A DNA stretch of 64,000 bases, from positions 1,608,501 to 1,672,500 of the forward strand of contig NZ_CP088149.1 in NCBI RefSeq assembly GCF_002845275.2, given 5' to 3'. The stretch is from Pseudomonas sp. S06B 330. GTDB lineage: Bacteria; Pseudomonadota; Gammaproteobacteria; Pseudomonadales; Pseudomonadaceae. Made by a program: the position numbers and the translations under genes. This document shows positions 1 through 64,000 of the stretch, one piece after another; within the stretch, counting starts at the first letter, position 1; each line of letters opens with the position of its first letter. The notes below the pieces were generated by a model. That model had not been told where the DNA came from. It was given only the letters and a program-made list of their open reading frames with translations, and did no database searches.

Positions 1-170
1 TTGTTGTCCAGGCAGCTATCAACGGGACCAGCGCTGTAATCTTCATTATTGCTTGCCAATTTCTTCCATTGGAGGCGGCCTCCTTATTGTTGGTCGCTTC
101 CTACTTTGTCCTTTCACTTGCCCTTGGCCTACGTGTGCACTATCTAACCGGCATAGCTAAGGAGGCATAA
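1..170 (+). CDS. C-terminus of a membrane protein, probably polysaccharide export/flippase
   Basis: An open frame enters from the left edge (codons in phase with position 3) and ends at TAA 168-170. The visible 55 residues are very hydrophobic, with stretches such as SAVIFIIACQFLPL and SLLLVASYFVLSLALGL, and end in HYLTGIAKEA. They fit the last one or two membrane helices of a polytopic inner-membrane protein. Its place just before polysaccharide genes suggests a Wzx-type flippase, but no diagnostic motif is visible, so the function is inference. The stop lies 2 bases before the next ATG, so the two genes are probably co-transcribed. Confidence 0.6.
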   Translation, partial: VVQAAINGTSAVIFIIACQFLPLEAASLLLVASYFVLSLALGLRVHYLTGIAKEA

Positions 171-172
171 GA

Positions 173-1420
173 ATGAATCAGTTCGTAGATTATAAAAAAA
201 TTCAAGCATTCAAAACTTGTCGCACAGCTATGTTGAAAGGTGTTAATTATGCGCACGTTGTTGCTCCATTTTTATACGATAAATCTGTGCTCGGTTTTTT
301 CAAGAAACTGATGTTTTCCTTGTTTTTTTCTACGCGTGTCACAATGCATGAGTCGAAAGGAAATGCATTGCTTTTGTATTACTCATGCCGGCATAAGCGT
401 AGGGCTGATTATGATTATATTCCACAGCGATTGCGTGAGTTACTTGGCACTCGGTGTGAGTATTTTGAGTCTTTAGAACGATTCTCATTCGTCCAGGCGC
501 TACACACACTTAAAAAAATTCCCGAGGCATGGCGGTGCGCTGATGGCTATCGCGTTAATTATTTTCATCGGTTGGGTTGCGCCTTGCTAATTGCAAAATA
601 TAGCTCAACTGCAGAGCGGGTGTTTCTCCCATTTTTGCAGGATAAGCGCAGGCTCGTTACTTTTTGTGATGCCCAGGCACCGGAAAATTTATTGGCACAA
701 ATGGCAAATTTCTCTGGTATTGAGACCTTTACCACCCAGCATGGACAGTATCGAATTCTTGAAGCCTGTAATATAAGTTCTGATGCCGAAGTGTATGAAA
801 ATTTTGTTTCAAATTACATTTTTTGCTGGGGTGAGGCAACACGGAAAGACTTCGTGAGAGTTGGCTTCAAACCCGAGCAGTTCATAATCACAGGTTGGAT
901 AAAGCAATGGACTAGTGTAGCTAGCCATGCGCAGCTTGGAGTATTTGGAGTGATGCTCAATGGTGAAAATGGAAGAGAGTCTAATGCTGAACTATTGAAA
1001 GCTGCAAAGTCCGTTGCTGGTTCGCTAAATTTAAGTTATTTAGTTCGCTTACATCCATGGAGCAAGCCAAAGCAATATGCGGAATTTCTCGATCATCGAT
1101 GTTCAGGTATAGGCCATTACGGCTTGTCCTCATATTTAGGACAAGTCGACTTTAGCCTTGCACACATGACGGGTGCAAGCATAGAAATGTTGTATTCCAG
1201 TGCTCCTATTTATTTGTTGGATGACGGGAAGCTCGCTGACGCATTTCGCGTTAATGGCTTGAGTTATAGCACTCCAGATACAATCGCTGCTGCAGTATTT
1301 AAAGATATGCAGTTTCCGGATTTGGCAAGGAAAAGAATCCAAAGTCTCAGCAAGTGGTTCAATGATGATAATGCTCAGGCCGCACGTATTTGTGCCGCCT
1401 TGCTCGATGAGAGGAACTGA
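173..1420 (+). CDS. Unrecognised surface-polysaccharide biosynthesis protein (GT-B-like)
   Basis: This 415-residue soluble protein starts at an ATG with an excellent GGAGG site 8 bases upstream. I do not recognise a named family. Visible features are a TTQHGQYR motif near residue 190, FCWGEATRKDF near 217, RLHPWSKP near 292, and HMTGASIEMLYSSAPIYLLDDG in the C-terminal third. An HGQY/HG motif followed later by RxHP and a Gly-Ala-Ser-x-E segment recalls the nucleotide-sugar or CDP-glycerol binding half of GT-B transferases such as capsule KpsC/KpsS-like and TagF-like proteins. It sits between a membrane protein and an acetyltransferase in the polysaccharide locus. A glycosyl- or glycerophospho-transferase role is inference. 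Codon use is AT-rich compared with genes beyond 12 kb. Confidence 0.75.
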   Translation: MNQFVDYKKIQAFKTCRTAMLKGVNYAHVVAPFLYDKSVLGFFKKLMFSLFFSTRVTMHESKGNALLLYYSCRHKRRADYDYIPQRLRELLGTRCEYFESLERFSFVQALHTLKKIPEAWRCADGYRVNYFHRLGCALLIAKYSSTAERVFLPFLQDKRRLVTFCDAQAPENLLAQMANFSGIETFTTQHGQYRILEACNISSDAEVYENFVSNYIFCWGEATRKDFVRVGFKPEQFIITGWIKQWTSVASHAQLGVFGVMLNGENGRESNAELLKAAKSVAGSLNLSYLVRLHPWSKPKQYAEFLDHRCSGIGHYGLSSYLGQVDFSLAHMTGASIEMLYSSAPIYLLDDGKLADAFRVNGLSYSTPDTIAAAVFKDMQFPDLARKRIQSLSKWFNDDNAQAARICAALLDERN

Positions 1421-1421
1421 G

Positions 1422-1976
1422 ATGCACCGTCTATTTAAACTACTCTGGGGTGCTCGTGCATTATTCTATAAACTCATTTTCGGCCGCCTTTCCATACCAA
1501 GTTACATTGGCCCGCCAGTATTTCTCATGAATACCCGACGAATGTATATTGGCAAACGTGTCCGGATTTTTCCAGGACTACGGGCAGAGTGTCACGGGGA
1601 AGGACAGCTTTTTGTACACGACAATGTGTCTATAGGCCAAGGCTTTCATGTTATTGCCAGTGGCGATCTACATATTGAAACGGGTTGCTTGATTTCCGCT
1701 AACGTATTTGTCACCGATACTGACCACACGTTTGATCGTGTTGACAAGCCTGTGTTCGATCAGCCTGACAGGATCAGACCTACCCGCATCGGTGAAAACT
1801 GCTTTCTTGGCATCGGAGTTCGCATTCAGGCCGGAACGATCCTTGGCAAGGGTTGTGTAGTTGGTGCGAATTCGGTTGTTCGCGGAGAGTTTCCCGATCA
1901 CTGTGTGATCGTTGGCGCGCCTGCTCGTGTAATTAAACATTACGACCCTGCATTGGGACAGTGGCAGCGCTGCTGA
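1422..1976 (+). CDS. Hexapeptide-repeat (LbH) O-acetyltransferase
   Basis: This is a 184-residue protein of the left-handed beta-helix family (WbbJ/maltose-acetyltransferase group), which transfers acetyl from acetyl-CoA to a sugar hydroxyl. The hexapeptide register is clear in the second half (IGENCFLGIGVRIQAGTIL, then VVGANSVV). TDTDHTF near residue 105 carries the usual catalytic His, and the C-terminal signature VIVGAPARVIK is typical. A longer in-frame start exists at 1362, but the ATG at 1422 has GAGG about 8 bases upstream, begins 1 base after the previous stop, and gives the family's usual length. It probably acetylates a residue of the surface polysaccharide made by this locus. Confidence 0.88.
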   Translation: MHRLFKLLWGARALFYKLIFGRLSIPSYIGPPVFLMNTRRMYIGKRVRIFPGLRAECHGEGQLFVHDNVSIGQGFHVIASGDLHIETGCLISANVFVTDTDHTFDRVDKPVFDQPDRIRPTRIGENCFLGIGVRIQAGTILGKGCVVGANSVVRGEFPDHCVIVGAPARVIKHYDPALGQWQRC

Positions 1977-2006
1977 TTGGCTACGAATTACGACCCTTTT
2001 ATTTAG

Positions 2007-2882
<876 letters not shown>

Positions 2883-2885
2883 CCC

Positions 2886-3845
2886 ATGGACAGTAAGAAT
2901 AGTAATTCCACCACACAGCCAAATTACCTTGCTTCTGCTCGTCGGGTCTTCCATATCGAAGCTGAATCGGTAGCAGCACTGTCAGCTAGGTTGGACGCAA
3001 ACTTTAGCACTACTGTTGATCGCGTATTACGCTCCCGTGGTCGAGTTATTGTTTGTGGTATGGGTAAGTCTGGAATTATCGGTAAGAAAATTGCGGCTAC
3101 GCTAGCAAGTACGGGAACACCTAGTTTCTTCATGCATCCTGGTGAAGCCTATCATGGCGATTTGGGTATGGTGACGAACGAGGATGTGTTTGTTGCTATT
3201 TCCAACTCCGGTGAAACCGATGAAGTAATTAAGCTGTTACCGTTTCTGAAGGATAATGGCAACTTTCTCGTTGCGATCACTGGTAACTCGTCCTCTTCAT
3301 TGTCGCGCGCTGCCGATTGTCATCTTGACGTGCACGTTGAGCAGGAAGCTTGTCCACTACAATTGGCTCCGACATCCTCTACTACCGCAACTCTTGCGAT
3401 GGGCGATGCTTTGGCTGTGACCTTGATGGAGGCGCGGGGGTTTAAGCCCGAGCATTTCGCTCGTTTTCACCCAGGCGGTTCTTTAGGTCGTCGCCTTTTA
3501 TCCTTTGTAGAAGATGAGATGGTCAAGGACGACTTACCGTTCGTAGCTGAGGGAGCCAAAGTTTTAGAGCTGATTAAAATAATGACTCATGGCTCCTTAG
3601 GGCTGGCTATTGTTGAAGCGGAAGAAGGTTGGGGAGTGGTGACCGATGGTGATATCAGGCGCGCCATCGAGTGTTATGGTGAAGATGTATTTTCCAAAAA
3701 AGCCATTGAGCTGATGAGTGCTGAGCCGGTTACTATTTCTGTGGGGACTCGAATTGAAGATGCTTTATCTGTGATGGAGAATCGTCAAATTACCTCTCTG
3801 CTAGTGAAAAAGAATAATGACGTTGTCGGCGTATTCAAAAAATAA
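2886..3845 (+). CDS. kdsD: D-arabinose-5-phosphate isomerase (KdsD/KpsF family)
   Basis: This enzyme interconverts ribulose 5-phosphate and arabinose 5-phosphate, the first step toward Kdo. The 319 residues show an N-terminal SIS domain (VCGMGKSGIIGKKIAATL near residue 57, FFMHPGEAYHGDLGM near 80, AISNSGETDEV near 103, CPLQLAPTSSTTATLA near 156) and two C-terminal CBS domains from about residue 205 to the end. FHPGGSLGRRL marks the join. It starts 3 bases after kdsA and is surely co-transcribed. A linked kdsA-kdsD pair inside a polysaccharide locus recalls kpsF/kpsU-type group 2 capsule clusters. It may equally be an extra Kdo supply for LPS. Confidence 0.93.
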   Translation: MDSKNSNSTTQPNYLASARRVFHIEAESVAALSARLDANFSTTVDRVLRSRGRVIVCGMGKSGIIGKKIAATLASTGTPSFFMHPGEAYHGDLGMVTNEDVFVAISNSGETDEVIKLLPFLKDNGNFLVAITGNSSSSLSRAADCHLDVHVEQEACPLQLAPTSSTTATLAMGDALAVTLMEARGFKPEHFARFHPGGSLGRRLLSFVEDEMVKDDLPFVAEGAKVLELIKIMTHGSLGLAIVEAEEGWGVVTDGDIRRAIECYGEDVFSKKAIELMSAEPVTISVGTRIEDALSVMENRQITSLLVKKNNDVVGVFKK

Positions 3846-3874
3846 GTTGCTGTTCTATATTGGCAGGGGGGAGG

Positions 3875-4972
3875 ATGGATACGCGAGTCTTGACTGGGCT
3901 AAGGTTTCTGGCCGCAGCAATTGTTGTTATTTTTCATTTTGGCAAGGACGTTGAGTTGGTGTCCTCTGTAGGTAAGGGTTTTTTGACTGCAGGGCCACAA
4001 ATGGTTGGCTTTTTCTTTGTGCTTTCCGGATTTATTATGGCTTACGTCTATTTGGCGCGGCCTGATTTTCGGATTGGCGAGTATTTTGTCGCGCGATTTT
4101 CCAGGATTGTTCCGGTTTACATGCTGGCATTATTGAGCCTGCTCTGTTTTAGGTCCTTTGGGGGGTGGCAGTTGGTTGTTGATGTGACTCTTCTTAAGGC
4201 TTGGTTTCCTCAATTTGCGGCTTGGGGTAACTATCCTGGTTGGTCGATATCTGTGGAGTTGTTTTTTTATACGATTTTCCCTTTTGTACTTATATTAATA
4301 AAGGATTTGAAATTTTCTGCTTTTGGATTTGTTGGGGCGGCGCTATTGTTTTGGGTGTTTTCTCAGCTTGTGTTGGGTAATCTGTATTCGTCTGATTTAT
4401 ATAAAGTTGGTGGGAAATTTGGGCATGGCCTGATTTTTTACTTCCCACTGTCACATCTCTCCAGTTTTATACTAGGACTAGCAACGGCATATGTATTGCT
4501 TGCTTATAGGTCGAGTCTTGGCACTACCCTTGCTGTTAGATTGTGCTTCCTTGGTGCGTGGGGAGCTGCTTATCTAATATATGAGATTCTAAATACTAGG
4601 GTATCTACCTTTTTAGGTATTAAAATATTGAATGCTGCTGGAGGTTTGGCCCCACTCTATGCGTTGTTTATTTTTTCAGTCGTTGTCGCTTCTCGCGGCT
4701 TTGGGTGGCTCTTGGCGAATAAGACCTCTGTTTTACTAGGGGAGGCAAGTTATGCGCTGTATATTCTTCAGTTGCCGGTTTTCCTTGCTTTCAATAAGTT
4801 TTTCGTGGGTAGCCATTTACTTTCTGGAGACACTGCTTTCTATCTGTATTTTTTATTCCTTGTGATGATTTCTATTTTGGTCTTCATGTTTGTGGAGAGG
4901 CCAGCTCGGGATTGGTTGAATAATGTTTATCGACGGTTCACATCGTCTAGTAAACAGACCTGTGTGGCGTAG
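3875..4972 (+). CDS. Acyltransferase-3 family O-acyltransferase (OafA-like)
   Basis: This is a 365-residue integral membrane protein with about ten hydrophobic segments. It belongs to the acyltransferase-3 family, which moves acetyl or other acyl groups onto surface sugars. The family's opening motif is visible (LTGLRFLAAAIVVIFHFG, with the Arg...His pair), followed by FVLSGFIMAYVYLARPDF, a YPGWSISVELFFY segment, and ASYALYILQLPVFL near the C-terminus. The frame opens 15 bases earlier at a TTG, but ATG 3875 directly follows a very strong GGGGGGAGG site, so I choose it. This is the first of three acyltransferase-3 genes in the locus. Base composition is AT-rich. Confidence 0.88.
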   Translation: MDTRVLTGLRFLAAAIVVIFHFGKDVELVSSVGKGFLTAGPQMVGFFFVLSGFIMAYVYLARPDFRIGEYFVARFSRIVPVYMLALLSLLCFRSFGGWQLVVDVTLLKAWFPQFAAWGNYPGWSISVELFFYTIFPFVLILIKDLKFSAFGFVGAALLFWVFSQLVLGNLYSSDLYKVGGKFGHGLIFYFPLSHLSSFILGLATAYVLLAYRSSLGTTLAVRLCFLGAWGAAYLIYEILNTRVSTFLGIKILNAAGGLAPLYALFIFSVVVASRGFGWLLANKTSVLLGEASYALYILQLPVFLAFNKFFVGSHLLSGDTAFYLYFLFLVMISILVFMFVERPARDWLNNVYRRFTSSSKQTCVA

Positions 4973-5621
4973 TTTTCAGTATGCCAGAAATACTATTTAA
5001 ATTGATGTCGTTAAGCGTCTATATGCTAGGATGAATACTATCTTTTTCTCCTGGTGTGTATTGGGATTGCACGTGGCTTTGCATTATTGGTTGAGCGAGG
5101 TACATTGGTGATCCCTGCTACGATAATGGTGTCCTAGGTAAGCGAGATGCCTATTAATCGTACTAGCCATTGATAAAAATAAGGATTACCAGGGCCCGCT
5201 TATGCTTTCCAGCGTGCGTGGGGGGAATGGCTCTGGTGACTTTCGAGAGACTCCGGGTTAACACGTGAATTGGTTTACAGTTTATTTCAGGCAATGCATC
5301 GTTGCTCAGAGAGGGTCTGTCATGCCGCGCGATTCTTACACGTAAACACCGTCAACCTTCAAATGATACGGTCTGATTCGCGCCAGCAAGCCGGGCAGGG
5401 CACGACCCGAGTCATCTTGGCGAGAAAGCAGTTTTGGAGGAGCGGTTGTCGACGTATTCAGATCTCGAAAATTCACCTGACCCGTCTGGCGGCTCGGCTT
5501 AGGCGGTTGGGTCCCTTGCTGCATATTTGAAGACGTGTTCGGAGTTTCCTTAGAAATCTGCAGTAAAGGGCAGTATTATTGTCATCCTCGTTCGCGTTCA
5601 GTCGGAGTTTTTGTAAAGGAT
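4973..5621. other. 649-bp intergenic gap inside the polysaccharide locus
   Basis: No convincing gene was found. The first half is AT-rich and looks like a promoter region for the operon starting with the sugar-phosphate transferase. A more GC-rich patch from about 5336 to 5524 has a 62-codon open frame on the minus strand, ending in RPYHLKVDGVYV. It has no visible ribosome-binding site, and I treat it as a possible gene fragment only. I looked for an ops/JUMPStart (GGCGGTAG) element and did not see one. Confidence 0.5.
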
Positions 5622-7007
5622 ATGCAAGCTATTCCTCGTTATAAGCCAACCTTTGCCGAGCGCTATCCGGTGCCTGTTTTTGTGGCGTTACTGGATTTTT
5701 TGATTGTACTGATAGCAGGTGTCCTGGCTCATTATTACCGCTTTGGTAGCCTGGAAATGAACGGCCGTTACAACACCGCGACGATGCTGACGGCGATTGT
5801 GGTCGTGCTCTGCCTAGGAATGGGCGGGGTTTATGGTTCCCAGCGAGGGTACGCGTTCTTACGTCAATTTACTGTACTGTTGGCTGGGTGGTTCGCAGCG
5901 GCCGGCATTTTGCTATCGCTTACGTTTTTTCTGAAAGTTTCCGAGAACTATTCGCGAATATGGTTCAGCACCACACTGCTTGCAGGTGGAGGATTGAGCT
6001 TATTGCTTCGTTTGACAGTCTTCTTGCTGCTGCGGCGATTGCGCGCGTCGGGGATGAATCTGAAAACCGTTTTACTTGTGGATTCAGGCGGCATGTTGGC
6101 CAGCCAGTTGAGCAGCGGCCCTGCGCTTGACGAATATGGTTTCAAGGTGGTTCAAAGTCTACCGTTCCGTTTGGAAGAGGGCTGGTTGGAACATTTGGTT
6201 GCAAAAGTCAACGAGCTAGGAGTGCATGAGGTCTGGTTGTGCTTGCCGCTGAGCGAAGGCGGAGGGATTCGTTCAATTATGTATGCACTTCGCCATCATA
6301 CTGTTGCAGTCCGATTTATTCCTGAGTGGGATGATATTCCTCTGCTTAATCACAAAGTCAGTCATATAGCGGGTGTCTATTCGCTTGACTTGAGTTGTAG
6401 TCCCATGGATGGGCCGCCACGCTTGCTCAAGCGTTTGGAAGATCTCGTGTTGGGCGCTTTAATTTCATTGCTGATTGCACCAGTTTGCTTGATGATTGCG
6501 ATAGCAATCAAATTGACCTCGAATGGACCAATTTTGTTCAAACAGTACCGTACCGGTATTAACGGAAAGCGTTTTAAGGTTTATAAATTTCGTTCCATGG
6601 TTGTTCATCGGGAGAATTCGGAGAGTGTGACTCAGGCAACGCGGAATGATTCGCGCATTACGCGAGTTGGCGCGTTTCTAAGGCGTACAAGCCTTGATGA
6701 GTTGCCGCAGTTTTTCAATGTGCTGCAGGGACGTATGTCTATTGTTGGGCCGCGTCCTCATGCTTTATCACATAATGAATACTATAAAGATTTGGTTGAA
6801 TCATACATGCAGCGTCACAAGGTCAAACCGGGTATTACTGGTTGGGCTCAAGTTAGCGGCTATCGCGGCGAAACCGATACGTTAGAGAAGATGAAGAAGC
6901 GAGTGGAGCACGATCTTTGGTATATCGGTAACTGGTCGCTTTGGCTGGACTTGAAGATAATCTTTCTAACAGTATTCAAGGGTTTTATAAATAAAAACGC
7001 GTATTGA
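5622..7007 (+). CDS. Undecaprenyl-phosphate sugar-1-phosphate transferase (WcaJ family)
   Basis: This enzyme starts a polysaccharide repeat unit by moving a sugar 1-phosphate, usually glucose 1-phosphate, onto undecaprenyl phosphate at the inner membrane. The 461 residues contain four to five N-terminal membrane segments, a Rossmann-like central part (around residues 145-250), one more membrane helix ([21 protein letters not shown]) and the C-terminal bacterial sugar transferase domain. That domain shows [35 protein letters not shown] and [17 protein letters not shown]. The frame extends upstream to 5535, but ATG 5622 has AAGGA 3-7 bases upstream and matches usual family starts. It probably primes synthesis of the O-antigen or exopolysaccharide encoded to its left. 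Confidence 0.93.
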
Positions 7008-7033
7008 TGTTGGTGCGAGTGTAGCGAGAGCAT

Positions 7034-8275
7034 ATGAAAATTGGCAAATTAAGTGCCGTGACTGAGCATTTTATGACCATTCGTTGGTCGGCAGTAATGG
7101 CTTGGATGTTAACTATCGGATTCTTTGTTCAGATAAGTGGTAAGGTCTGGATAGTCTCGGGTAGTGGTCGAAATGCTCAAATTTATATATGGCTATTGTT
7201 GCCAGCTCTGATTTTTTCACTCTACAGAATTATTGCGAAGGGTGGCTTCAAGCTTGATTTAAAGTATCTACCGTGGGCCTTGTTCCTAGGTTGGGTGGCG
7301 ATGAGTACGTTGTGGGCTACAGGCTCCGAAGCCAGTCCGCACACGTTAGCGAAGCGCTGTCTTTTCATCGGGATATACTTAGTGTCGATTAATTTGTTAT
7401 TTAACCGTCATGAGATGTTTTTTCGCCGTGCCTTGCTGGCAGCTGTGATCGTGGTTGCTTTTGGAGCCATGGTAAGTTTGATCTATCAATATGGTGTGCT
7501 CGACAAGCCAATGACTTATCGCGCATTTCGGATAGACCGCATGGGGGTCGGAGATTTTGCAAACTATGGTTGGCCTGTAGCTGCTGGTATTTTCAATGGT
7601 GCCGTAGCTACTTGGGCAATCGGGATGGCACTTGATAAACGAATTAGTAACTGGGCAACGTCTGCTTGGTTGATGGTCTTCATTGTCCTGGCTGCTTATG
7701 TGTTAATGACAGGGACACGGGGCGCCTGGTTCGCGCTACTTGTCGGTTGCATATTTGCGGTGGTAATGCAGAAGTCAAAGCGTGGCATTTGGGGGGTGGG
7801 GCTCTTTGCAGTTGTTGCCTTTGCTGGGGTTTTTCTTTTTTGGGATCAAATAGTTGATGAGGTGGGAAGGCGGCAGTTATCCGGTCGCGGACCAATCTGG
7901 GCTTACTACTTCGACATTATGTCGGGACATTGGCTCTTTGGGCATGGGTTAGGTACTCCCTTCGAGTATGTGTGGCCGAATGGGAAAATGATTTCCCCTC
8001 ATGCTCATAGCCTCTATCTACAGCAAATTTTCGATAGCGGTGTAATCTCATTTGGGTTATTGATTTTTGGTCTATTGGGGTTGTGCTACAAAGCTTGGCA
8101 TCTGCGCAACGATCCTTGGGTTCGTTTGACTTTTCCGGCGTTAGCGTATGCATTGATCGCAATGCTGACTGATGTTGAGCGAATTATCACGCGACCTAGT
8201 GATTATTGGACGGTTTTCTGGTTGCCAGTTGCTATTTTACTTGCGGTGCCGAATCGTCTGAAAGAATCTGGATGA
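7034..8275 (+). CDS. O-antigen ligase / polymerase family membrane protein
   Basis: This 413-residue polytopic membrane protein has about eleven hydrophobic segments. The Wzy_C/WaaL signature is in the C-terminal half: MTGTRGAWFALL near residue 225, GRGPIWAYYFDIM near 285, LFGHGLGTPFEY near 300, and SPHAHSLYLQQIFDSGVISF with the conserved His-rich large periplasmic loop. Family members attach finished O-polysaccharide to lipid A-core, polymerise repeats, or glycosylate pilin; sequence alone does not separate these. It starts 26 bases after the sugar-phosphate transferase and is likely in the same transcript. AGCGAGAG precedes the ATG. Confidence 0.88.
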   Translation: MKIGKLSAVTEHFMTIRWSAVMAWMLTIGFFVQISGKVWIVSGSGRNAQIYIWLLLPALIFSLYRIIAKGGFKLDLKYLPWALFLGWVAMSTLWATGSEASPHTLAKRCLFIGIYLVSINLLFNRHEMFFRRALLAAVIVVAFGAMVSLIYQYGVLDKPMTYRAFRIDRMGVGDFANYGWPVAAGIFNGAVATWAIGMALDKRISNWATSAWLMVFIVLAAYVLMTGTRGAWFALLVGCIFAVVMQKSKRGIWGVGLFAVVAFAGVFLFWDQIVDEVGRRQLSGRGPIWAYYFDIMSGHWLFGHGLGTPFEYVWPNGKMISPHAHSLYLQQIFDSGVISFGLLIFGLLGLCYKAWHLRNDPWVRLTFPALAYALIAMLTDVERIITRPSDYWTVFWLPVAILLAVPNRLKESG

Positions 8276-8314
8276 AATCATTTTAATCTCAGGTTTATCG
8301 ATTAAAGCCAATCA

Positions 8315-8360
8315 GGGTGTAGCAGTTCACGAGTGCAGACTTCCCTATTTTGCTACACCC
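8315..8360. repeat. Inverted repeat after the ligase gene
   Basis: Ten-base arms GGGTGTAGCA (8315-8324) and TGCTACACCC (8351-8360) are perfectly complementary across a 26-base loop. There is no T-run, so it is not a classic rho-independent terminator. It may act as an mRNA 3' stabiliser or a binding site. Confidence 0.6.
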
Positions 8361-8431
8361 ATTAGTTGTCTCTTGATAATTTGCGTGGGCCGTGATGTAG
8401 GCTGCACGCTCTAGGCCTTGGTCTTACCACT

Positions 8432-9544
8432 ATGACACTAACAAATTTACTTCCTTTAATTATTTTTTCACTATTTTTATTTTTTGCCTGGGCAGTGACA
8501 GCTAGGTCTAGTGTTACTGAAATTTCTAATGGTAATAGGTTTGATTATATAGATGGGCTTAGAGGCATAGCAGCGGTAGGAGTGGTCGCTACTCATTTCT
8601 GGAGAATAACACCATCGGGCTCTGGGGTGTCATTCCTATTTGAAGGTCGTGCTAATTATGGTCCACTAGGTGTTCAGATTTTTTTTTGTATTACAGGCTT
8701 TTTATTTTTTGGCCAAATGATTCACAGGAGAGGCGAATTTTCTTGGGATGTTTTCTATCGTTCAAGGGTTAGGCGCATAGTTCCAGGATACCTCGTATTC
8801 TATGTGCTCGGTGTTATGGCGGTGATTATCTATGGGGATGTTGGTAAGGCTTCTTTTGGTCAGTTGGCAAATATCGTAGATATGGCATTTATGGGGTTTG
8901 CGGGGAAAGGCGAGGGTAAAGTTTTTGCCGCTGTTCACCTTGATCTTATATTTGGCGTGATCTGGACGCTTAAGTATGAGATTCTTTTTTATACGTCATT
9001 TCCTTTTGTGGTTTACTTTATTGCTCGAGTGGGTGTTGGCGCAGGCTTTGCGATTATCTTTGCTATTGTTATGTACGAGTTGGCGAGGACAGGCGAAACT
9101 TTTTTCGGGTACTTTCTAACCGGGGGTGTCGCTTATCTTTTGGCAAGAAAGTTTAGTCCTCCTATTGCGGTTAGGTTGGTTTTTGGGTTTTTTATCCTAT
9201 TTTTGGTTTTCTATTTGATTTACTCCAGCTATCCATCATATGGGTGGGAGCGCTTTTTACTAGCGTCTTTGTTGTTTTTGCTTATTGCTTTGTGTAAGCC
9301 GAAAATTCTTTCCTCTAGACCGCTTAGGTTGTTGGGTGATATAAGTTATAGTATGTATCTTTTACATGCTCCGGTTTTGATTGTTAATCGGGTTTTTTTT
9401 AGGGATGTTGTTTCTGTTGGTCATTACGGGGGAGGGGTGTTTATACTCGTGACTTTTGTCGGTGTTATGACAGTGTTCGTCTTGTCGCTCATTCAGTATA
9501 AATACATCGAACTTCCATTTATTCGTAAATCTAGTATTGGCTAG
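8432..9544 (+). CDS. Acyltransferase-3 family O-acyltransferase (second copy)
   Basis: This 370-residue membrane protein has an N-terminal hydrophobic anchor (residues 1-25), then the family start DYIDGLRGIAAVGVVATHFWRI with the Arg...His pair, FFCITGFLFFGQMIHRR, YRSRVRRIVPGYLVFYV, WTLKYEILFYTSFPF, and LGDISYSMYLLHAPVLIVN near the end. It probably O-acylates the local polysaccharide on the periplasmic side. The ATG follows an AT-rich upstream stretch; I see no strong Shine-Dalgarno site, which fits a foreign or weakly expressed gene. Its last codons lie within a 10-bp tandem repeat, so slippage there could alter the C-terminus. Confidence 0.85.
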   Translation: MTLTNLLPLIIFSLFLFFAWAVTARSSVTEISNGNRFDYIDGLRGIAAVGVVATHFWRITPSGSGVSFLFEGRANYGPLGVQIFFCITGFLFFGQMIHRRGEFSWDVFYRSRVRRIVPGYLVFYVLGVMAVIIYGDVGKASFGQLANIVDMAFMGFAGKGEGKVFAAVHLDLIFGVIWTLKYEILFYTSFPFVVYFIARVGVGAGFAIIFAIVMYELARTGETFFGYFLTGGVAYLLARKFSPPIAVRLVFGFFILFLVFYLIYSSYPSYGWERFLLASLLFLLIALCKPKILSSRPLRLLGDISYSMYLLHAPVLIVNRVFFRDVVSVGHYGGGVFILVTFVGVMTVFVLSLIQYKYIELPFIRKSSIG

Positions 9545-9560
9545 TATTGGCTAGTTGTGG
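9531..9560 (+). repeat. 10-bp tandem repeat at the 3' end of the acyltransferase gene
   Basis: CTAGTATTGG occurs twice exactly (9531-9540, 9541-9550), followed by a decayed third unit CTAGTTGTGG. The stop codon of the acyltransferase lies in the second unit. Confidence 0.8.
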
Positions 9561-9637
9561 TTAGTGAATGAGGAAGTCGATTAGTTGATATTGCGTATGT
9601 TATCGATAGTTCTGGAGTTGATGAACTCCCCTCGTCT

Positions 9638-10075
9638 GATTCAGTAACGATTTCCCCAACATTTGACTCCCTCCAGTCCGTTCTAAGTTTCAAAGGCAGC
9701 TAAGGAAAAGCTGCCTTCGCAACCACATAGGAGTCTCAACACATGCGTAACACCGTCCTGTGCTAGCTGCTGCTCCCTCTGTTCGCAAGCGCCTCCCTGC
9801 AGCACCCGCCGCTGATCCTGTTGTAGCCCCGGTGGCAGTCGTCGCGGCACAACACCCCGTCGCCGCCTGGACCTGAATACCGCCGACGCCCCAACCCTGC
9901 AATCCACTCTGGCTGGCATCGGTAAAACCAGATCTGAAGCCATCGTCGCTTATCGCGAAGAACATAGAGCCTTCGCTTCAGTGGGTGAGTAGGTGGAGAT
10001 CAAGGGCATCGGCAAGGAGCTGCTTGAACGCAAGCGTTACGAGTTCAGCGTTAACTAGCGCTTCCACAGAATGCC
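9638..10075 (+). repeat. Left copy of a ~440-bp direct repeat carrying a dead comEA-like gene
   Basis: From GATTCAGTAACGATT (9638) to just past the stop of the dead gene, this stretch matches 11835-12290 almost base for base. The match covers the upstream region (TTCAAAGGCAGC, AGGAAAAGCTGCCTTCGCAA), the ribosome-binding site (TAGGAGTC), the coding region and a GCCGGCC-like tail. The two copies are in the same orientation and enclose the minus-strand acyltransferase. Confidence 0.9.
9743..10058 (+). pseudogene. Decayed duplicate of the ComEA-like helix-hairpin-helix gene
   Basis: The copy starts like the intact gene at 11948 (ATGCGTAACACCGTCCTG) but runs into TAG after seven codons. It then has a deletion in the signal-peptide region and further stops (for example a TAG where the intact gene has codons for LLE). 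The helix-hairpin-helix part (CTGGCATCGGTAAAACC..., ATCAAGGGCATCGGCAAG) is still easy to recognise at the DNA level, so decay is recent or slow. The gene ends at a TAG in the same context (GTTAACTAG) as the intact copy. Confidence 0.9.
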
Positions 10076-10177
10076 GGCCTAGTCGGAAGGAACGCTCACT
10101 GCTGCGTCCTGCATAATGCTAACTCGCTGTCCGCATGAAAAGTGCCGACAGTTTAAGTGTCGACGCTTTGTGTCGCG

Positions 10178-11359
10178 TTATGTTGATCGGTATGACGAAT
10201 TGATTTGTATGGTACGGGCTGGCCTTGGTCGCATAAATCTTAATTCTATATAGCGATACGAAAGAGCGCCAAATATTGCTGTCGCCAGTAGTGATGCCGA
10301 TGCTGAAATTATTAGTTGATCTGTAGGGGAGTTGATGTGTTTTTTTGCTGAGAGCACAATCATTGGGTACAGTGGCAAGTGCCAGATGTATAAGCTGTAA
10401 CTTGAGCGACCGATCGCGGTAAATGGTTTGCTTTCAAGTGCTCGTATTGTTGCTGATGCTTGGCTTGAGTTTATTATGGAATAAATAACCATGGCTACAG
10501 ACAGGGCAATCAATGTATAGCCAAATATCTGAAGCCAAGGAATGGCTTTAAATAGTACGTCGCTTTTTGTTATCTTGTACAAGATTCCTAATAGAACTAA
10601 GATCCCTATCAGCCCAATGAGGGGTGGGAGCTTTGATCCTTTGCATTCCTTCAGGGTTGCCAGGAAAACACCACAAGCAAGCGCATCACCTCTGCATGTC
10701 GTGAATGCATATATAGCGTTGTCGAAATTTTCATGCCCTATATAGATAAGGGTTACTCTCGATGCGATGGCTATGATGATTGCCAGGATCGCAATGTTTC
10801 GAGCAGATCTTATTAGGATCATCGCAATAGGGAAAGTTATGTAGAAGTGCCACTCCACTGCCAGAGACCAGAAGTGAACCAGCGTGAAGCCTGGCCCGCC
10901 TAGCGGTGACCGCTCGCCCCAGACTGTTGGTATGTTTGATGACAGTGTCCATATTGAATACTGGTTTTCTACGATTTTACTTTCTGGGTAGAAGATTAAC
11001 GACAGGCTCAAGAATGTTATGGCACATACTGCATACGTTGGTATTAGTCTGAGAAATCTCTTTTTTATGAATTTAGCATAGCCGCCTGTTGAACTTATTG
11101 GGTTTTTGATGAGTGTTGTTGCTATTAGGTAGCCGGATATAACAAAAAAAATATCAACCCCGATCCAACCAATAGAAAAAATTTTCCCTAATGTCTCTCC
11201 AATAAGACCAGTCGAACTGAATGCATCTGGAAAAAACGATGCATAGTGAAAAAATATAACAAGAGCTACGGATACTGCTCTCACGCCATCTAGGCCGGGT
11301 ATGTAGTTTATTTTGTTGGATTCCAAAGAACTCTCGCCACTCGTGCCCATGGACTGCAT
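10178..11359 (-). CDS. Acyltransferase-3 family O-acyltransferase (third copy, minus strand)
   Basis: This 393-residue membrane protein of the OafA/YrhL group has IPGLDGVRAVSVALVIFFHY at about residues 20-40 (Arg...His pair), GWIGVDIFFVISGYLIATTL, FIKKRFLRLIPTYAVC, HFWSLAVEWHFYITFP and IGRSSYSLYIWHLPLYPMIV. The motifs RFLRLIPTY and WSLAVEWHFY are typical of true O-acetyltransferases of O-antigen. It lies opposite to the rest of the locus, between the dead and intact comEA-like copies, so it looks like a later insertion. Several nearby in-frame Met codons make the start uncertain by a few residues. Its composition is AT-rich like the locus. Confidence 0.88.
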   Translation of the reverse strand: MQSMGTSGESSLESNKINYIPGLDGVRAVSVALVIFFHYASFFPDAFSSTGLIGETLGKIFSIGWIGVDIFFVISGYLIATTLIKNPISSTGGYAKFIKKRFLRLIPTYAVCAITFLSLSLIFYPESKIVENQYSIWTLSSNIPTVWGERSPLGGPGFTLVHFWSLAVEWHFYITFPIAMILIRSARNIAILAIIIAIASRVTLIYIGHENFDNAIYAFTTCRGDALACGVFLATLKECKGSKLPPLIGLIGILVLLGILYKITKSDVLFKAIPWLQIFGYTLIALSVAMVIYSIINSSQASATIRALESKPFTAIGRSSYSLYIWHLPLYPMIVLSAKKHINSPTDQLIISASASLLATAIFGALSYRYIELRFMRPRPARTIQINSSYRST

Positions 11360-11834
11360 TCTCAGATTCAGATAATCAAAACGGGCATTCTATCCAACAC
11401 TCGTCACAGAGCGGGTTTATTTTTGTCTGTGCTCAACCGGACTATGGCTCTCTACAAGATCGACAGCTGGGTGCGGGTAGCCGCGTTTCTGGGTCAGGTC
11501 GGGCACGCATCTGGCTAGGTGCGCAAACTGGTCGAAAACCTGAACGTTGGTCTCATATTCTGGGCGCTGCGCGCCCGGCGGATAGCACAAGTGGTGACCG
11601 ACTTCGGCCCTCAGGGATCGCTCAATCAGGTCCTTCTTGAGCGGCGCAGAGGCATCCCAATAGCTTCAGCGGTCATCGCCCCGTCGGCGAGCTGCTAAGC
11701 AGCTCTTTCGGGATTTTCGGCAGTTCTCGAAGTGCTTGGCACGCGGGTTTCTTTTTTGTTGGCTTACATACACCTCTTGCTCATGTTATGCCCGAACACA
11801 AAATTTCTGCCCCCCCACTCCCAACCCTCCGTCC
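11360..11834. other. Non-coding stretch with decayed sequence between acyltransferase and comEA repeat
   Basis: No intact gene was found in 475 bases. The part from about 11558 to 11656 reads on the minus strand as a transposase fragment (listed separately). The same frame continues without a stop to about 11430 but is not recognised. From 11720 to 11834 the sequence is C-rich and unremarkable up to the right copy of the direct repeat. Confidence 0.5.
11558..11656 (-). pseudogene. Relic of an IS256-type transposase N-terminal region
   Basis: Read on the minus strand, one frame gives DASAPLKKDLIERSLRAEVG followed by HHLCYPPGAQRPE. This resembles the PLLKxLIExALxAEMxxHLGY segment near the N-terminus of IS256-family transposases, including the PPGAQRPE-like continuation. 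The frame is closed by a stop just upstream and the downstream residues do not match what I know of the family, so only a fragment remains. The identification is by eye. Confidence 0.45.
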
Positions 11835-12290
11835 GATTCAGTAACGATTCCCCCACCCCCCACCATTTGACTCCCCCCCAACCCGTTCTAAATTTCAAAG
11901 GCAGCCAAGGAAAAGCTGCCTTCGCAACCACCTAGGAGTCTTAACCCATGCGCAACACCGTCCTGTCCTACCTGCTCCTCCCTCTGTTCGCCAGTGCCTC
12001 CTTCTCATTAAGTGCAGCACCCGCCGCTGACCCAGTTGTAGCCCCGGTGGCGGTCGTCGCGGCACAACACCCTGTCGCCCGCCTGGACCTGAACACCGCC
12101 GACGCTCCAACCCTGCAATCCACCCTGACGGGCATCGGCAAAACCCGAGCTGAAGCCATCGTCGCCTATCGCGAAGAACACGGAGCCTTCGCTTCAGTGG
12201 ATGAATTGCTGGAGATCAAGGGCATCGGCAAGGCGCTACTCGACCGCAACCGCGACCGGCTCACCGTTAACTAGCGCTCCCATAGAGGCC
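11835..12290 (+). repeat. Right copy of the ~440-bp direct repeat (intact comEA-like gene)
   Basis: This is the direct-repeat partner of 9638-10075, in the same orientation, including the untranslated upstream part beginning GATTCAGTAACGATT. The distance between copies is about 2.2 kb. Confidence 0.9.
11948..12274 (+). CDS. ComEA-like helix-hairpin-helix protein, secreted
   Basis: This 108-residue protein has a signal peptide (hydrophobic SYLLLPLFASASFSL, Ala-rich cleavage region near residue 24) and a C-terminal ComEA-type domain of two helix-hairpin-helix motifs: LDLNTADAPTLQ, LTGIGKTRAEAIVAYREEHG and LLEIKGIGKALLDRN. ComEA proteins bind DNA in the periplasm during uptake in competent bacteria. 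In Pseudomonas such small copies commonly sit near the polysaccharide locus and their role is not established. TAGGAG lies about 10 bases upstream of the ATG. A decayed duplicate lies 2.2 kb to the left. Confidence 0.88.
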   Translation: MRNTVLSYLLLPLFASASFSLSAAPAADPVVAPVAVVAAQHPVARLDLNTADAPTLQSTLTGIGKTRAEAIVAYREEHGAFASVDELLEIKGIGKALLDRNRDRLTVN

Positions 12291-12313
12291 GGTCACTGAC
12301 CGGCCTTCTTGTT
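12286..12313 (+). terminator. Rho-independent terminator after the comEA-like gene
   Basis: AGGCCGGTCA directly followed by CTGACCGGCCT forms a strong stem, then TCTTGTTT. It closes the polysaccharide/comEA transcription unit. Confidence 0.8.
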
Positions 12314-12417
12314 TGGGGAGTGCCTTTGGTCAGTCGGATTTGTATAAATATTACGTTGGTAATATTTTCTCTTGGGCAGGCTCATCCGTCCTCAGCCAGT
12401 CCCCGGAGATCACCGCT

Positions 12418-13212
12418 ATGTCAGCTTCCACGCTAACCCCCACCGCACTCATCACCGGCGCTTCTTCCGGCATCGGTGCAGTCTATGCCGAACGATTGGC
12501 CGCCCGTGGCCACGATGTATTGTTGGTCGCGCGTGACCGGCAGCGGCTCGAAGCCCTGGCCGCAGATCTGCAAGCCCGCCATGGCGTCAATGTCGAGGTT
12601 CTGGCGGCGGATCTTTCGCAGCCCAAAGACCTGTCCCACGTCGAGCAACGTCTACGCACTGATCAGAGTATTGGGGTGCTGGTCAACAATGCCGGTATCG
12701 CCATGCACGGCACGTTGGCCGAGGCGACACCAGAGCAAATTGATGCCTTGGTGGCGCTCAATATTGTCGCCGTTACACGCCTGGCTTCAGCTGCGGCCGC
12801 CCAGTTCGGCAAAGCAGGTCGCGGCACCATTATTAACCTGGCATCGGTGGTGGCCTTGGCACCGGAGATGTTCAATGCTGTTTACAGTGCCAGCAAAGCG
12901 TACGTATTGAGTCTCACCCAGACACTGCACGGCGAGCTGAGGGACAAAGGCGTACAAGTGCAAGCGGTGCTGCCTGGCGTAACCCGCACCGAAATCTGGG
13001 AACGCTCTGGGCTGGATGTCGCCCATATCGATCCACGGATGGTGATGGAAGTGGGGGAGATGGTCGATGCCGCGCTGAGTGGGCTGGACAGCAAGGAGTT
13101 GGTGACGATTCCGTCATTGCCCAACGCTGCAGATTGGCAGGCGTTGATTACGGCGCGCGATGCGCTGGGGCCGAATTTGTCGCGCAGTTCAGCCGCAGCA
13201 CGCTATAAGTGA
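12418..13212 (+). CDS. SDR-family oxidoreductase
   Basis: This 264-residue classical short-chain dehydrogenase/reductase has an N-terminal cofactor motif (TGASSGIGAVYA), NNAGIAM near residue 87, a catalytic Ser in NLASVVALAP (about 141) and the YSASK motif (Tyr about 154, Lys about 158). Arg in LLVARD after beta-2 suggests NADP(H). The frame runs upstream to 12313, but ATG 12418 has GGAG 9 bases upstream and starts just before the cofactor fold. Substrate is unknown; it resembles the DltE/YqjQ-like group of general dehydrogenases. It stands alone between the comEA terminator and the DUF2897 gene. Confidence 0.88.
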   Translation: MSASTLTPTALITGASSGIGAVYAERLAARGHDVLLVARDRQRLEALAADLQARHGVNVEVLAADLSQPKDLSHVEQRLRTDQSIGVLVNNAGIAMHGTLAEATPEQIDALVALNIVAVTRLASAAAAQFGKAGRGTIINLASVVALAPEMFNAVYSASKAYVLSLTQTLHGELRDKGVQVQAVLPGVTRTEIWERSGLDVAHIDPRMVMEVGEMVDAALSGLDSKELVTIPSLPNAADWQALITARDALGPNLSRSSAAARYK

Positions 13213-13242
13213 TGCTTTAGGTGGAGCGGGGAACGCGTGGGC

Positions 13243-13410
13243 TCAGCGGTCTTGCGCATCCTTGGCATCCATCTCTGCGTTGCGCTCATGCACGCGCTTG
13301 AGCTGTTCCTCGGTCAGGGGCAGCTTTTTTGCGGTATCACGTAGCAGCATCAGGCCACCCACGATGGAGCCTATTGCGAGCACCATTATCAACCAGGCAT
13401 ACCAAGGCAT
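13243..13410 (-). CDS. Small membrane protein, DUF2897 family
   Basis: The minus strand encodes a 55-residue peptide with an N-terminal membrane helix (WYAWLIMVLAIGSIVGGLML), then a charged tail with LPLTEEQLKRVHERNAEMDA. This matches my recollection of the Pseudomonas DUF2897 proteins encoded next to pyrF. GGAG lies 6-9 bases upstream of the ATG. Function unknown. It is convergent with the SDR gene and divergent from pyrF. Confidence 0.8.
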   Translation of the reverse strand: MPWYAWLIMVLAIGSIVGGLMLLRDTAKKLPLTEEQLKRVHERNAEMDAKDAQDR

Positions 13411-13589
13411 GTTGTTCTCCTATGAGCGGCGAATGATGCCGCTCCTGTAAATTGGAACCGTTCCATCATTCAGTGGTTCAATTATAGGTGCGGCGCCACC
13501 GGCGGGCCAATTCGCGATCATTGGCCCCCAACAATCCGTTACATCGTTTACAATGCGCGCCGTTCAAGACTTGCCAAGAGACCCGCCTC

Positions 13590-14291
13590 ATGTCCGCCTG
13601 CCAGACGCCCATCATCGTCGCCCTGGATTTCCCTACCCGTGACGCCGCCCTGAAGCTGGCGGATCAGCTCGATCCGACCCTGTGCCGGGTCAAAGTTGGC
13701 AAGGAGCTGTTCACCAGCAGCGCATCGGGGATTGTCGAAACCCTGGTCGAGAAGGGCTTCGAGGTGTTCCTCGATCTGAAATTCCACGATATTCCCAACA
13801 CTACGGCCATGGCGGTTAAAGCCGCGGCAGAAATGGGTGTGTGGATGGTCAACGTGCATTGCTCCGGCGGTCTGCGCATGATGTCCGCGTGCCGTGAGGT
13901 GCTGGCCAAGCGCAGTGGCCCGCAGCCGTTGCTGATCGGTGTAACGGTGCTGACCAGCATGGAGCGTGAGGACCTGGCCGGTATCGGTCTGGATATCGAG
14001 CCGCAAGAGCAGGTGCTGCGTCTGGCGGCACTGGCCGAGAAGGCCGGGATGGACGGCTTGGTGTGTTCGGCACTGGAAGCGCCAGCGTTGAAGGCGGCGC
14101 ATCCGTCGCTACAACTGGTGACGCCAGGCATTCGCCCGGCGGGCAGTGCGCAGGACGACCAGCGTCGTATCCTGACCCCACGCCAGGCCCTGGACGCCGG
14201 TTCCGATTACCTGGTGATCGGTCGCCCGATCAGCCAAGCCGTCGATCCGGCGCAGGCCTTGGCGGCGGTGGTAGCCGAAATCCGCGCCTGA
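13590..14291 (+). CDS. pyrF: Orotidine 5'-phosphate decarboxylase
   Basis: PyrF makes UMP from OMP in the last step of pyrimidine synthesis. The 233 residues carry the catalytic Asp-Lys-Asp array: [10 protein letters not shown] at the N-terminus, [22 protein letters not shown] (the family signature), then [34 protein letters not shown] and the phosphate-binding YLVIGRPIS near the end. The frame opens at 13488, but ATG 13590 gives the family's usual length and N-terminus. It is divergent from the DUF2897 gene. Confidence 0.97.
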
Positions 14292-14296
14292 AGAGG

Positions 14297-15301
14297 TTAG
14301 ACCTTCAGCACCAGCTTGCCGAAATTTTCCCCGCTGAACAGCTTCAATAGCGTCTCGGGGAAAGTTTCCAGCCCTTCCACTACATCTTCCTTGCTTTTCA
14401 CTTTGCCGCTTGCCAGCCAGCCGGCAATCTCTTGTGCGGCCTTGCCGTAGTTGGCGGCATGGTCCATGACCACGAAGCCTTCCATCCGCGCACGGTTGAC
14501 CAGCAATGACAGGTAGTTGGCTGGGCCTTTGACCGCCTGTTTGTTGTTGTACTGGCTGATGGCGCCGCAGATCACGACGCGCGCTTTAAAGTTTAAGCGG
14601 CTGAGTACGGCATCAAGGATGTCGCCACCCACGTTGTCGAAGTACACGTCGACGCCTTTTGGGCATTCGCGCTTAAGACCTTCCAGGACATCGTCGGCCT
14701 TGTAGTCGATGACGCCGTCAAAGCCCAGTTCATCCTTCAAGTACTGACATTTCTCGGCGCCGCCGGCGATACCGACGACCCGGCAGCCTTTGAGCTTGGC
14801 AATCTGCCCGGCAATGCTGCCCACCGCACCGGCGGCACCGGAGATCACCACGGTTTCACCTTCTTTCGGCGCGCCGACGTCGAGCAGGGCAAAGTAGGCG
14901 GTCATGCCGGTCATGCCCAGGGCAGACAGGTAGCGCGGCAGCGGTGCCAGTTTTGGATCGATCTTGTAGAAGCCCTGCGGCTCACCAACAAAGTAGTCCT
15001 GCACGCCGAGGGCGCCATTGATGTGGTCGCCGACGGCAAAACCGGGGTGTTTCGAGGCGATCACTTCGCCCACGCCCAACGCGCGCATCACTTGGCCAAG
15101 CCCCACTGGCGGGATATAGGACTTGCCTTCGTTCATCCAGCCGCGCATGGCTGGGTCCAGGGACAGATACAGATTTCTCACCAGCACCTGACCTTCGCCG
15201 GGTTCGCTCACCGGTACCTGTTCGAAGGTGAAGTCGTCACGGCTGACTGCTCCGATTGGACGTTTGCTGAGCAGGAAGCGGCGGTTGCTCTGTGCAGTCA
15301 T
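14297..15301 (-). CDS. Zinc-independent NADP-dependent oxidoreductase (MDR superfamily, CurA-like)
   Basis: This 334-residue medium-chain reductase is of the leukotriene B4 dehydrogenase/CurA/YncB type, which reduces the C=C bond of enones with NADPH. Visible segments are SLDPAMRGWMNE near residue 50, the GMTGMTAYFALLDVGAP helix, the nucleotide motif VISGAAGAVGSIAGQIAK, VVGIAGGAEKC, YFDNVGGDILDAVL, and the C-terminal LFSGENFGKLVLKV. The frame reaches back to 15475, but ATG 15301 gives the normal family length and start (MTAQSNRRFLL). It converges tail-to-tail with pyrF and is divergent from the SDR gene at 15533. Confidence 0.92.
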   Translation of the reverse strand: MTAQSNRRFLLSKRPIGAVSRDDFTFEQVPVSEPGEGQVLVRNLYLSLDPAMRGWMNEGKSYIPPVGLGQVMRALGVGEVIASKHPGFAVGDHINGALGVQDYFVGEPQGFYKIDPKLAPLPRYLSALGMTGMTAYFALLDVGAPKEGETVVISGAAGAVGSIAGQIAKLKGCRVVGIAGGAEKCQYLKDELGFDGVIDYKADDVLEGLKRECPKGVDVYFDNVGGDILDAVLSRLNFKARVVICGAISQYNNKQAVKGPANYLSLLVNRARMEGFVVMDHAANYGKAAQEIAGWLASGKVKSKEDVVEGLETFPETLLKLFSGENFGKLVLKV

Positions 15302-15532
15302 GACAGCGGCTCTCGTGTAAAGGGCAAAGAGTGTTGATAGACCCTCCCTGGCATTCAGGCAAGGTTTACCCAATTGGCGAATGCAATGCGATCCATAAAG
15401 GTGATTGAGCGCTAGCTGCATAATCACCTGCAGCGATAACCCTTCAACCGGCCTCCTGATGATGCTGCCCATCACGGCAATTGCCTGCCTAGACTCCAGG
15501 CCACTGACCTCACTTTGTTGCAGGAGCTAGCG

Positions 15533-16294
15533 ATGAGCATGAGTTTTTCTGGCCAGGTTGCCTTGGTCACCGGGGGCGCAGCAGGTATTGGCCGGGCGAC
15601 GGCGCTGGCCTTTGCGGCTGAAGGTTTGCAGGTGGTGGTGGCAGACCTCGACGCTGTCGGCGGCGAAGCCACGGTCGAAGTGATCCGCGCGGCAGGCGGT
15701 GAGGCACTGTTCATCGCTTGTAATGTCACCCGTGAGGCCGACGTGCAGCAGCTGCTGGCACGCACTGTCGAGGCCTATGGGCGGCTGGACTATGCCTTCA
15801 ACAACGCCGGTATCGAAATCGAGCAGGGCCGTCTGGCCGAAGGCAGCGAAGCGGAGTTCGACGCGATCATGGGCGTCAACGTCAAGGGCGTGTGGCTGTG
15901 CATGAAACACCAGCTACCGTTACTCCTGGCCCAGGGCGGTGGTGCGATCGTCAACACCGCGTCAGTGGCCGGGCTGGGCGCCGCACCGAAGATGAGTATC
16001 TACAGCGCCTCCAAGCATGCGGTGATCGGCCTGACCAAGTCAGCGGCGATTGAGTACGCCAAAAAGAAAATCCGTGTCAATGCCGTGTGCCCGGCGGTAA
16101 TCGACACCGACATGTTCCGCCGCGCTTACGAGGCCGATCCGCGTAAAGCCGAGTTTGCTGCAGCCATGCATCCAGTTGGGCGCATCGGTAAGGTCGAGGA
16201 AATTGCCAGCGCCGTCCTCTATCTGTGTAGTGATGGCGCCGCGTTTACCACCGGTCAAGCCTTGGCGGTCGATGGCGGGGCGACGGCGATCTGA
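15533..16294 (+). CDS. SDR-family dehydrogenase
   Basis: This 253-residue classical SDR has TGGAAGIGRATALAFA near residue 14 and VVVADLD (Asp after beta-2, suggesting NAD(H)). NNAGIE follows, then the catalytic Ser in NTASVAGLG (about 144), the YSASKHAVIGLTKSAAIEYA signature (Tyr about 158, Lys about 162), and a C-terminal GQALAVDGGATA. CAGGAG lies 7-12 bases before the ATG chosen. This group includes glucose/ribitol-type and 3-oxoacyl-type dehydrogenases, so the substrate is not fixed. It is divergent from the CurA-like reductase and tail-to-tail with the kinase-like gene, with a 1-base gap. Confidence 0.9.
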   Translation: MSMSFSGQVALVTGGAAGIGRATALAFAAEGLQVVVADLDAVGGEATVEVIRAAGGEALFIACNVTREADVQQLLARTVEAYGRLDYAFNNAGIEIEQGRLAEGSEAEFDAIMGVNVKGVWLCMKHQLPLLLAQGGGAIVNTASVAGLGAAPKMSIYSASKHAVIGLTKSAAIEYAKKKIRVNAVCPAVIDTDMFRRAYEADPRKAEFAAAMHPVGRIGKVEEIASAVLYLCSDGAAFTTGQALAVDGGATAI

Positions 16295-16295
16295 T

Positions 16296-17135
16296 CTACC
16301 AGCGCGACTGCAATTTGCCTTCAAGAAACACGGCACGTCGGTCTTTACGGCCGATGTGTTCATGTTTGCTCAACTGATAGCAGTGCTGGAAGCGTGCGCG
16401 GTCGATATCGGCATAGTGCCCCAATGCGGCATCGACCAGTTCGTCGTAGCGCGCTTCGGTGATAAATCGGTAGATTTCCCGGTGGTAAAAGAAGCCGAAC
16501 TGAAAGCCGAGGGTCTCGCTGAGGAAGGCCGTGGGCCGGCAGAAGCAGTTTTCCAGGTCGATGGCCTGCGCTGGGCCTGGGAGCTCGTCCGGCATCATCA
16601 CGTTGGCGGCCCACAGGTCCATATGGCTGATGCCTTGCTGGTGCAGCGAGTGCAGGAGCTCAAAGGCGCTGGAGATTAAGGTCTCGACCTGCAGCGGCTG
16701 AGCATTTACCCATCTCCAGCCGTCGGTGTGGCCGGTGAGCAATTGGGTGATGATGTAGAAGTCATCCATCAAGCCCAGTCGATCTTTGGTGTAGCCAAAG
16801 CCGATCAGCGGCGCGACACGGGCACCGCGTTTGTGCGCTTCGGCAGTGTTGACCAGCTCTTCAATCATCCAGTCATTGAGGTTCTGGCGTTTAGCGCCAC
16901 CGAAGGCCACGCGCAGCTTTTTCTTCAGCGACTCCAGCGGATGGCGTTTGGTGAACAAGGCGCTTTGCGTGCAATCCAGGGGGGCGCTGATGCGGTCACT
17001 TGAGCGCTTTTGCTCGACCAGGCGCTGCAAGGCCTGAGTGGTGAAGGTGGCGGGGGCGGACTTGAAGTGTAATGTGGAGCGACGGTGGTTGAGCGTAAAG
17101 GAAAACTCGTTGACCAAATCCTTGCATCCGCCCAC
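16296..17135 (-). CDS. Lipopolysaccharide-kinase-like protein (InaA/Kdo kinase family)
   Basis: This 279-residue protein has protein-kinase-like fold signatures: SHMDLWAANVMM near residue 190 (catalytic-loop HxDxxxxN) and QAIDLENCF near 212 (DFG position). It belongs with the Kdo/LPS core kinases (WaaP, InaA). It may phosphorylate LPS core sugars, but it is remote from any core-LPS genes here. The start is probably the GTG at 17133-17135, with only a weak AGAGA site upstream, so a slightly later start is possible. Confidence 0.8.
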   Translation of the reverse strand: MGGCKDLVNEFSFTLNHRRSTLHFKSAPATFTTQALQRLVEQKRSSDRISAPLDCTQSALFTKRHPLESLKKKLRVAFGGAKRQNLNDWMIEELVNTAEAHKRGARVAPLIGFGYTKDRLGLMDDFYIITQLLTGHTDGWRWVNAQPLQVETLISSAFELLHSLHQQGISHMDLWAANVMMPDELPGPAQAIDLENCFCRPTAFLSETLGFQFGFFYHREIYRFITEARYDELVDAALGHYADIDRARFQHCYQLSKHEHIGRKDRRAVFLEGKLQSRW

Positions 17136-17243
17136 AGTTCGCGTCTCTATATGTCAAAATGCCATCGTCAAATAACTGTAACATTTTCAGGGCGTTTATA
17201 CATTTTCTTTCACCGCCGTTGATGCACCCAAGTCACTGATTTG

Positions 17244-18407
17244 TCAGGGAACCATTGGCTGAATGGGCAACTGTCGGCAGTGTTGAAACAAGCGGGCGCC
17301 AAGCAATACGCAGCCGAGCAGCAAGCCGGCAGCGAATACCAGTAAGGCAACCCTGGCACCCAGGTGGTCGGCCAGCAGCCCGGTAAAGATCACCGGCAGG
17401 CTGAAGCCCAGGTAAGCGAGCAGAAAGAATCCTGCGCTGGCGCGGGTTTTCTCCGTACCTGCCAGCAGGTTCACGGCTGACAGTCCTCCCAGATAAACAA
17501 ATCCATAGCAGGCGCTGCTGGCCGCCACGGTGCCCAGCAGCACCGCCACAAGCTGACCACTGTCGGCACCCCAGGCCAGCAGGGCATAGCTGCACGGCAA
17601 GATCATCAAACCGACCAGGGTCGCTTTGGCCGGTTCCAGGCGTCGGGCCAACGGTTGGAATAACAAGCCACAGCTGATCACGCAGAAGGTTGAGAAACCC
17701 GACCAGCTGGCCAAGTCATGCTGCTTCAGGATCGAGGGCAGCAAGGCGATCACCAGGCCGACGCAGGCCCAGGCCAGCAGTATTGCCAAACCATAGACCA
17801 GGCTGCCTGTGGGGTAGAAGGGCAGGCGCAGCCATGCGCCTTGCCTGTCGCCGCCTCGGTCCGGAAGGCGCCAGACCGCCAGTAAGGCCAGGCTGGCGAG
17901 CAGCAGATGCAGGTAGAAGCTCTCTGGAGCCAACGTCGGCCCGCGTAACAGAAACAGGCTAGTCAGTGCAGCGCCGAGACCAAAGCCCAGCGACGTGCTG
18001 GCGGTGACCCAGGTGGCGGCGCGCGAGCTGTCGTTGTTGGCCATCAGCTCGCTCATGTAAGCGGTGCCCGTCGCCGAAGCGAGGGCGGTACCAAGCCCGA
18101 GCAGCAAGCGGGCAAGCCCCAGTGTCTCCAGGGTTGGCGCCAGCAGCATCAATACGGTGGCCAGCATCGACAAGGACAGGGCAAGCATAATCAGCGGCCG
18201 CCGCCCGATCCGGTCCGCCAGGCCGCCGAGCAGCAACAGCACGGGGATCACGCCGACAACATAAGCCGAAAAAGCCACCGCCGTGGCCGCCGCGCCTCGT
18301 CCAGAAAGCTCGGCATAGGCGCCATACAGCGGCGCCTGCAGGTTGACCGCGAAAGTGATCAGGCACAGGGCAAAGGCCAGTAGGGCAGGGGAACACGGGT
18401 TGGGCAT
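17244..18407 (-). CDS. MFS transporter
   Basis: This 387-residue protein has about twelve membrane segments and the MFS loop motif GGLADRIGRRPLIMLAL after helix 2. It belongs to the DHA1-like drug/metabolite efflux type. The start at 18407 has AAGGAG 8 bases upstream; the longer frame to 18461 lacks one. It is divergently transcribed from a MocR-type regulator with 114 bases between the starts, so the regulator probably controls it, and the exported compound may be an amine or amino-acid derivative. That last point is inference. Confidence 0.9.
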   Translation of the reverse strand: MPNPCSPALLAFALCLITFAVNLQAPLYGAYAELSGRGAAATAVAFSAYVVGVIPVLLLLGGLADRIGRRPLIMLALSLSMLATVLMLLAPTLETLGLARLLLGLGTALASATGTAYMSELMANNDSSRAATWVTASTSLGFGLGAALTSLFLLRGPTLAPESFYLHLLLASLALLAVWRLPDRGGDRQGAWLRLPFYPTGSLVYGLAILLAWACVGLVIALLPSILKQHDLASWSGFSTFCVISCGLLFQPLARRLEPAKATLVGLMILPCSYALLAWGADSGQLVAVLLGTVAASSACYGFVYLGGLSAVNLLAGTEKTRASAGFFLLAYLGFSLPVIFTGLLADHLGARVALLVFAAGLLLGCVLLGARLFQHCRQLPIQPMVP

Positions 18408-18450
18408 GGAACGGCTCCTTGTCGATGCCGCGACTATCCGGCGATCACCC

Positions 18451-18468
18451 AAGGCGCACAAGGCACAC
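18451..18468. promoter_or_regulatory. Direct repeat in the MFS/MocR divergent promoter
   Basis: AAGGCGCAC (18451-18459) is followed immediately by AAGGCACAC (18460-18468). MocR regulators commonly bind short direct repeats in the divergent region beside their own gene, so this is a plausible operator. Assignment is inference. Confidence 0.35.
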
Positions 18469-18521
18469 TACGCGCGGATTTGTGATTAACTGTTTGAACA
18501 AAATCAACGAACACTTTGCCC

Positions 18522-19919
18522 ATGAAGCTGACACTCGACCGCCAATCTTCCACGCCGTTGGTGCAACAGGTCGCCGATCAGTTGCAGGCCTGGATTGACC
18601 ACCAGCGCCTGCGCCCAGGCAGCCGCTTGCTCTCGATCCGGCAACTGGCGCGCGAGCAGGGTGTCAGTCAATCCTGTGTGATCGAGGCCTATGATCGCCT
18701 GGTGGCCAAGGGTGTGCTGGAGGCGCGCCATGGCGCCGGTTTTTTTGTCGCCGAGCAGCGGCTCAGCGAACCGCTGCGCGACCTGCCATTGCCCGATGAA
18801 ACCCTCAGCAATCGCTGGCAACAGTTCAGCGACAACCCGGCGGAGCTGCTCAATCTGTGCTGCGGCTGGCTGCCTTCCAGTTGGCGCGCCAGTGAGGCGA
18901 TTGCCCAGGCGGTGCGCCAGGTCAGCCGCGGGCCGCTTGAAGATTTGCTCGATTATTGTCCGCCCTTGGGGTTGGCCCGCTTGCGCAGTCAATTGCACAA
19001 GGGCTTGGGGCAGATCGGTATTCAGGTCAGCCCGCAGCAGATTCTCACCACCCAAGGTGCCAGTCATGGCCTCGACCTGCTGGTCCGCACTTTGCTCAAG
19101 CCGGGCGACAAGGTGCTGGTGGAAAGCCCTGGGTACTACAACCTGTACAACCTGCTGCGTCACCATCAGGTCGAGATGCTGCGGATGCCGCGCACCGCCA
19201 GCGGCCCGGACGTGGAAGTGGTGGAAACGCTGCTCAAGCGCCATCGTCCGCGCTGTCTGTACATCAACAGCCTGTATCACAACCCCACCGGCAGCAGCCT
19301 GACACCGAAAGTGGCGTATCGCTTGTTGGAACTTGCCCGTGAGCATGATGTGCAGATCATCGAAGACGATATCTACGCCGACTTCCAGGACGGTGCGGTG
19401 ACCCGCCTGGCCACCCTCGACGCCGAGCAGCGGGTGATATACCTCGCCAGTTTTTCCAAGACCCTGAGCGGTTCGTTGCGCAGCGGTTACCTGGTGGCAG
19501 CACCGGCGCTGATCACCCGTCTGGCTGAGCTGAAGATGGTCTCGGGGCTGGGGACTTCCCGCTTCACCGAGCAGGTGGTGGCACAGATGCTCGCCAGTGG
19601 CAGTTACCGCAAAAGCGTGGCGCGCTTGCGTCCACGCCTGGCGCAACATATGGCCAAGGCGTTAGGGCAACTGGAGGCCAGTGGTTGGCAGGTGTTCACT
19701 GAGCCTTATGGCGGGATGTTTGTCTGGGCACGTTGCCCAGGTTGGGATTTTGCCGCGCTCAACCGTCAAGCAATGGCCTGTTCGGTATTGCTGGCGTCAG
19801 GCAGCGCTTTTGATCCGCAAGGCGCTGCCAGTGACTGGTTGCGCATCAACGTCGCTTACCTTCAGGACCAGCGTGCACAGGCGTTCTTGCAGCGCACAAG
19901 GCGACCTCCGTCGTCCTGA
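18522..19919 (+). CDS. MocR-type (GntR/aminotransferase fusion) transcriptional regulator
   Basis: This 465-residue protein has an N-terminal GntR winged helix (residues about 10-75, with SIRQLAREQGVSQSCVIEAYDRL) joined to a fold-type I aminotransferase domain (about 110-460). The PLP lysine is in YLASFSKTLSGSLRSGYL, and NPTGSS and EDDIYADF provide the PLP pocket. Such proteins sense an amine or PLP-adduct and regulate a neighbouring gene. TTG 18516 also opens the frame, but ATG 18522 (MKLTLDRQ) is the natural start. It faces away from the MFS gene. Confidence 0.93.
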   Translation: MKLTLDRQSSTPLVQQVADQLQAWIDHQRLRPGSRLLSIRQLAREQGVSQSCVIEAYDRLVAKGVLEARHGAGFFVAEQRLSEPLRDLPLPDETLSNRWQQFSDNPAELLNLCCGWLPSSWRASEAIAQAVRQVSRGPLEDLLDYCPPLGLARLRSQLHKGLGQIGIQVSPQQILTTQGASHGLDLLVRTLLKPGDKVLVESPGYYNLYNLLRHHQVEMLRMPRTASGPDVEVVETLLKRHRPRCLYINSLYHNPTGSSLTPKVAYRLLELAREHDVQIIEDDIYADFQDGAVTRLATLDAEQRVIYLASFSKTLSGSLRSGYLVAAPALITRLAELKMVSGLGTSRFTEQVVAQMLASGSYRKSVARLRPRLAQHMAKALGQLEASGWQVFTEPYGGMFVWARCPGWDFAALNRQAMACSVLLASGSAFDPQGAASDWLRINVAYLQDQRAQAFLQRTRRPPSS

Positions 19920-20034
19920 AAGCGACGCCTAGGTAGCCATTTGCTACTAATGCGATGCCTGCCTCTTGTGCCAGCACCGGCGCCATAGCCACTCTTCACT
20001 CTTGAGTCTTTGCCGGGGCAGTGGGGGAGGTGCG

Positions 20035-21981
20035 ATGCATTCGCTCAAGCGTGGTTTTTTGGCCAACCTGAACATGGCGCGCAAGTTGGGCCTGGGTTTT
20101 GCCCTGGTCTTGCTGCTGACCGCTGTGGTGGCGATGTGTGGTGTTGCCGCCTTGCACAGCGTCGGTCAGCGATTTGAGGCGCTCAAGCAGATGACGGCGC
20201 TCAATGCCGAAGTCCTCAAGCTGCGCTTACAGGAACAGGCATTCACCCTGCGGTCCGACCCCAAGGCTATCGACGCCGTGCATCAAGGGGTGGACGAGTT
20301 GCTGGTACAGGCACAAGGCTTAGCGCAATTACGCGGCAGCGGTGTGGAGCCGGCGCTGAATGATTACCGTCAGGCCTTCGATCAGTTCGTTGAACTGACC
20401 CAGTCCAAAGAGCTGGCGCTGGACATGGCCAGTTGGTCGGTGTCGAGCGTTGCCAATAACCTCGACGTGCTGCAGGCAGGGCTTGCCGATGATGGCACCT
20501 ACACCCTCAAAGATAGTCAGGGCCAGCAAGGTGCCGAGTTTGTCGAGCAGGCTGGGCAGGTCGCCCAGGTCGCGAGGCTGATGCTCCAGGCCATGGATGA
20601 GGCGCGCCTGCGTCTGGAGCAGGCGCGCAAAGGCTCTGAAGAGGCTCGTCAGGGCCGAATCGAGCAGGCCGACCAGGCCGCGGCTCAGGTCGAACAGCTC
20701 AAGACTCGCGTCAGTGATGCCGGTTATCAGACGGTGCTCAATGAAGTCAGTGGCCATATCGCCGGCTTCACTGAAAAACTTGGCGAATACACCGACCTGC
20801 TGGGGCGCGAGCAGCAGCTCAAACAGCAGTTGCAACAACGCGCCGAGCAGGTGAGTGCGCAGGTCGATCACGCCTATGTTGCTGAAGACCAGGCCATGCA
20901 GGCCGAACTTCAGGGCAACACGGTATCGATTCTGTTGGCGTCGTTGTTGGCACTGTTGGTTGGCGTGCTGGCGGCCTGGTTGATCACCCGCGCGGTCGTT
21001 GGGCCGCTGCGTCAGGTGATCGGGCGTGCCGAGCAGATTGCTGCGGGCGACTTGAGCGCTGACATCACTGTTGATCGAGGTGACGAAGTGGGGCAACTCA
21101 TGCTCGCCATGCAGCAGATGGGGTCAGGCTTGAGCAGTATTGTCAGTGGCTTGCAGAAGGGCATAGAACAGTTGGCTAATAATGCCCAGTCGCTGTCGGC
21201 GGTGACTGAACAGACCACCCGTGAGGTCAGCAGCCAGAAGGAGGAAACCGAGCAAGTGGCCACCGCCATGCAGCAGATGACGGCCACTGTCCATGATGTC
21301 GCACGCAATGCAGAAGAAGCAGCCCAAGCGGCTCAGGCGGCAGACGACAAGGTCGGCAGTGGCCAGCAGGTGGTGCGCCAGAGCATGCAACGGATCGAGC
21401 AATTGGCGAGTGCCGCCGATTCAGCCAGCCAGGGAATTGAAAATCTCAGTGCTGAAATCCAGAGCATTGGTAGTGTGCTGGACGTGATCAAAAGTGTCGC
21501 AGAACAAACCAATTTGCTCGCGCTCAACGCTGCCATCGAAGCGGCGCGCGCGGGTGAACAGGGGCGCGGCTTTGCCGTGGTGGCTGATGAAGTTCGCGCG
21601 CTGGCGCGGCGAACCCGGCAGTCAACTGAAGAGATCGAGCGTTTGGTGAGCAGCTTGCGCAGCAGTGCCCAGGCGTCGGTGGCGCAGATTCAGGGCAGCA
21701 GTGAACTGGTCAAACTGGCGGTGGCCGATGCCCTGCACGCGGAAAGCGCTTTGGGCAGCATTGCCGCAGCGGTGTCGTTGATCCAGCAGATGAACCAACA
21801 GATTGCCGCTGCCGCTGAACAGCAAAGCTCAGTGGCCGAGGAAATCAACCGCAGCGTCACCCAGATCCGCAGCAGTGCCGATCAATCGGCGCTAGCCATG
21901 CACGGTAATGCCAGCTCAAGTGTCGAGCTGGCGCAGTTGGGCCGAGACCTCAAAGGTATGGTTGGGCATTTCAGGCTGTAG
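20035..21981 (+). CDS. Methyl-accepting chemotaxis protein, probably HBM sensor type
   Basis: This 648-residue chemoreceptor has a first membrane helix at about residues 21-43, then a ~250-residue all-helical periplasmic domain with many Gln/Glu/Lys, consistent with the helical bimodular (HBM) sensors that bind organic acids in McpS-type receptors. A second membrane helix (about 300-322), a HAMP domain and the signalling domain follow, with the hairpin tip [20 protein letters not shown] near 490-510. It lacks a C-terminal CheR/CheB pentapeptide. ATG 20035 follows GGGGGAGG, and the upstream open frame is not used. It is monocistronic. Confidence 0.92.
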
Positions 21982-22021
21982 CCGCGAGTTTGTCCAAAGG
22001 CCTCTGTGATTGCTATTTTTC

Positions 22022-22108
22022 TGTGGGAGCTAGCCTTGCTGGCGATTGGATCGGCGCGCTGCCGGCTATTGCACGGCGCCTGCATCGCTGGCAAGGCCAG
22101 CTCCCACA
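22022..22108. repeat. Pseudomonas REP-type palindromic element
   Basis: TGTGGGAGCTAGCCTTGCTG at one end is mirrored by CTGGCAAGGCCAGCTCCCACA at the other. This is the common Pseudomonas GTGGGAGC/GCTCCCAC REP pair, placed between two convergent genes. Confidence 0.85.
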
Positions 22109-22137
22109 AAACCTGCATAAGATAGCTGCTTCAAGAT

Positions 22138-23331
22138 TTACACGGCCTTGCGCCAGTTGAGGATCATCAACGTCAGCACCCCAGCGACGATCCCCCAGAA
22201 CGCCGAACCAATCGAGAACAAGGTAAAGCCCGAAGCGGTCACCATAAAGGTAATCAGCGCCGCTTCACGCTCCTTGGCTTCGTTCATGGCCACTGTCAGG
22301 CCGTTCATGATCGAGCCGAACAGCGCCAGGGCCGCAATCGACAGCACCAACTCTTTAGGCAGTGCGGCGAACAAGGCGGCCAAGGTGGCACCGAACACCC
22401 CGGCGATGCCATAGAACACCCCGCACCAGACCGCAGCGGTGTAGCGTTTGTTCGGGTCTTCATGGGCGTGCGGGCCGGTGCAGATGGCAGCGCTGATGGC
22501 GGCCAGGTTGATGCCGTGCGAACCGAAGGGCGCCAGCACCAGCGAGGCCAGGCCTGTCACCGAGATCAGCGGCGAGGCGGGGACCTGGTAACCGTCGGCG
22601 CGCAGCACGGCAACGCCAGGCATGTTCTGTGACGTCATGGCCACCACGAACAGAGGAATACCGATACTGATGGTCGCCGCCAGGGAAAAGCTCGGCGTCG
22701 TCCATACCGGCGTTGCCACTTCCAGGCTGAAACCGCTGAAATCCAGTAGCCCCATGGCGCCAGACAACCCGGTACCCACCAGCAAGGCGGCAAGCACTGC
22801 ATAACGCGGCGACAAGCGCTTGATGATCAGGTAACTGAAGAACATCCCCAACACCAGCGTCGTGCGGTGTTGGGCGGCGATGAAAATTTCGCTGCCGATC
22901 TTGAACAGGATACCGGCCAGCAACGCCGCGGCCAGCGACGCGGGGATGCGTTTGACCAGGCGCTCGAAACTGCCGGTCAGTCCGCAGATCAGTACCAGTA
23001 CGGCGCAGGTAATGTAAGCGCCGATCGCTTCGCCGTAGCTCACGCCGCCAAGGCTGGTGATCAGCAGTGCAGCGCCGGGTGTCGACCAGGCGATGGTCAC
23101 CGGTGTGCGATAGCGCAGCGATAGGCCGATGCTGCACACGGCCATGCCGATCGACAGGGCCCAGATCCATGATGAAATCTGCGCGCTGGTCAAACCGGCA
23201 GCCTGGCCAGCCTGGAACATCAGCACCAGCGAACTGGTGTAGCCGGTCAGCATGGCGATAAAACCGGCGACCACGGCCGAGGGTGAGGAGTCAGCCAACG
23301 GGCGCAATTGCGCAGACGTGGTATCGGGCAT
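22138..23331 (-). CDS. BenE-family benzoate/aromatic acid transporter
   Basis: This 397-residue inner-membrane protein has about eleven to twelve membrane segments and belongs to the BenE family of proton-coupled benzoate importers. Telling segments are SVVLM-like TGYTSSLVLMFQAGQAAGL at the N-terminus, IAWSTPGAALLITSLGGVSYGEAIGAY (residues about 78-105), VAMTSQNMPGVAVLRADGY, LVLAPFGSHGINLAAISAAICTG and the HEDPNKRY loop. No catabolic genes are adjacent, so the substrate may differ from benzoate. REP elements lie downstream. Confidence 0.9.
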   Translation of the reverse strand: MPDTTSAQLRPLADSSPSAVVAGFIAMLTGYTSSLVLMFQAGQAAGLTSAQISSWIWALSIGMAVCSIGLSLRYRTPVTIAWSTPGAALLITSLGGVSYGEAIGAYITCAVLVLICGLTGSFERLVKRIPASLAAALLAGILFKIGSEIFIAAQHRTTLVLGMFFSYLIIKRLSPRYAVLAALLVGTGLSGAMGLLDFSGFSLEVATPVWTTPSFSLAATISIGIPLFVVAMTSQNMPGVAVLRADGYQVPASPLISVTGLASLVLAPFGSHGINLAAISAAICTGPHAHEDPNKRYTAAVWCGVFYGIAGVFGATLAALFAALPKELVLSIAALALFGSIMNGLTVAMNEAKEREAALITFMVTASGFTLFSIGSAFWGIVAGVLTLMILNWRKAV

Positions 23332-23476
23332 GGGGCAATCCTTGGGCTAGGTGTAAGCAGATTTTGCAGGCTAACGCGCAAGCAGCTGATGCTTGTCATA
23401 CAGCAGGCATTGCATTTAGCCGTACAGTCGCCAACTATGGGCGGTGAGCAGGACCAGCCATCGAACGGGGGGAGTG

Positions 23477-24079
23477 ATGTACAAGGTTTACGGTGATTAC
23501 CAGTCGGGCAACTGCTACAAGATCAAGCTGATGCTGCACTTGCTTGATCTGCCGTATGAGTGGCACTCGGTGGATATCCTTAAGGGTGAAACAGAAACCC
23601 CGGCGTTTCTGGAAATGAACCCCAACGGCAAAGTGCCGGTGCTGGTGCTGGAAGATGGCACTTACCTGTGGGAGTCCAACGCGATCCTCAACTTTCTTGC
23701 TGATGGCACCGAGTACCTGCCCACCGAGCCGCGTTTGCGTACCCAGGTGCTGCAGTGGCAGTTCTTCGAGCAGTATAGCCATGAGCCATACATCGCCGTG
23801 GCGCGCTTCATCCAGTTTTACCTCGGGCTGCCGCAAGACCGCCTGGAAGAATACAAAACCCTGCACAAAGGCGGTTACAAGGCCTTGCGGGTCATGGAGA
23901 AGCAGCTGCAACTGACGCCGTACCTGGTCGGCGACCGCTATTCGATTGCCGACGTCGCGTTGTATGCCTATACCCATGTGGCCCATCAGGGGGGCTTTGA
24001 CCTCGACGCCTATCCGGGTATTCAGGCCTGGCTGGAACGTGTAGAGAGCCATCCCCGTCATGTGACGATGCTTGGCTAG
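23477..24079 (+). CDS. Glutathione S-transferase family protein
   Basis: This 200-residue protein has an N-terminal thioredoxin-like domain (MYKVYGDYQSGNCYKIKLML, then NPNGKVPVLVLEDG with the cis-Pro and WESNAIL with the GSH-binding Glu-Ser pair). A helical C-terminal domain follows (from about residue 85, with DRYSIADVALYAYTHVA). It probably conjugates or reduces small molecules with glutathione. GGGGGGAG lies 4-8 bases upstream of the ATG; the frame opens 33 bases earlier without an RBS. Confidence 0.9.
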   Translation: MYKVYGDYQSGNCYKIKLMLHLLDLPYEWHSVDILKGETETPAFLEMNPNGKVPVLVLEDGTYLWESNAILNFLADGTEYLPTEPRLRTQVLQWQFFEQYSHEPYIAVARFIQFYLGLPQDRLEEYKTLHKGGYKALRVMEKQLQLTPYLVGDRYSIADVALYAYTHVAHQGGFDLDAYPGIQAWLERVESHPRHVTMLG

Positions 24080-24098
24080 CCTTGAATGGTGCTGACGT

Positions 24099-24167
24099 TG
24101 TGGGCGCTGGCCTTGCCAGCGATGCAGGCTCCGCGGATCCCATCGCCAGCAAGGCTGGCTCCCACAA
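24099..24167. repeat. Pseudomonas REP-type palindromic element
   Basis: TGTGGGCGCTGGCCTTGCCA is mirrored by GCCAGCAAGGCTGGCTCCCA, the same family as at 22022, again between convergent genes. Confidence 0.85.
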
Positions 24168-24193
24168 AAGCACTGTGTCGCTGGGGTGAGGTC

Positions 24194-24565
24194 TCAGGCC
24201 GCTGAGAAGCGCTTGTTGAGATACTCGATGATCATTTTGGATTCATACATCCAGATGGTCTTACCCTCTTCTTCGATGCGCAGGCACGGCACTTTGATCT
24301 TGCCGCCTTCATTGAGCAGGGTCTGCCGATCCTGTTCGTTGTTCTTCGCATCGTGCAGGGCTACCGGCACGTTCAGGCGGTGCAGGGTGCGGCGGGTTTT
24401 CACGCAGAACGGGCAGGCGTGAAACTGATACAGGCGCAGGCCCTTGGCCTGTTGTTCGACCAGGGCTTGAGCTGCCGGGTCGCGCTTGAGCTTGGCCGGG
24501 CGGCTGACCCAGTCGCCGAATACGATCAATTGGCCGAGGCCGACACGCAGTGCTTTGACGATCAT
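24194..24565 (-). CDS. Glutaredoxin/GST-N-like redox protein
   Basis: This 123-residue protein has an N-terminal extension (residues 1-40, with FGDWVSRPAKLKRDP) and a glutaredoxin-like fold. The redox site is FHACPFCVKTRR (CPFC, about residues 50-53), and the cis-Pro segment is IKVPCLRI. WMYESKMIIEYL ends the domain as in GST N-terminal domains. The Cys-Pro-Phe-Cys site suggests thiol-disulfide exchange with glutathione. It is the last gene before folE in the same direction but is separated from it by a terminator. Confidence 0.85.
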   Translation of the reverse strand: MIVKALRVGLGQLIVFGDWVSRPAKLKRDPAAQALVEQQAKGLRLYQFHACPFCVKTRRTLHRLNVPVALHDAKNNEQDRQTLLNEGGKIKVPCLRIEEEGKTIWMYESKMIIEYLNKRFSAA

Positions 24566-24582
24566 GACAACTCCTCAGAATG

Positions 24583-24610
24583 AAAAAAGCCGACCCCTGA
24601 GGATCGGCTT
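24583..24610 (-). terminator. Rho-independent terminator after folE
   Basis: On the minus strand, AAGCCGATCC and GGGTCGGCTT form a stem with a short loop, followed by six T. It lies just after the folE stop and separates folE from the glutaredoxin-like gene. Confidence 0.85.
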
Positions 24611-24624
24611 GCAGACGCACCCGA

Positions 24625-25170
24625 TTACTTGATCAGGCTGAGAAACTCGCTGCGGGTCGCGGCATTATCGCGGAACTCGCCGAGCATCACCGAAGTAATC
24701 ATGGTCGAGTTCTGTTTTTCCACACCGCGCATCATCATGCACATGTGCTTGGCTTCGATGACCACCGCAACGCCCAGGGCGCCGGTGACCTTCTGGATTG
24801 CCTCGGCCACCTGACGGCTGAGGTTTTCCTGGATCTGCAGGCGACGTGCGTACATGTCGACGATCCGTGCAACCTTGGACAAGCCCAAGACCTTGCCATC
24901 GGGAATGTAGGCCACATGGGCCTTGCCGATGAATGGCAGCATATGGTGTTCGCACAGCGAGTACAGCTCGATGTCCTTGACCAGGACCATTTCACTGTTA
25001 TCGGAGCTGAACAGCGCGCCGTTGGTCACTTCTTCCAGGGTTTGTTCATAACCGCGGCAAAGGTACTGCATGGCCTTCGCAGCCCGCTTGGGCGTGTCGA
25101 GCAGGCCCTCGCGGGAGACGTCCTCGCCGAGCTGGCCGAGGATAGCGGTGTAGTTCTGTTCCAGGGACAT
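24625..25170 (-). CDS. folE: GTP cyclohydrolase I (FolE)
   Basis: FolE converts GTP to dihydroneopterin triphosphate, the first step of folate (and pterin) synthesis. The 181 residues show the zinc ligands ([10 protein letters not shown] and MCMMMRGV), [33 protein letters not shown] and the C-terminal TRSEFLSLI. Length and motifs are those of a normal type I enzyme. It is encoded on the same strand as smr, 70 bases after it. Confidence 0.96.
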
Positions 25171-25240
25171 GGATCTACCTGTGGGGAATTATCGCAAACG
25201 CGAAGGGTACGGCGGCGGCGGCGGCGCTGCAAGTACGGCG

Positions 25241-25798
25241 TTACTCGTCACGGCCTTCGAGCATGGTTCGTTTGAGCATTACATACACCGCGCCGGTCCC
25301 GCCATGACGGGCCTGACACGAGGTAAACCCCAGCACTTGGGGGTGTTGACGCAGCCAGGTGTTGACGTGGCTCTTGATCATTGGCTTCTTGCCATCCAGG
25401 CGCACCGCCTTGCCATGGGTGACACGCACGCAGCGGACTTCGAAGCGGGTGGCCTCGGCGAGAAACGCCCACAGGGTTTCACGGGCTTTTTCCACGGTCA
25501 TGCCATGCAGGTCGAGGCTGCCTTCGAAGCCAATCTGGCCAAGTTTGAGCTTGCGCATCTGGCTTTCCTGGACGCCGTCACGGCTCCAGTGCAGGTCGTC
25601 CTCAGGGCCGACATCGATGACAAACTGGTCCGACAAACCATCAACCACTGTCTGGTCGCTACGCACTGTAGCGGCCTGACGCAGGCCGGCCAGCTGCTTG
25701 CGGTCGGTCTTGGGCTTGCCGACCTCGGCGCGATCATGCGTGATCGGTTTGACGCCGCGCATCTCGCTTTTGAACAGGGAAAAATCGTCGTCTTGCAT
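25241..25798 (-). CDS. Smr-domain DNA endonuclease-like protein
   Basis: This 185-residue protein has an unstructured charged N-terminal half and a C-terminal Smr domain (about residues 95-178): GSLDLHGMTVEKARETLWAF, VTHGKAV...KPMIKSHVNTWL and RHGGTGAVYVMLKR. The LDLHG and GGTGA motifs define stand-alone Smr proteins (SmrA/SmrB), which nick DNA or cleave RNA. The second motif HGKAV corresponds to the family's HGxG. It lies between folE and a small membrane protein on the same strand. Confidence 0.92.
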   Translation of the reverse strand: MQDDDFSLFKSEMRGVKPITHDRAEVGKPKTDRKQLAGLRQAATVRSDQTVVDGLSDQFVIDVGPEDDLHWSRDGVQESQMRKLKLGQIGFEGSLDLHGMTVEKARETLWAFLAEATRFEVRCVRVTHGKAVRLDGKKPMIKSHVNTWLRQHPQVLGFTSCQARHGGTGAVYVMLKRTMLEGRDE

Positions 25799-25850
25799 GT
25801 AAGCCTCCGCCTGGGCGGCGAAGTTTACGCGACTCCTGCGCAGGTTGCAG

Positions 25851-26171
25851 TCAATCGTGTTTTTTCATCAGATGCGGTGACAGGTTCAGCTCGCGGCTGC
25901 GGCGCAGACGCAAGCGACTGCGGCGCCAGAACCAGATGCCCAGGTACAGCACCACCAGGCCACCGGCGAGTATCACCGCAGCACCCCCCCGGTTGGCATT
26001 GAGCTCAGCCAGGGCTTCGAGGTTGCCGAACAGGCTGGCAGCACCTGCCATGGCCAGCAAAACCCCTACGGTTGCCAGTAGCGCCGAAAAAGCTGCGGCC
26101 AGGCGTGCGCCCCAGTTGCGTGGCTGACGCTGGCGCAAGCGCTTGGCATCAAAACCGTCCTTCAACTTCAT
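25851..26171 (-). CDS. Small inner-membrane protein of unknown function
   Basis: This 106-residue protein has a basic N-terminus (DAKRLRQRQPRNW) and two membrane helices (about residues 22-46 and 62-81). An Arg-rich segment follows (RRSRLRLRRSR), and the tail ends HLMKKHD. The positive-inside rule puts both ends in the cytoplasm. I do not recognise a family. It is in line with smr and folE, 52 bases upstream of smr. Confidence 0.75.
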   Translation of the reverse strand: MKLKDGFDAKRLRQRQPRNWGARLAAAFSALLATVGVLLAMAGAASLFGNLEALAELNANRGGAAVILAGGLVVLYLGIWFWRRSRLRLRRSRELNLSPHLMKKHD

Positions 26172-26246
26172 GCCGATTCCTCTATGGATATCCGCCGTTG
26201 GACTGATGCGCCGCCCGCTGGTTCCACCAGCCCGTCGGAAGGCTTA

Positions 26247-26837
26247 TCAGATCAGGCTGCTGGTCGGTGCCACGCAGGCAAAGTTGTCAGCCATGATCGC
26301 CATTTCACTTTGTTGGATTTGCGCAGCCGGAATCACCCCGTCTTTGAACGGCAGGTCGCGGGTAGCGCAGGCATCCTCGATCAGAGTGCAACGATAACCA
26401 TAGTCCTTGGCACGGCGCACGGTGGTGCTGACGCTGGAATGGCTCATGAACCCGCAGACGATCAGGTCCAGGTGCCCGTATTTCTGCAGGGTTTCATGCA
26501 GGGTGGTGTTCTTGAAGGCGTTGGGCATGCGCTTTTCGATGATTACTTCATCGCCCTGTGGCTCAAGGCCAGGGATGAATTCACCGCGTGGTCCCTGAGG
26601 ATCGAACATGCCACCGACGGTGCCCAGATGGCGCACGTGGATGATCGGGCGACCGGCCTTGCGGGCTGCCTCGAGCATTTTAGCGATGTTCATCACAGCT
26701 TCGTCCATGCCCGACAGGCCCAGAGGACCACTGAGGTACTCCTTTTGCGCGTCGATAATGACCAGGCTGGCGTTGTTCAGCTTGGCCGGTGGATAGCCAC
26801 GGCCGCTGAGGTGGAACATCGTCATTGGAACAGACAT
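26247..26837 (-). CDS. Isochorismatase/nicotinamidase-fold hydrolase with Ser at the catalytic Cys position
   Basis: This 196-residue protein has the isochorismatase fold: NASLVIIDAQKEYLSG supplies the catalytic Asp, IHVRHLGT the middle strand and IIEKRMPNAFKNTTL the Lys region. The usual nucleophile segment G-x-M-T-x-x-C-V reads GFMSHSSVSTTVRRA, with Ser in place of Cys; I checked the codons. Enzymes of the EntB/PhzD branch also lack Cys, so it may be an isochorismatase-like or non-cysteine hydrolase. ATG 26837 has AAGGAG 6 bases upstream; the longer frame to 26888 does not. It is divergent from prmB. Confidence 0.85.
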   Translation of the reverse strand: MSVPMTMFHLSGRGYPPAKLNNASLVIIDAQKEYLSGPLGLSGMDEAVMNIAKMLEAARKAGRPIIHVRHLGTVGGMFDPQGPRGEFIPGLEPQGDEVIIEKRMPNAFKNTTLHETLQKYGHLDLIVCGFMSHSSVSTTVRRAKDYGYRCTLIEDACATRDLPFKDGVIPAAQIQQSEMAIMADNFACVAPTSSLI

Positions 26838-27026
26838 CAAGGGCTCCTTTGGATGGGGCTTTTCACCTATTGTCCCCTGCCTGAGCACTTATGTGAATCG
26901 CTTCGCGTACAAGCAGCGTCGTTAGTGGCCTGCAGCCATGTCGGTGAAATGCTTACAGGCCATTTCCACCGACCTTTTCTGTGGTTGGGCTGTTAGAATT
27001 GCAGGTCGTCTTTCAAGGAGTCTGTT

Positions 27027-27935
27027 GTGATCACTTCTCGCTTGCGCACCCTGCGCGATCATATCCGTTGGGCCGTCAGCCGTTTCCATGAGCATGGCCT
27101 GTTTTTCGGACACGGCGCCGACAACGCCTGGGATGAAGCCCGGCTGCTGGTGCTGGGTTCGGTCCACCTGCCTTGGGAGGTTGCCGACAGCTATCTGGAT
27201 TGCCAGCTGGAAGACGATGAACTGGTGCACCTGCAGCGCCTGCTCAAACGCCGCATCGAAGACCGCGTGCCTACCGCCTACCTGTTGGGTGAGGCGTGGT
27301 TCTGTGGCTTGTCCTTCATTGTCGACGAGCGCGTGCTGATTCCACGTTCGCCCATTGGCCAATTGATCGAAAAGCGTTTCGAGCCGTGGCTCGCTGCTGA
27401 GCCTGCCCGCATTCTCGACCTGTGCACCGGTTCCGGCTGCATTGGCATCGTCAGTGCCGAAGTGTTCCCTGACGCCGAAGTGGTACTGGCTGACCTGTCC
27501 TTCGAAGCGCTGGAGGTGGCCAATCAGAACATCGAACGCCATGGCCTGGAAGAGCGTGTCTACACCGTCCAGGGCGATGGCTTCGACGGTTTGCCGGGAC
27601 AGCGTTTCGACCTGATCCTGTCCAACCCGCCGTATGTCGATGCCGAGGATTTCGCCGACATGCCGGATGAATACCATCACGAGCCGGAGCTGGGGCTGGC
27701 CTGTGGCAACGATGGCCTGGACCTGGTGCGGCGCATGCTGGCCGAAGCAGCGGAGCATCTGACCGAGAAAGGCTTGTTGATTGTCGAGGTTGGCAACAGC
27801 CAGGTGCACGTCGAGGCGCTGTACCCAGAGGTGGACTTTGCCTGGCTCGATTTCGAGCGGGGTGGGCACGGGGTGTTCATGTTGACGGCTGAGCAGTGCC
27901 GCCAGCATCAGGCGCTGTTTGCTTCGAAGGTGTAA
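27027..27935 (+). CDS. prmB: Ribosomal protein L3 N5-glutamine methyltransferase (PrmB)
   Basis: PrmB methylates a Gln of ribosomal protein L3 using S-adenosylmethionine. The 302 residues have the HemK/PrmC-like helical N-terminal domain, then [14 protein letters not shown] (SAM motif I), [13 protein letters not shown], and the substrate-binding NPPY in [32 protein letters not shown] follows. The start is GTG 27027 with AAGGAG 6-11 bases upstream; no ATG lies nearby. Downstream are REP elements. Confidence 0.95.
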
Positions 27936-27958
27936 GGCGTCAGATCTGCAGTGGCTTC

Positions 27959-28057
27959 ATCGCCGGCAAGGCCGGCTCCCACAATAGGCCTGGGTTGCCT
28001 CCATCCAATTTTTGAGGGGCAGCCACAGACCCTGTGGGGGCCGGTCGTGCCGGCGAT
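27959..28057. repeat. Pair of Pseudomonas REP elements in opposite orientation
   Basis: ATCGCCGGCAAGGCCGGCTC with CCCACAA (27959-27984) faces TGTGGGGGCCGGTCGTGCCG (28033-28057). They fill the space between two convergent genes. Confidence 0.85.
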
Positions 28058-28062
28058 GGATT

Positions 28063-28854
28063 TCAGCGGTGCGTGGCAATCCAGATCAGCAAGCCGGCCT
28101 GGAACACCGCAAAGGCCACCAGGCAAGTGATGGTAAAGCGCAGGCCGCTGTCCTCGCGGCGGTACTTGTTGACCCGTTCATCACGTTCGCGCAGTTGCGC
28201 TTCCTTTTCCTGCAAATGCTGTTCGGCCTGCTGGAGCATCTGCGCAGCATCGAGAATCTCCACGCGCTGCACCTTGTCAGTATTCCAGCCACCCTTGAGC
28301 TCACCGACCTGTACGTCGATATAGCGCCCCTTGAGGTGCTGGGCATCGGCGTATTCCACTTCCAGACCATGGCTGCGCAACAGATGGTCGCGGCGTAGGC
28401 GGGTGTCTTCGTTGAGCGCGTCCTTGCTGGCCAGGGCGGCACCTTCAACGCGGTAGTGCGACCACTTGCGCTGGGCCCAGCTCACCGCCTGGGCCAGCAA
28501 GAAACGCCCCAGGCCACGGCTCAAGGGTTCGATCTGCAGGCCGCTGTCGGGGCCGATGCGCACGCGCTTTTCCTGATGGTCAACCCAGATGTCCAGGTGA
28601 TTCTGTTCCTTGCGCACTTTCTGCCCAGGCAGTTGGATGGCCATGCGCAACAGGCTGGTGTCTTTGTTGTGGCGCTCGGCAAACCCGTACTGAACGAAGC
28701 GCAGCGGTCGTGCGCCGCTGATGCGGTCAGTTGGCAGCGGCGTCAGGCGCAGCATCTGAAAATGTTCCGGAGCAACCTCGGCCCAAGGCAGTGGGGCGGG
28801 TTCCGGCGCGGCCTCTGGGGCTTCGGGGGCTTCCTGGGGGGCGGCTTCAGTCAT
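28063..28854 (-). CDS. Membrane-anchored protein of unknown function
   Basis: This 263-residue protein has an Ala/Pro/Glu-rich N-terminus (residues 2-25), a soluble middle with no recognised motif, and a Glu/Gln-rich coiled coil (about residues 200-235: QMLQQAEQHLQEKEAQLRER). One C-terminal membrane helix follows (FTITCLVAFAVFQAGLLIWI). The arrangement suggests a tail-anchored cytoplasmic protein. The frame opens at GTG 28875; ATG 28854 is preferred, with AGAGG upstream. No family is recognised. It is tandem with the alpha/beta hydrolase gene. Confidence 0.75.
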   Translation of the reverse strand: MTEAAPQEAPEAPEAAPEPAPLPWAEVAPEHFQMLRLTPLPTDRISGARPLRFVQYGFAERHNKDTSLLRMAIQLPGQKVRKEQNHLDIWVDHQEKRVRIGPDSGLQIEPLSRGLGRFLLAQAVSWAQRKWSHYRVEGAALASKDALNEDTRLRRDHLLRSHGLEVEYADAQHLKGRYIDVQVGELKGGWNTDKVQRVEILDAAQMLQQAEQHLQEKEAQLRERDERVNKYRREDSGLRFTITCLVAFAVFQAGLLIWIATHR

Positions 28855-28960
28855 CACGGCAATCCTCTTGTGCACAGCAAGCTGGACACAATCACGATGC
28901 CAGCACCGGCTTATCGGCAGAATCGACCGGTACTGGAGGCCGAATTTCGCTGAAATTCGC

Positions 28961-29923
28961 TCAAGCAGCCGGCAGCCTGTGGATAAAGTCGACGACCTGG
29001 GTGCCTAATTCGCTGGCTTGCGGCAATTTTGGGTTGAGGTAGCTGTCACGCTGTTCACTGGCGGCTTGCGGGGCAATTCTGAGCATATGGTTCATGCCCT
29101 GGATCAGAGCCAGTTCAGCATCGGGCTTGGCCGCTTTAAGTCGTTGGGCGTTACTGACATCCACTTGTATATCGTGGGTGCCCTGGATAATCAGTGCCGG
29201 TACTTTTACCTTGGCAAACGCTGCCGCCGGGTCCTGGCGCAGTAATGAAATCAGGTAAGGCTGGACTGACGGGCGAAACACGTCCTGTAACGGACCGGGA
29301 ATATCGACAGCCATACGTCCGGCTTTGAGGTTGTCCAGTATGTGCAGGACACGTTGTTTGTAGCGCGACGGGACTTGTCCGGCCAGTTGCGCACGAAACA
29401 CCTCATCAATCGGCCGTCCGCTACCGGCCACGCTGATCACCGCGCTGGCGCCACTGTCTGGTGCAGCCAGGCTGGCAATCAACGCGCCTTCACTGTGTCC
29501 CAGCAGGATCAATGGACCGAAACGCGGGTCAGCCTTGAGTGCTTGACTCCAGGCCACGGCATCGGCGACGTAACGCTCCACCGTCAGGTCGCGTTCGTCC
29601 GGGGTCGCCGCTCGGCTGGCGGCCACGCCGCGCTTATCGAAACGTACGCTGGCGATGCGGTTCTTGGCCAGCACCAGCGCCAACTGCCGGAGGTTGTCGG
29701 TGTGGGCACCGTCCGGGCTGTTGCCGTTGCGGTCGGTCGGACCTGAACCGGGGATGATCAGCACCACCGGCGGTGGCTGCTCGGTGCGCGGCAACAGCAA
29801 ACTGCCGTAGAGCATACCGCTGCCGGTGTCTAGGCTGATCGGCCGTTGCAGCACAGTGGGGGCGGCGGCCTGGACCAGGCCGCTGAACAGTAGAGCGATT
29901 ACTGCAAAGACGCGCAACATCAT
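28961..29923 (-). CDS. Secreted alpha/beta-hydrolase
   Basis: This 320-residue protein has a signal peptide (MLRVFAVIALLFSGLVQAAA) and an alpha/beta-hydrolase fold. VVLIIPGSGPTDRNG is the oxyanion-side motif, LILLGHSEGALIASL holds the nucleophile Ser, IIQGTHDIQVD holds the Asp, and INHM-like GMNHMLRIA carries the probable catalytic His. It probably acts on esters in the periplasm; the substrate is unknown. It is divergent from aroC, with about 130 bases for both promoters. Confidence 0.88.
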   Translation of the reverse strand: MMLRVFAVIALLFSGLVQAAAPTVLQRPISLDTGSGMLYGSLLLPRTEQPPPVVLIIPGSGPTDRNGNSPDGAHTDNLRQLALVLAKNRIASVRFDKRGVAASRAATPDERDLTVERYVADAVAWSQALKADPRFGPLILLGHSEGALIASLAAPDSGASAVISVAGSGRPIDEVFRAQLAGQVPSRYKQRVLHILDNLKAGRMAVDIPGPLQDVFRPSVQPYLISLLRQDPAAAFAKVKVPALIIQGTHDIQVDVSNAQRLKAAKPDAELALIQGMNHMLRIAPQAASEQRDSYLNPKLPQASELGTQVVDFIHRLPAA

Positions 29924-30056
29924 CAGGCCACTATCGAGGAGATGGCAGTTGGACCGAGGTCTGCGCAGAAGGTTCGCTGTCAGGGATGAACTGAATGGTT
30001 AGCCTGCGTATACTGGCGGCCTTGTTCAAATCAGGCTGATTCGCGGAGCGTCCTGC

Positions 30057-31148
30057 ATGTCCGGCAATACCTACGGCAAGCTGTTCACTGTCACCACCGC
30101 TGGCGAAAGCCATGGTCCGGCGTTGGTCGCCATTGTCGACGGCTGTCCGCCGGGCCTGGAAATTTCCCTGGCTGACTTGCAGCACGACCTTGACCGGCGC
30201 AAGCCCGGCACCAGCCGGCACACCACGCAGCGCCAGGAAGCCGATGAAGTCGAAATCCTCTCCGGCGTTTTCGAAGGGCGCACCACCGGTTGTTCGATTG
30301 GTCTGCTGATTCGCAACACCGACCAGAAGTCCAAGGACTACTCGGCAATCAAAGACCTGTTTCGTCCGGCCCACGCCGACTACACCTACCACCACAAGTA
30401 CGGTGAGCGTGACTACCGTGGCGGTGGCCGCAGCTCGGCGCGGGAAACCGCCATGCGCGTGGCCGCAGGTGCCATTGCCAAGAAATACCTGGCCAGCCAG
30501 GGCATTCGCATTCGTGGGTACATGAGCCAGCTTGGGCCCATCGAGATCCCCTTCAAAACCTGGGACTCGGTTGAGCAGAACGCGTTCTTCAGCCCCGACC
30601 CGGACAAGGTGCCGGAGCTGGAAGCCTACATGGACCAATTGCGTCGCGATCAGGATTCGGTCGGGGCGAAAATCACAGTGGTTGCTGAAGGCGTCATGCC
30701 TGGCCTGGGCGAGCCGATTTTCGACCGTCTGGATGCCGAACTGGCCCATGCCTTGATGAGCATCAACGCCGTCAAGGGCGTCGAGATCGGTGCAGGTTTC
30801 GCCAGTGTGGCGCAACGTGGCACCGAGCACCGTGACGAGATGACGCCGCAAGGTTTCCTCAGCAACAACGCTGGCGGTATTCTCGGCGGGATTTCCTCCG
30901 GTCAGCCGATTGTCGCCCACCTGGCCTTGAAGCCGACCTCAAGCATCACCACCCCCGGTCGTTCGATCGATGTCGATGGCAACCCGGTGGAGGTGATCAC
31001 CAAGGGCCGTCACGACCCGTGCGTGGGTATCCGTGCCACGCCAATTGCCGAAGCGATGATGGCGATCGTGCTGATGGATCACCTGTTGCGTCATCGCGGC
31101 CAGAATGCCGATGTTCGAGTGACCACGCCGGTGCTGGGTCAGCTGTAA
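30057..31148 (+). CDS. aroC: Chorismate synthase
   Basis: AroC removes phosphate from EPSP to give chorismate, needing reduced FMN, as the last shikimate-pathway step. The 363 residues show all three family signatures: [18 protein letters not shown] at the N-terminus, [20 protein letters not shown] near residue 122, and the C-terminal [17 protein letters not shown]. The ATG at 30057 follows GCGGAG. It is followed after 38 bases by an MFS gene and the dioxygenase homologue in the same direction. Confidence 0.97.
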
Positions 31149-31186
31149 TGCCGTCACCTGGCATGTGCGCCGCGGCCTATTGAGCC

Positions 31187-32332
31187 GTGGCGCCGATTCC
31201 CTACTGGCGGTTGTCCAGCTTTTACCTGTTCTACTTCGCCTTGCTCGGTGCTACAGCGCCTTTCCTGGCGCTGTATTTTCATCACCTGGGTTTTTCCAGC
31301 GCGCGCATTGGCGAGTTGGTCGCCATCCCCATGCTGATGCGTTGCGTCGCGCCCAATCTGTGGGGCTGGCTCGGTGACCGCAGTGGCCGGCGCCTGCTGA
31401 TCGTGCGCCTTGGGGCGCTGTCGACGCTGTTGAGTTTCTCACTGATTTTTTACGCCAAGAGTTATGCCTGGCTGGCGTTGGTGATGGCCTTGCATGCGTT
31501 CTTCTGGCACGCCGTGCTGCCACAGTTCGAGGTGATTACCCTGGCGCACCTGCAGGGGCAGACCGCCCGGTACAGCCAGATCCGCCTGTGGGGTTCGATT
31601 GGTTTCATTCTCACCGTGGTCGGTCTGGGGCGGCTGTTTGACTGGCTAAGTCTGGATGTCTACCCGATGGCGCTAGTGATCATCATGGCGGGCATTGTCC
31701 TGGCCAGCCTCTGGGTCCCCAACGCTCAGCCGCCCGGGCAGAACGAGCGAAGTGGCGGTGGTTTTCTCAAGCAACTGAGCAGTCCCGGCGTGGCGGCGTT
31801 CTACGTGTGTGTGGCGTTGATGCAGCTCAGTCATGGGCCGTACTACACCTTTCTGACGCTGCACCTGGAGCAATTGGGCTATAGCCGTGGAGTGATCGGC
31901 ATGCTTTGGGCGCTGGGCGTGGTTGCTGAAGTGTTGATGTTCCTGGCCATGAGCTGGATCCTCGCACGGGTCTCGCTGCGCCGGGTGCTGATGGCCAGTT
32001 TCGCCTTGGCGGCCTTGCGCTGGCTGCTACTCGGCAATTTTGCCGACCAACTTTGGGTGCTGTTGTTCGCTCAGGTCTTGCATGCCGCCACGTTCGGCAG
32101 CTTCCATGCCGCCGCCATCGCTTTTGTACAACGCAGTTTTGCTGCCCGCCAGCAAGGTCAGGGCCAAGCCTTGTATGCGGCTCTGGCCGGCACTGGCGGT
32201 GCCTTGGGTGCACTATATTCCGGCTACAGCTGGAACCTGTTGGGCGCCACTACCACCTTTAGTATTGCCAGCGTCGCAGCGTTGGCTGCAGCCGTTATCA
32301 TTGCGACCCGAATGAAAGAAGCCCAGCCATAG
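31187..32332 (+). CDS. MFS transporter (phenylpropionate-permease-like group)
   Basis: This 381-residue protein has about twelve membrane segments. It starts IPYWRLSSFYLFYFALLGAT, followed by ALYFHHLGFSSARIGEL and WGWLGDRSGRRLLIVRLGA (MFS loop 2-3 motif). This opening is typical of the MFS_1_like/HcaT group. GTG 31187 is the start; no good Shine-Dalgarno is visible, so translation may depend on aroC readthrough. In Pseudomonas an MFS gene commonly follows aroC. The substrate is unknown. Confidence 0.88.
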   Translation: MAPIPYWRLSSFYLFYFALLGATAPFLALYFHHLGFSSARIGELVAIPMLMRCVAPNLWGWLGDRSGRRLLIVRLGALSTLLSFSLIFYAKSYAWLALVMALHAFFWHAVLPQFEVITLAHLQGQTARYSQIRLWGSIGFILTVVGLGRLFDWLSLDVYPMALVIIMAGIVLASLWVPNAQPPGQNERSGGGFLKQLSSPGVAAFYVCVALMQLSHGPYYTFLTLHLEQLGYSRGVIGMLWALGVVAEVLMFLAMSWILARVSLRRVLMASFALAALRWLLLGNFADQLWVLLFAQVLHAATFGSFHAAAIAFVQRSFAARQQGQGQALYAALAGTGGALGALYSGYSWNLLGATTTFSIASVAALAAAVIIATRMKEAQP

Positions 32333-32344
32333 GAATTGCCGCTG

Positions 32345-32863
32345 ATGAGCAGCCTGACCGTTTACCACCAGTCCACCCCTGATATTCCCAACAAGGTCCT
32401 GACCCACCTTGAGGACATCACCGCCACCCTCGCTGAGCAGGGCGTGCGCTTTGAACGGTGGCAAGCCGATGCGCCGATCCAGCCGGGCGCCAATGATGAG
32501 CAGGTGATTGGCGCTTACCAGCAGCGCATTGATGCATTGATGGCCGAGCGTGGTTATCAGCAAGTTGATGTGTGCCACGAAGCGGCAGCCGGCCTCCTCG
32601 ATGAACATACCCGTGCTGAAGACCTGGTGCGCTTCTTCGCAGCCGGTCGTGGGTTGTTTACCCTGCACATCGAGGATTATCTCTACGCCGTGTTGTGCGA
32701 GAAGGGCGATCTGATTGTGGTGCCGGCAGGGGCCAAACACTGGCTCGATATGGGCGAAGAGCCGCGTTTCGTCGCGATCCGGTTGTTCAACCAGGCACCT
32801 GATCAGGTTGCCAGCTTCACCGGCGACCAGATCGCTGAGGCTTTTCCCCGGCTGGACGACTGA
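32345..32863 (+). CDS. Acireductone dioxygenase (ARD) homologue lacking two metal ligands
   Basis: This 172-residue cupin is clearly related to MtnD acireductone dioxygenase of methionine salvage: SSLTVYHQSTPDIPNKVLTH, RFERWQAD, FFAAGRGLFTLHI, CEKGDLIVVPAGAKHWLDMG, FVAIRLFNQ and FPRLDD. The metal site should read H-x-H-x-x-x-E, as in EHxHGEDE. Here it reads EHTRAEDL, so the second His is Arg and the Glu is Leu; I checked the codons. The distal His in KHW remains. A few residues just before the site are also missing compared with normal MtnD. mtnB and mtnC are not adjacent. It may be inactive or have a new role. ATG 32345 is preferred over TTG 32336. Confidence 0.85.
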   Translation: MSSLTVYHQSTPDIPNKVLTHLEDITATLAEQGVRFERWQADAPIQPGANDEQVIGAYQQRIDALMAERGYQQVDVCHEAAAGLLDEHTRAEDLVRFFAAGRGLFTLHIEDYLYAVLCEKGDLIVVPAGAKHWLDMGEEPRFVAIRLFNQAPDQVASFTGDQIAEAFPRLDD

Positions 32864-32886
32864 CAAACAGCGCAGCAACACGCGCT

Positions 32887-32972
32887 GTAGCCGCTGCCGA
32901 GGCACGAGGCAGCCATCGACTGCAGGGCAGTCGCAACTCGGACACCTCGTTGGGCCTGACGGCAGCGGCTAC
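32887..32972. repeat. Palindromic intergenic repeat with 13-bp arms
   Basis: GTAGCCGCTGCCG (32887-32899) and CGGCAGCGGCTAC (32960-32972) are perfect reverse complements around a 60-base centre with further internal pairing (CGAGGCACGAGGC). It lies between two convergent genes, like a REP variant. Confidence 0.75.
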
Positions 32973-32986
32973 CAGGGGCGTTAGTC

Positions 32987-33259
32987 TCAACGATAGGTCG
33001 GCAAGGCAAACCGCTGCTGGCTCTGCAGCATCGAAATCACCGGCAGTTCGCTGGCTTGCTCAGCCAGGTCACGGCGAATCGCACTGATCGCCCAGGACAG
33101 CTGCTCGGCGCTGTGCAGTTGCGCATAAGAAAGGCAGCGCTTGGTCTGCACGCCATCGGCAGCGCGCAAGGTCAGCAGAATGCCGCCGTCGGGGCGCGCC
33201 TGAGTGGTGACATCGTAGGCAGAGAATACCGAGGCGAATTTTTCCTGGATGAGGTCCAT
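32987..33259 (-). CDS. DUF3509 family protein
   Basis: This 90-residue soluble protein begins MDLIQEKFASVFSAYDVTTQ, followed by PDGGILLTLRAADG, and a helical half (YAQLHSAEQLSWAISAIRRD). It matches my memory of the Pseudomonas-restricted DUF3509 family; function unknown. CAGGAGC lies about 5 bases upstream of the ATG. It is divergent from the ankyrin gene across a 273-base intergenic region with unusual repeats. Confidence 0.8.
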   Translation of the reverse strand: MDLIQEKFASVFSAYDVTTQARPDGGILLTLRAADGVQTKRCLSYAQLHSAEQLSWAISAIRRDLAEQASELPVISMLQSQQRFALPTYR

Positions 33260-33380
33260 ATCAGCTCCTGACTGTTAGTGGCAGACATGGAGTAATAGGT
33301 GCAGCGACCGTGCCAGTCTTTTTTTTAATTAAAATACTTAAAAATCAATAAGTTAGAATAAATTTTTGTAAGTGGTACCG

Positions 33381-33422
33381 TGCATTCTGCATGGTCGTGC
33401 AATTTGCACAGTGCATTTTGCA
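33381..33422. promoter_or_regulatory. Three TGCA-N3-TGCA palindromes: candidate operator
   Basis: TGCATTCTGCA (33381-33391), TGCAATTTGCA (33398-33408) and TGCATTTTGCA (33412-33422) are clustered in the 273-base divergent region. Just to the left (33316-33370) is a strongly AT-rich tract. The cluster looks like multiple sites for one dimeric regulator; which one is not known. Confidence 0.5.
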
Positions 33423-33532
33423 GGTTTGCCCAGCCAATAGATTTCCTCTGTCGGGGCGATGACTTATCCACAGTTGACCCCGCGCGCTCACTGACAAAGA
33501 CTTGGGCTTTTCCGGCAGCCAGGAGGTTCCCC

Positions 33533-34057
33533 ATGTCCGACCAACGTAGCCCAACGCCTATGAATGATGATGAAGCCGCAGCCTTTGCTGAGGAGGTCTT
33601 CGACCGGGCGCGCAATGGCGATGCCGACATGCTTGGCCGTTTGCTCGACAAGGGACTGCCGGTCAATCTGCGCAACGGCAACGGCGATACCTTGCTGATG
33701 CTTGCCAGTTACCACGGGCATCTCGACGCGGTACGGGTGCTGCTGGCCCATGGCGCGGATCCGCAGATGGCCAACGACAAAGGCCAGTTGCCTATCGCCG
33801 GGGCGGCGTTCAAAGGTAATCTGGCGATGATTGAACTGTTGGTCGAGCAGGGCGCCCAGGTCGATGGCACGTCCGCCGATGGTCGCACCGCCCTGATGCT
33901 GGCTGCCATGTTCAACCGCACCGCGATCGTCGAGTACCTGTTGGGTCAGGGTGCCAATCCAGCGCACCGCGATGCTCAAGGTACCACGCCGCTAGCCGCT
34001 GCCCAGACCATGGGTGCCGCCGATACCGCCGCGCAATTGCAAGCGCTGGCCGGCTAA
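33533..34057 (+). CDS. Ankyrin-repeat protein (AnkB-like)
   Basis: This 174-residue protein is made mostly of ankyrin repeats: NGNGDTLLMLASYHGHLDAV, DKGQLPIAGAAFKGNLAMIE, DGRTALMLAAMFNRTAIVEY and DAQGTTPLAAAQTMGAAD. It resembles Pseudomonas AnkB, which assists a catalase, but no catalase gene is next to it here. No export signal is visible, so it is probably cytoplasmic. AGGAGG lies 5-10 bases upstream of the ATG, a strong site; the longer frame to 33380 has none. Confidence 0.9.
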   Translation: MSDQRSPTPMNDDEAAAFAEEVFDRARNGDADMLGRLLDKGLPVNLRNGNGDTLLMLASYHGHLDAVRVLLAHGADPQMANDKGQLPIAGAAFKGNLAMIELLVEQGAQVDGTSADGRTALMLAAMFNRTAIVEYLLGQGANPAHRDAQGTTPLAAAQTMGAADTAAQLQALAG

Positions 34058-34117
34058 CCCTAAGGGGCCTTTTGCGGCTATCCTTGGCGACTTTTTTCAG
34101 TGTCGCAGGGCCCCTTC

Positions 34118-34648
34118 ATGAAATCCCAACTGGTCGAACTCATCGGCAAAATCAGCGCTGGTTGCCTGCGCGAAGAAGACATCGCGCGCATCGCCGACGA
34201 AGCCGCCCAAGCCTATGCCGACCCGCAAGCCTTCCTCGCCGCCAACCCGGATATCAACTACGACGACAGCTTCCCGATCCCGCTGGGGGAATGGGTCGTC
34301 GTCGGCAGCTTGCCAGACACGGTGCTGTTCCAGGCCGACACCTACCAGGACCTGTTCGCCCAGATCGTCGACTCCTTCGACAAGAGCGTGGCCTTCAACC
34401 TCAAGCCCAAGCAATTGGCCAAGGTCGAGCCATTGACCGCCCTCAACCGGATCCAGGTACAGATGGGGGCGATGAACAAGGAGGCCGGCGGCTATGTGCT
34501 GATGAACTTCAGCCAGTTGCTCGATGATGAGCTGCAGATGGTCATGGTCGGCGGCAACGATGTGCCGCGCGTACTGGCGTTGTGCGCCGAGGTGGGGATT
34601 GTCGCAGCGCCTGCACTGGAAGCGCTGCGGGTGGCGGTACACGTTTAA
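34118..34648 (+). CDS. Conserved protein of unknown function
   Basis: This 176-residue soluble protein shows AANPDINYDDSFPIPLGEWV near residue 45, a segment around VAFNLKPKQLAKVEPLTALN and a C-terminal GGNDVPRVLALCAEVGI. I recognise no motif or family. The frame opens 18 bases earlier but ATG 34118 (MKSQLVELI) is the natural start. Its stop overlaps the stop of the ZIP transporter gene by 4 bases, tail to tail. Confidence 0.75.
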   Translation: MKSQLVELIGKISAGCLREEDIARIADEAAQAYADPQAFLAANPDINYDDSFPIPLGEWVVVGSLPDTVLFQADTYQDLFAQIVDSFDKSVAFNLKPKQLAKVEPLTALNRIQVQMGAMNKEAGGYVLMNFSQLLDDELQMVMVGGNDVPRVLALCAEVGIVAAPALEALRVAVHV

Positions 34649-35586
34649 CCGAGGGCGGTGTCGAGGAACATCATCACCGCAAAGCCGCCCATCAGACCGA
34701 GGGTCGCTGAGGTCTGGTGGCCGTTGCGGTGGGTTTCCGGGATCACCTCGTGGGAGACCACGAAGATCATCGCGCCAGCCGCCAGGCCCATGCTCACCGG
34801 GTAGGCGATGGCAAAACCGGTGGAAATCCCCAGGCCTATGACTGCGCCGATTGGCTCCATCAGCCCGGAGCCGATCGCTACCAAGGCGGCTTTCAACGTC
34901 GAAAGCCCCGTAGCACGCAGGGCCAGGGCCACGGCCAGGCCTTCAGGAATGTCTTGAATGGCGATGGCACTGGTCAGCGGTAGACCCACATTAAGGTCGC
35001 CGTTGGCAAAGCTGACGCCGATGGCCATACCCTCGGGGAGGTTGTGCAGGGTGATTGCCAGCACGAACAACCAGACTCGGTTGATACGTTCAGCCTGCGG
35101 CCCGCAGGGGCCGGTACTCTCATGTTCGTGAGGGGTAAAGCGGTCAAGGCCAAGCATCAGCAGCACGCCCAAGCCCATGCCTACCACCACTGTCAGCGCT
35201 GCGTAGGGACCACTGCCGGTAATTTCGCGCGCGGCATCGAGCCCCGGCAGAATCAGCGAGAACGAGCTGGCGGCGAGCATCATCCCGGCGGCAAAGCCGA
35301 GCATCACATCCTGGCTGCGTGCACTGACTTCGCGTAACACCACCGCCATGATTGCGCCTAACGCCGTCGCAGCAAACCCAGCCAAACCACCCAGCATGGC
35401 CATGTGCAGGTTTTCTTGGTGATCACCCTGCACGGCATTCCAGGCGCTGGCCATCAACAAGCCAAGCACCGCCAGTAGACTCAGGCCCAGCCCGGCGCTC
35501 AGCCAAGGGGTGCTTTGTGCCTGGTGCAACCAGGCGTTCCAGAGTGATACCTGGGCAGGGCCACTGGAGCTTTGAGCGGGGGGCAT
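34645..35586 (-). CDS. ZIP-family divalent metal transporter
   Basis: This 313-residue membrane protein has about eight helices and the ZIP metal-site motifs: LHNLPEGMAIGVSFANGD in helix 4 and AIQDIPEGLAVALALRATG in helix 5. An acidic/His-rich loop (DRFTPHEHEST) lies between helices 3 and 4. It probably imports zinc or a related divalent ion, as ZupT does. VSHEVIPETHRNGHQ near the end is also typical of the GufA-like branch. A region of about 40 residues precedes the first helix. Confidence 0.92.
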   Translation of the reverse strand: MPPAQSSSGPAQVSLWNAWLHQAQSTPWLSAGLGLSLLAVLGLLMASAWNAVQGDHQENLHMAMLGGLAGFAATALGAIMAVVLREVSARSQDVMLGFAAGMMLAASSFSLILPGLDAAREITGSGPYAALTVVVGMGLGVLLMLGLDRFTPHEHESTGPCGPQAERINRVWLFVLAITLHNLPEGMAIGVSFANGDLNVGLPLTSAIAIQDIPEGLAVALALRATGLSTLKAALVAIGSGLMEPIGAVIGLGISTGFAIAYPVSMGLAAGAMIFVVSHEVIPETHRNGHQTSATLGLMGGFAVMMFLDTALG

Positions 35587-35714
35587 ATAAACCTCACTGA
35601 ATCAAATCGATGCCTGGAGTCTAACCAGTGCGTTCGCGGCGCGGCCAACGAATAGCTTCTATTGGACTCATAGCCAGCTATCCTTGGGGCAAACTTGATC
35701 AAGGGAGCGACAGC

Positions 35715-35906
35715 ATGGGTTCGACATTCAATGGCCTGGTAGGCCTGATAATCTTCGCACTGGATATCTGGGCCATTATCAATGTGGTTAAAAGCGGTGC
35801 CAGCATGGGCAGCAAGATCCTCTGGATCCTGTTGATTGTGTTACTGCCGGTGCTTGGCTTGATTATCTGGGCGATTGCCGGGCCACGAGGGGATGTGCGG
35901 ATGTAG
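35715..35906 (+). CDS. Small membrane protein with a PLD-nuclease N-terminal (PLDc_N) domain
   Basis: This 63-residue protein has two membrane helices (FNGLVGLIIFALDIWAIINVV and ILWILLIVLLPVLGLIIWAI) and the tail GPRG. The D-W-A-I...K-x-L-W...P-x-G...W pattern is that of stand-alone PLDc_N proteins. Function unknown. AGGGAG lies 5-10 bases before ATG 35715; the upstream frame to 35628 is not used. Confidence 0.85.
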   Translation: MGSTFNGLVGLIIFALDIWAIINVVKSGASMGSKILWILLIVLLPVLGLIIWAIAGPRGDVRM

Positions 35907-35918
35907 ATTGGTCCACAC

Positions 35919-36392
35919 TTAAATCAACCACGCGCCCTCAAGCTCCAGTAGCATCTGCTTGCGCTCCACGCCACCGGCATACCCGGTCAGGGTGCCATTG
36001 CTGCCGATGACCCGATGGCAGGGCACGATGATCGCGATCGGGTTGGCGCCATTGGCGGTACCGACCGCCCGCACGGCGCGTGGCCGGCCGATTTGCTGCG
36101 CCAGGTCTCCATAGCTGCAAGTGGTACCGTAGGGTATGCGCTGCAAGGCGTGCCAGACTTCATGCTGAAACGGCGTTCCTACGGGGGCTAGCTTCACCTC
36201 GAACTGTTCGCGCGTGCCGGCAAAGTATTCGTCCAACTGCTGGGCCACTTCATCCAGTTGATGCGACGCTGGCTGCCATGACACGGGCAGCTCCCACGGT
36301 TGTGCAGCATCCATGTGCAGCAGGTGCAGGCCCTGCGCGTCACCGGCCAGCAACAGCGGGCCAAGTGGGCTGGGTAGGTAGCGGTAATACAT
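35919..36392 (-). CDS. ogt: Methylated-DNA--protein-cysteine methyltransferase (Ogt type)
   Basis: This protein removes alkyl groups from O6-alkylguanine in DNA onto its own Cys, a suicide repair reaction. About 157 residues: N-terminal YYRYLPSPLGPLLLAGD, GTPFQHEVWHALQRIPYGTTCSYGDLAQ (helix-turn-helix part) and the acceptor site IIVPCHRVIGSNGTLTGYAGG near the end. The frame extends to a TTG at 36425; ATG 36392 (MYYRYLPS) is preferred, though the RBS is weak. It converges with the small PLDc_N gene. Confidence 0.92.
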   Translation of the reverse strand: MYYRYLPSPLGPLLLAGDAQGLHLLHMDAAQPWELPVSWQPASHQLDEVAQQLDEYFAGTREQFEVKLAPVGTPFQHEVWHALQRIPYGTTCSYGDLAQQIGRPRAVRAVGTANGANPIAIIVPCHRVIGSNGTLTGYAGGVERKQMLLELEGAWLI

Positions 36393-36626
36393 GGCGTGAC
36401 GCCCTGAACGATGAACCAATGACAACGATACCGTAAGCCTGGCTTGTCATCTTCGGTAACTTAAGCGCCCTGTCGGACAACGAAATTTTCACATTCGATT
36501 ATGGAAAATCCGCGCGCGCAATTATCCGTTCGCCGAATGGCCGTGCATTACCCTCGGGTTTAGTGCACATTTGCCGATTCGTTTTTTCGCCTTCTTTGAA
36601 TCTGAATCCTAGGGATCTTCCAATCC

Positions 36627-38711
36627 ATGGCTAACACGGACGCCTTGAGTGATCAGCGGGCTGCGTCGCGCCCGCTGCAACCAACGCTAAAATCGCACCT
36701 GGCCTACACCTTGCTGTGTGGCCTGGTGATCATGATTATGCTCAGCCTGGTACGCCTGGCGCTGCTGATCTACAACAACGACATGATCGGTGACACCCCG
36801 ATGTCGACCGTGGCCGAGGGTTTCCTCAATGGCCTGCGCTTTGACCTGCGCGTTGTTGTTTACCTGAGCATTCCATTGCTGCTGGCTACCCTCAGTGCTC
36901 GTGCCATGGCGGCCCGTGGCCTGTTCCGGGTGTGGCTGACCCTGGCCTCGAGCATTGTGATGTTCCTCGGCCTGATGGAGCTGGACTTCTACCGCGAGTT
37001 CCACCAGCGTCTCAACGGCCTGGTGTTCCAGTACGTCAAGGAAGATCCCAAGACTGTACTGAGCATGCTCTGGTACGGCTTCCCGGTGGTGCGTTACCTG
37101 TTGGCGTGGATTTTCGGCACCTGGTTGCTGAGCCTGCTGTTCAAGGGCGTAGACCGTCTGACCCGTCCTCGTGGTAACGACCAGAACCAGGCTGCCGGCA
37201 GCCGTGCCGTGGCTCCGTGGTACGTGCGTGGCGTGGTGTTCTTCATGATCCTGCTGGTGGCGGTGATCGCTGCTCGCGGTACCCTGCGTCAGGGCCCGCC
37301 GATGCGCTGGGGCGATGCCTTCACCACTGACTCGAACTTCGTCAACCAATTGGGCCTCAATGGCACCCTGACCTTGATCGACGCGGCCAAGAGCCGTTTC
37401 GGCGAGGACCGCGCCAACGTCTGGAAGTCGACCATCGAGCAATCGCTGGCAACCCAGACCGTGCGTGACATGCTGTTGACTGAAAACGACAAACTGGTTG
37501 ATGCCGATGAAGCTGCGGTGCGCCGTGATTTCACTCCGCCAGCTGACAGCACCCTGCCGATCAAGAACGTCGTGGTGATCCTCATGGAGAGCTTCGCCGG
37601 TCATTCGGTGGGCGCCTTGGGCAGCCCGAACAACATCACTCCGTACTTCGACAAGTTGGCCAAAGAAGGCCTGCTGTTCGACCGTTTCTTCTCCAATGGC
37701 ACCCATACCCACCAGGGCATGTTCGCCACTATGGCCTGCTACCCGAACCTGCCAGGTTTCGAGTACCTGATGCAGACGCCGGAAGGGGGTCACAAGCTGT
37801 CCGGTCTGCCGGCACTGCTTAGCGCTCGTGACTACGACGATGTCTACGTCTACAACGGTGACTTTGCCTGGGACAACCAGTCCGGCTTCTTCGGCAACCA
37901 GGGTATGACCACCTTTATTGGGCGCAATGACTTCGTCAATCCGGTGGTCTCCGATCCGACCTGGGGTGTGTCTGACCAGGACATGTTCGACCGCAGTGCT
38001 GAAGAACTGGCCAAGAACTACGGCAAGAAGCCGTTCTATGCGCTGCTGCAGACGCTGTCCAACCACACCCCGTATGCCTTGCCTGCCGATCTGCCGGTAG
38101 AACCTGTGACCGGTCAAGGTCGCCTGGATGAACACCTGACCGCCATGCGTTACTCCGATTGGGCGCTGGGCCAGTTCTTCGAGAAGGCGCGCAAAGAGCC
38201 GTACTTCAAGGAAACCCTGTTCGTCATCGTGGGTGACCACGGCTTTGGTAACCACCAGCAAGTGACCGAACTCGACCTGGGCCGCTTTAACGTACCGCTG
38301 CTGCTGATTGCCCCAGGCATTCAGGAGAAGTTCGGTGCGGTGAATCACACCGTCGGTACCCAGATCGACATCGTCCCGACCATCATGGGCCGTCTGGGTG
38401 GGGAAACCCGTCACCAGTGCTGGGGGCGTGACCTGCTTAACCTGCCGGCGGGTGATCAAGGCTTTGGCATGATCAAACCATCGGGCAGCGAGCAAGTGGT
38501 TGGCCTGATCAAGGGAGATCGCATCCTGATCGAGTCCAAGGACATGGCGCCACGCATGTACCGCTACGAGTTGGGCGCTAACTTCAAGGCCGAGCTGATC
38601 GAAAGCCCGGACCAGCAGGACCTGACCCACAAGCTTGAGTCGTTCATCCAGACTGCGACCAAGAGCTTGCTCGACAACACCGCGGGTGTAGTCCACGGAA
38701 CGCCGGAGTAA
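36627..38711 (+). CDS. LTA-synthase-family sulfatase-fold phosphoethanolamine/glycerol-phosphate transferase
   Basis: This 694-residue inner-membrane protein has about five N-terminal helices (to residue ~220) and a large periplasmic sulfatase-fold domain. Active-site elements are VVVILMESFAGHSVGALGSP (metal-ligand Glu), FFSNGTHTHQGMFATMACYP (with the Thr nucleophile position), and VIVGDHGFGNHQ (metal-binding DH). It belongs to the LtaS/OpgB group, which moves glycerol phosphate from phosphatidylglycerol. In Gram-negatives the acceptor is usually a periplasmic glucan, or is unknown. The ATG lies 8 bases after AGGGATC. A strong terminator follows, so it is a single-gene unit. Confidence 0.9.
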   Translation: MANTDALSDQRAASRPLQPTLKSHLAYTLLCGLVIMIMLSLVRLALLIYNNDMIGDTPMSTVAEGFLNGLRFDLRVVVYLSIPLLLATLSARAMAARGLFRVWLTLASSIVMFLGLMELDFYREFHQRLNGLVFQYVKEDPKTVLSMLWYGFPVVRYLLAWIFGTWLLSLLFKGVDRLTRPRGNDQNQAAGSRAVAPWYVRGVVFFMILLVAVIAARGTLRQGPPMRWGDAFTTDSNFVNQLGLNGTLTLIDAAKSRFGEDRANVWKSTIEQSLATQTVRDMLLTENDKLVDADEAAVRRDFTPPADSTLPIKNVVVILMESFAGHSVGALGSPNNITPYFDKLAKEGLLFDRFFSNGTHTHQGMFATMACYPNLPGFEYLMQTPEGGHKLSGLPALLSARDYDDVYVYNGDFAWDNQSGFFGNQGMTTFIGRNDFVNPVVSDPTWGVSDQDMFDRSAEELAKNYGKKPFYALLQTLSNHTPYALPADLPVEPVTGQGRLDEHLTAMRYSDWALGQFFEKARKEPYFKETLFVIVGDHGFGNHQQVTELDLGRFNVPLLLIAPGIQEKFGAVNHTVGTQIDIVPTIMGRLGGETRHQCWGRDLLNLPAGDQGFGMIKPSGSEQVVGLIKGDRILIESKDMAPRMYRYELGANFKAELIESPDQQDLTHKLESFIQTATKSLLDNTAGVVHGTPE

Positions 38712-38731
38712 GCAGTATTCCGTTGCTAAAC

Positions 38732-38760
38732 AAAAGAGGCCCACTGGGCCTCTTTTTTTT
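38732..38760 (+). terminator. Rho-independent terminator after the LTA-synthase-like gene
   Basis: AAAAGAGGCCCACTGGGCCT forms a stem-loop (AGAGGCCC/GGGCCTCT), followed by eight T. Confidence 0.92.
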
Positions 38761-38859
38761 GCAATGGCCAACGATCGCCGTAACTGAACATTCCCCCGTG
38801 GTGCAGGTCAACGGAAGGTAAGTCGATTCACTCTGCGTGTCTGAACTGAGGAGAATCTG

Positions 38860-39096
38860 ATGAAAGCATGGGTCATTACCTTTGTTGATCAAAAAGGCGA
38901 ACAAAACGTGCTGCCGTGCACCTGTGATCACCCACCCTCCATCGAGGAAGCGGCGCAGCATATTCGCGCCCACCTGTATCCGGTCATCAGTGAATTGGAC
39001 CTCACCGACTATGAGGATCGCGCCTCAATGCCCACGGCCAAATGGCTCAAGGAACAGAACGGAGTCGAGATTACCGCGATTACCCCAGCGCCTTGA
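38860..39096 (+). CDS. Small protein of unknown function
   Basis: This 78-residue soluble protein begins MKAWVITFVDQKGEQNVLP, with a CTCDHPPSIEEAAQHIRAHL segment and the tail NGVEITAITPAP. GAGGAG lies 6-11 bases upstream of the ATG, which supports it as a real gene. No family is recognised. It stands alone between the LTA-synthase terminator and rraB. Confidence 0.7.
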   Translation: MKAWVITFVDQKGEQNVLPCTCDHPPSIEEAAQHIRAHLYPVISELDLTDYEDRASMPTAKWLKEQNGVEITAITPAP

Positions 39097-39283
39097 AACC
39101 GCCCATTGGCGCGCTGGGCAACTTGGCGCTACGCTGCAATCAAGTTCGGGCCGTTTTTTTGCAAGCGCCCGGGCTTGCCGATCCACGTCATGCATCAGCT
39201 CGAATTGCCCTCACACGTCTTGTGTGACGGGCAGGTGCGTTTTGCACTGAAAGTCTATCCATCGGTAGTTAGGAGGACGATTC

Positions 39284-39616
39284 ATGAGCAGCCAATACGA
39301 GGACATCAGCAGCACGGTTCTACGCCAGATGAAAGAGGGCGGTTTCAACTTTGCCCAGATTCATCCCATTGAGTTCTATGCAGTTTTTCCTGATGAGGCA
39401 CGGGCACGACGGGCAGCGGGACAGTTTCGCGGGGAATCGCTCAGCGCCCAGGTGCATGAGCGTGATGATGGTGCCTGGCACCTTGAGTTAAGCAAAGTGA
39501 TGTACGCCACCTACGGCGGTATCGGTGAGTTCGAGCAGGACTTCGAAGCCGTGATCGCGCCACTGGGCGGTGAAATCGAAGGCTGGGGCGTCAAACAGGA
39601 GCGCCCGCTGGCCTGA
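39284..39616 (+). CDS. rraB: Ribonuclease E inhibitor RraB
   Basis: This 110-residue protein has the RraB/DUF1260 pattern: IEFYAVFPDEARARRAAGQF, WHLELSKVMYATYGGIGEFE, and the C-terminal GGEIEGWGVKQ. RraB binds RNase E and changes RNA decay. TAGGAGGA lies 5-12 bases upstream of the ATG, one of the best sites in the window. It is shorter than the E. coli protein but matches its globular part. Confidence 0.85.
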   Translation: MSSQYEDISSTVLRQMKEGGFNFAQIHPIEFYAVFPDEARARRAAGQFRGESLSAQVHERDDGAWHLELSKVMYATYGGIGEFEQDFEAVIAPLGGEIEGWGVKQERPLA

Positions 39617-39780
39617 ACAACGCCTCGCAATGAAGCGTTGATCACAGCGTAGTCGTAGCGGTTGCACGCATCTGGTGCGACCGCTCGTCTTTGAAAATAC
39701 AACCGATTGAAATCAAAGGAATTATGCCGCTGGCACGGGGCTTGCGAAGGCTTAGGTGCTCGGGTGACAAGGAGTTCGGC

Positions 39781-41190
39781 ATGATCCGCACCTTTTTTGA
39801 TGAGATGTACAGCGCAGACGGCCAGGTCCGTGCGCATTACCGGGAGTTCGCCCGCTGGTTGGCCGACACCCCGCCGGAACTGCTGGCACAACGTCGGCGT
39901 GAAGCCGACCTGCTGTTCCATCGCGCCGGTATTACCTTCACCCTCTATGGCGACGAACAGGGCACTGAGCGCCTGATTCCCTTCGACACCATCCCTCGCA
40001 GTATTCCCGCCAGTGAATGGCGGGTGGTGGAACGTGGCTGTATTCAGCGGGTCAAGGCCCTGAACCTGTTTCTTGCTGACCTCTATCATGGCCAGCGCAT
40101 CATTCGCGCCGGGATCATTCCGGCCGAGCAGGTGCTGGCTAACGAGCAGTACCAGTTGGCTATGCAGGGGCTCGACCTGCACCGCGATCTCTACGCGCAT
40201 GTCTCGGGGGTCGATCTGGTGCGTGATGGTGACGGCAGCTATTACGTGCTCGAAGACAACCTGCGCACCCCCAGTGGCGTCAGTTACATGCTGGAAGACC
40301 GCAAGATGATGATGCGGCTGTTTCCCGAGCTGTTTGCTGCTCAGCGCATCGCACCGATCGACCACTACCCCAATCTGCTGCTCGACACCCTGAAAAGCGC
40401 CAGCCCGCTGGATGACCCCAGCGTTGTCGTGCTGACGCCGGGGCGCTTCAACAGTGCGTTCTTCGAACACGCCTTTCTGGCCCGGGAAATGGGCGTCGAA
40501 CTGGTTGAGGGCGCTGACCTGTTCGTCCGTGATGAGCGGGTGTTCATGCGCACTACCGACGGGCCCAAGGCGGTTGATGTGATCTACCGGCGCCTGGACG
40601 ACGCCTTCCTTGATCCGTTGGCGTTCAATCCCGAGTCGATGCTCGGCGTGCCCGGGCTGCTCTCGGCCTATCGCTGCGGCAACGTCGTGCTGGCCAATGC
40701 CATCGGCACCGGGGTGGCCGATGACAAGTCGATCTACCCCTATGTCACCGACATGATCCGCTTCTACCTCGATGAGGAACCCATCCTCAAGAATGTTCCC
40801 ACCTGGCAGTGCCGCAAGCCGGAGGAACTGTCCCACGTGCTGGCGCATCTGCCGGAGCTGGTGGTCAAGGAAACCCAGGGCTCGGGGGGCTACGGCATGT
40901 TGGTCGGTCCGGCCGCGACCCGCGCTGAAATCGAGGCCTTCGCCGCGCGAATCAAAGCCCGTCCCGCGGCGTATATCGCCCAGCCAACCCTGTCACTGTC
41001 GACCTGCCCAACCTTTGTGGAAAACGGCATTGCGCCGCGCCACATTGATTTGCGCCCGTTCGTGCTGTCTGGCCGTGAAACCCGCGTGGTGCCAGGGGGG
41101 CTGACCCGGGTCGCATTGCGTGAGGGTTCGCTGGTGGTCAACTCGTCTCAGGGTGGCGGTACCAAGGACACCTGGGTGGTCGAGGATTAA
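39781..41190 (+). CDS. Circularly permuted ATP-grasp protein (COG2308)
   Basis: This 469-residue protein is the ATP-grasp partner of a conserved three-gene set with alpha-E and transglutaminase-like proteins. Visible segments are IRTFFDEMYSADGQVRAHYREF at the start, ERIIPFDTIPR-like RLIPFDTIPRSIPASEW, LYAHVSGVDLVRDGDGSYYV, LEDNLRTPSGVSYMLEDR, VVKETQGSGGYGML and the end SSQGGGTKDTWV. Such enzymes are predicted to form peptide or amide bonds on an unknown acceptor. ATG 39781 has AAGGAG 6-11 bases upstream; the longer frame to 39691 is not used. The alpha-E gene follows after 3 bases. Confidence 0.92.
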   Translation: MIRTFFDEMYSADGQVRAHYREFARWLADTPPELLAQRRREADLLFHRAGITFTLYGDEQGTERLIPFDTIPRSIPASEWRVVERGCIQRVKALNLFLADLYHGQRIIRAGIIPAEQVLANEQYQLAMQGLDLHRDLYAHVSGVDLVRDGDGSYYVLEDNLRTPSGVSYMLEDRKMMMRLFPELFAAQRIAPIDHYPNLLLDTLKSASPLDDPSVVVLTPGRFNSAFFEHAFLAREMGVELVEGADLFVRDERVFMRTTDGPKAVDVIYRRLDDAFLDPLAFNPESMLGVPGLLSAYRCGNVVLANAIGTGVADDKSIYPYVTDMIRFYLDEEPILKNVPTWQCRKPEELSHVLAHLPELVVKETQGSGGYGMLVGPAATRAEIEAFAARIKARPAAYIAQPTLSLSTCPTFVENGIAPRHIDLRPFVLSGRETRVVPGGLTRVALREGSLVVNSSQGGGTKDTWVVED

Positions 41191-41193
41191 GCC

Positions 41194-42144
41194 ATGTTGA
41201 GTAGAACTGCCTCTGATTTGTACTGGATGTCACGCTACCTGGAACGGGCGGAAAACCTCGCGCGGATGCTCGATGTCAGTTATTCACTGTCGTTGATGCC
41301 TCAGGATGGTCGCGGCGATGGTCTGGATGAAATGGCCATGCCCCTGTTGATTACCGGCACTCTGGACGACTACCTGGAGCGCCACGGCCAGTTGCATGCC
41401 GAGCGCCTGCTGCACTTTTTCGCCCTCGATCCGGACAACCCGGCGAGCATCTACAGTTGTCTGGGCGCAGCACGGGCCAGTGCCCATGCGGTGCGCGGAC
41501 GGATCACCGCCGACATGTGGGAAAACATCAACGCCACCTGGCTGGAGATCCGTGGCATCGCCGAGCAGGGGCTGGGCCGCTATGGGATGAGCCGCTTTTG
41601 TGAATGGATCAAGGAGCGCTCGCACCTGTTTCGTGGTGCCACCTACGGCACCATCATGCGCAACGATGCCTTCCGCTTTATCCGCCTGGGCACCTTTATC
41701 GAGCGTGCCGACAACACCCTGCGTCTGCTCGATGCTCGCTACGAAATGTTCGGTGAAGAGGCCGAGGCGGTCAGTGACAGTTCGGCCCGTGGTTACTACC
41801 AATGGAGCGCCTTGCTGCGGGCATTGTCCTCGTTCGAAGCCTACACCGAGCTCTATCGTGACGCGCCGGCTGCCCGCCATGTCGCCGAGTTGCTGTTGTT
41901 ACGCGCCGACGTGCCGCGCTCATTGCGTGCCTGCACCGAGGAAATCGATCTGATTCTCGCCAGTCTGCCAGGCACTAACGGTCGCGCTGCCCAGCGCCTG
42001 GCCGCCGAGGTGGATGCACGGCTGCGCTACACCGGCATCGACGAGATCCTCGCCGAAGGCCTGCACCCTTGGCTTAACCACTACATCCCATTGGTCCGCC
42101 AACTGGGCAACGCCATCCACAGCGCTTACCTGGAGGCTGTATGA
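41194..42144 (+). CDS. Alpha-E domain protein (COG2307)
   Basis: This 316-residue, all-helical protein has the family opening LSRTASDLYWMSRYLERAEN, then RGRITADMWENINATWLEI, FRFIRLGTFIERADNTLRLLD and YQWSALLRALSSFEAY. Function is unknown; it is always linked to the ATP-grasp gene before it. It starts 3 bases after the ATP-grasp stop and its last codon overlaps the next start (ATGA), so translation is coupled. Confidence 0.92.
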   Translation: MLSRTASDLYWMSRYLERAENLARMLDVSYSLSLMPQDGRGDGLDEMAMPLLITGTLDDYLERHGQLHAERLLHFFALDPDNPASIYSCLGAARASAHAVRGRITADMWENINATWLEIRGIAEQGLGRYGMSRFCEWIKERSHLFRGATYGTIMRNDAFRFIRLGTFIERADNTLRLLDARYEMFGEEAEAVSDSSARGYYQWSALLRALSSFEAYTELYRDAPAARHVAELLLLRADVPRSLRACTEEIDLILASLPGTNGRAAQRLAAEVDARLRYTGIDEILAEGLHPWLNHYIPLVRQLGNAIHSAYLEAV

Positions 42145-42938
42145 GACTGACGATTAGCCATGAAACCGCCTACCACTATGAAGACCAGGTGCGCACCAGC
42201 ATTCAGTACCTGCGCTTGACGCCGCATGACAGCGAGCGTCAGCACATACTGGCGTGGCAGCTGGACCTGCCACGCCCAGTGCGTGCGCAACTGGACCCGT
42301 ACGGGAATATCCTCCACGTATTGAGCCTGGAAGAGCCGCACTCGGATCTGGTGATCGGTGCGCGCGGTCTGGTCGACATCGATGAAAGCCGCGAAGCCGA
42401 GCACGAGGCGCAATCGTCGTTACCGTTCCTGCGTTTCACCCGCCTGACCGAGGCTGATGAAGCGCTGCGTACCTTTGCCAGCCAGCAATGCCGCAAGCGT
42501 CGTGATCGGTCAGCGTTGATTGATCTGATGAATGCGCTGAACCAGCGCATGCCCTACCGACCTGGCAGCACCGCAGTGGAAACCAGCGCTGCCCAGGCGT
42601 TTGCGGGGGGCGAGGGCGTGTGTCAGGACCACACCCATGCGTTTCTGGCCTGCACGCGCAGCCTTGGAGTGCCCGCGCGGTATGTTTCAGGCTACTTGTT
42701 TGACAGCCAAAGCCAGCAGATGGCCAGCCATGCCTGGGCCGAAGCCTGGCTGGATGGTGCGTGGTACAGCTTCGATGTGACCAATCAACTGGCCAAGCCG
42801 GAGCGGCACCTGAAGCTTGCCGTTGGCCTGGACTATCTGGACGCTTGCCCGGTGCGAGGCATGCGCCGAGGCGGTGGTTGCGAGCAGATGCACGCTAAAG
42901 TCGTGGTGTTGCCGAGCCTCGGCGCCCAGCAGCAGTGA
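42141..42938 (+). CDS. Transglutaminase-like cysteine peptidase
   Basis: This 265-residue protein has an N-terminal beta domain (RLTISHETAYHYEDQVRTSI) and a transglutaminase core with the Cys-His-Asp triad: GGEGVCQDHTHAFLACTRSL (Cys), SHAWAEAWLDGAWYSFDVTN (His and Asp). It probably cleaves the peptide or amide made by its operon partners. Stop/start overlap of 4 bases with the alpha-E gene confirms the operon. A proteasome-like Anbu gene, which often completes this set, is not in the window. Confidence 0.93.
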   Translation: MRLTISHETAYHYEDQVRTSIQYLRLTPHDSERQHILAWQLDLPRPVRAQLDPYGNILHVLSLEEPHSDLVIGARGLVDIDESREAEHEAQSSLPFLRFTRLTEADEALRTFASQQCRKRRDRSALIDLMNALNQRMPYRPGSTAVETSAAQAFAGGEGVCQDHTHAFLACTRSLGVPARYVSGYLFDSQSQQMASHAWAEAWLDGAWYSFDVTNQLAKPERHLKLAVGLDYLDACPVRGMRRGGGCEQMHAKVVVLPSLGAQQQ

Positions 42939-42941
42939 GGG

Positions 42942-43751
42942 TCAGGGTTGTTTACGTGTGGCCATGTGCGCCAGGTAAGCAATCAATGCATCGAGTTGTG
43001 GCTCGCTGAGCACGGCACTGCTGAAGCCAGGCATTTTTGCCTGCGGCCATTGGCGCAGGCTCTGTGGATCACGAATGTAGCGACGTAAAAACGCCGCCTG
43101 GAAGTATTCGGTGGGATTGTGCGGCAGGTTCAGGTCCGGGCCGAACTGCGCATCACCCGCGCCATTGAGGCGGTGGCAGGCCAGGCAGTTTTTCTGGAAC
43201 AGGGCGAAGCCCAGATTGATCGGATCGTCCTTAGCCAGATCCGCTGCCGGGAGTAGCGCCGGGAAACGGGCGGCGACCGGCGCCAGGCGGCGAATGCTGG
43301 CAACCTGAAAGGGCCATTGTTCGGGGCTGATGCCGCTGGCTTGCGGATTGGTCCAGACCAGGTAAAACGGACCGGCACTGTGCTTGCCAGCGCCTAACGG
43401 CGGCCAGGGCTTGGCCGGGTCTTCGATAGCCAGCCACGCCCGTGCCGGACCGTCCTTGAGCAACGGTGCTGCGGGCATTTCGGCGGCAAAGCCGTCATCG
43501 GCAACCGCTTGCAGGTGATCGTCTGGCGATACGCCTGCAAGCAATGCTGCTAACGGCACCGCGCGGTAGTGCATGGTTTTCTTGTAGGAGACGTCGTTGT
43601 CGACCTGAATATCCTGCGCCTTAGGATGGGCGAGCAGTTCGGTGCTTTGCCAGTGGCGACTGGCGCCTCCCAGTTCCAGGGTCAGTTGCGCCGCCTGCAG
43701 GGGCAGGCAGAGCAGGGACAACAACAGGACAAGGCAATGGCGCACGGGCAA
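42942..43751 (-). CDS. Secreted c-type cytochrome with an N-terminal molybdopterin-oxidoreductase-like domain
   Basis: This 269-residue protein has a signal peptide (LVLLLSLLCLPLQAAQ), an unusual N-terminal domain of about 150 residues (HWQSTELLAHPKAQDIQVD, MHYRAVPLAALLAGV, FAAEMPAAPL), and a C-terminal cytochrome c domain (about residues 170-262). The haem site is NCLACHRLNGAG (CxxCH) and the axial Met is in AKMPGFSSAVL. The first domain resembles the small fold next to the Mo site in sulfite-oxidase-like proteins (MHYRAVPL), which is inference. The partner is unknown. It converges with the transglutaminase gene. Confidence 0.85.
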   Translation of the reverse strand: MPVRHCLVLLLSLLCLPLQAAQLTLELGGASRHWQSTELLAHPKAQDIQVDNDVSYKKTMHYRAVPLAALLAGVSPDDHLQAVADDGFAAEMPAAPLLKDGPARAWLAIEDPAKPWPPLGAGKHSAGPFYLVWTNPQASGISPEQWPFQVASIRRLAPVAARFPALLPAADLAKDDPINLGFALFQKNCLACHRLNGAGDAQFGPDLNLPHNPTEYFQAAFLRRYIRDPQSLRQWPQAKMPGFSSAVLSEPQLDALIAYLAHMATRKQP

Positions 43752-43814
43752 TCTCCAGCGGTTCAGAGCTGGCAGAGTACCTGTGCAGGGCCATACAGGG
43801 CCATAGTGACGTTA

Positions 43815-43954
43815 GGCCCTGTACGAAAAGCCTTGATACTCGGTGATGCTGCGTTGAAAACAGCCTCGGAATGCTCATTTACAACCCGTAAACTCCGCTT
43901 CCTCGGTTGTTTTCGCCTTGCCTGACCTTCGTCTCAAAACTTTTCATACAGAGC
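43815..43954. repeat. MITE-like nested palindrome, about 140 bp
   Basis: Outer arms CTGTACGAAAAG (43819-43830) and CTTTTCATACAG (43940-43951) pair in 11 of 12 positions. Inner arms at 43856-43882 and 43888-43914 (GAAAACAGCC... / ...GGTTGTTTTC) form a long imperfect stem with a 5-base loop. The element can fold almost entirely on itself and ends against the stop of the small membrane protein gene. Similar stems recur between Pseudomonas genes as far as I recall. Confidence 0.6.
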
Positions 43955-44050
43955 CTAGCCGAACAAGCGTGAGAGGTTCGGCAGGATCAACAGCAATGTC
44001 GTGGCGAAGAGAATGAGCCCGGCTTGGCGTACTTTGGGTTGTTTGAACAT
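43955..44050 (-). CDS. 31-residue membrane peptide
   Basis: The minus strand encodes a 31-residue peptide starting MFKQPKVRQAG, with one hydrophobic helix (LILFATTLLLILPNL) and the tail SRLFG. AAGGCGG lies 6-12 bases upstream of the ATG. The basic N-terminus and single helix suggest an inner-membrane microprotein with the N-terminus inside. No family is recognised. Its stop touches the MITE-like palindrome, which may serve as its terminator. Confidence 0.6.
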   Translation of the reverse strand: MFKQPKVRQAGLILFATTLLLILPNLSRLFG

Positions 44051-44413
44051 GGCTGACCGCCTTTTTGTTGTTATTCCTGAGTGCCCAGTGGCTTCCTTGT
44101 CGTCGATCCGGCAAACGGGTAACGCGGTTTGACGTCCAGACGCGAACCTTTGCTAATGGGTATACAACTAACCTTAGGGTCAGCGTCAGCAGTGTTTTAG
44201 AACGCTTTAGTATTTCGATATAAATTAGGGTGCTTTTCAGTTATGAGGCCTTGTGCCATTCACTAACTTTTCCCCTTGCTAGACGCTTGCGCACACAGTG
44301 CGACGGGATCCACTACCGGTGACCGTTCGTCAGTGCATCCTACTTGCTTGCAGGCCTTATTCGGGGCAGGCTCTAGGGGGCAATCCCGCCTTTTGTCGTT
44401 CAGGACTATTTTT
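44051..44413. other. 363-bp intergenic region
   Basis: The space separates the microprotein and the glutamine amidotransferase gene. It is AT-rich around 44150-44260 (GGTATACAACTAACC, TTTCGATATAAATTAG) and probably holds promoters for both divergent genes. I see no further gene in it. Confidence 0.5.
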
Positions 44414-45142
44414 ATGTCGTTACGCATCTGCATCCTGGAAACCGACGTCCTGCGACCCGAGTTGGTCGGGCAGTATCAGGGCTACGGACGGATGTTCGAG
44501 CAACTGTTCAGCCGCCAGCCGATCGCCGCCGAATTTCACGTCTACAACGTGATGAACGGCGAGTACCCCGATGATGACCAGGTATTCGATGCCTACCTGG
44601 TGACTGGCAGCAAGGCCGACTCGTTCGGTAATGATCCATGGATTGAAAAGCTCAAGGCGTTTTTGCTGGATCATTATCAGCGCGGCGACAAGTTGCTGGG
44701 TGTATGTTTCGGCCACCAACTGCTGGCGCTGCTACTGGGCGGCAAGAGCGAGCGTTCGACACAGGGCTGGGGGGTGGGGACCCACCGCTATGTTATGAAC
44801 GCCAAAGCACCGTGGATGAGCCCACAGGTCGAGGAGCTGACCTTGTTGATCAGTCACCAGGATCAGGTCACTCGATTGCCGGAAAACGCCACGGTGATTG
44901 CCTCGAGCGATTTCTGCCCGAATGCGGCCTACCACATCGGCGATCAGGTCTTGTGCTTCCAGGGGCACCCTGAATTCATTCACGATTATTCGCGGGCGCT
45001 GCTTGAACTGCGCCAGGACAACCTTGGCCAAGAGGTGTACCGCAAGGGCATCGACAGCCTGGCGCATGAGCACCAGGGCAGCACGGTTGCCGAATGGATG
45101 ATGCGTTTCGTCGCGCACAAGCCTCAGGGGACTTCGGCCTGA
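44414..45142 (+). CDS. Class I glutamine amidotransferase-like protein
   Basis: This 242-residue protein has the class I GATase fold with its catalytic Cys in LLGVCFGHQLLALLLGG (about residue 97) and the His/Glu pair in CFQGHPEF (about 186-189). It resembles the stand-alone GMP-synthase-like amidotransferases (YfeJ/gamma-glutamyl-hydrolase group). The partner or substrate is unknown. The frame opens at 44276; ATG 44414 (MSLRICILETD) is the normal family start, though its RBS is weak. Confidence 0.88.
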   Translation: MSLRICILETDVLRPELVGQYQGYGRMFEQLFSRQPIAAEFHVYNVMNGEYPDDDQVFDAYLVTGSKADSFGNDPWIEKLKAFLLDHYQRGDKLLGVCFGHQLLALLLGGKSERSTQGWGVGTHRYVMNAKAPWMSPQVEELTLLISHQDQVTRLPENATVIASSDFCPNAAYHIGDQVLCFQGHPEFIHDYSRALLELRQDNLGQEVYRKGIDSLAHEHQGSTVAEWMMRFVAHKPQGTSA

Positions 45143-45148
45143 GGTTGC

Positions 45149-46120
45149 CTATAGCCAGCCGGAACGTTTGAAGCTGGCGAACAGCGCCGTGCAGCCCACG
45201 GCGATGCCCCCAAGTACGGCGAAATAGCCGTAGTGCCAGCTTAACTCCGGCATGTTCTGAAAGTTCATCCCGTAGATCCCTGCCACTGCGGTGGGGAATG
45301 CCAGGATCGCCGCCCAGGCGGCGAACTTGCGCTGGACGATGCTTTGCCGTGATGACTCCAGCAACATGCCGATCTCGATGGTCTGGCTGGCAATGTCACG
45401 AATCCCCGCCAGGTCTTCCATTTGTCGGGTCACGTGGATCTGCACATCGCGAAAGTACGGGCGCATGTTTTTGTCGATAAATGGAAAGGTCAGGCGCTGC
45501 AGTTCTTCACTGACCTCAACCATAGGCGCGACGTAGCGGCGCAGGCGCAGGATGTCGCGACGCAGGCTGTGCAGGCGACGGATGTCTTCTTCCTGTAGGG
45601 AATTGCTGAGCACACTCTGTTCCAGCTCTTCGATCTCACCGTGGATCGCTTCGGCGATCGGTTGATAGTTCTCGGTGACAAAATCAAGCAGGGCATAGAG
45701 GACGAAATCCTCGCCGTGTTCCAACAGCAAGGGACGTGCCTCGCAGCGTTGGCGGACCAGGGCGTAGGATTTGGAGTGACCATTGCGGCAAGTAATGATG
45801 TAGCCATTGCCGGCAAAGATATGGGTTTCGATGAACTCCAGCTTGCCTGCCTGGCGCACGGGCGAGTAGGTGACGATGAACAGCGCGTCGCCGAAGGTTT
45901 CCAGCTTCGGCCGGCTGTGTTTTTCCAGGGCATCTTCGATGGCCAGTTCATGCAGGTTGAACTGGCATTGCAGATTGGCCAGTTCCTGAGCGTCGGGCTC
46001 TTCCAGGCCGATCCAGACGAAATGCCCAGGTTTACTGGCCCACTGACTGCCTTCGTCGATACTGATGTTGGTGACTTTTCTGCCGGCGCTGTACACCGCC
46101 GACGCAACGACTCGTCCCAT
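45149..46120 (-). CDS. CorA-family magnesium/divalent cation channel
   Basis: This 323-residue protein has a large cytoplasmic N-terminal domain with long charged helices (HGEIEELEQSVLSNSLQEED, then RRLHSLRRDILRLRRYV). Two C-terminal membrane helices follow (WAAILAFPTAVAGIYGMNF and YFAVLGGIAVGCTALFASF). The YGMN motif at the end of the first helix is the ion selectivity signature. It forms a pentameric Mg2+ channel or, in the ZntB-like branch, a zinc transporter. It converges with the GATase gene. Confidence 0.92.
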   Translation of the reverse strand: MGRVVASAVYSAGRKVTNISIDEGSQWASKPGHFVWIGLEEPDAQELANLQCQFNLHELAIEDALEKHSRPKLETFGDALFIVTYSPVRQAGKLEFIETHIFAGNGYIITCRNGHSKSYALVRQRCEARPLLLEHGEDFVLYALLDFVTENYQPIAEAIHGEIEELEQSVLSNSLQEEDIRRLHSLRRDILRLRRYVAPMVEVSEELQRLTFPFIDKNMRPYFRDVQIHVTRQMEDLAGIRDIASQTIEIGMLLESSRQSIVQRKFAAWAAILAFPTAVAGIYGMNFQNMPELSWHYGYFAVLGGIAVGCTALFASFKRSGWL

Positions 46121-46185
46121 GGTGATTCGCTTCTTCTGATTTGCGTGCCAGTAGCTTGGTCTGACCCACAGATTTCAGCAACCAC

Positions 46186-46908
46186 TCATGCCTGCGGCAA
46201 TTCAGCTTCCATCCGATCGATACAGCGTTGCATCTGCAGTCGGCATTGCTCGGCCAGGGCTGGCACGTCCTGCTGGGTCAGACCGCTGGTGGCGATCGGT
46301 GGCAGTGAGCGGATGATGACCTTACTGCGCCGCCAGCTGTTCAGGCTCAAGCGCCGGGCGTAGCGGCTGACGCACACGGGCACGATTGGCACACCGGCTT
46401 CGACCGCCATATGAAAGGCGCCTTTTTTGAACGGTATCAGCTGTTCACCGGCGTTGCGCGTGCCTTCGGGGAACACCCAGATCGAGGTGTTGTTCTCACA
46501 CAAGGTGCGCGTGGTAGTTTGCATGGCACGGCGCGCCTGATAGGCATTGCCGCGATCAATCAGCACATTGCCGCCCAGCCAGAACAGCTGGCCGAACAGC
46601 GGAACCCATTTCAGGCTTTTTTTGCCGATGCACACGGTTCGCGGCGGCACCACGTGGCCCAACACAAACAAGTCATGGTTGGACTGGTGATTGGCGACAA
46701 TCACGCAGCCAGGCGGCTGGTCGAACAGCGGACCAACTTCGGCTTTGACATCCAGGTGCATCAGCCAGGTAGCGGGCAGCCCATACAGGCGCGCGTAGAT
46801 ACGGCTGTTGTCCGGATTGAAGGGCCGACACAGGCCGATCAACACACCGACAATACCGATAAGAACAAAATGCAGCCCCAACAAGAGCATGCGGATAAGA
46901 AAAAGCAT
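46186..46908 (-). CDS. 1-acylglycerol-3-phosphate O-acyltransferase (PlsC family)
   Basis: This 240-residue protein has one or two N-terminal membrane segments (MLFLIRMLLLGLHFVLIGIV) and the PlsC motifs VIVANHQSNHDLFVLG (NHxSxxD catalytic), VLIDRGN and IWVFPEGTRNAGE (FPEGTR), then VPIVPVCVSRY. It acylates lysophosphatidate at position 2 in phospholipid synthesis. ATG 46908 is preferred over TTG 46929. Pseudomonas usually has several such paralogues, so this may not be the main one. It is 65 bases from the CorA gene on the same strand. Confidence 0.92.
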   Translation of the reverse strand: MLFLIRMLLLGLHFVLIGIVGVLIGLCRPFNPDNSRIYARLYGLPATWLMHLDVKAEVGPLFDQPPGCVIVANHQSNHDLFVLGHVVPPRTVCIGKKSLKWVPLFGQLFWLGGNVLIDRGNAYQARRAMQTTTRTLCENNTSIWVFPEGTRNAGEQLIPFKKGAFHMAVEAGVPIVPVCVSRYARRLSLNSWRRSKVIIRSLPPIATSGLTQQDVPALAEQCRLQMQRCIDRMEAELPQA

Positions 46909-47029
46909 TGAACGACTCACACCAGGCAAACGCGGCGCAGTGTACGGGTGTGCACTTGTACGAGCAAACGCTCAATGCTGTAGGATCAGCCTGATTGTGT
47001 AAGTAAACGCAATCAGGCCTTGGTAGGGG

Positions 47030-47719
47030 TCAGCCCAGGTGTTGCTGATCGCGGATGATCGCCTCGTCGAGGGTCTCGAGCAGCGCCTTGCGCACTTTGA
47101 GTTTGGTGTGTTTATGCGCGTTCATGTTGATCTTCTTCAACTGCCGGGCAGCGGCCAGGGCGCTTTCCTGCAGCTGCTCGACCGTCACCACCTTGTCGAG
47201 GAAACCAGCATCCACGGCGCTGATTGGATCGAACATCTCGGCGTTGATCACCGAGCGGTGGAAAGCCGAGCGGCGCAGGCGGTCACGGGCCAGCTCGATC
47301 CCGGCGTGGTGCATAGTCATGCCGATCTGCACTTCGTTCAGGCCAATGCTGAACGGGCCTTCAACGCCGATGCGATAGTCGGCCGAGAGCAGCAGGAATG
47401 CACCTTTGGCCACCGCATGGCCAGGGCAGGCGACAATGATCGGAAACGGGTGAGCGAGCATGCGCCGGGCCAGGGTCGAGCCGGCCGTGACCAGGGCAAC
47501 GGCCTCTTTTGGGCCTGCGGTCATTACCTTGAGGTCATAGCCGCCGGAAAGAATCCCTGGCTGGCCGGTGACAATTACCACGGCACGGTCCTGCGTGGCC
47601 TGATCGAGGGCGGTGTTGAAGGCAACAATGAGGTCTGGAGAGATAGCGTTGACCTTGCCGTTGTTCAAGGTCAGGGTCGCGATGCCGTCTTCGAGGTGGT
47701 AGGTAATCAGCTCACTCAT
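47030..47719 (-). CDS. Crotonase/enoyl-CoA hydratase family protein
   Basis: This 229-residue protein has the crotonase fold: GIATLTLNNGKVNAISPD at the start, the first oxyanion segment ILSGGYDLKVM, the second ACPGHAVAKGAFLLLSADYRIG, and the helix FSIGLNEVQIGMTMHHAGIEL. The Glu residues used by typical hydratases are not obvious, so it may act on another acyl-CoA. It stands alone upstream of the PlsC gene on the same strand. The start is ATG 47719, with AGGAAC upstream. Confidence 0.9.
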   Translation of the reverse strand: MSELITYHLEDGIATLTLNNGKVNAISPDLIVAFNTALDQATQDRAVVIVTGQPGILSGGYDLKVMTAGPKEAVALVTAGSTLARRMLAHPFPIIVACPGHAVAKGAFLLLSADYRIGVEGPFSIGLNEVQIGMTMHHAGIELARDRLRRSAFHRSVINAEMFDPISAVDAGFLDKVVTVEQLQESALAAARQLKKINMNAHKHTKLKVRKALLETLDEAIIRDQQHLG

Positions 47720-48008
47720 GACACAGTTCCTAAAGGGAGAGTGGGGCAGACGTTACTCAGGCCGGGCAGTCAGGTAAAGCGCTGTGACTGACTGACCGGT
47801 CAGCCATTGGCCGCTTTAGCGTATAACTTGGGAGGAGGTGCTGACGGGCTGCCGAAGCACGCCAGAGATTGGCAGCTTTGCCCTGTGTGCCGTGATTTTT
47901 TGCCGAATTGGCTTAAGCGCATGAATATTCTGAAAAAAACCTTTGCCATCAGAACCTGTTTCGACTACATTAGCGCGCCTCGACAGGCTGAACTGCTTGA
48001 AGAGAAAC

Positions 48009-48098
48009 GGTGAAGTGTCCGAGTGGCTGAAGGAGCACGCCTGGAAAGTGTGTATACAGGAAACTGTATCAAGGGTTCGAATCCCTTCTTCACCGCCA
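48009..48098 (+). tRNA. tRNA-Ser (anticodon GGA)
   Basis: This is a 90-base tRNA with acceptor arms GGTGAAG and CTTCACC, a long variable arm (GTGTATACAGGAAACTGTATC-type), T-loop GGTTCGAATCC and encoded CCA end. The anticodon loop CTGGAAA has GGA at 48043-48045, reading UCC and UCU. A terminator follows directly. Confidence 0.97.
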
Positions 48099-48105
48099 CA
48101 TTTAG

Positions 48106-48140
48106 AAAAGCCCCCGACCTGAAAAGGTCGGGGGCTTTTT
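48106..48140 (+). terminator. Rho-independent terminator after tRNA-Ser
   Basis: AAAAGCCCCCGACCT and AGGTCGGGGGC form a 10-11 bp stem over a GAAA-type loop, followed by five T. Confidence 0.95.
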
Positions 48141-48230
48141 GCATTCTGCAGGTTTCGCGCCCTCATTTGCTCTCCCCACGTTCGCCCTGTGGTGTGATAT
48201 TTCACTGACGAAATCGCACTAACGCGGTGA

Positions 48231-48329
48231 TTTTCATAAGCGCTCAGAACTTTTCAGCATTATTCAGCATTCCGCGAACCGCGAATCATGCCTTTTCAGA
48301 GCAGCGTGGTGGGGGGGCATGCGTTACTG
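48231..48329. promoter_or_regulatory. Phased TCA(G) array A, candidate operator
   Basis: TCA elements start at 48234, 48244, 48254 and 48264 (10-bp steps; CTCAGAAC, TTTTCAGCAT, TATTCAGCAT). After a 22-bp step come 48286 and 48296. TTACTG (48324-48329) in GCATGCGTTACTG follows. The same layout recurs at 53774 and 57672. It lies 90 bases after the tRNA terminator and about 550 bases upstream of the chemoreceptor gene. Confidence 0.6.
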
Positions 48330-48375
48330 TTTTAGCTTCTGGCTAGGCCTGCGCAAGAGGTACGAAGAGCACATT

Positions 48376-48468
48376 ATGCCAGTGTCGCTGATCATACTGT
48401 TCGCACTCTACGCGGGGGCGGTTTGCGGTAATTTGACGCTGAGCCTCGTGGGGCTGGTGAGGCGTTAA
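48376..48468 (+). CDS. Possible 30-residue hydrophobic peptide
   Basis: The open frame starts at ATG 48376 with GAAGAG 7 bases upstream. It encodes MPVSLIILFALYAGAVCG followed by NLTLSLVGLVRR. A single hydrophobic helix ending in two Arg would suit a membrane microprotein or a leader peptide. It lies about 50 bases downstream of array A. There is no homology evidence; it may be chance. Confidence 0.3.
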   Translation: MPVSLIILFALYAGAVCGNLTLSLVGLVRR

Positions 48469-48882
48469 TTTCGGTGTGATACCGAGAGTTCTATTTAACC
48501 GTTCTACAGCGAAATAATGATTAGTTGATGCCAGAGCAAAAAATGTTCGGCGCGCGGATGTAGTCATACAAGGGGTATGTCACCTAACCCAAACGCATCA
48601 GTTTCCGTTGTCATGGCGCAAGAATCGGGAGCGTTCATCGCACATCAAATTGGCCGTTGCCGAGGCGTCGTTGACGATAATGATGTCAAGGTCAAAGAAG
48701 ATCATCGGGCACTGATTTAAGTGGTACGCGGGGCGTCTATCAACTGGGTGTTAATGCCAAGCGGATGAACAATATTACGGTTCTTACTGACACCCGTCAG
48801 TTTGCTCACGCTGAGGTGTTGCGTACTCTTTCTGCGTTCAAGGACTTGACTCGTTCCGGTCAATTTATCGAGACATATAATA
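48469..48882. other. Gap before the chemoreceptor gene
   Basis: No convincing gene was found. A 47-codon frame at 48577-48720 (MSPNPNASVSVVMAQ...) has a poorly placed GGGG. TATAAT at 48876-48881 abuts the chemoreceptor ATG by 1 base. No Shine-Dalgarno site is visible before that ATG. Confidence 0.45.
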
Positions 48883-50511
48883 ATGAATCTACGTACACTT
48901 AATCTTGCTCCTCGTTCGATGCTGTGTTTTGGTTTTTTTTGCCTGTTGATCAGCGGTATGGGGTTATTTGCTATCAGCAAGGCCTCTGACCTGAATCGGG
49001 CAGAAAAGCTTGTTGAAGAAAATGTCGTGCCTAGTTTCAAGATTTTAGGTGGACTTGGGCGCGATTTTGTCACTTTGCGTAATGAAAACAGCAAGCTGCG
49101 TAACCCGTTGGAATCTGCCACGGTAAAGGCCAAGAGTATTGCCAGTATCACCGCGACTAAATATGCCATTCAGAAAGAGCTGGACCAATTCTCACCCTTG
49201 GTCGTGACGGCTAAGGCGCCGGAAATCTTCCGCGCGCTGAAAGAGGCTGTTAGCCAATTCAACGTTGTTGAAGAAAAATACTTGGCCTTGATTGCGGCCA
49301 AGGATTTTGAAGGTGCTATCCAACTCTCCGACTCCGAAGTCCGACGTGTACACGATGGCATATTCACCCACCTTCAGCAGTTGATCGACGTCAACGAGGA
49401 AAAGGCTAAAGCTGCCGGCGCTGCAGCCGATGCCGCTTACACAAGCCTGCGCACCCTAGTTGGAGTTTTCATCGCCGTAGCAATGGTTGCAAGTATTTTA
49501 CTCGCTACGCTTTACACCCGCAGCATATTAATTCCCGTACGCCAGTCGCTACTGATTGCTGAGCGCATTGCCAGTAACGACTTCAGCGCCGATATTAACG
49601 TTGATGGCCGTGACGAGTTGGGGCGCTTGATCGCCGCGCTTGCCACGATGCAGGACAATCTGCGCAACGCAATTACCAAGATCTATGATTCGTCTACTCA
49701 ACTGGCCGCTACCTCGGAAGAAATGCATGCCGTGACGGAGGACGCTTCCAAGGGCCTATTGCGTCAGACCGACGAAATTGAGATGGCGGCCACGGCCGTG
49801 ACCGAGATGAGTTCGGCGGTCGACGAAGTGGCCAACAACGCTGCAGAGGCCTCTACGGCAGCGTCGCAAGCCAGCAGTACGGCTATGAGTGGTCGGATCA
49901 AAGTCGATGAGACCGTGGTGGCAATCAACCACATGGTCTCCACCGTTGAGTCGACATCGGCTGACGTCAAAGAACTGGCCGTAATGGCCTCTGATATCAG
50001 CACGGTACTTGATGTGATCCGTGCCATTGCCGAACAAACCAACCTGCTGGCCCTGAACGCCGCTATCGAAGCCGCTCGAGCCGGTGAGGCGGGCCGCGGT
50101 TTTGCCGTGGTGGCTGATGAAGTGCGTGCACTGGCCCACCGTACGCAGCAGTCGACCCAGGAGATCGAAAAAATGATCTCCAACATTCAGGCCGGCAGCA
50201 ACGCGGCGGTCACTTCTATGGACCATAGCAGTGTGCAGGCTGGCAAAACCCTGTTGCTGGCGCAGGCAGCGGGGGCTGCACTTGCCGAAATCACCGAGTC
50301 GATCAGCCACATCAATGATCGCAACCTGCAGATTGCAACGGCTGCCGAGGAGCAATCGCAAGTGGCGCGTCAGGTCGATCAGAACCTGGTGAGCATCCGT
50401 GATCTGTCGACCCAATCGGCTACCGGCTCTCATCAGACGTCGCTCGCCAGTGGTGAGCTCTCGGTACTCGCCGTTGATCTGAACCATCTGGTGAAGCAGT
50501 TCAAAATGTAA
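48883..50511 (+). CDS. Methyl-accepting chemotaxis protein (4HB sensor type)
   Basis: This 542-residue chemoreceptor has [20 protein letters not shown] as a typical Pseudomonas 4HB-receptor start, membrane helix 1 (about 12-32), and a ~150-residue helical periplasmic domain. Membrane helix 2 (about 189-208), HAMP, and the signalling domain with the tip [20 protein letters not shown] (about 383-402) follow. The family resemblance fixes the start despite the lack of an RBS. No CheR-binding pentapeptide is present. The ligand is unknown. It leads the signalling island with the diguanylate cyclase after it. Confidence 0.92.
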
Positions 50512-50814
50512 TGATGATTGAACTCGCCGCAATTTTGCTCAAAACGGTTTGATGTGCTGGGTACAGTGTAAGAAAGCCAACAAGCCATTTTGTAACCCGC
50601 TCTTTCGGTGAAGAAGAGCGGGAGCGGCTTGTGGAGCGTTGGTGGGCGACAATCATCAGGTCTGTGTGCTTTGACTCAGTGATTTTTCACCTGCGAGCCT
50701 CCCGTCGGAACAGCCATAATGAGCTGGTTGGCTGAGCCGCAAAGATGATCAAGCATAGCAGTTTGGGAAATAGTGGCCGACTTGGCGAGGCCCGGCGTAT
50801 CTGGGTGGGGTTAT
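50512..50814. other. 303-bp gap before the diguanylate cyclase gene
   Basis: It contains a hairpin at 50596-50622 (CCCGCTCTTT / AAGAGCGGG) without a T-run, and scattered TCAG elements at 50656, 50676 and TCAC at 50687. These only weakly resemble the phased arrays elsewhere in the island. Confidence 0.45.
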
Positions 50815-53724
50815 ATGAGTGGTTTTGTTGCGTGGCTACGATCGGTCACAGACTCGTTTTTCTCCAGTCTGGCCGCTAAACGCGGTGTGTTGATCCTGGC
50901 TTTACTGGTTCAGGGCACGTGTGCGGGTGTTTACTTGTACCTAGAGCATAACTGGATTGAAGCCAGGGTGGTGCAAAGCCTGAAAAACGTCTCGTCGATG
51001 CATTTACGCAGCTTTGATCAGCTCGAGATAACACTGAACTATCAACTTTCTTCGATCGGTGAGGCCATGGGTCTCCTTGGTATGGATCTGCCGCGAAAAC
51101 AAGCGCTGCTGCAAAAGGAGTTGAAGCAGGCATGGCTGGATACCGTCATCGTCCTAGATGCCGCTGGCAATATCGTTACCTTCGCCACTGATGTACCGCT
51201 GAGCGCTGCTTTGCCGCCGAGCGTGTTGGCGGCCTCCTCCTACAAGAACTGGTCTCGGTATCGGGCGTTCATGGACAGCGGGGCAGAGACAGCCAGCTTT
51301 TTTGTTTCCCGGCCGCAAATACCTGAACTGCGTGGTGGGGGGATAGTGATGTATCGGAGGATCAAATCCACGCAAGGGGACCTGCTGGGGAGTGTCGTCG
51401 GTTTCACCAGCCTCCATAGCTTGTCGAATTTGCTCAATGCCGATGTCGCTCGGGGATTTGATTTGGGCAAGAACGGAATCCTGAATTTTATAGACCGGCG
51501 AACGAATAAAATATTGTATCGCTACATGTATTCGAACGACCCCGCTGAGGTATACAGCGGTGGATTGATCCCCCTTGGCGGCGCCTCTTTTCAGGACTCC
51601 CGGTACGGGGCGGAGGTGAAATTTTACCGCTCGCCGGTGGACGGGCTGGAGCGCCTTGCCGTGTTGGCCCCCATGCACAATGACCAGTGGCTGCAACTGG
51701 TCGGTGCGAGCAAGGATGAGTACCTGTTCAACTGGCGAATTCAGGTGATCTTCTCGGTATTTGCCTTTATCTGTCTGTGCATCCTGCAGTGGCTGCTGGT
51801 GACGTTTATTCATCAGAATCGCGCACAGCGGGCGCTGCTGGATCTGGTCCTGGACACCATGGACGCTTATGTTTACTTCAAAACCAGCGAACGGCGATTT
51901 GTCTACGCCAATGCGAAGACCGCTGACTTGTTCGGTTTGCCGGCTGAACAGATCATCGGCCGACTAGACCGCGAAATCTTGCCGCCTAAGGTCGCCGATG
52001 ATTTCTGGGTCATGGATCGCCAAGTGTTTGCCTCGGGTACCAAGCAAAGCGCTACGGAAGTCGTCACAACACCTGATGGAAAAAAACATTACTACGCGTC
52101 GATCAAGGTGCCGGTGCAACTACCGGATCAACCGCTGGCCTTGATCGGTTTTTCCACCGACGTGACCGAGTTGCATGAGCAAACCATTGCCCGTGAGGCC
52201 GCTGAGAAAGAACTGGTTGCGCACAACCACTCGCTTAGACTGAACAACCTGGTGCTCGATAAACTGGCTCAGAATGCCACGTTGTCGGAAGTGCTGAACG
52301 CCATGGTGTGCATCATTGATGACTACCGTGTCGGTGTATCGGGCGCTGTGTATCTGGTGGCTGACAATGGCAAGGAACTGATCGGCTGTGTTGCACCCCA
52401 TTTGCCTGAGGCATGGTTCGGCGCTACGGCACGCGTACCGATTGACGATATGAACGGCTCTTGCGCGATTGCCGTTTCCCGCGGGGAAACCGTCATCGTT
52501 GAGGATATCGCCAGCGATTCCTCGTATCGAGGCTCAACTCGTGAAGCCATTCTCGCCTTCGGCCTGAGGGCGGCCTGGACCCAGCCGATAAAAAACAATG
52601 AGGGCACTATTCTCGGCGTCTTCGCCTTGTATCAGCGCCAGCCCGCAGCCCCGGACATCCATGATCTCGCCCTGCTGGTGGACTACTCTAAACTCGCACA
52701 ATTGGTCATTGAGCGCTCGCGCCTTGCCGAGGCATTGGCGGAAAGTCAGGCCTTGTATCGCCTGGTGGCGGAAAACAGCAACGATGTAATCTGGGTTGTC
52801 CAATATCCGTCCATGCGATACAGCTATATAAGCCCCTCGGTTGAATGGTTGCGTGGCTGGACGCAGGAAGAAACATTCAATGTTCCGCTGCTTCAATCGA
52901 TGCCGCCAGACTCGGTTTACCTATGGAACGAAGTTGTGGCAGAACACCTGCGGCGTATTGACGAAGGCGACCTGACGGGCCGTTTCATCGGCATTGAGCT
53001 GTCTGTCTGGCACAAGGACGGTCATCGCGTCCCGGTTGAGGTAGTGGCCAATATCATGCTGGACAACGCTTGCAGACCGACCCACATCGTTGGTAGCTCC
53101 CGGGACATCACCCGGCGCAAGGTCGCTGAAGATACCATCCGGAAAATGGCGTTCTACGACCAACTGACTGACCTGCCCAATCGCCGAATGCTCGAAGACC
53201 AGCTTGCCAAGATGCTCGCGCTCGCGAATCGAGAGCAACGTACGTTGTCGTTACTCTTTATTGATCTGGACAGGTTCAAGGCGGTCAACGACCAGCACGG
53301 GCATGAGGCCGGTGACTGGCTATTGAAACAGGTCGCAGTACGTATGTGCTCGGTGCTGCGCGCTTCTGATACCGCTTCGCGCATAGGTGGCGATGAATTT
53401 ATCATCCTCCTGCCAGATGCCCACAAGACAGTCGAGGCCCTTCAGGTCGCGAAGAAGATCCGTCGTATTCTTGAAAAACCATTTGTCATGGACAATGGCG
53501 TGGAGTTGGATATTTCGTCGAGTATCGGCGTAGTGATGTATCCCGACCAGGCCGACAATATGCGTGACTTATTTCACTTTGGCGACGAAGCCATGTACCG
53601 CGCCAAGAAGGGGGGTAGAAACGCAGTGGAAGTATTTGCTCCGCTGGCACAATCTGATGAGCGGAGTAGGGAGAACCTGCAGGGGCGTGATGCGCAACAA
53701 CTTACTGGTGACGAAGAGCACTAG
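50815..53724 (+). CDS. Membrane diguanylate cyclase with Cache-like, PAS, GAF, PAS and GGDEF domains
   Basis: This 969-residue protein makes cyclic di-GMP. Order: membrane helix 1 (about 27-45), a periplasmic sensor of ~260 residues (dCache-like), membrane helix 2 (about 312-332), PAS (about 345-455, MDAYVYFKTSERRFVYANAK), GAF (about 475-640), PAS (about 645-760, NSNDVIWVV) and GGDEF (about 775-945). The catalytic motif RIGGDEFIILLPD is intact, and RASD five residues before it is a product-inhibition I-site (RxxD). There is no EAL domain. Start chosen at ATG 50815 (MSGFVAWLRS); GTG 50773 is the alternative. It is followed by the hybrid kinase. Confidence 0.92.
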   Translation: MSGFVAWLRSVTDSFFSSLAAKRGVLILALLVQGTCAGVYLYLEHNWIEARVVQSLKNVSSMHLRSFDQLEITLNYQLSSIGEAMGLLGMDLPRKQALLQKELKQAWLDTVIVLDAAGNIVTFATDVPLSAALPPSVLAASSYKNWSRYRAFMDSGAETASFFVSRPQIPELRGGGIVMYRRIKSTQGDLLGSVVGFTSLHSLSNLLNADVARGFDLGKNGILNFIDRRTNKILYRYMYSNDPAEVYSGGLIPLGGASFQDSRYGAEVKFYRSPVDGLERLAVLAPMHNDQWLQLVGASKDEYLFNWRIQVIFSVFAFICLCILQWLLVTFIHQNRAQRALLDLVLDTMDAYVYFKTSERRFVYANAKTADLFGLPAEQIIGRLDREILPPKVADDFWVMDRQVFASGTKQSATEVVTTPDGKKHYYASIKVPVQLPDQPLALIGFSTDVTELHEQTIAREAAEKELVAHNHSLRLNNLVLDKLAQNATLSEVLNAMVCIIDDYRVGVSGAVYLVADNGKELIGCVAPHLPEAWFGATARVPIDDMNGSCAIAVSRGETVIVEDIASDSSYRGSTREAILAFGLRAAWTQPIKNNEGTILGVFALYQRQPAAPDIHDLALLVDYSKLAQLVIERSRLAEALAESQALYRLVAENSNDVIWVVQYPSMRYSYISPSVEWLRGWTQEETFNVPLLQSMPPDSVYLWNEVVAEHLRRIDEGDLTGRFIGIELSVWHKDGHRVPVEVVANIMLDNACRPTHIVGSSRDITRRKVAEDTIRKMAFYDQLTDLPNRRMLEDQLAKMLALANREQRTLSLLFIDLDRFKAVNDQHGHEAGDWLLKQVAVRMCSVLRASDTASRIGGDEFIILLPDAHKTVEALQVAKKIRRILEKPFVMDNGVELDISSSIGVVMYPDQADNMRDLFHFGDEAMYRAKKGGRNAVEVFAPLAQSDERSRENLQGRDAQQLTGDEEH

Positions 53725-53773
53725 GCGTCGGCCAGCACGTCAAAGCTCTGGACAGGGCGTTACGCCGTCCCAC

Positions 53774-53838
53774 TCACAAATTTTCAGCATTTTTCAGGAA
53801 ACCAATCGCATGAATCAGTTGTTTTCACAGCGCTACTG
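53774..53838. promoter_or_regulatory. Phased TCA(G) array C, candidate operator upstream of the hybrid kinase
   Basis: TCA elements start at 53774, 53784 and 53794 (TTTTCAGCAT, TTTTCAGGAA), then after a 21-bp step at 53815 and 53825. CTACTG in GCGCTACTG ends at 53838, 20 bp closer than in the other arrays. It lies about 70 bp upstream of the kinase start. Confidence 0.6.
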
Positions 53839-53906
53839 AAGGGGCAGTAGTTTACTAATGGGCAAGCTTTCGACGTGGGTCGTGGCAATGTTCGCAGGAG
53901 AGCCTC

Positions 53907-56900
53907 GTGAGTCTGGAGCGTCTGAGCAAGCTCATTTCGATAGGATTTGCTATAGCGTTGGTTACCTGTCTGCTGACCTTAGTATTGGGTCATTACTACG
54001 CTGAACAGGTTCGAGGTGTCACTGACAAACGTCACCAAATGATATCCGGTGTTGTCCAGATGGCTGCGCTTAATCGAGCCCTGACTCAGTTGGCCCGTTT
54101 GTATGCAAGTACAGGTGATGATCTATTTCGCAGTCTCTATAACCAACAATCGCAAGACGGTCGTGCCTTTCACAATGCAGTCGAGAACCTTGCAACTATT
54201 GGGCTTAGTGATACTGAATCCCGATGGCTAGCCCAGGTCGAAACCTTGGATTCCAAACAAGCGGAAATGGAGAGGCGGGCAATCACCCCGCGCAGTCTTG
54301 AAGACGCAGTGCTTCTCCTCTCCGCTACTACGTACATCAATTCCGAGTGGAATTTTGCGGATGCGCTAAATCAGTTGAGGGTTCTAATCAGCCAAAGATT
54401 GGATGCCAATGTCGAGGCTGCGCGAAACAAAGCAAAATTGGCTGGCACTGTCAGTGTCGTGATGCAATTGATCACGTTAGTCGCAGGGCTTCTGGTGTTT
54501 TTGGTCATTATACGGCGCCAACTGGTGACCCCCCTATTGACACTTTCTGAGCGCATTCGCCGTCTGAAAAACGGGGAGCCCCCTGTCGTGCAGTTGCAAC
54601 AAAAGGGGCTTGCTGAAGTGGTGTCGCTGGGTGAAGCGCTTAACGCCTATGTTGAAGTCAATGAAGAGCTGCGTCGACAGCACTGGGTCAAGGGGCGTCT
54701 CGGCGAATTGGTGCAAGCGTTGCAGTTGGCTACCACTCTGGAAGCATTCGCTACAACCTTGCAACAGCGACTGCAGGATTGTTTAGGTTGTCAGGCCGTC
54801 TTGCTGTTTGATCCAGCGCCCTTCGTGCGCCGCAGTGGCCGGGTGCATTTCAGTTTGCCAATTCTGCAGGACGGACAGCAGATGGCCAGCCTTGAGCTTG
54901 ATTTCAGCCATCGCCCGGATCCAGCCCAGTTCAGTCTAATCGATGGTTTGCCCCCACGCGTCGGCGCGCTGTTGGATTTTCTACTGCAACGCATTCACAA
55001 CCAGCAGCTATTGACGCAGGCCCGACAACAGGCCAGGCAGTTGGAAGACCAGGCACTGATACTGCAACAACGGCAAGAGTCACTGGAGGCTACTGAGAGC
55101 TGGTACCGGGGCATTGTAGAGTTCGCGCCAAAGGCATTACTGGTGTTTGATGAGCACAATGTGATTCTGGCCAATCAGGAGAGCGAACTGACCCTTGGCT
55201 ACAAGCCCGGCAGCTTGTTGGGGCAGAGCTATCGAGGGTTGGTACCGGACAGGCAGCTTGAGCGTGTCGATCATATCCTTGAGCGGTTGCGAATCAACAA
55301 AGTGGTAGACACCGTAGAGGTGATTGCCCGTCGAGCTGATGGCAGTGAGTTTCCTGCCGAACTGCGCCTGTGTCTGCTACCGGCCCGACAGGGTAGGGGG
55401 GAGTGCCGGTGTGTGGCGATTCGCGATCTTAGTCAGCGGAAGGCAGATGAACGCCGCTTGCGGGAAGCACATGAACAGCAGCAAGCAATTGTCACGGCGG
55501 CGCCTTATGGTATTGCATTGGTGCAGGGTGGGGTGATCGTCCAGGCTAACTGGCGGCTGAACGAACTTCTCGGTTATGCGCCAGGCGAGCAACTGCAGTG
55601 TTCACCGCTGAGCTGGCTGAATCAGGCTGCGTCGGAGGATATGCGCGCCTTGGAGGAGCAGGTTCTCGCGACATTGAACCGTGGCGACATTTATCAGCAG
55701 CAACTGCAGCTATGCCGAAAGGACTTCAGTTGCTTCTGGGCGAGTCTGAGTGCACGAGCCATCTCGCCTGGGAACTTGTCTCGTGGATCGATCTGGATCA
55801 TCCAGGATATTACTGCCCAACACGCCGCAGCCGCTGATATGCAACAGGCCCAGCAACTGGCTGAAGAAAGTGCACGAATCAAAAGCGAATTTCTAGCCAA
55901 CATGAGCCATGAGATTCGCACGCCGATGAATGCAATCATTGGCATGACTCATCTGGCGTTGATGACGGAGCTGAACGAGCGCCAGCTTGACTATCTGTCC
56001 AACATACAACGCTCCAGCCAATACTTGCTGGGTGTACTTAACGATATTCTGGATTTTTCGAAGATTGAGGCTGGCAAGCTTCAGCTGGAGTTTCGTGACT
56101 TCAGCTTGGCCCAGCTACTGGAAGAAGCGATTGACCTGGTACGTCCCCGTATTGTTGAGAAACGTCTGGACTTACGCCTGAATACCGAAGCGGATGTGCC
56201 CGAGCGTCTGTGTGGAGACCCGCTGCGACTGCGTCAGATTTTACTCAATTTTCTCAGTAATGCGGTGAAATTCACCGAACGGGGACAGATCCGAATAGAG
56301 GTAAGTCTGCGTCAGAGTGGCGTGGATGATGTTCTGTTGTACTTCAGCGTAACGGATACCGGCATCGGTCTGTCGTCCGAGCAGTTGGACGCCATATTCC
56401 ACTGCTTTGAACAGGCCGATACCTCAATCACAAGGCGCTTTGGCGGAACGGGCTTGGGGCTGGCGATTGCCAAGCAACTCGCCGAGCTGATGGGGGGGCG
56501 AGTAGGGGTTCAGAGTGTCTTGGGTGAAGGTAGCAGCTTCTGGTTTGAGGTCCGCCTGCAATTGGCTCAGAACGAAGTCATTGATACACAGCCTCTGGCA
56601 CCAAGCCTCAACGATTGGAAGGCGGCCGATGGTACTCGCATTTTGCTGGTGGAAGACAATGAACTGAATCAGCAGGTCGCCGCCGGGCTGCTACAGGCGG
56701 TGAATTGCGGTGTAGATACTGCCGCAGATGGTCGCGAGGCGCTAAAACGCTTGGCTGAAGGAGCGTATGACCTGGTGTTAATGGACATGCAGATGCCAGT
56801 GCTCGATGGCTTGGCGGCCACCCGTCAACTGCGTCTGCTGCCCGGCTTGAGCGAGCTGCCGATTGTGGCGATTAGCGCTAACGCGAGGAAGTGCGATCAC

Positions 56901-57389
56901 GACGCTTGCCTGGCTGCGGGCATGAACGACTTTATCAGCAAGCCCTTTGAACCACAGACGCTTTACACGATTTTGCGGCACTGGCTTGGCCGGGCACCGG
57001 TACGCGACGGGCAACGCCGAGGGCTTGGCGAAACCCTGAATCTCGATGGAGTGGACACGGAAGCCGGCATACGGCGGGTGTTGGGTAGTCACGAGATGTA
57101 TCTGAATCTCTTGCAGACCTACTTCGTCGACCAGAGCGCTTTGTTGAAGGAACTGGACATCGCGCTGGTGGAGAGTCAGTTGGATAAAGCCGAGGTGTTG
57201 GCTCATCGGTGTAAAGGCGTATCTGCGACCATTGGTGCTGACGCTATTGCGCGGCGAGCGGATGGGTTGGAGCAGGCTATACGCACAAAGCAACCTGATC
57301 ATGAGCTGCGCATCTGTCTGGAACGTTTGAGCGAACCGCTGGCGGCACTCCTCAAGCAGTTGAGTGCGCTATTGCCCCATGAAATCTAA
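53907..57389 (+). CDS. Hybrid sensor histidine kinase with PAS domains, receiver and Hpt
   Basis: This 1160-residue phosphorelay kinase has membrane helices at about 8-30 and 190-212 around a small helical periplasmic sensor, then HAMP and a GAF-like region (about 255-365). A short coiled coil leads to PAS 1 (about 400-510, FAPKALLVFDEHNVILANQE) and PAS 2 (about 525-635). HisKA has FLANMSHEIRTPMNAIIGM (His near 669), and the HATPase has LLNFLSNAVKFTERG and GGTGLGLAIAKQL. The receiver has phospho-Asp in LVLMDMQMPVLDG (near 958), and the C-terminal Hpt has AHRCKGVSATIG (His near 1099). Start GTG 53907 follows AGGAGAG. The HD-GYP regulator downstream is the likely output. Confidence 0.93.
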   Translation: MSLERLSKLISIGFAIALVTCLLTLVLGHYYAEQVRGVTDKRHQMISGVVQMAALNRALTQLARLYASTGDDLFRSLYNQQSQDGRAFHNAVENLATIGLSDTESRWLAQVETLDSKQAEMERRAITPRSLEDAVLLLSATTYINSEWNFADALNQLRVLISQRLDANVEAARNKAKLAGTVSVVMQLITLVAGLLVFLVIIRRQLVTPLLTLSERIRRLKNGEPPVVQLQQKGLAEVVSLGEALNAYVEVNEELRRQHWVKGRLGELVQALQLATTLEAFATTLQQRLQDCLGCQAVLLFDPAPFVRRSGRVHFSLPILQDGQQMASLELDFSHRPDPAQFSLIDGLPPRVGALLDFLLQRIHNQQLLTQARQQARQLEDQALILQQRQESLEATESWYRGIVEFAPKALLVFDEHNVILANQESELTLGYKPGSLLGQSYRGLVPDRQLERVDHILERLRINKVVDTVEVIARRADGSEFPAELRLCLLPARQGRGECRCVAIRDLSQRKADERRLREAHEQQQAIVTAAPYGIALVQGGVIVQANWRLNELLGYAPGEQLQCSPLSWLNQAASEDMRALEEQVLATLNRGDIYQQQLQLCRKDFSCFWASLSARAISPGNLSRGSIWIIQDITAQHAAAADMQQAQQLAEESARIKSEFLANMSHEIRTPMNAIIGMTHLALMTELNERQLDYLSNIQRSSQYLLGVLNDILDFSKIEAGKLQLEFRDFSLAQLLEEAIDLVRPRIVEKRLDLRLNTEADVPERLCGDPLRLRQILLNFLSNAVKFTERGQIRIEVSLRQSGVDDVLLYFSVTDTGIGLSSEQLDAIFHCFEQADTSITRRFGGTGLGLAIAKQLAELMGGRVGVQSVLGEGSSFWFEVRLQLAQNEVIDTQPLAPSLNDWKAADGTRILLVEDNELNQQVAAGLLQAVNCGVDTAADGREALKRLAEGAYDLVLMDMQMPVLDGLAATRQLRLLPGLSELPIVAISANARKCDHDACLAAGMNDFISKPFEPQTLYTILRHWLGRAPVRDGQRRGLGETLNLDGVDTEAGIRRVLGSHEMYLNLLQTYFVDQSALLKELDIALVESQLDKAEVLAHRCKGVSATIGADAIARRADGLEQAIRTKQPDHELRICLERLSEPLAALLKQLSALLPHEI

Positions 57390-57671
57390 GTCTCGTCTGC
57401 GCTCGACGTTATCCAGTTACAAGCCATTTGCCGCGTGCTCGATAGCCCGTTGGCTGAATTTGATGGGGGCTCTTTATCCTATTTTTCCCAACATGCAGGC
57501 GTCCTGCGGAGCGGGTTTGCAGAGCATTTTCAGCCGTTGCCTACCGCGGGAGGTGTCGTGACTTCAAGCAGGCGCGATTTTGCCTGAACGAGGCCCTGCA
57601 CGCCCATGCAACAGACGCAGAAAGCGCCAAGCAAGCCACGGGCAACCTCTAAGGGTAGCGCCAAGGCAGAT

Positions 57672-57756
57672 TCAGAAGTTTTCAGCGTTTTTCATCATTA
57701 AACACCGTGTGGCTCAGCTCATTTCAGAACAGGCGTGTGAATGGCATGCGTTACTG
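57672..57756. promoter_or_regulatory. Phased TCA(G) array B, candidate operator upstream of the HD-GYP regulator
   Basis: TCA elements start at 57672, 57682 and 57692 (TTCAGAAGTT, TTCAGCGTTT, TTCATCATTA), then after a 22-bp step at 57714 and 57724. GCATGCGTTACTG ends at 57756, as in array A. It lies about 110 bp upstream of the HD-GYP gene in a 478-bp gap; the rest of that gap (57390-57670) shows no gene. Confidence 0.6.
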
Positions 57757-57867
57757 CAGTCAATTGGCAAAGATAGAGCACGATTCTTGCCCCTTTGTGC
57801 GTTCGCGCCAATGACCTTTACCACGACTGATTTGACTACGTATTAGTGATCCTGCCGCGAGGAAGTC

Positions 57868-58995
57868 TTGTTGGACCATTATCCCTCTAAACCCGTCGTG
57901 CTGGTGGTTGACGATGAGCCGTCCAGCCTGCAGGTGATCAATGAGTTACTGAGAGAGCACTATCAAGTACGAGTTGCTGCTAGCGGCGAGCACGCCCTGC
58001 AGATCATCGATCAAACGATTCCCGATCTGATCTTGCTGGACATCGTAATGCCTGGCCTGAATGGCCATGAGGTATGTCGTCGCCTCAAGGGCAACTCAAA
58101 GACCTGTGATGTGCCGGTTCTGTTCTTGAGTGCCAGCAATCAGGATATAGATGAGTGTCTGGGGCTCGCGCTCGGCGCGGCCGATTACCTGAGCAAACCG
58201 ATCAATCCGCCCGTCCTGCTAGCGCGGGTACAGACACAAATGCGCCTCAAGGTGGCTGTAGATCTGCTGCGTTCGCAAAAGAGTTTTTTGGACCAGGAAA
58301 TATTGGCGCGAACCCGCGAGCTCCAAGCAACCCACGACGTGACCATTCTGGCCCTGGCGTCATTGGCCGAGACACGCGATAACGAGACGGGTAATCACCT
58401 GCGGCGCACACAGCATTATGTGCGAGTACTGGCCGAGAATTTGCGTCATCACCCACGGTTCAGTGCACATCTAGATGAAAAGAGCATTGAACTGATTTGT
58501 AAGTCGGCACCGCTGCATGATATCGGAAAGGTCGGTATTTCCGACCAGATATTACTCAAGCCAGGTCGCTTGGAGGCGGATGAGTTCGAGATTATGAAGA
58601 CTCATGCGCAATTGGGTTATCAGGCGCTGGTACATGCGGAGGAGCTGTTGGGAGAACAAGTGCCCTTCCTGCGCATCGCCAAGGAAATTGCCCTGTGCCA
58701 TCACGAAAAATGGGACGGCAGTGGCTACCCCAATGGGCTGGCCGGCGATGCCATTCCTGTAAGTGCTCGCTTGATGGCTATCGCAGACGTCTACGATGCA
58801 ATCATCAGTCGGCGCGTATACAAATTGTCAAAGAGCCACAACACAGCAGCCAACGTTATTTATGACGGGGCCGGGAGACATTTTGATCCTGATATGGTGG
58901 AGGCTTTTCGGGGCTTGGAGGATGAGTTTGATCAGATCGCTCAGCGTTATGCCGATAGCGCGCCGTATGAGCCACTTAGAACAAGCGGCGGGTAA
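57868..58995 (+). CDS. Two-component response regulator with HD-GYP phosphodiesterase domain
   Basis: This 375-residue protein has an N-terminal receiver (acidic pair VVDDEPSSL, phospho-Asp in LILLDIVMPGLNGHE near 58, Lys in YLSKPINPPV near 108). A helical linker leads to an HD-GYP domain (about 165-360) that breaks down cyclic di-GMP: APLHDIGKVGISDQILLKPG has the HD metal pair, and HHEKWDGSGYPNGLAGDAIP has HHE and GYP. All key residues are present. The start is TTG 57868 or 57871, after GAGGAAG. It opposes the GGDEF enzyme in the same island. Confidence 0.93.
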   Translation: MLDHYPSKPVVLVVDDEPSSLQVINELLREHYQVRVAASGEHALQIIDQTIPDLILLDIVMPGLNGHEVCRRLKGNSKTCDVPVLFLSASNQDIDECLGLALGAADYLSKPINPPVLLARVQTQMRLKVAVDLLRSQKSFLDQEILARTRELQATHDVTILALASLAETRDNETGNHLRRTQHYVRVLAENLRHHPRFSAHLDEKSIELICKSAPLHDIGKVGISDQILLKPGRLEADEFEIMKTHAQLGYQALVHAEELLGEQVPFLRIAKEIALCHHEKWDGSGYPNGLAGDAIPVSARLMAIADVYDAIISRRVYKLSKSHNTAANVIYDGAGRHFDPDMVEAFRGLEDEFDQIAQRYADSAPYEPLRTSGG

Positions 58996-59240
58996 CGACT
59001 CTGAACCACTGGCAACTATAGGCCCCCTGAGAAAAGGGCCGCAATACCTATAGCCAGGACGGTGGCGAATACGTTCTGACGTTTGTCTTGCGATTGCTCA
59101 CTAGGCCGCAACCTGACTGCAATTTTTTGCAGAAAACAGGAATGCAGTGCGTATTGATGTGGAGTCCGGACGACACTGCGAAAGACGACAAGCGGGAATG
59201 ACTTTCCAGTTTGTCGAATTTCCGAATATGGAAAGGTGTG

Positions 59241-60107
59241 ATGGGCCTCGTTCTAATTGATAAAATTCTAGTGTTCGATGAGGACAACTTTCTGCTGTTT
59301 CGGGCTGATGCCGATGGTGAAGAGCCGTTGCGCTTAGGCGCAATCGCCAGCCGTTGCCTGGCCATGCTTTTGCGCTCAGATAATGCTGTGGTGCGTAAGC
59401 GTGATTTGATGGCGGGAGCATGGGGTCAGTACGGCTTGGAGGTGACTGACAATAGCCTGGCCCAAGTTGTCCGGCAGTTACGACTGGCATTGGAAAAAAT
59501 GCAGCCTGATCGTGAGTTTATCCAGACATTGCCACGAATAGGCTACAAGCTTACCGATAACGTCCAAGTGGAAGAGTTGGCAGCCAATGCACCGGTCATA
59601 TCGACCGTGCGCTCGGCAATGTTTAACAATGATGGAGAAATCCCTGTTTCACCTGCGTCGAGCCTAGCCGATACAACGCTGGGAGATACCGGCCCCTCAT
59701 TGCTCAAGGAAGCACAATCCTATACGTCGCCGTCAACACTCCCAGCATTGTTGCAACAGCGTTGGGGTCTATGGCTTGCCTTACTATTGTGGGGCGCACT
59801 TACTTTTCTGTTGGGGAGAGCCTGGCAGGCACCACCGTTGGATGCGCCTCTGATTGGGTTTAGCGCACCGGTAACCATGAATAATGTCAACGTGTATCTA
59901 CCTGCAGATAAGTGGAAACAACTACCGACGTCATACTTGCAGGCGACGGTCCTTCGCAGCCAAAAACTGGCGGAAATAATGGGAATCCCGGTGGGCGAGG
60001 TGCATCTGTACTTGCTGACGTCAGGTCGAGAGAGCAATCAGATTCTGTGCGATGGTAAGTTGGAAGCGGCCAATAGCCGCTGTATCGGTGTGCAACTATA
60101 TGACTAG
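59241..60107 (+). CDS. ToxR-like membrane-bound winged-helix regulator, copy 1
   Basis: This 288-residue protein has an N-terminal OmpR/ToxR-type winged helix (about 5-105: RLGAIASRCLAMLLRSDNAV, KRDLMAGAWGQYGLEVTDNS, PREFIQTLPRIGYKL-like end). A polar linker precedes one membrane helix (about 175-195, WGLWLALLLWGALTFLLG), and a ~95-residue periplasmic domain follows. Two Cys near its end (ILCDGKLEAANSRCIG) could form a disulfide. This layout is that of ToxR, TcpP and Yersinia PsaE/MyfE. The ATG has GGAAAGG 5-11 bases upstream. Its end overlaps the partner gene by 8 bases. Confidence 0.88.
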   Translation: MGLVLIDKILVFDEDNFLLFRADADGEEPLRLGAIASRCLAMLLRSDNAVVRKRDLMAGAWGQYGLEVTDNSLAQVVRQLRLALEKMQPDREFIQTLPRIGYKLTDNVQVEELAANAPVISTVRSAMFNNDGEIPVSPASSLADTTLGDTGPSLLKEAQSYTSPSTLPALLQQRWGLWLALLLWGALTFLLGRAWQAPPLDAPLIGFSAPVTMNNVNVYLPADKWKQLPTSYLQATVLRSQKLAEIMGIPVGEVHLYLLTSGRESNQILCDGKLEAANSRCIGVQLYD

Positions 60108-60600
60108 GCGTTTTACATGTTCAAGTTGGTGTCAAGCCTTCGTTTTGGTTGGTCTGTTGAGTGTAACTCTGGGCTACTTGTCAGGTGGATATAAGGTTGG
60201 CGTGGATCTCTGGTGCGAAGGGGAGAGTGCGCATCAAGTGCGACCTGACGCAAATTCTGCATGGCTGACCACGCGCTTCAGCCTGGATTTGAGACCAGCA
60301 GGTTCAAGCTATATGAGCATGAAGGCTCGACTGATGGATACCAATACCGAGGCTGTTATTGGAGTGATGCAGCGTACTAGTACCTTCCGAGCACGACAAC
60401 ATGAGCACCGTCTGCAGATTGATGTTCAGCGTAGTGCCGAGAACGAAGTAGATCGTTCGGATCCGGAGCTGTCGACGCGTGCGGGTCTGTTTTCTTATAA
60501 GCCGGGTGACAGTTTGAGTGTATGGATGCAGCCGCTGACCAAGACGCGTTATTTGATGGATGATGGCAGTGACGTGTTCATGATATGCAGTAGAAGGTGA
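60100..60600 (+). CDS. Membrane-anchored periplasmic partner of the ToxR-like regulator, copy 1
   Basis: This 166-residue protein has one N-terminal membrane helix (SSWCQAFVLVGLLSVTLGYL) and a periplasmic domain with LWCEGESAHQV at its start and a C-terminal FMICSRR, again two Cys. Size, topology and overlap with the regulator match ToxS/TcpH/PsaF-type chaperones that stabilise the regulator in the periplasm. No sequence family is recognised by eye. The ATG lies inside the regulator's last codons (ATGACTAG), implying coupled translation. Confidence 0.85.
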   Translation: MTRRFTCSSWCQAFVLVGLLSVTLGYLSGGYKVGVDLWCEGESAHQVRPDANSAWLTTRFSLDLRPAGSSYMSMKARLMDTNTEAVIGVMQRTSTFRARQHEHRLQIDVQRSAENEVDRSDPELSTRAGLFSYKPGDSLSVWMQPLTKTRYLMDDGSDVFMICSRR

Positions 60601-60778
60601 TGATCCTCGTGTTAGACCATTCCTTAATGAGCAAGGTGGTCGCGTAAACAACGGGGTTTTACACGTTTGGCATCCATGCCCAGCGAAAGCGCCTGCCCAC
60701 CTAATGGCGTTCAGACTGGAGCCGTTCTTTATATATCCGGAGGCGGTTGATAGTTGCTATCAAATGTGAGGGACGTGC

Positions 60779-61225
60779 CTAGGCCTTGATGCCCAGTTCC
60801 CTGTTAACCAATGGAAGCAGCTGCTCGGGTTCTATTGGCTTGAGAAGAAAATCGACGATGCCAAGGTGCATGGCGTCGATTGCATCTCGAATGCCTGCAT
60901 CGCCGGAAACTACTACGATAGGCAAGTCGGCCCACACTGAGTTTCGGATCTGACGAATAAACGCCAGGCCATCAATCGGTAGCATGCGTAGGTCGGTTAT
61001 GACTAATGTAATTAGTTTTTCAGACTTCAACAAGTCCATTGCATCGGCGGCATTTTCAGCCAACAGGCTGTGTATGCCTTTGCTGTCAAGAATACCGGAC
61101 AACATTTCGCGCATTGAGCGGTCGTCGTCAACGATCAAGACTTTCTGAATGCTTGGCTCTGGCTCTTGTTTGCCGATGATTCTGATGGCTTCGTGTTCGG
61201 CGTAACTCACAATGTCGTCGTTCAT
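60779..61225 (-). CDS. Single-domain (REC) response regulator
   Basis: This 148-residue protein has a 27-residue N-terminal extension then one CheY-like receiver: VLIVDDDRSMREML (acidic pocket 33-35), phospho-Asp 78 in LVITDLRMLPIDGL, Ser in VVVSGDAG, Lys in FLLKPIEPE. There is no output domain. It may pass phosphate from the island's hybrid kinase or act by protein contact. It lies on the minus strand between the two ToxR-like pairs. Confidence 0.92.
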   Translation of the reverse strand: MNDDIVSYAEHEAIRIIGKQEPEPSIQKVLIVDDDRSMREMLSGILDSKGIHSLLAENAADAMDLLKSEKLITLVITDLRMLPIDGLAFIRQIRNSVWADLPIVVVSGDAGIRDAIDAMHLGIVDFLLKPIEPEQLLPLVNRELGIKA

Positions 61226-61642
61226 AATCTTTCCGTCAGTGCTAAAGATGGCCCTGTCATGTTGATTGTAATTTCAATCCAGCGTCCCCGTATGTTCGAG
61301 TGTAAACTCTTGAAACGGGTATTTTCAGAAAGTGAGTGCGCCCAGAAATTTAGTAACCGCTATCCGATGCGAGGAATTATCGTCGAAGGTTACAGCTGCT
61401 TGTGACCTGCGTAATAACACCGTGTGCGATCACATTAACCGATGCGTAAGTGGACTGCCGATACCCGAGCGCGTTGATTACAATCGGGTGTTTTGACTTT
61501 ATGCTCCCATGCCCCTGGCCGTCAAGTGTGTTGGTTTTTTTATTGTTCGGGCCCTTGCGTATTTGTCCATAGCACAAGTAAGTGAATGCCGCTGGCAACA
61601 GTTGCGTGGTCGGCGGGCCTCCGCGCATAGAACTTGGCGATG
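61226..61642. other. 417-bp intergenic region between the REC gene and the copy 2 partner gene
   Basis: I see no gene. The promoter of the REC gene should lie here. A single TTTTCAG (61322-61328) occurs, but not in a 10-bp phased series. Confidence 0.5.
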
Positions 61643-62146
61643 TCACCGCTTGCTACACAGAATGAACATGTCATTGCCATCATCGAACAGGTAACGCGTC
61701 TTGGACAGCGACCGTATCCAATAACTTAAGCTGTTGTTCGAACGGAAGATAAAAAGACCGAGTGTGCCCGCAAGTTCAGGCTGCGTGCTCTCCGCTTCGC
61801 CACTGGCGCTACGTACTACCGTTATCTGCAAGCGATGGCCCTGTTGTTGCACATGGAAGGCCGTATTGCGACGTAGGGTGTGAAGTGCAGTCCCGGAGTC
61901 GAGATCGATCAATTGGGCCACCATGCGCATATGGCTGACCCCAGTAGTTCTCAAGTCCAGCCTGAATCGTGTCGTCAGCCATGAAGAAGATGGCCGTTGC
62001 GATTGCACTTGATGCGCGCTTTCCCCGGTGCACCAGAGGTCCAGGCTCGAGGCGTGCGAGCCGAACAAACGCCCCAGTCCCGCACCTAGCAGACTCACGA
62101 CGACGAAGGCCAGAGACCAGCTTACGAGTGCGGTGCGCCTAGTCAT
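61643..62146 (-). CDS. Membrane-anchored periplasmic partner, copy 2
   Basis: This 167-residue paralogue of the protein at 60100 has an N-terminal helix (LVSWSLAFVVVSLLGAGLG) and DLWCTGESAHQVQ against DLWCEGESAHQVR. SWLTTRFRLDLR faces AWLTTRFSLDLR, and the C-terminal MFILCSKR faces MICSRR. Its start at 62146 overlaps the end of the copy 2 regulator by 8 bases with the same ATGACTAG sequence as copy 1, so the pair was duplicated as a unit. Confidence 0.87.
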   Translation of the reverse strand: MTRRTALVSWSLAFVVVSLLGAGLGRLFGSHASSLDLWCTGESAHQVQSQRPSSSWLTTRFRLDLRTTGVSHMRMVAQLIDLDSGTALHTLRRNTAFHVQQQGHRLQITVVRSASGEAESTQPELAGTLGLFIFRSNNSLSYWIRSLSKTRYLFDDGNDMFILCSKR

Positions 62147-63053
62147 GTTGCTGTACACCAATGCAGCGGCTGCTCGCCGATTCTAAGGCACCATCGCAGA
62201 GAATCTGATCTGCTCCACGGCGCGAAGGTAACAAGTACAGGTGTATGTTTTGCGCTGATAGACCTAGAAACCCCGCCAGTTTTCGACTCTTCTGGACCAT
62301 CAACTGCAGGTGTGCCGCCACTGGTGGGTGAATGTCTTGAATTGGCAAGTGGACCTGCACCTCATCGATCGTTACGGAGGCGGCGAACGCTGGGGGCTCG
62401 ACCTCAAGCGATGGGGTCGGCCAGATACTTGCGAGTACAAATGCACAGGCTCCACATAAGGGTAAGGCGAGCCACAAGAGCCAACGCCTTGGGGCTGTAA
62501 TAGGGTGTGTTGGCGGCGGCCCTGAAGCGGGTGCTGCTGTCGTGGGGATTGCCGTGATCGCTGCCGATTCGGCAAGGTCTGTTTCTGTTTCTGTTTCTGT
62601 TTCTGTTTCTGTTTCTGTTTCTGCGATGAGCGATGCATCAGGCACATCGGGAGCGGGAGCTTCACTGCCAGTGACGGTCGACAACGGGCTCGGCACCCTG
62701 TTCAGAGGCGCAGTCAACGGTTCGACTTTCACCCCTTCGGCGAGCTTGTAGCCTAGGCGTGGCAAGGTCTGGATGTATGTCCGACCAGGCTTGAGTTTTT
62801 CCAGTGCCATGCGCAACTGGCGGACAATCTGGACTAGGCTGTTGTCGGTCACTTCCAGCCCGTATTGCCCCCACGTAGCGGCTATCAGTTCGCGCTTGCC
62901 CACCACGGCCCCCTCCGACCTTAGCAGCATGGCCAGGCAACGGCTGGCGATTGCCCCCAAGCGCACAGGCTCCTCATTGGCGGCGCCGAGACGAAACAAC
63001 AGGAAGTTGTTTTCGTCAAACACCAGCTCGTCATCAATCAGCAGTTGGCCCAT
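62139..63053 (-). CDS. ToxR-like membrane-bound winged-helix regulator, copy 2, with Glu-Thr repeat linker
   Basis: This 304-residue paralogue of the protein at 59241 matches in the winged helix almost throughout (RLGAIASRCLAMLLRS, WGQYGLEVTDNSL, IQTLPRLGYKL). It has a longer linker holding an (ET)n run (about residues 144-158), a membrane helix (WLLWLALPLCGACAFVLAS), and a periplasmic end with ILCDGALESASSRCIG (two Cys). Start ATG 63053 (MGQLLIDDEL) lines up with copy 1; GTG 63083 is the alternative. It probably controls a different target from copy 1, or the two antagonise each other. Confidence 0.87.
   Translation of the reverse strand: MGQLLIDDELVFDENNFLLFRLGAANEEPVRLGAIASRCLAMLLRSEGAVVGKRELIAATWGQYGLEVTDNSLVQIVRQLRMALEKLKPGRTYIQTLPRLGYKLAEGVKVEPLTAPLNRVPSPLSTVTGSEAPAPDVPDASLIAETETETETETETETDLAESAAITAIPTTAAPASGPPPTHPITAPRRWLLWLALPLCGACAFVLASIWPTPSLEVEPPAFAASVTIDEVQVHLPIQDIHPPVAAHLQLMVQKSRKLAGFLGLSAQNIHLYLLPSRRGADQILCDGALESASSRCIGVQQHD
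62581..62622 (-). repeat. Hexanucleotide microsatellite (GTTTCT)x7 in the copy 2 regulator
   Basis: Seven exact copies of GTTTCT (plus-strand view) run for 42 bases. Read on the minus strand they code Glu-Thr pairs. Gain or loss of units changes the linker by two residues and keeps the frame. Confidence 0.95.
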
Positions 63054-63187
63054 AGCGAGCGCCCGCGCGTGGTAAGAAGGCACGTGAGGTCATGCCGTCA
63101 ACCTATAGAGTTAAGCGCTCAATCCTTGCATTGGCTAGCATCGTCGCAAAATGAGGTGTAACCCTTGCGCACCAGGTTGAAAACACC

Positions 63188-64000
63188 TCAGAAACTCACA
63201 GACGCCGACACCCGCGCCGTCCTCGGCGCCCCCTGAAACAGATAACCATCTCCCAGGTACTCGCCGGCATCGCGCCAGTAGCGTTTGTCGAAGACGTTGT
63301 CGACCATCAACCGCAGCACGGTGTCGTAGCCGCCGATTCTCGTGCTGTAACGGCTGCCCAGGTCGAACACCGCATAACTGCCCACCTCCACCGTGCCCGC
63401 CTGATTGGCATATTTGCTGGCGCTGTAGCGTGCGCCACCAAGCAGCGCCAGGCCGGGAATCGGCAGGCTGTAGTCCGCCTGCACGGCGGCGCGAAAATTC
63501 GGCACATTGATCGCCTGGTGGTCTTCATAGTCGGCTGTACCGCTGTTCTTCACCCGGGCGCGAATGGCGGCAGCGCTGGCATTGATCTGCAGACGCTCGC
63601 TCAGCCAGCCGCTGGCGCCCAGCTCAAGGCCGATATTCTTCTGCTGGCCTTGCTGCACATAAGTGAAATTGCCCACGCCGTCCGGCCGGGAGTACTGATA
63701 GGCCTGACGCAGCTGGAACAGGGCTGCGCTCAGGCTTAAGCGCTGCCAGTCGCGCTTGATGCCGAGTTCCAGCTGGTGTGACAGGGTGGGGGCGAGGATT
63801 TCGGCAGTGTTGCTGGCGAACCAAGGCGCGGTGCCACCGGACGAGATGCCTTTGCTGTAGCTGGTGTACACGGAGATATCCGGGCGCGGCTTGTAGATCA
63901 GCGCGGCGTTGGGCAGCAACTGATAGTCACGGGTATGGCGTCCCGGATCGCCCTGTTCATTAAAGGTCTTCTCGTCCAGGCGTACCAGGCGTGCACCGAG
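63188..64000 (-). CDS. C-terminal part of a TonB-dependent siderophore receptor
   Basis: The frame is open to the right edge and ends at 63188. The visible ~270 residues are outer-membrane beta-barrel strands: PDISVYTSYSKGISSGGTAP, LELGIKRDWQRLSLSAALFQ, NIGLELGASGWLSERLQINA, and VLRLMVDNVFDKRYWRDAG. The terminal strand is TARVSASVSF, with the final Phe expected of a barrel. It belongs to the TonB-dependent siderophore receptor group; the plug domain and any TonB box are outside the window. Confidence 0.9.
   Translation of the reverse strand, partial: LGARLVRLDEKTFNEQGDPGRHTRDYQLLPNAALIYKPRPDISVYTSYSKGISSGGTAPWFASNTAEILAPTLSHQLELGIKRDWQRLSLSAALFQLRQAYQYSRPDGVGNFTYVQQGQQKNIGLELGASGWLSERLQINASAAAIRARVKNSGTADYEDHQAINVPNFRAAVQADYSLPIPGLALLGGARYSASKYANQAGTVEVGSYAVFDLGSRYSTRIGGYDTVLRLMVDNVFDKRYWRDAGEYLGDGYLFQGAPRTARVSASVSF

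Follow-up and report, generated by a model that had tools for sequence, protein, structure and literature searches.

Phased TCA-box arrays as probable operators of a ToxR-like co-component system in Pseudomonas

Three intergenic regions in a 64,000 nt stretch of DNA from Pseudomonas sp. S06B 330 (the whole stretch analysed, here called the window) carry runs of short TCA boxes close to genes for a chemoreceptor, a hybrid histidine kinase, an HD-GYP response regulator and two ToxR-like proteins, which raises the question of whether these runs are operators and, if so, for which regulator and which genes. Direct reading and a script found the TCA(G) boxes, 10 bp apart, in all three regions where a sequence-only reading had placed them, and the 21-22 bp step followed by two more boxes 10 bp apart was borne out in every copy (Table 1). 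The steps between TCA starts are 10, 10, (10), 21-22 and 10 bp in all three arrays; counted upstream from the last TCA, the boxes lie at 0, -10, -31/-32, -41/-42 and -51/-52, that is, five helically phased boxes with one two-turn gap and a 10 bp repeat unit, TTTCA-N5. Array 1, located ~550 bp upstream of the 4HB chemoreceptor gene, has an additional, sixth TCA 10 bp upstream of its five boxes (48234), and array 3 contains extra TCAs at 57695, 57719 and 57760 that are off register. The last box reads TTTCAGAGC or TTTCACAGC, and in a set of 33 arrays from ten genomes, aligned on an anchor chosen independently of the -10-like element, AGC at +4 to +6 is nearly invariant (31, 32 and 33 of 33 arrays). 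A 20 bp offset of the last element, previously noted for one copy, turned out to be a misalignment: CTACTG (53833-53838) acts as a decoy within copy 2, where TTTACTA lies as far from the last TCA as TTACTG does in the other copies.

Table 1 Features of the window and the two distant arrays of the same genome.
Feature	Location	Strand	Remarks
Array 1	48244..48329	+	TCA boxes 48244/48254/48264/48286/48296; profile E 1.2e-21
-10-like element of array 1	48324-48329	+	TTACTG
Methyl-accepting chemotaxis protein	48883..50511	+	4HB_MCP_1, HAMP, MCPsignal (Pfam); first large gene after array 1
PAS/GAF/GGDEF protein	50773..53724	+	Pfam
Array 2	53774..53857	+	TCA boxes 53774/53784/53794/53815/53825; E 2.7e-17; upstream of hybrid histidine kinase
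-10-like element of array 2	53851-53856	+	TTTACT, within TTTACTA 53851-53857
Hybrid histidine kinase	53907..57389	+	PAS, HisKA, HATPase, receiver, Hpt (Pfam, orthologues); after array 2
Array 3	57672..57756	+	TCA boxes 57672/57682/57692/57714/57724; E 2.1e-21; upstream of HD-GYP response regulator
-10-like element of array 3	57751-57756	+	TTACTG
Receiver + HD-GYP protein	57868..58995	+	Pfam, orthologues; after array 3
ToxR-like regulator 1	59241..60107	+	Winged helix, TM, periplasmic domain (Pfam, alignment, model); start ATG 59241 preferred over TTG 59211
ToxS/VtrC-like partner 1	60100..60600	+	TM + predicted lipocalin-like barrel (alignment, model)
Single-domain response regulator	60779..61225	-	Pfam
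ToxS/VtrC-like partner 2	61643..62146	-	ORF, alignment
ToxR-like regulator 2	62139..63053	-	ATG 63053 preferred over GTG 63083
Distant array	L106		Before CHASE3 chemoreceptor
Distant array	L096, operon 754-6944		Before sulfotransferase, ESPR autotransporter, abhydrolase-like protein, APS kinase

The boxes are short, and the arrays could in principle have arisen by chance or as copies of a dispersed repeat. In a first-order Markov control of 4 Mb with the dinucleotides of the window, the five-box pattern was expected 0.0 times and the four-box pattern 0.03 times per window, versus three occurrences of each seen. A search of the 5.64-Mb genome with the core pattern and up to two mismatches returned five exact matches and a single two-mismatch match, which does not lie in an array, while the same pattern read backwards had no match in the whole genome. 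A profile built from the five copies recovered the same five at E<=3e-17 among the best 150 of 494 first-look candidates scored, with the next match at E=3.6, and a broader profile from 27 copies again yielded these five (next E 0.46). All three window arrays are hence real members of a rare class, of which the genome total found is five and not three. Ungapped identity among the five reaches 0.51-0.60 in the last two boxes and only 0.22-0.31 in the flanks; because of these background-level flanks, the arrays do not represent a dispersed repeat.

Conservation at orthologous promoters points in the same direction. Ten related regions were fetched and read together with the window, one of which (L085, genome G225) lacks the kinase and HD-GYP genes; in the other nine and in the window (10/10 loci), the kinase and the HD-GYP gene each have an array upstream. 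The weakest of these orthologous arrays, that of the G250 kinase, scores E 0.008, or 0.025 with the broader profile. Identity between orthologous promoters is 0.84-0.87 in the last two boxes, 0.50 in the gap and 0.39 in the downstream leader, and in a distant group, whose ToxR-like proteins are 34-42% identical, the boxes are kept, some as four in a row. A ToxR/ToxS-like pair lies near the kinase/HD-GYP locus in eight of the nine related regions, the exception being Pseudomonas sp. Irchel s3f7, in which the pair is present on a contig different from that of the arrays. The arrays are thus conserved in the examined relatives with an intact ToxR-like system, and the regulon idea of the sequence-only reading survives the conditions set there to refute it, a pattern common at random positions or within a dispersed repeat and a lack of conservation in related genomes. 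Weak profile matches do exist in four same-genus genomes without the system (see below), but the Markov and backwards controls, the background flanks and the orthologous conservation rule out chance or a dispersed repeat to the point that we consider its probability negligible.

Which protein, then, would bind the arrays? The sequence-only reading had proposed a private regulon run by the two ToxR-like proteins, and these are the only ones with a match to a DNA-binding family among ten window proteins scanned with Pfam. Each ToxR-like gene overlaps its partner gene by 8 bp. The Pfam domain Trans_reg_C covers residues 38-114; in the structural model of regulator 1 (mean pLDDT 79), the winged helix spans residues 13-114 and a C-terminal domain residues 221-294, and the long predicted helix 179-205 is taken as the transmembrane segment. 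The recognition helix is near-invariant in the alignment, and the periplasmic domain has two invariant Cys. The best structural match is the Vibrio cholerae ToxR-DNA complex (17.6, versus 15.5 for CadC and 13.0 for PhoB). Neither window partner had a match in Pfam, nor did partner 1 in NCBIfam; the predicted fold of partner 1 resembles VtrC and ToxS more closely than other lipocalins, at an identity to ToxS of only ~10%. Cys39 and Cys163, invariant in 14/14 aligned partners, are placed by the model of partner 1 in the first and last barrel strands (37-46 and 160-165). Profile searches found no array in front of either ToxR-like gene.

We searched 298 same-genus genomes three times with separate queries, the ToxR-like protein, the sensor half of the kinase and the array profile. 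The ToxR-like protein was found in ten genomes, in seven of them intact and strong (E<=5e-35); the matches in G265 and G277 are weak and cover the winged helix only, and the ToxR-like frame in G225 has two stops (contig C89:62914-63531). G225 also lacks the kinase and a convincing array and appears to have lost the whole system. The kinase sensor half was detected at E<=1e-40 in 7/298 genomes, identical to the seven with an intact ToxR-like gene. At E<=0.01, the five-copy array profile matched 11 genomes: all seven of these plus G295 (0.0011), G062 (0.0026), G026 (0.0084) and G181 (0.0098); G225, G265 and G277 had no match at this threshold. E-value alone does not separate the genomes, since G250, a genome with the system, scores 0.0016 and so ranks below G295. 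On inspection, the four outsiders have neither five boxes nor a -10-like element; a single pair of TCAs with 10 bp spacing is present in G062 and in G026, the latter with three boxes at 0/21/31. We took all four as chance. Among the 298 genomes, full arrays were seen only in the seven that have both the intact ToxR-like gene and the kinase, and these are not seven independent events because the genomes may be partly related. Eight others among 57 relatives gave weak array matches (E 0.008-0.1). These searches score the best first-look candidates only and may have missed some matches.

The association also emerged from the pattern alone. Scanning 84,980 species for a degenerate form of the pattern returned 13 stretches, nine of them in four Pseudomonas genomes (P. 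brassicacearum 38D7, sp. GM21, sp. Irchel s3f7 and P. fluorescens C2), all four of which contain a ToxR-like gene; GM21 corresponds to G172, with identical match places. The four matches outside Pseudomonas (Bacteroidaceae, Methanosarcinaceae, Treponema and Chitinophagaceae) fit by construction of the pattern, have surroundings that look merely AT-rich by eye and were taken as chance. The predicted link between arrays and ToxR-like proteins is supported by this tracking of the intact gene across the genus.

The arrays follow the kinase as tightly as they follow the ToxR-like gene, and the Hpt domain of the kinase calls for an output. Similar direct repeats serve response regulators of the OmpR/PhoB family, and one encoded elsewhere and fed by the hybrid kinase, or some other protein, might be the binder, with the ToxR-like genes as mere neighbours. 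We consider this very unlikely: no such regulator is present among the ten window proteins scanned, the ToxR-like pair is present in s3f7 even though pair and arrays lie on different contigs there, and the ToxR-like winged helix with its near-invariant recognition helix fits both the repeat spacing and the tox-box. The tox-box is a TNAAA-N5-TNAAA direct repeat according to the available parts of two publications (PMC8517210, PMC4829181). Its reverse complement is TTTNA-N5-TTTNA, and the arrays read TTTCA-N5-TTTCA; with N5 or N6, it is found in 26 of the 33 arrays. The strict tox-box occurs twice in the 64-kb window in array orientation, both times in arrays, and once in the opposite orientation, below position 40000. 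By our own estimate, a random 10 bp repeat would fit the half-site in some phase and strand in perhaps one of 12 cases. We count the match as supporting rather than decisive, given a degenerate half-site and a set of arrays that had itself been collected with a related pattern.

The position of the last box suggests how a bound ToxR-like protein would act. A [TC]A[AC]T element starts 28 bp (26 arrays) or 29 bp (six arrays) from the last TCA, i.e., in 32 of 33 arrays, and TG is present at offset 23 or 24 in 27. TG...TACT/TAAT probably constitutes an extended -10 element, part of a promoter rather than a further binding box, and the last TCA would come to lie at about -38 to -36 in place of a -35 hexamer, the geometry of a class II activator. 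The great majority of copies lack the A at the second place of the -10-like hexamer, and because the element is weak, promoter strength and even position are deduced only. No consensus sigma-70 promoter with a -35 was detected at 48100-48900, the region of array 1, and no known regulatory RNA besides tRNA-Ser reached the gathering score at 47900-59300. A hydrophobic ORF of 30 codons (48376-48468) is located in the ~550 bp leader between array 1 and the chemoreceptor gene; it may encode a small membrane protein and be the true first gene behind this array.

Repression deserves consideration at this point, as the five boxes span ~50 bp directly upstream of the possible promoter and V. cholerae ToxR, in the available portion of PMC6733452, represses ompT besides activating. 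Two diverged pairs are present here (the ToxR-like proteins are 49% identical), and the paralogues might also compete, one activating and the other repressing. A last box just upstream of a -10-like element that lacks a consensus -35 is, on the other hand, the usual activator place, its distance to this element is fixed within 1 bp in all but one of the 33 arrays, and the typical array has no box over the element. We therefore regard repressing operators or paralogue competition as rather unlikely.

The genes behind the arrays have a common theme. In the genome of the window, they encode two chemoreceptors, the hybrid kinase, the HD-GYP protein and a sulfotransferase/autotransporter/APS-kinase operon; the two arrays outside the window are 1.5 and 0.8 Mb away. 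The L096 operon suggests a sulfated surface product. At the matching place, GM21 seems to have only a short sulfotransferase-like frame (L102). GM21 itself has ten arrays, nine within the set of 33 and a tenth (C125:846-919) outside it. Behind its arrays lie genes for the kinase and the HD-GYP protein, for a second hybrid kinase (4HB sensor) and another kinase, for two GGDEF proteins and for a receiver protein related to the lone receiver of the window; further targets are a PATR autotransporter and a type I secretion operon with a cadherin/Ig-repeat adhesin encoded after it. The two GGDEF assignments are less sure because the genes start ~0.8-1 kb behind their arrays, and the ~550 bp between array 1 and the window chemoreceptor gene is likewise a long distance. 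Within the window cluster, which also holds a piece of a TonB-dependent receptor, the PAS/GAF/GGDEF protein has a 67% identical relative in GM21 with an array ~1 kb upstream, and the single-domain response regulator has 55-56% identical relatives in GM21 and G158, both behind arrays. The recurrence of chemotaxis, phosphorelay, c-di-GMP and adhesin genes among the targets leads us to infer a surface-lifestyle switch. In s3f7, the HD-GYP and receiver genes are directly followed by one for a 1503-aa DUF5801 repeat protein (L103, 701-5212), likely a large surface protein, for which no separate array was found.

We consider it highly probable that a ToxRS/VtrAC-type co-component system uses the arrays as operators to activate a small regulon, with binding, activation rather than repression, signal and phenotype inferred from the geometry of the arrays, their co-occurrence with the gene pair, protein similarity and predicted folds. 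The membrane-held ToxR-like winged helices would bind the 10 bp half-sites head to tail on one helix face and, because the last box takes the -35 place beside the extended -10-like element, could recruit sigma-70 RNA polymerase (class II activation), while the lipocalin-like ToxS partner in the periplasm may gate activation on an envelope or lipid-like signal. The regulon would include chemoreceptors, the hybrid phosphorelay kinase, HD-GYP, GGDEF and receiver proteins and, far from this cluster, adhesins of the autotransporter or type I-secreted kind as well as the sulfotransferase with APS kinase. More tentatively, and with some doubt on our part, the arrays might be assembly tracks along which several tethered ToxR-like molecules line up and draw five or more scattered loci towards the inner membrane, so that one lipocalin-sensed envelope signal switches chemotaxis, c-di-GMP turnover, adhesins and the sulfation machinery. 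If true, it would make this the first surface-colonisation regulon to be defined for a Pseudomonas co-component system, and one readable directly from sequence.

PhoB, OmpR and CadC share the winged-helix fold with the ToxR-like proteins, and PhoB and OmpR bind phased direct repeats adjoining the promoter; unlike the proteins described here, these two have a receiver domain, and PhoB and CadC match the structure less well than ToxR. ToxR/ToxS of V. cholerae and V. parahaemolyticus is similar in its winged helix, one transmembrane segment and periplasmic domain with two Cys, in the neighbouring membrane partner, which here has a predicted ToxS-like barrel, and in a direct-repeat operator with a 10 bp period and a matching half-site. 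It differs in that the operator described here is longer and sharply defined, with five found in the genome, whereas the V. cholerae tox-box consensus is reported to match many more sites than were bound (PMC4829181, available part), and in that the regulon here consists of chemotaxis, c-di-GMP and adhesin genes. Overlapping gene pairs and lipocalin-like partners are likewise features of the VtrA/VtrC co-component superfamily, whose FidL-like group also has disulfide-capable Cys in the first and the last strand of the partner (Kinch et al. 2022, PMC9214523, in the text accessible). The same text names a detached Pseudomonas co-component cluster and one overlapping pair in P. fluorescens C1; for these Pseudomonas proteins, the accessible portion names neither an operator nor targets or a function. 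WmpR of Pseudoalteromonas tunicata, compared by description, resembles the ToxR-like proteins as a membrane-bound regulator of surface-life traits; the table in the available part of PMC10269533, which lists it under Pseudomonas tunicata, gives no partner protein. The kind of system is thus known, while for the operator and regulon we found no description: titles and abstract openings among the matches listed, with subscription papers mostly uncovered, contained no account of this operator or of such a Pseudomonas ToxR-like regulon. The array would be an operator of sufficient sharpness for the regulon of Pseudomonas co-component pairs to be listed from sequence alone, and it makes their function testable; the genes listed speak for surface attachment and c-di-GMP, not for toxin genes. 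It would also be a clean system in which to study how activators tethered to the membrane find several distant promoters.

The cluster lies in a block of lower G+C content (51-55% at 48009-62000, versus 57-62% in the preceding 36 kb) with a tRNA-Ser(gga) at its left edge, possibly acquired DNA. We rejected integration at this tRNA, as its 3' end does not recur on the + strand of the window and no tRNA was found in the nine related loci. A further low-G+C stretch (44-49%) occupies positions 1-12000 of the window. Inside ToxR-like gene 2, a perfect 6 bp repeat, TCTGTT (7.7 copies, 62578-62623), encodes a Glu-Thr run in the linker from the winged helix to the transmembrane helix, the length of which could vary in frame.
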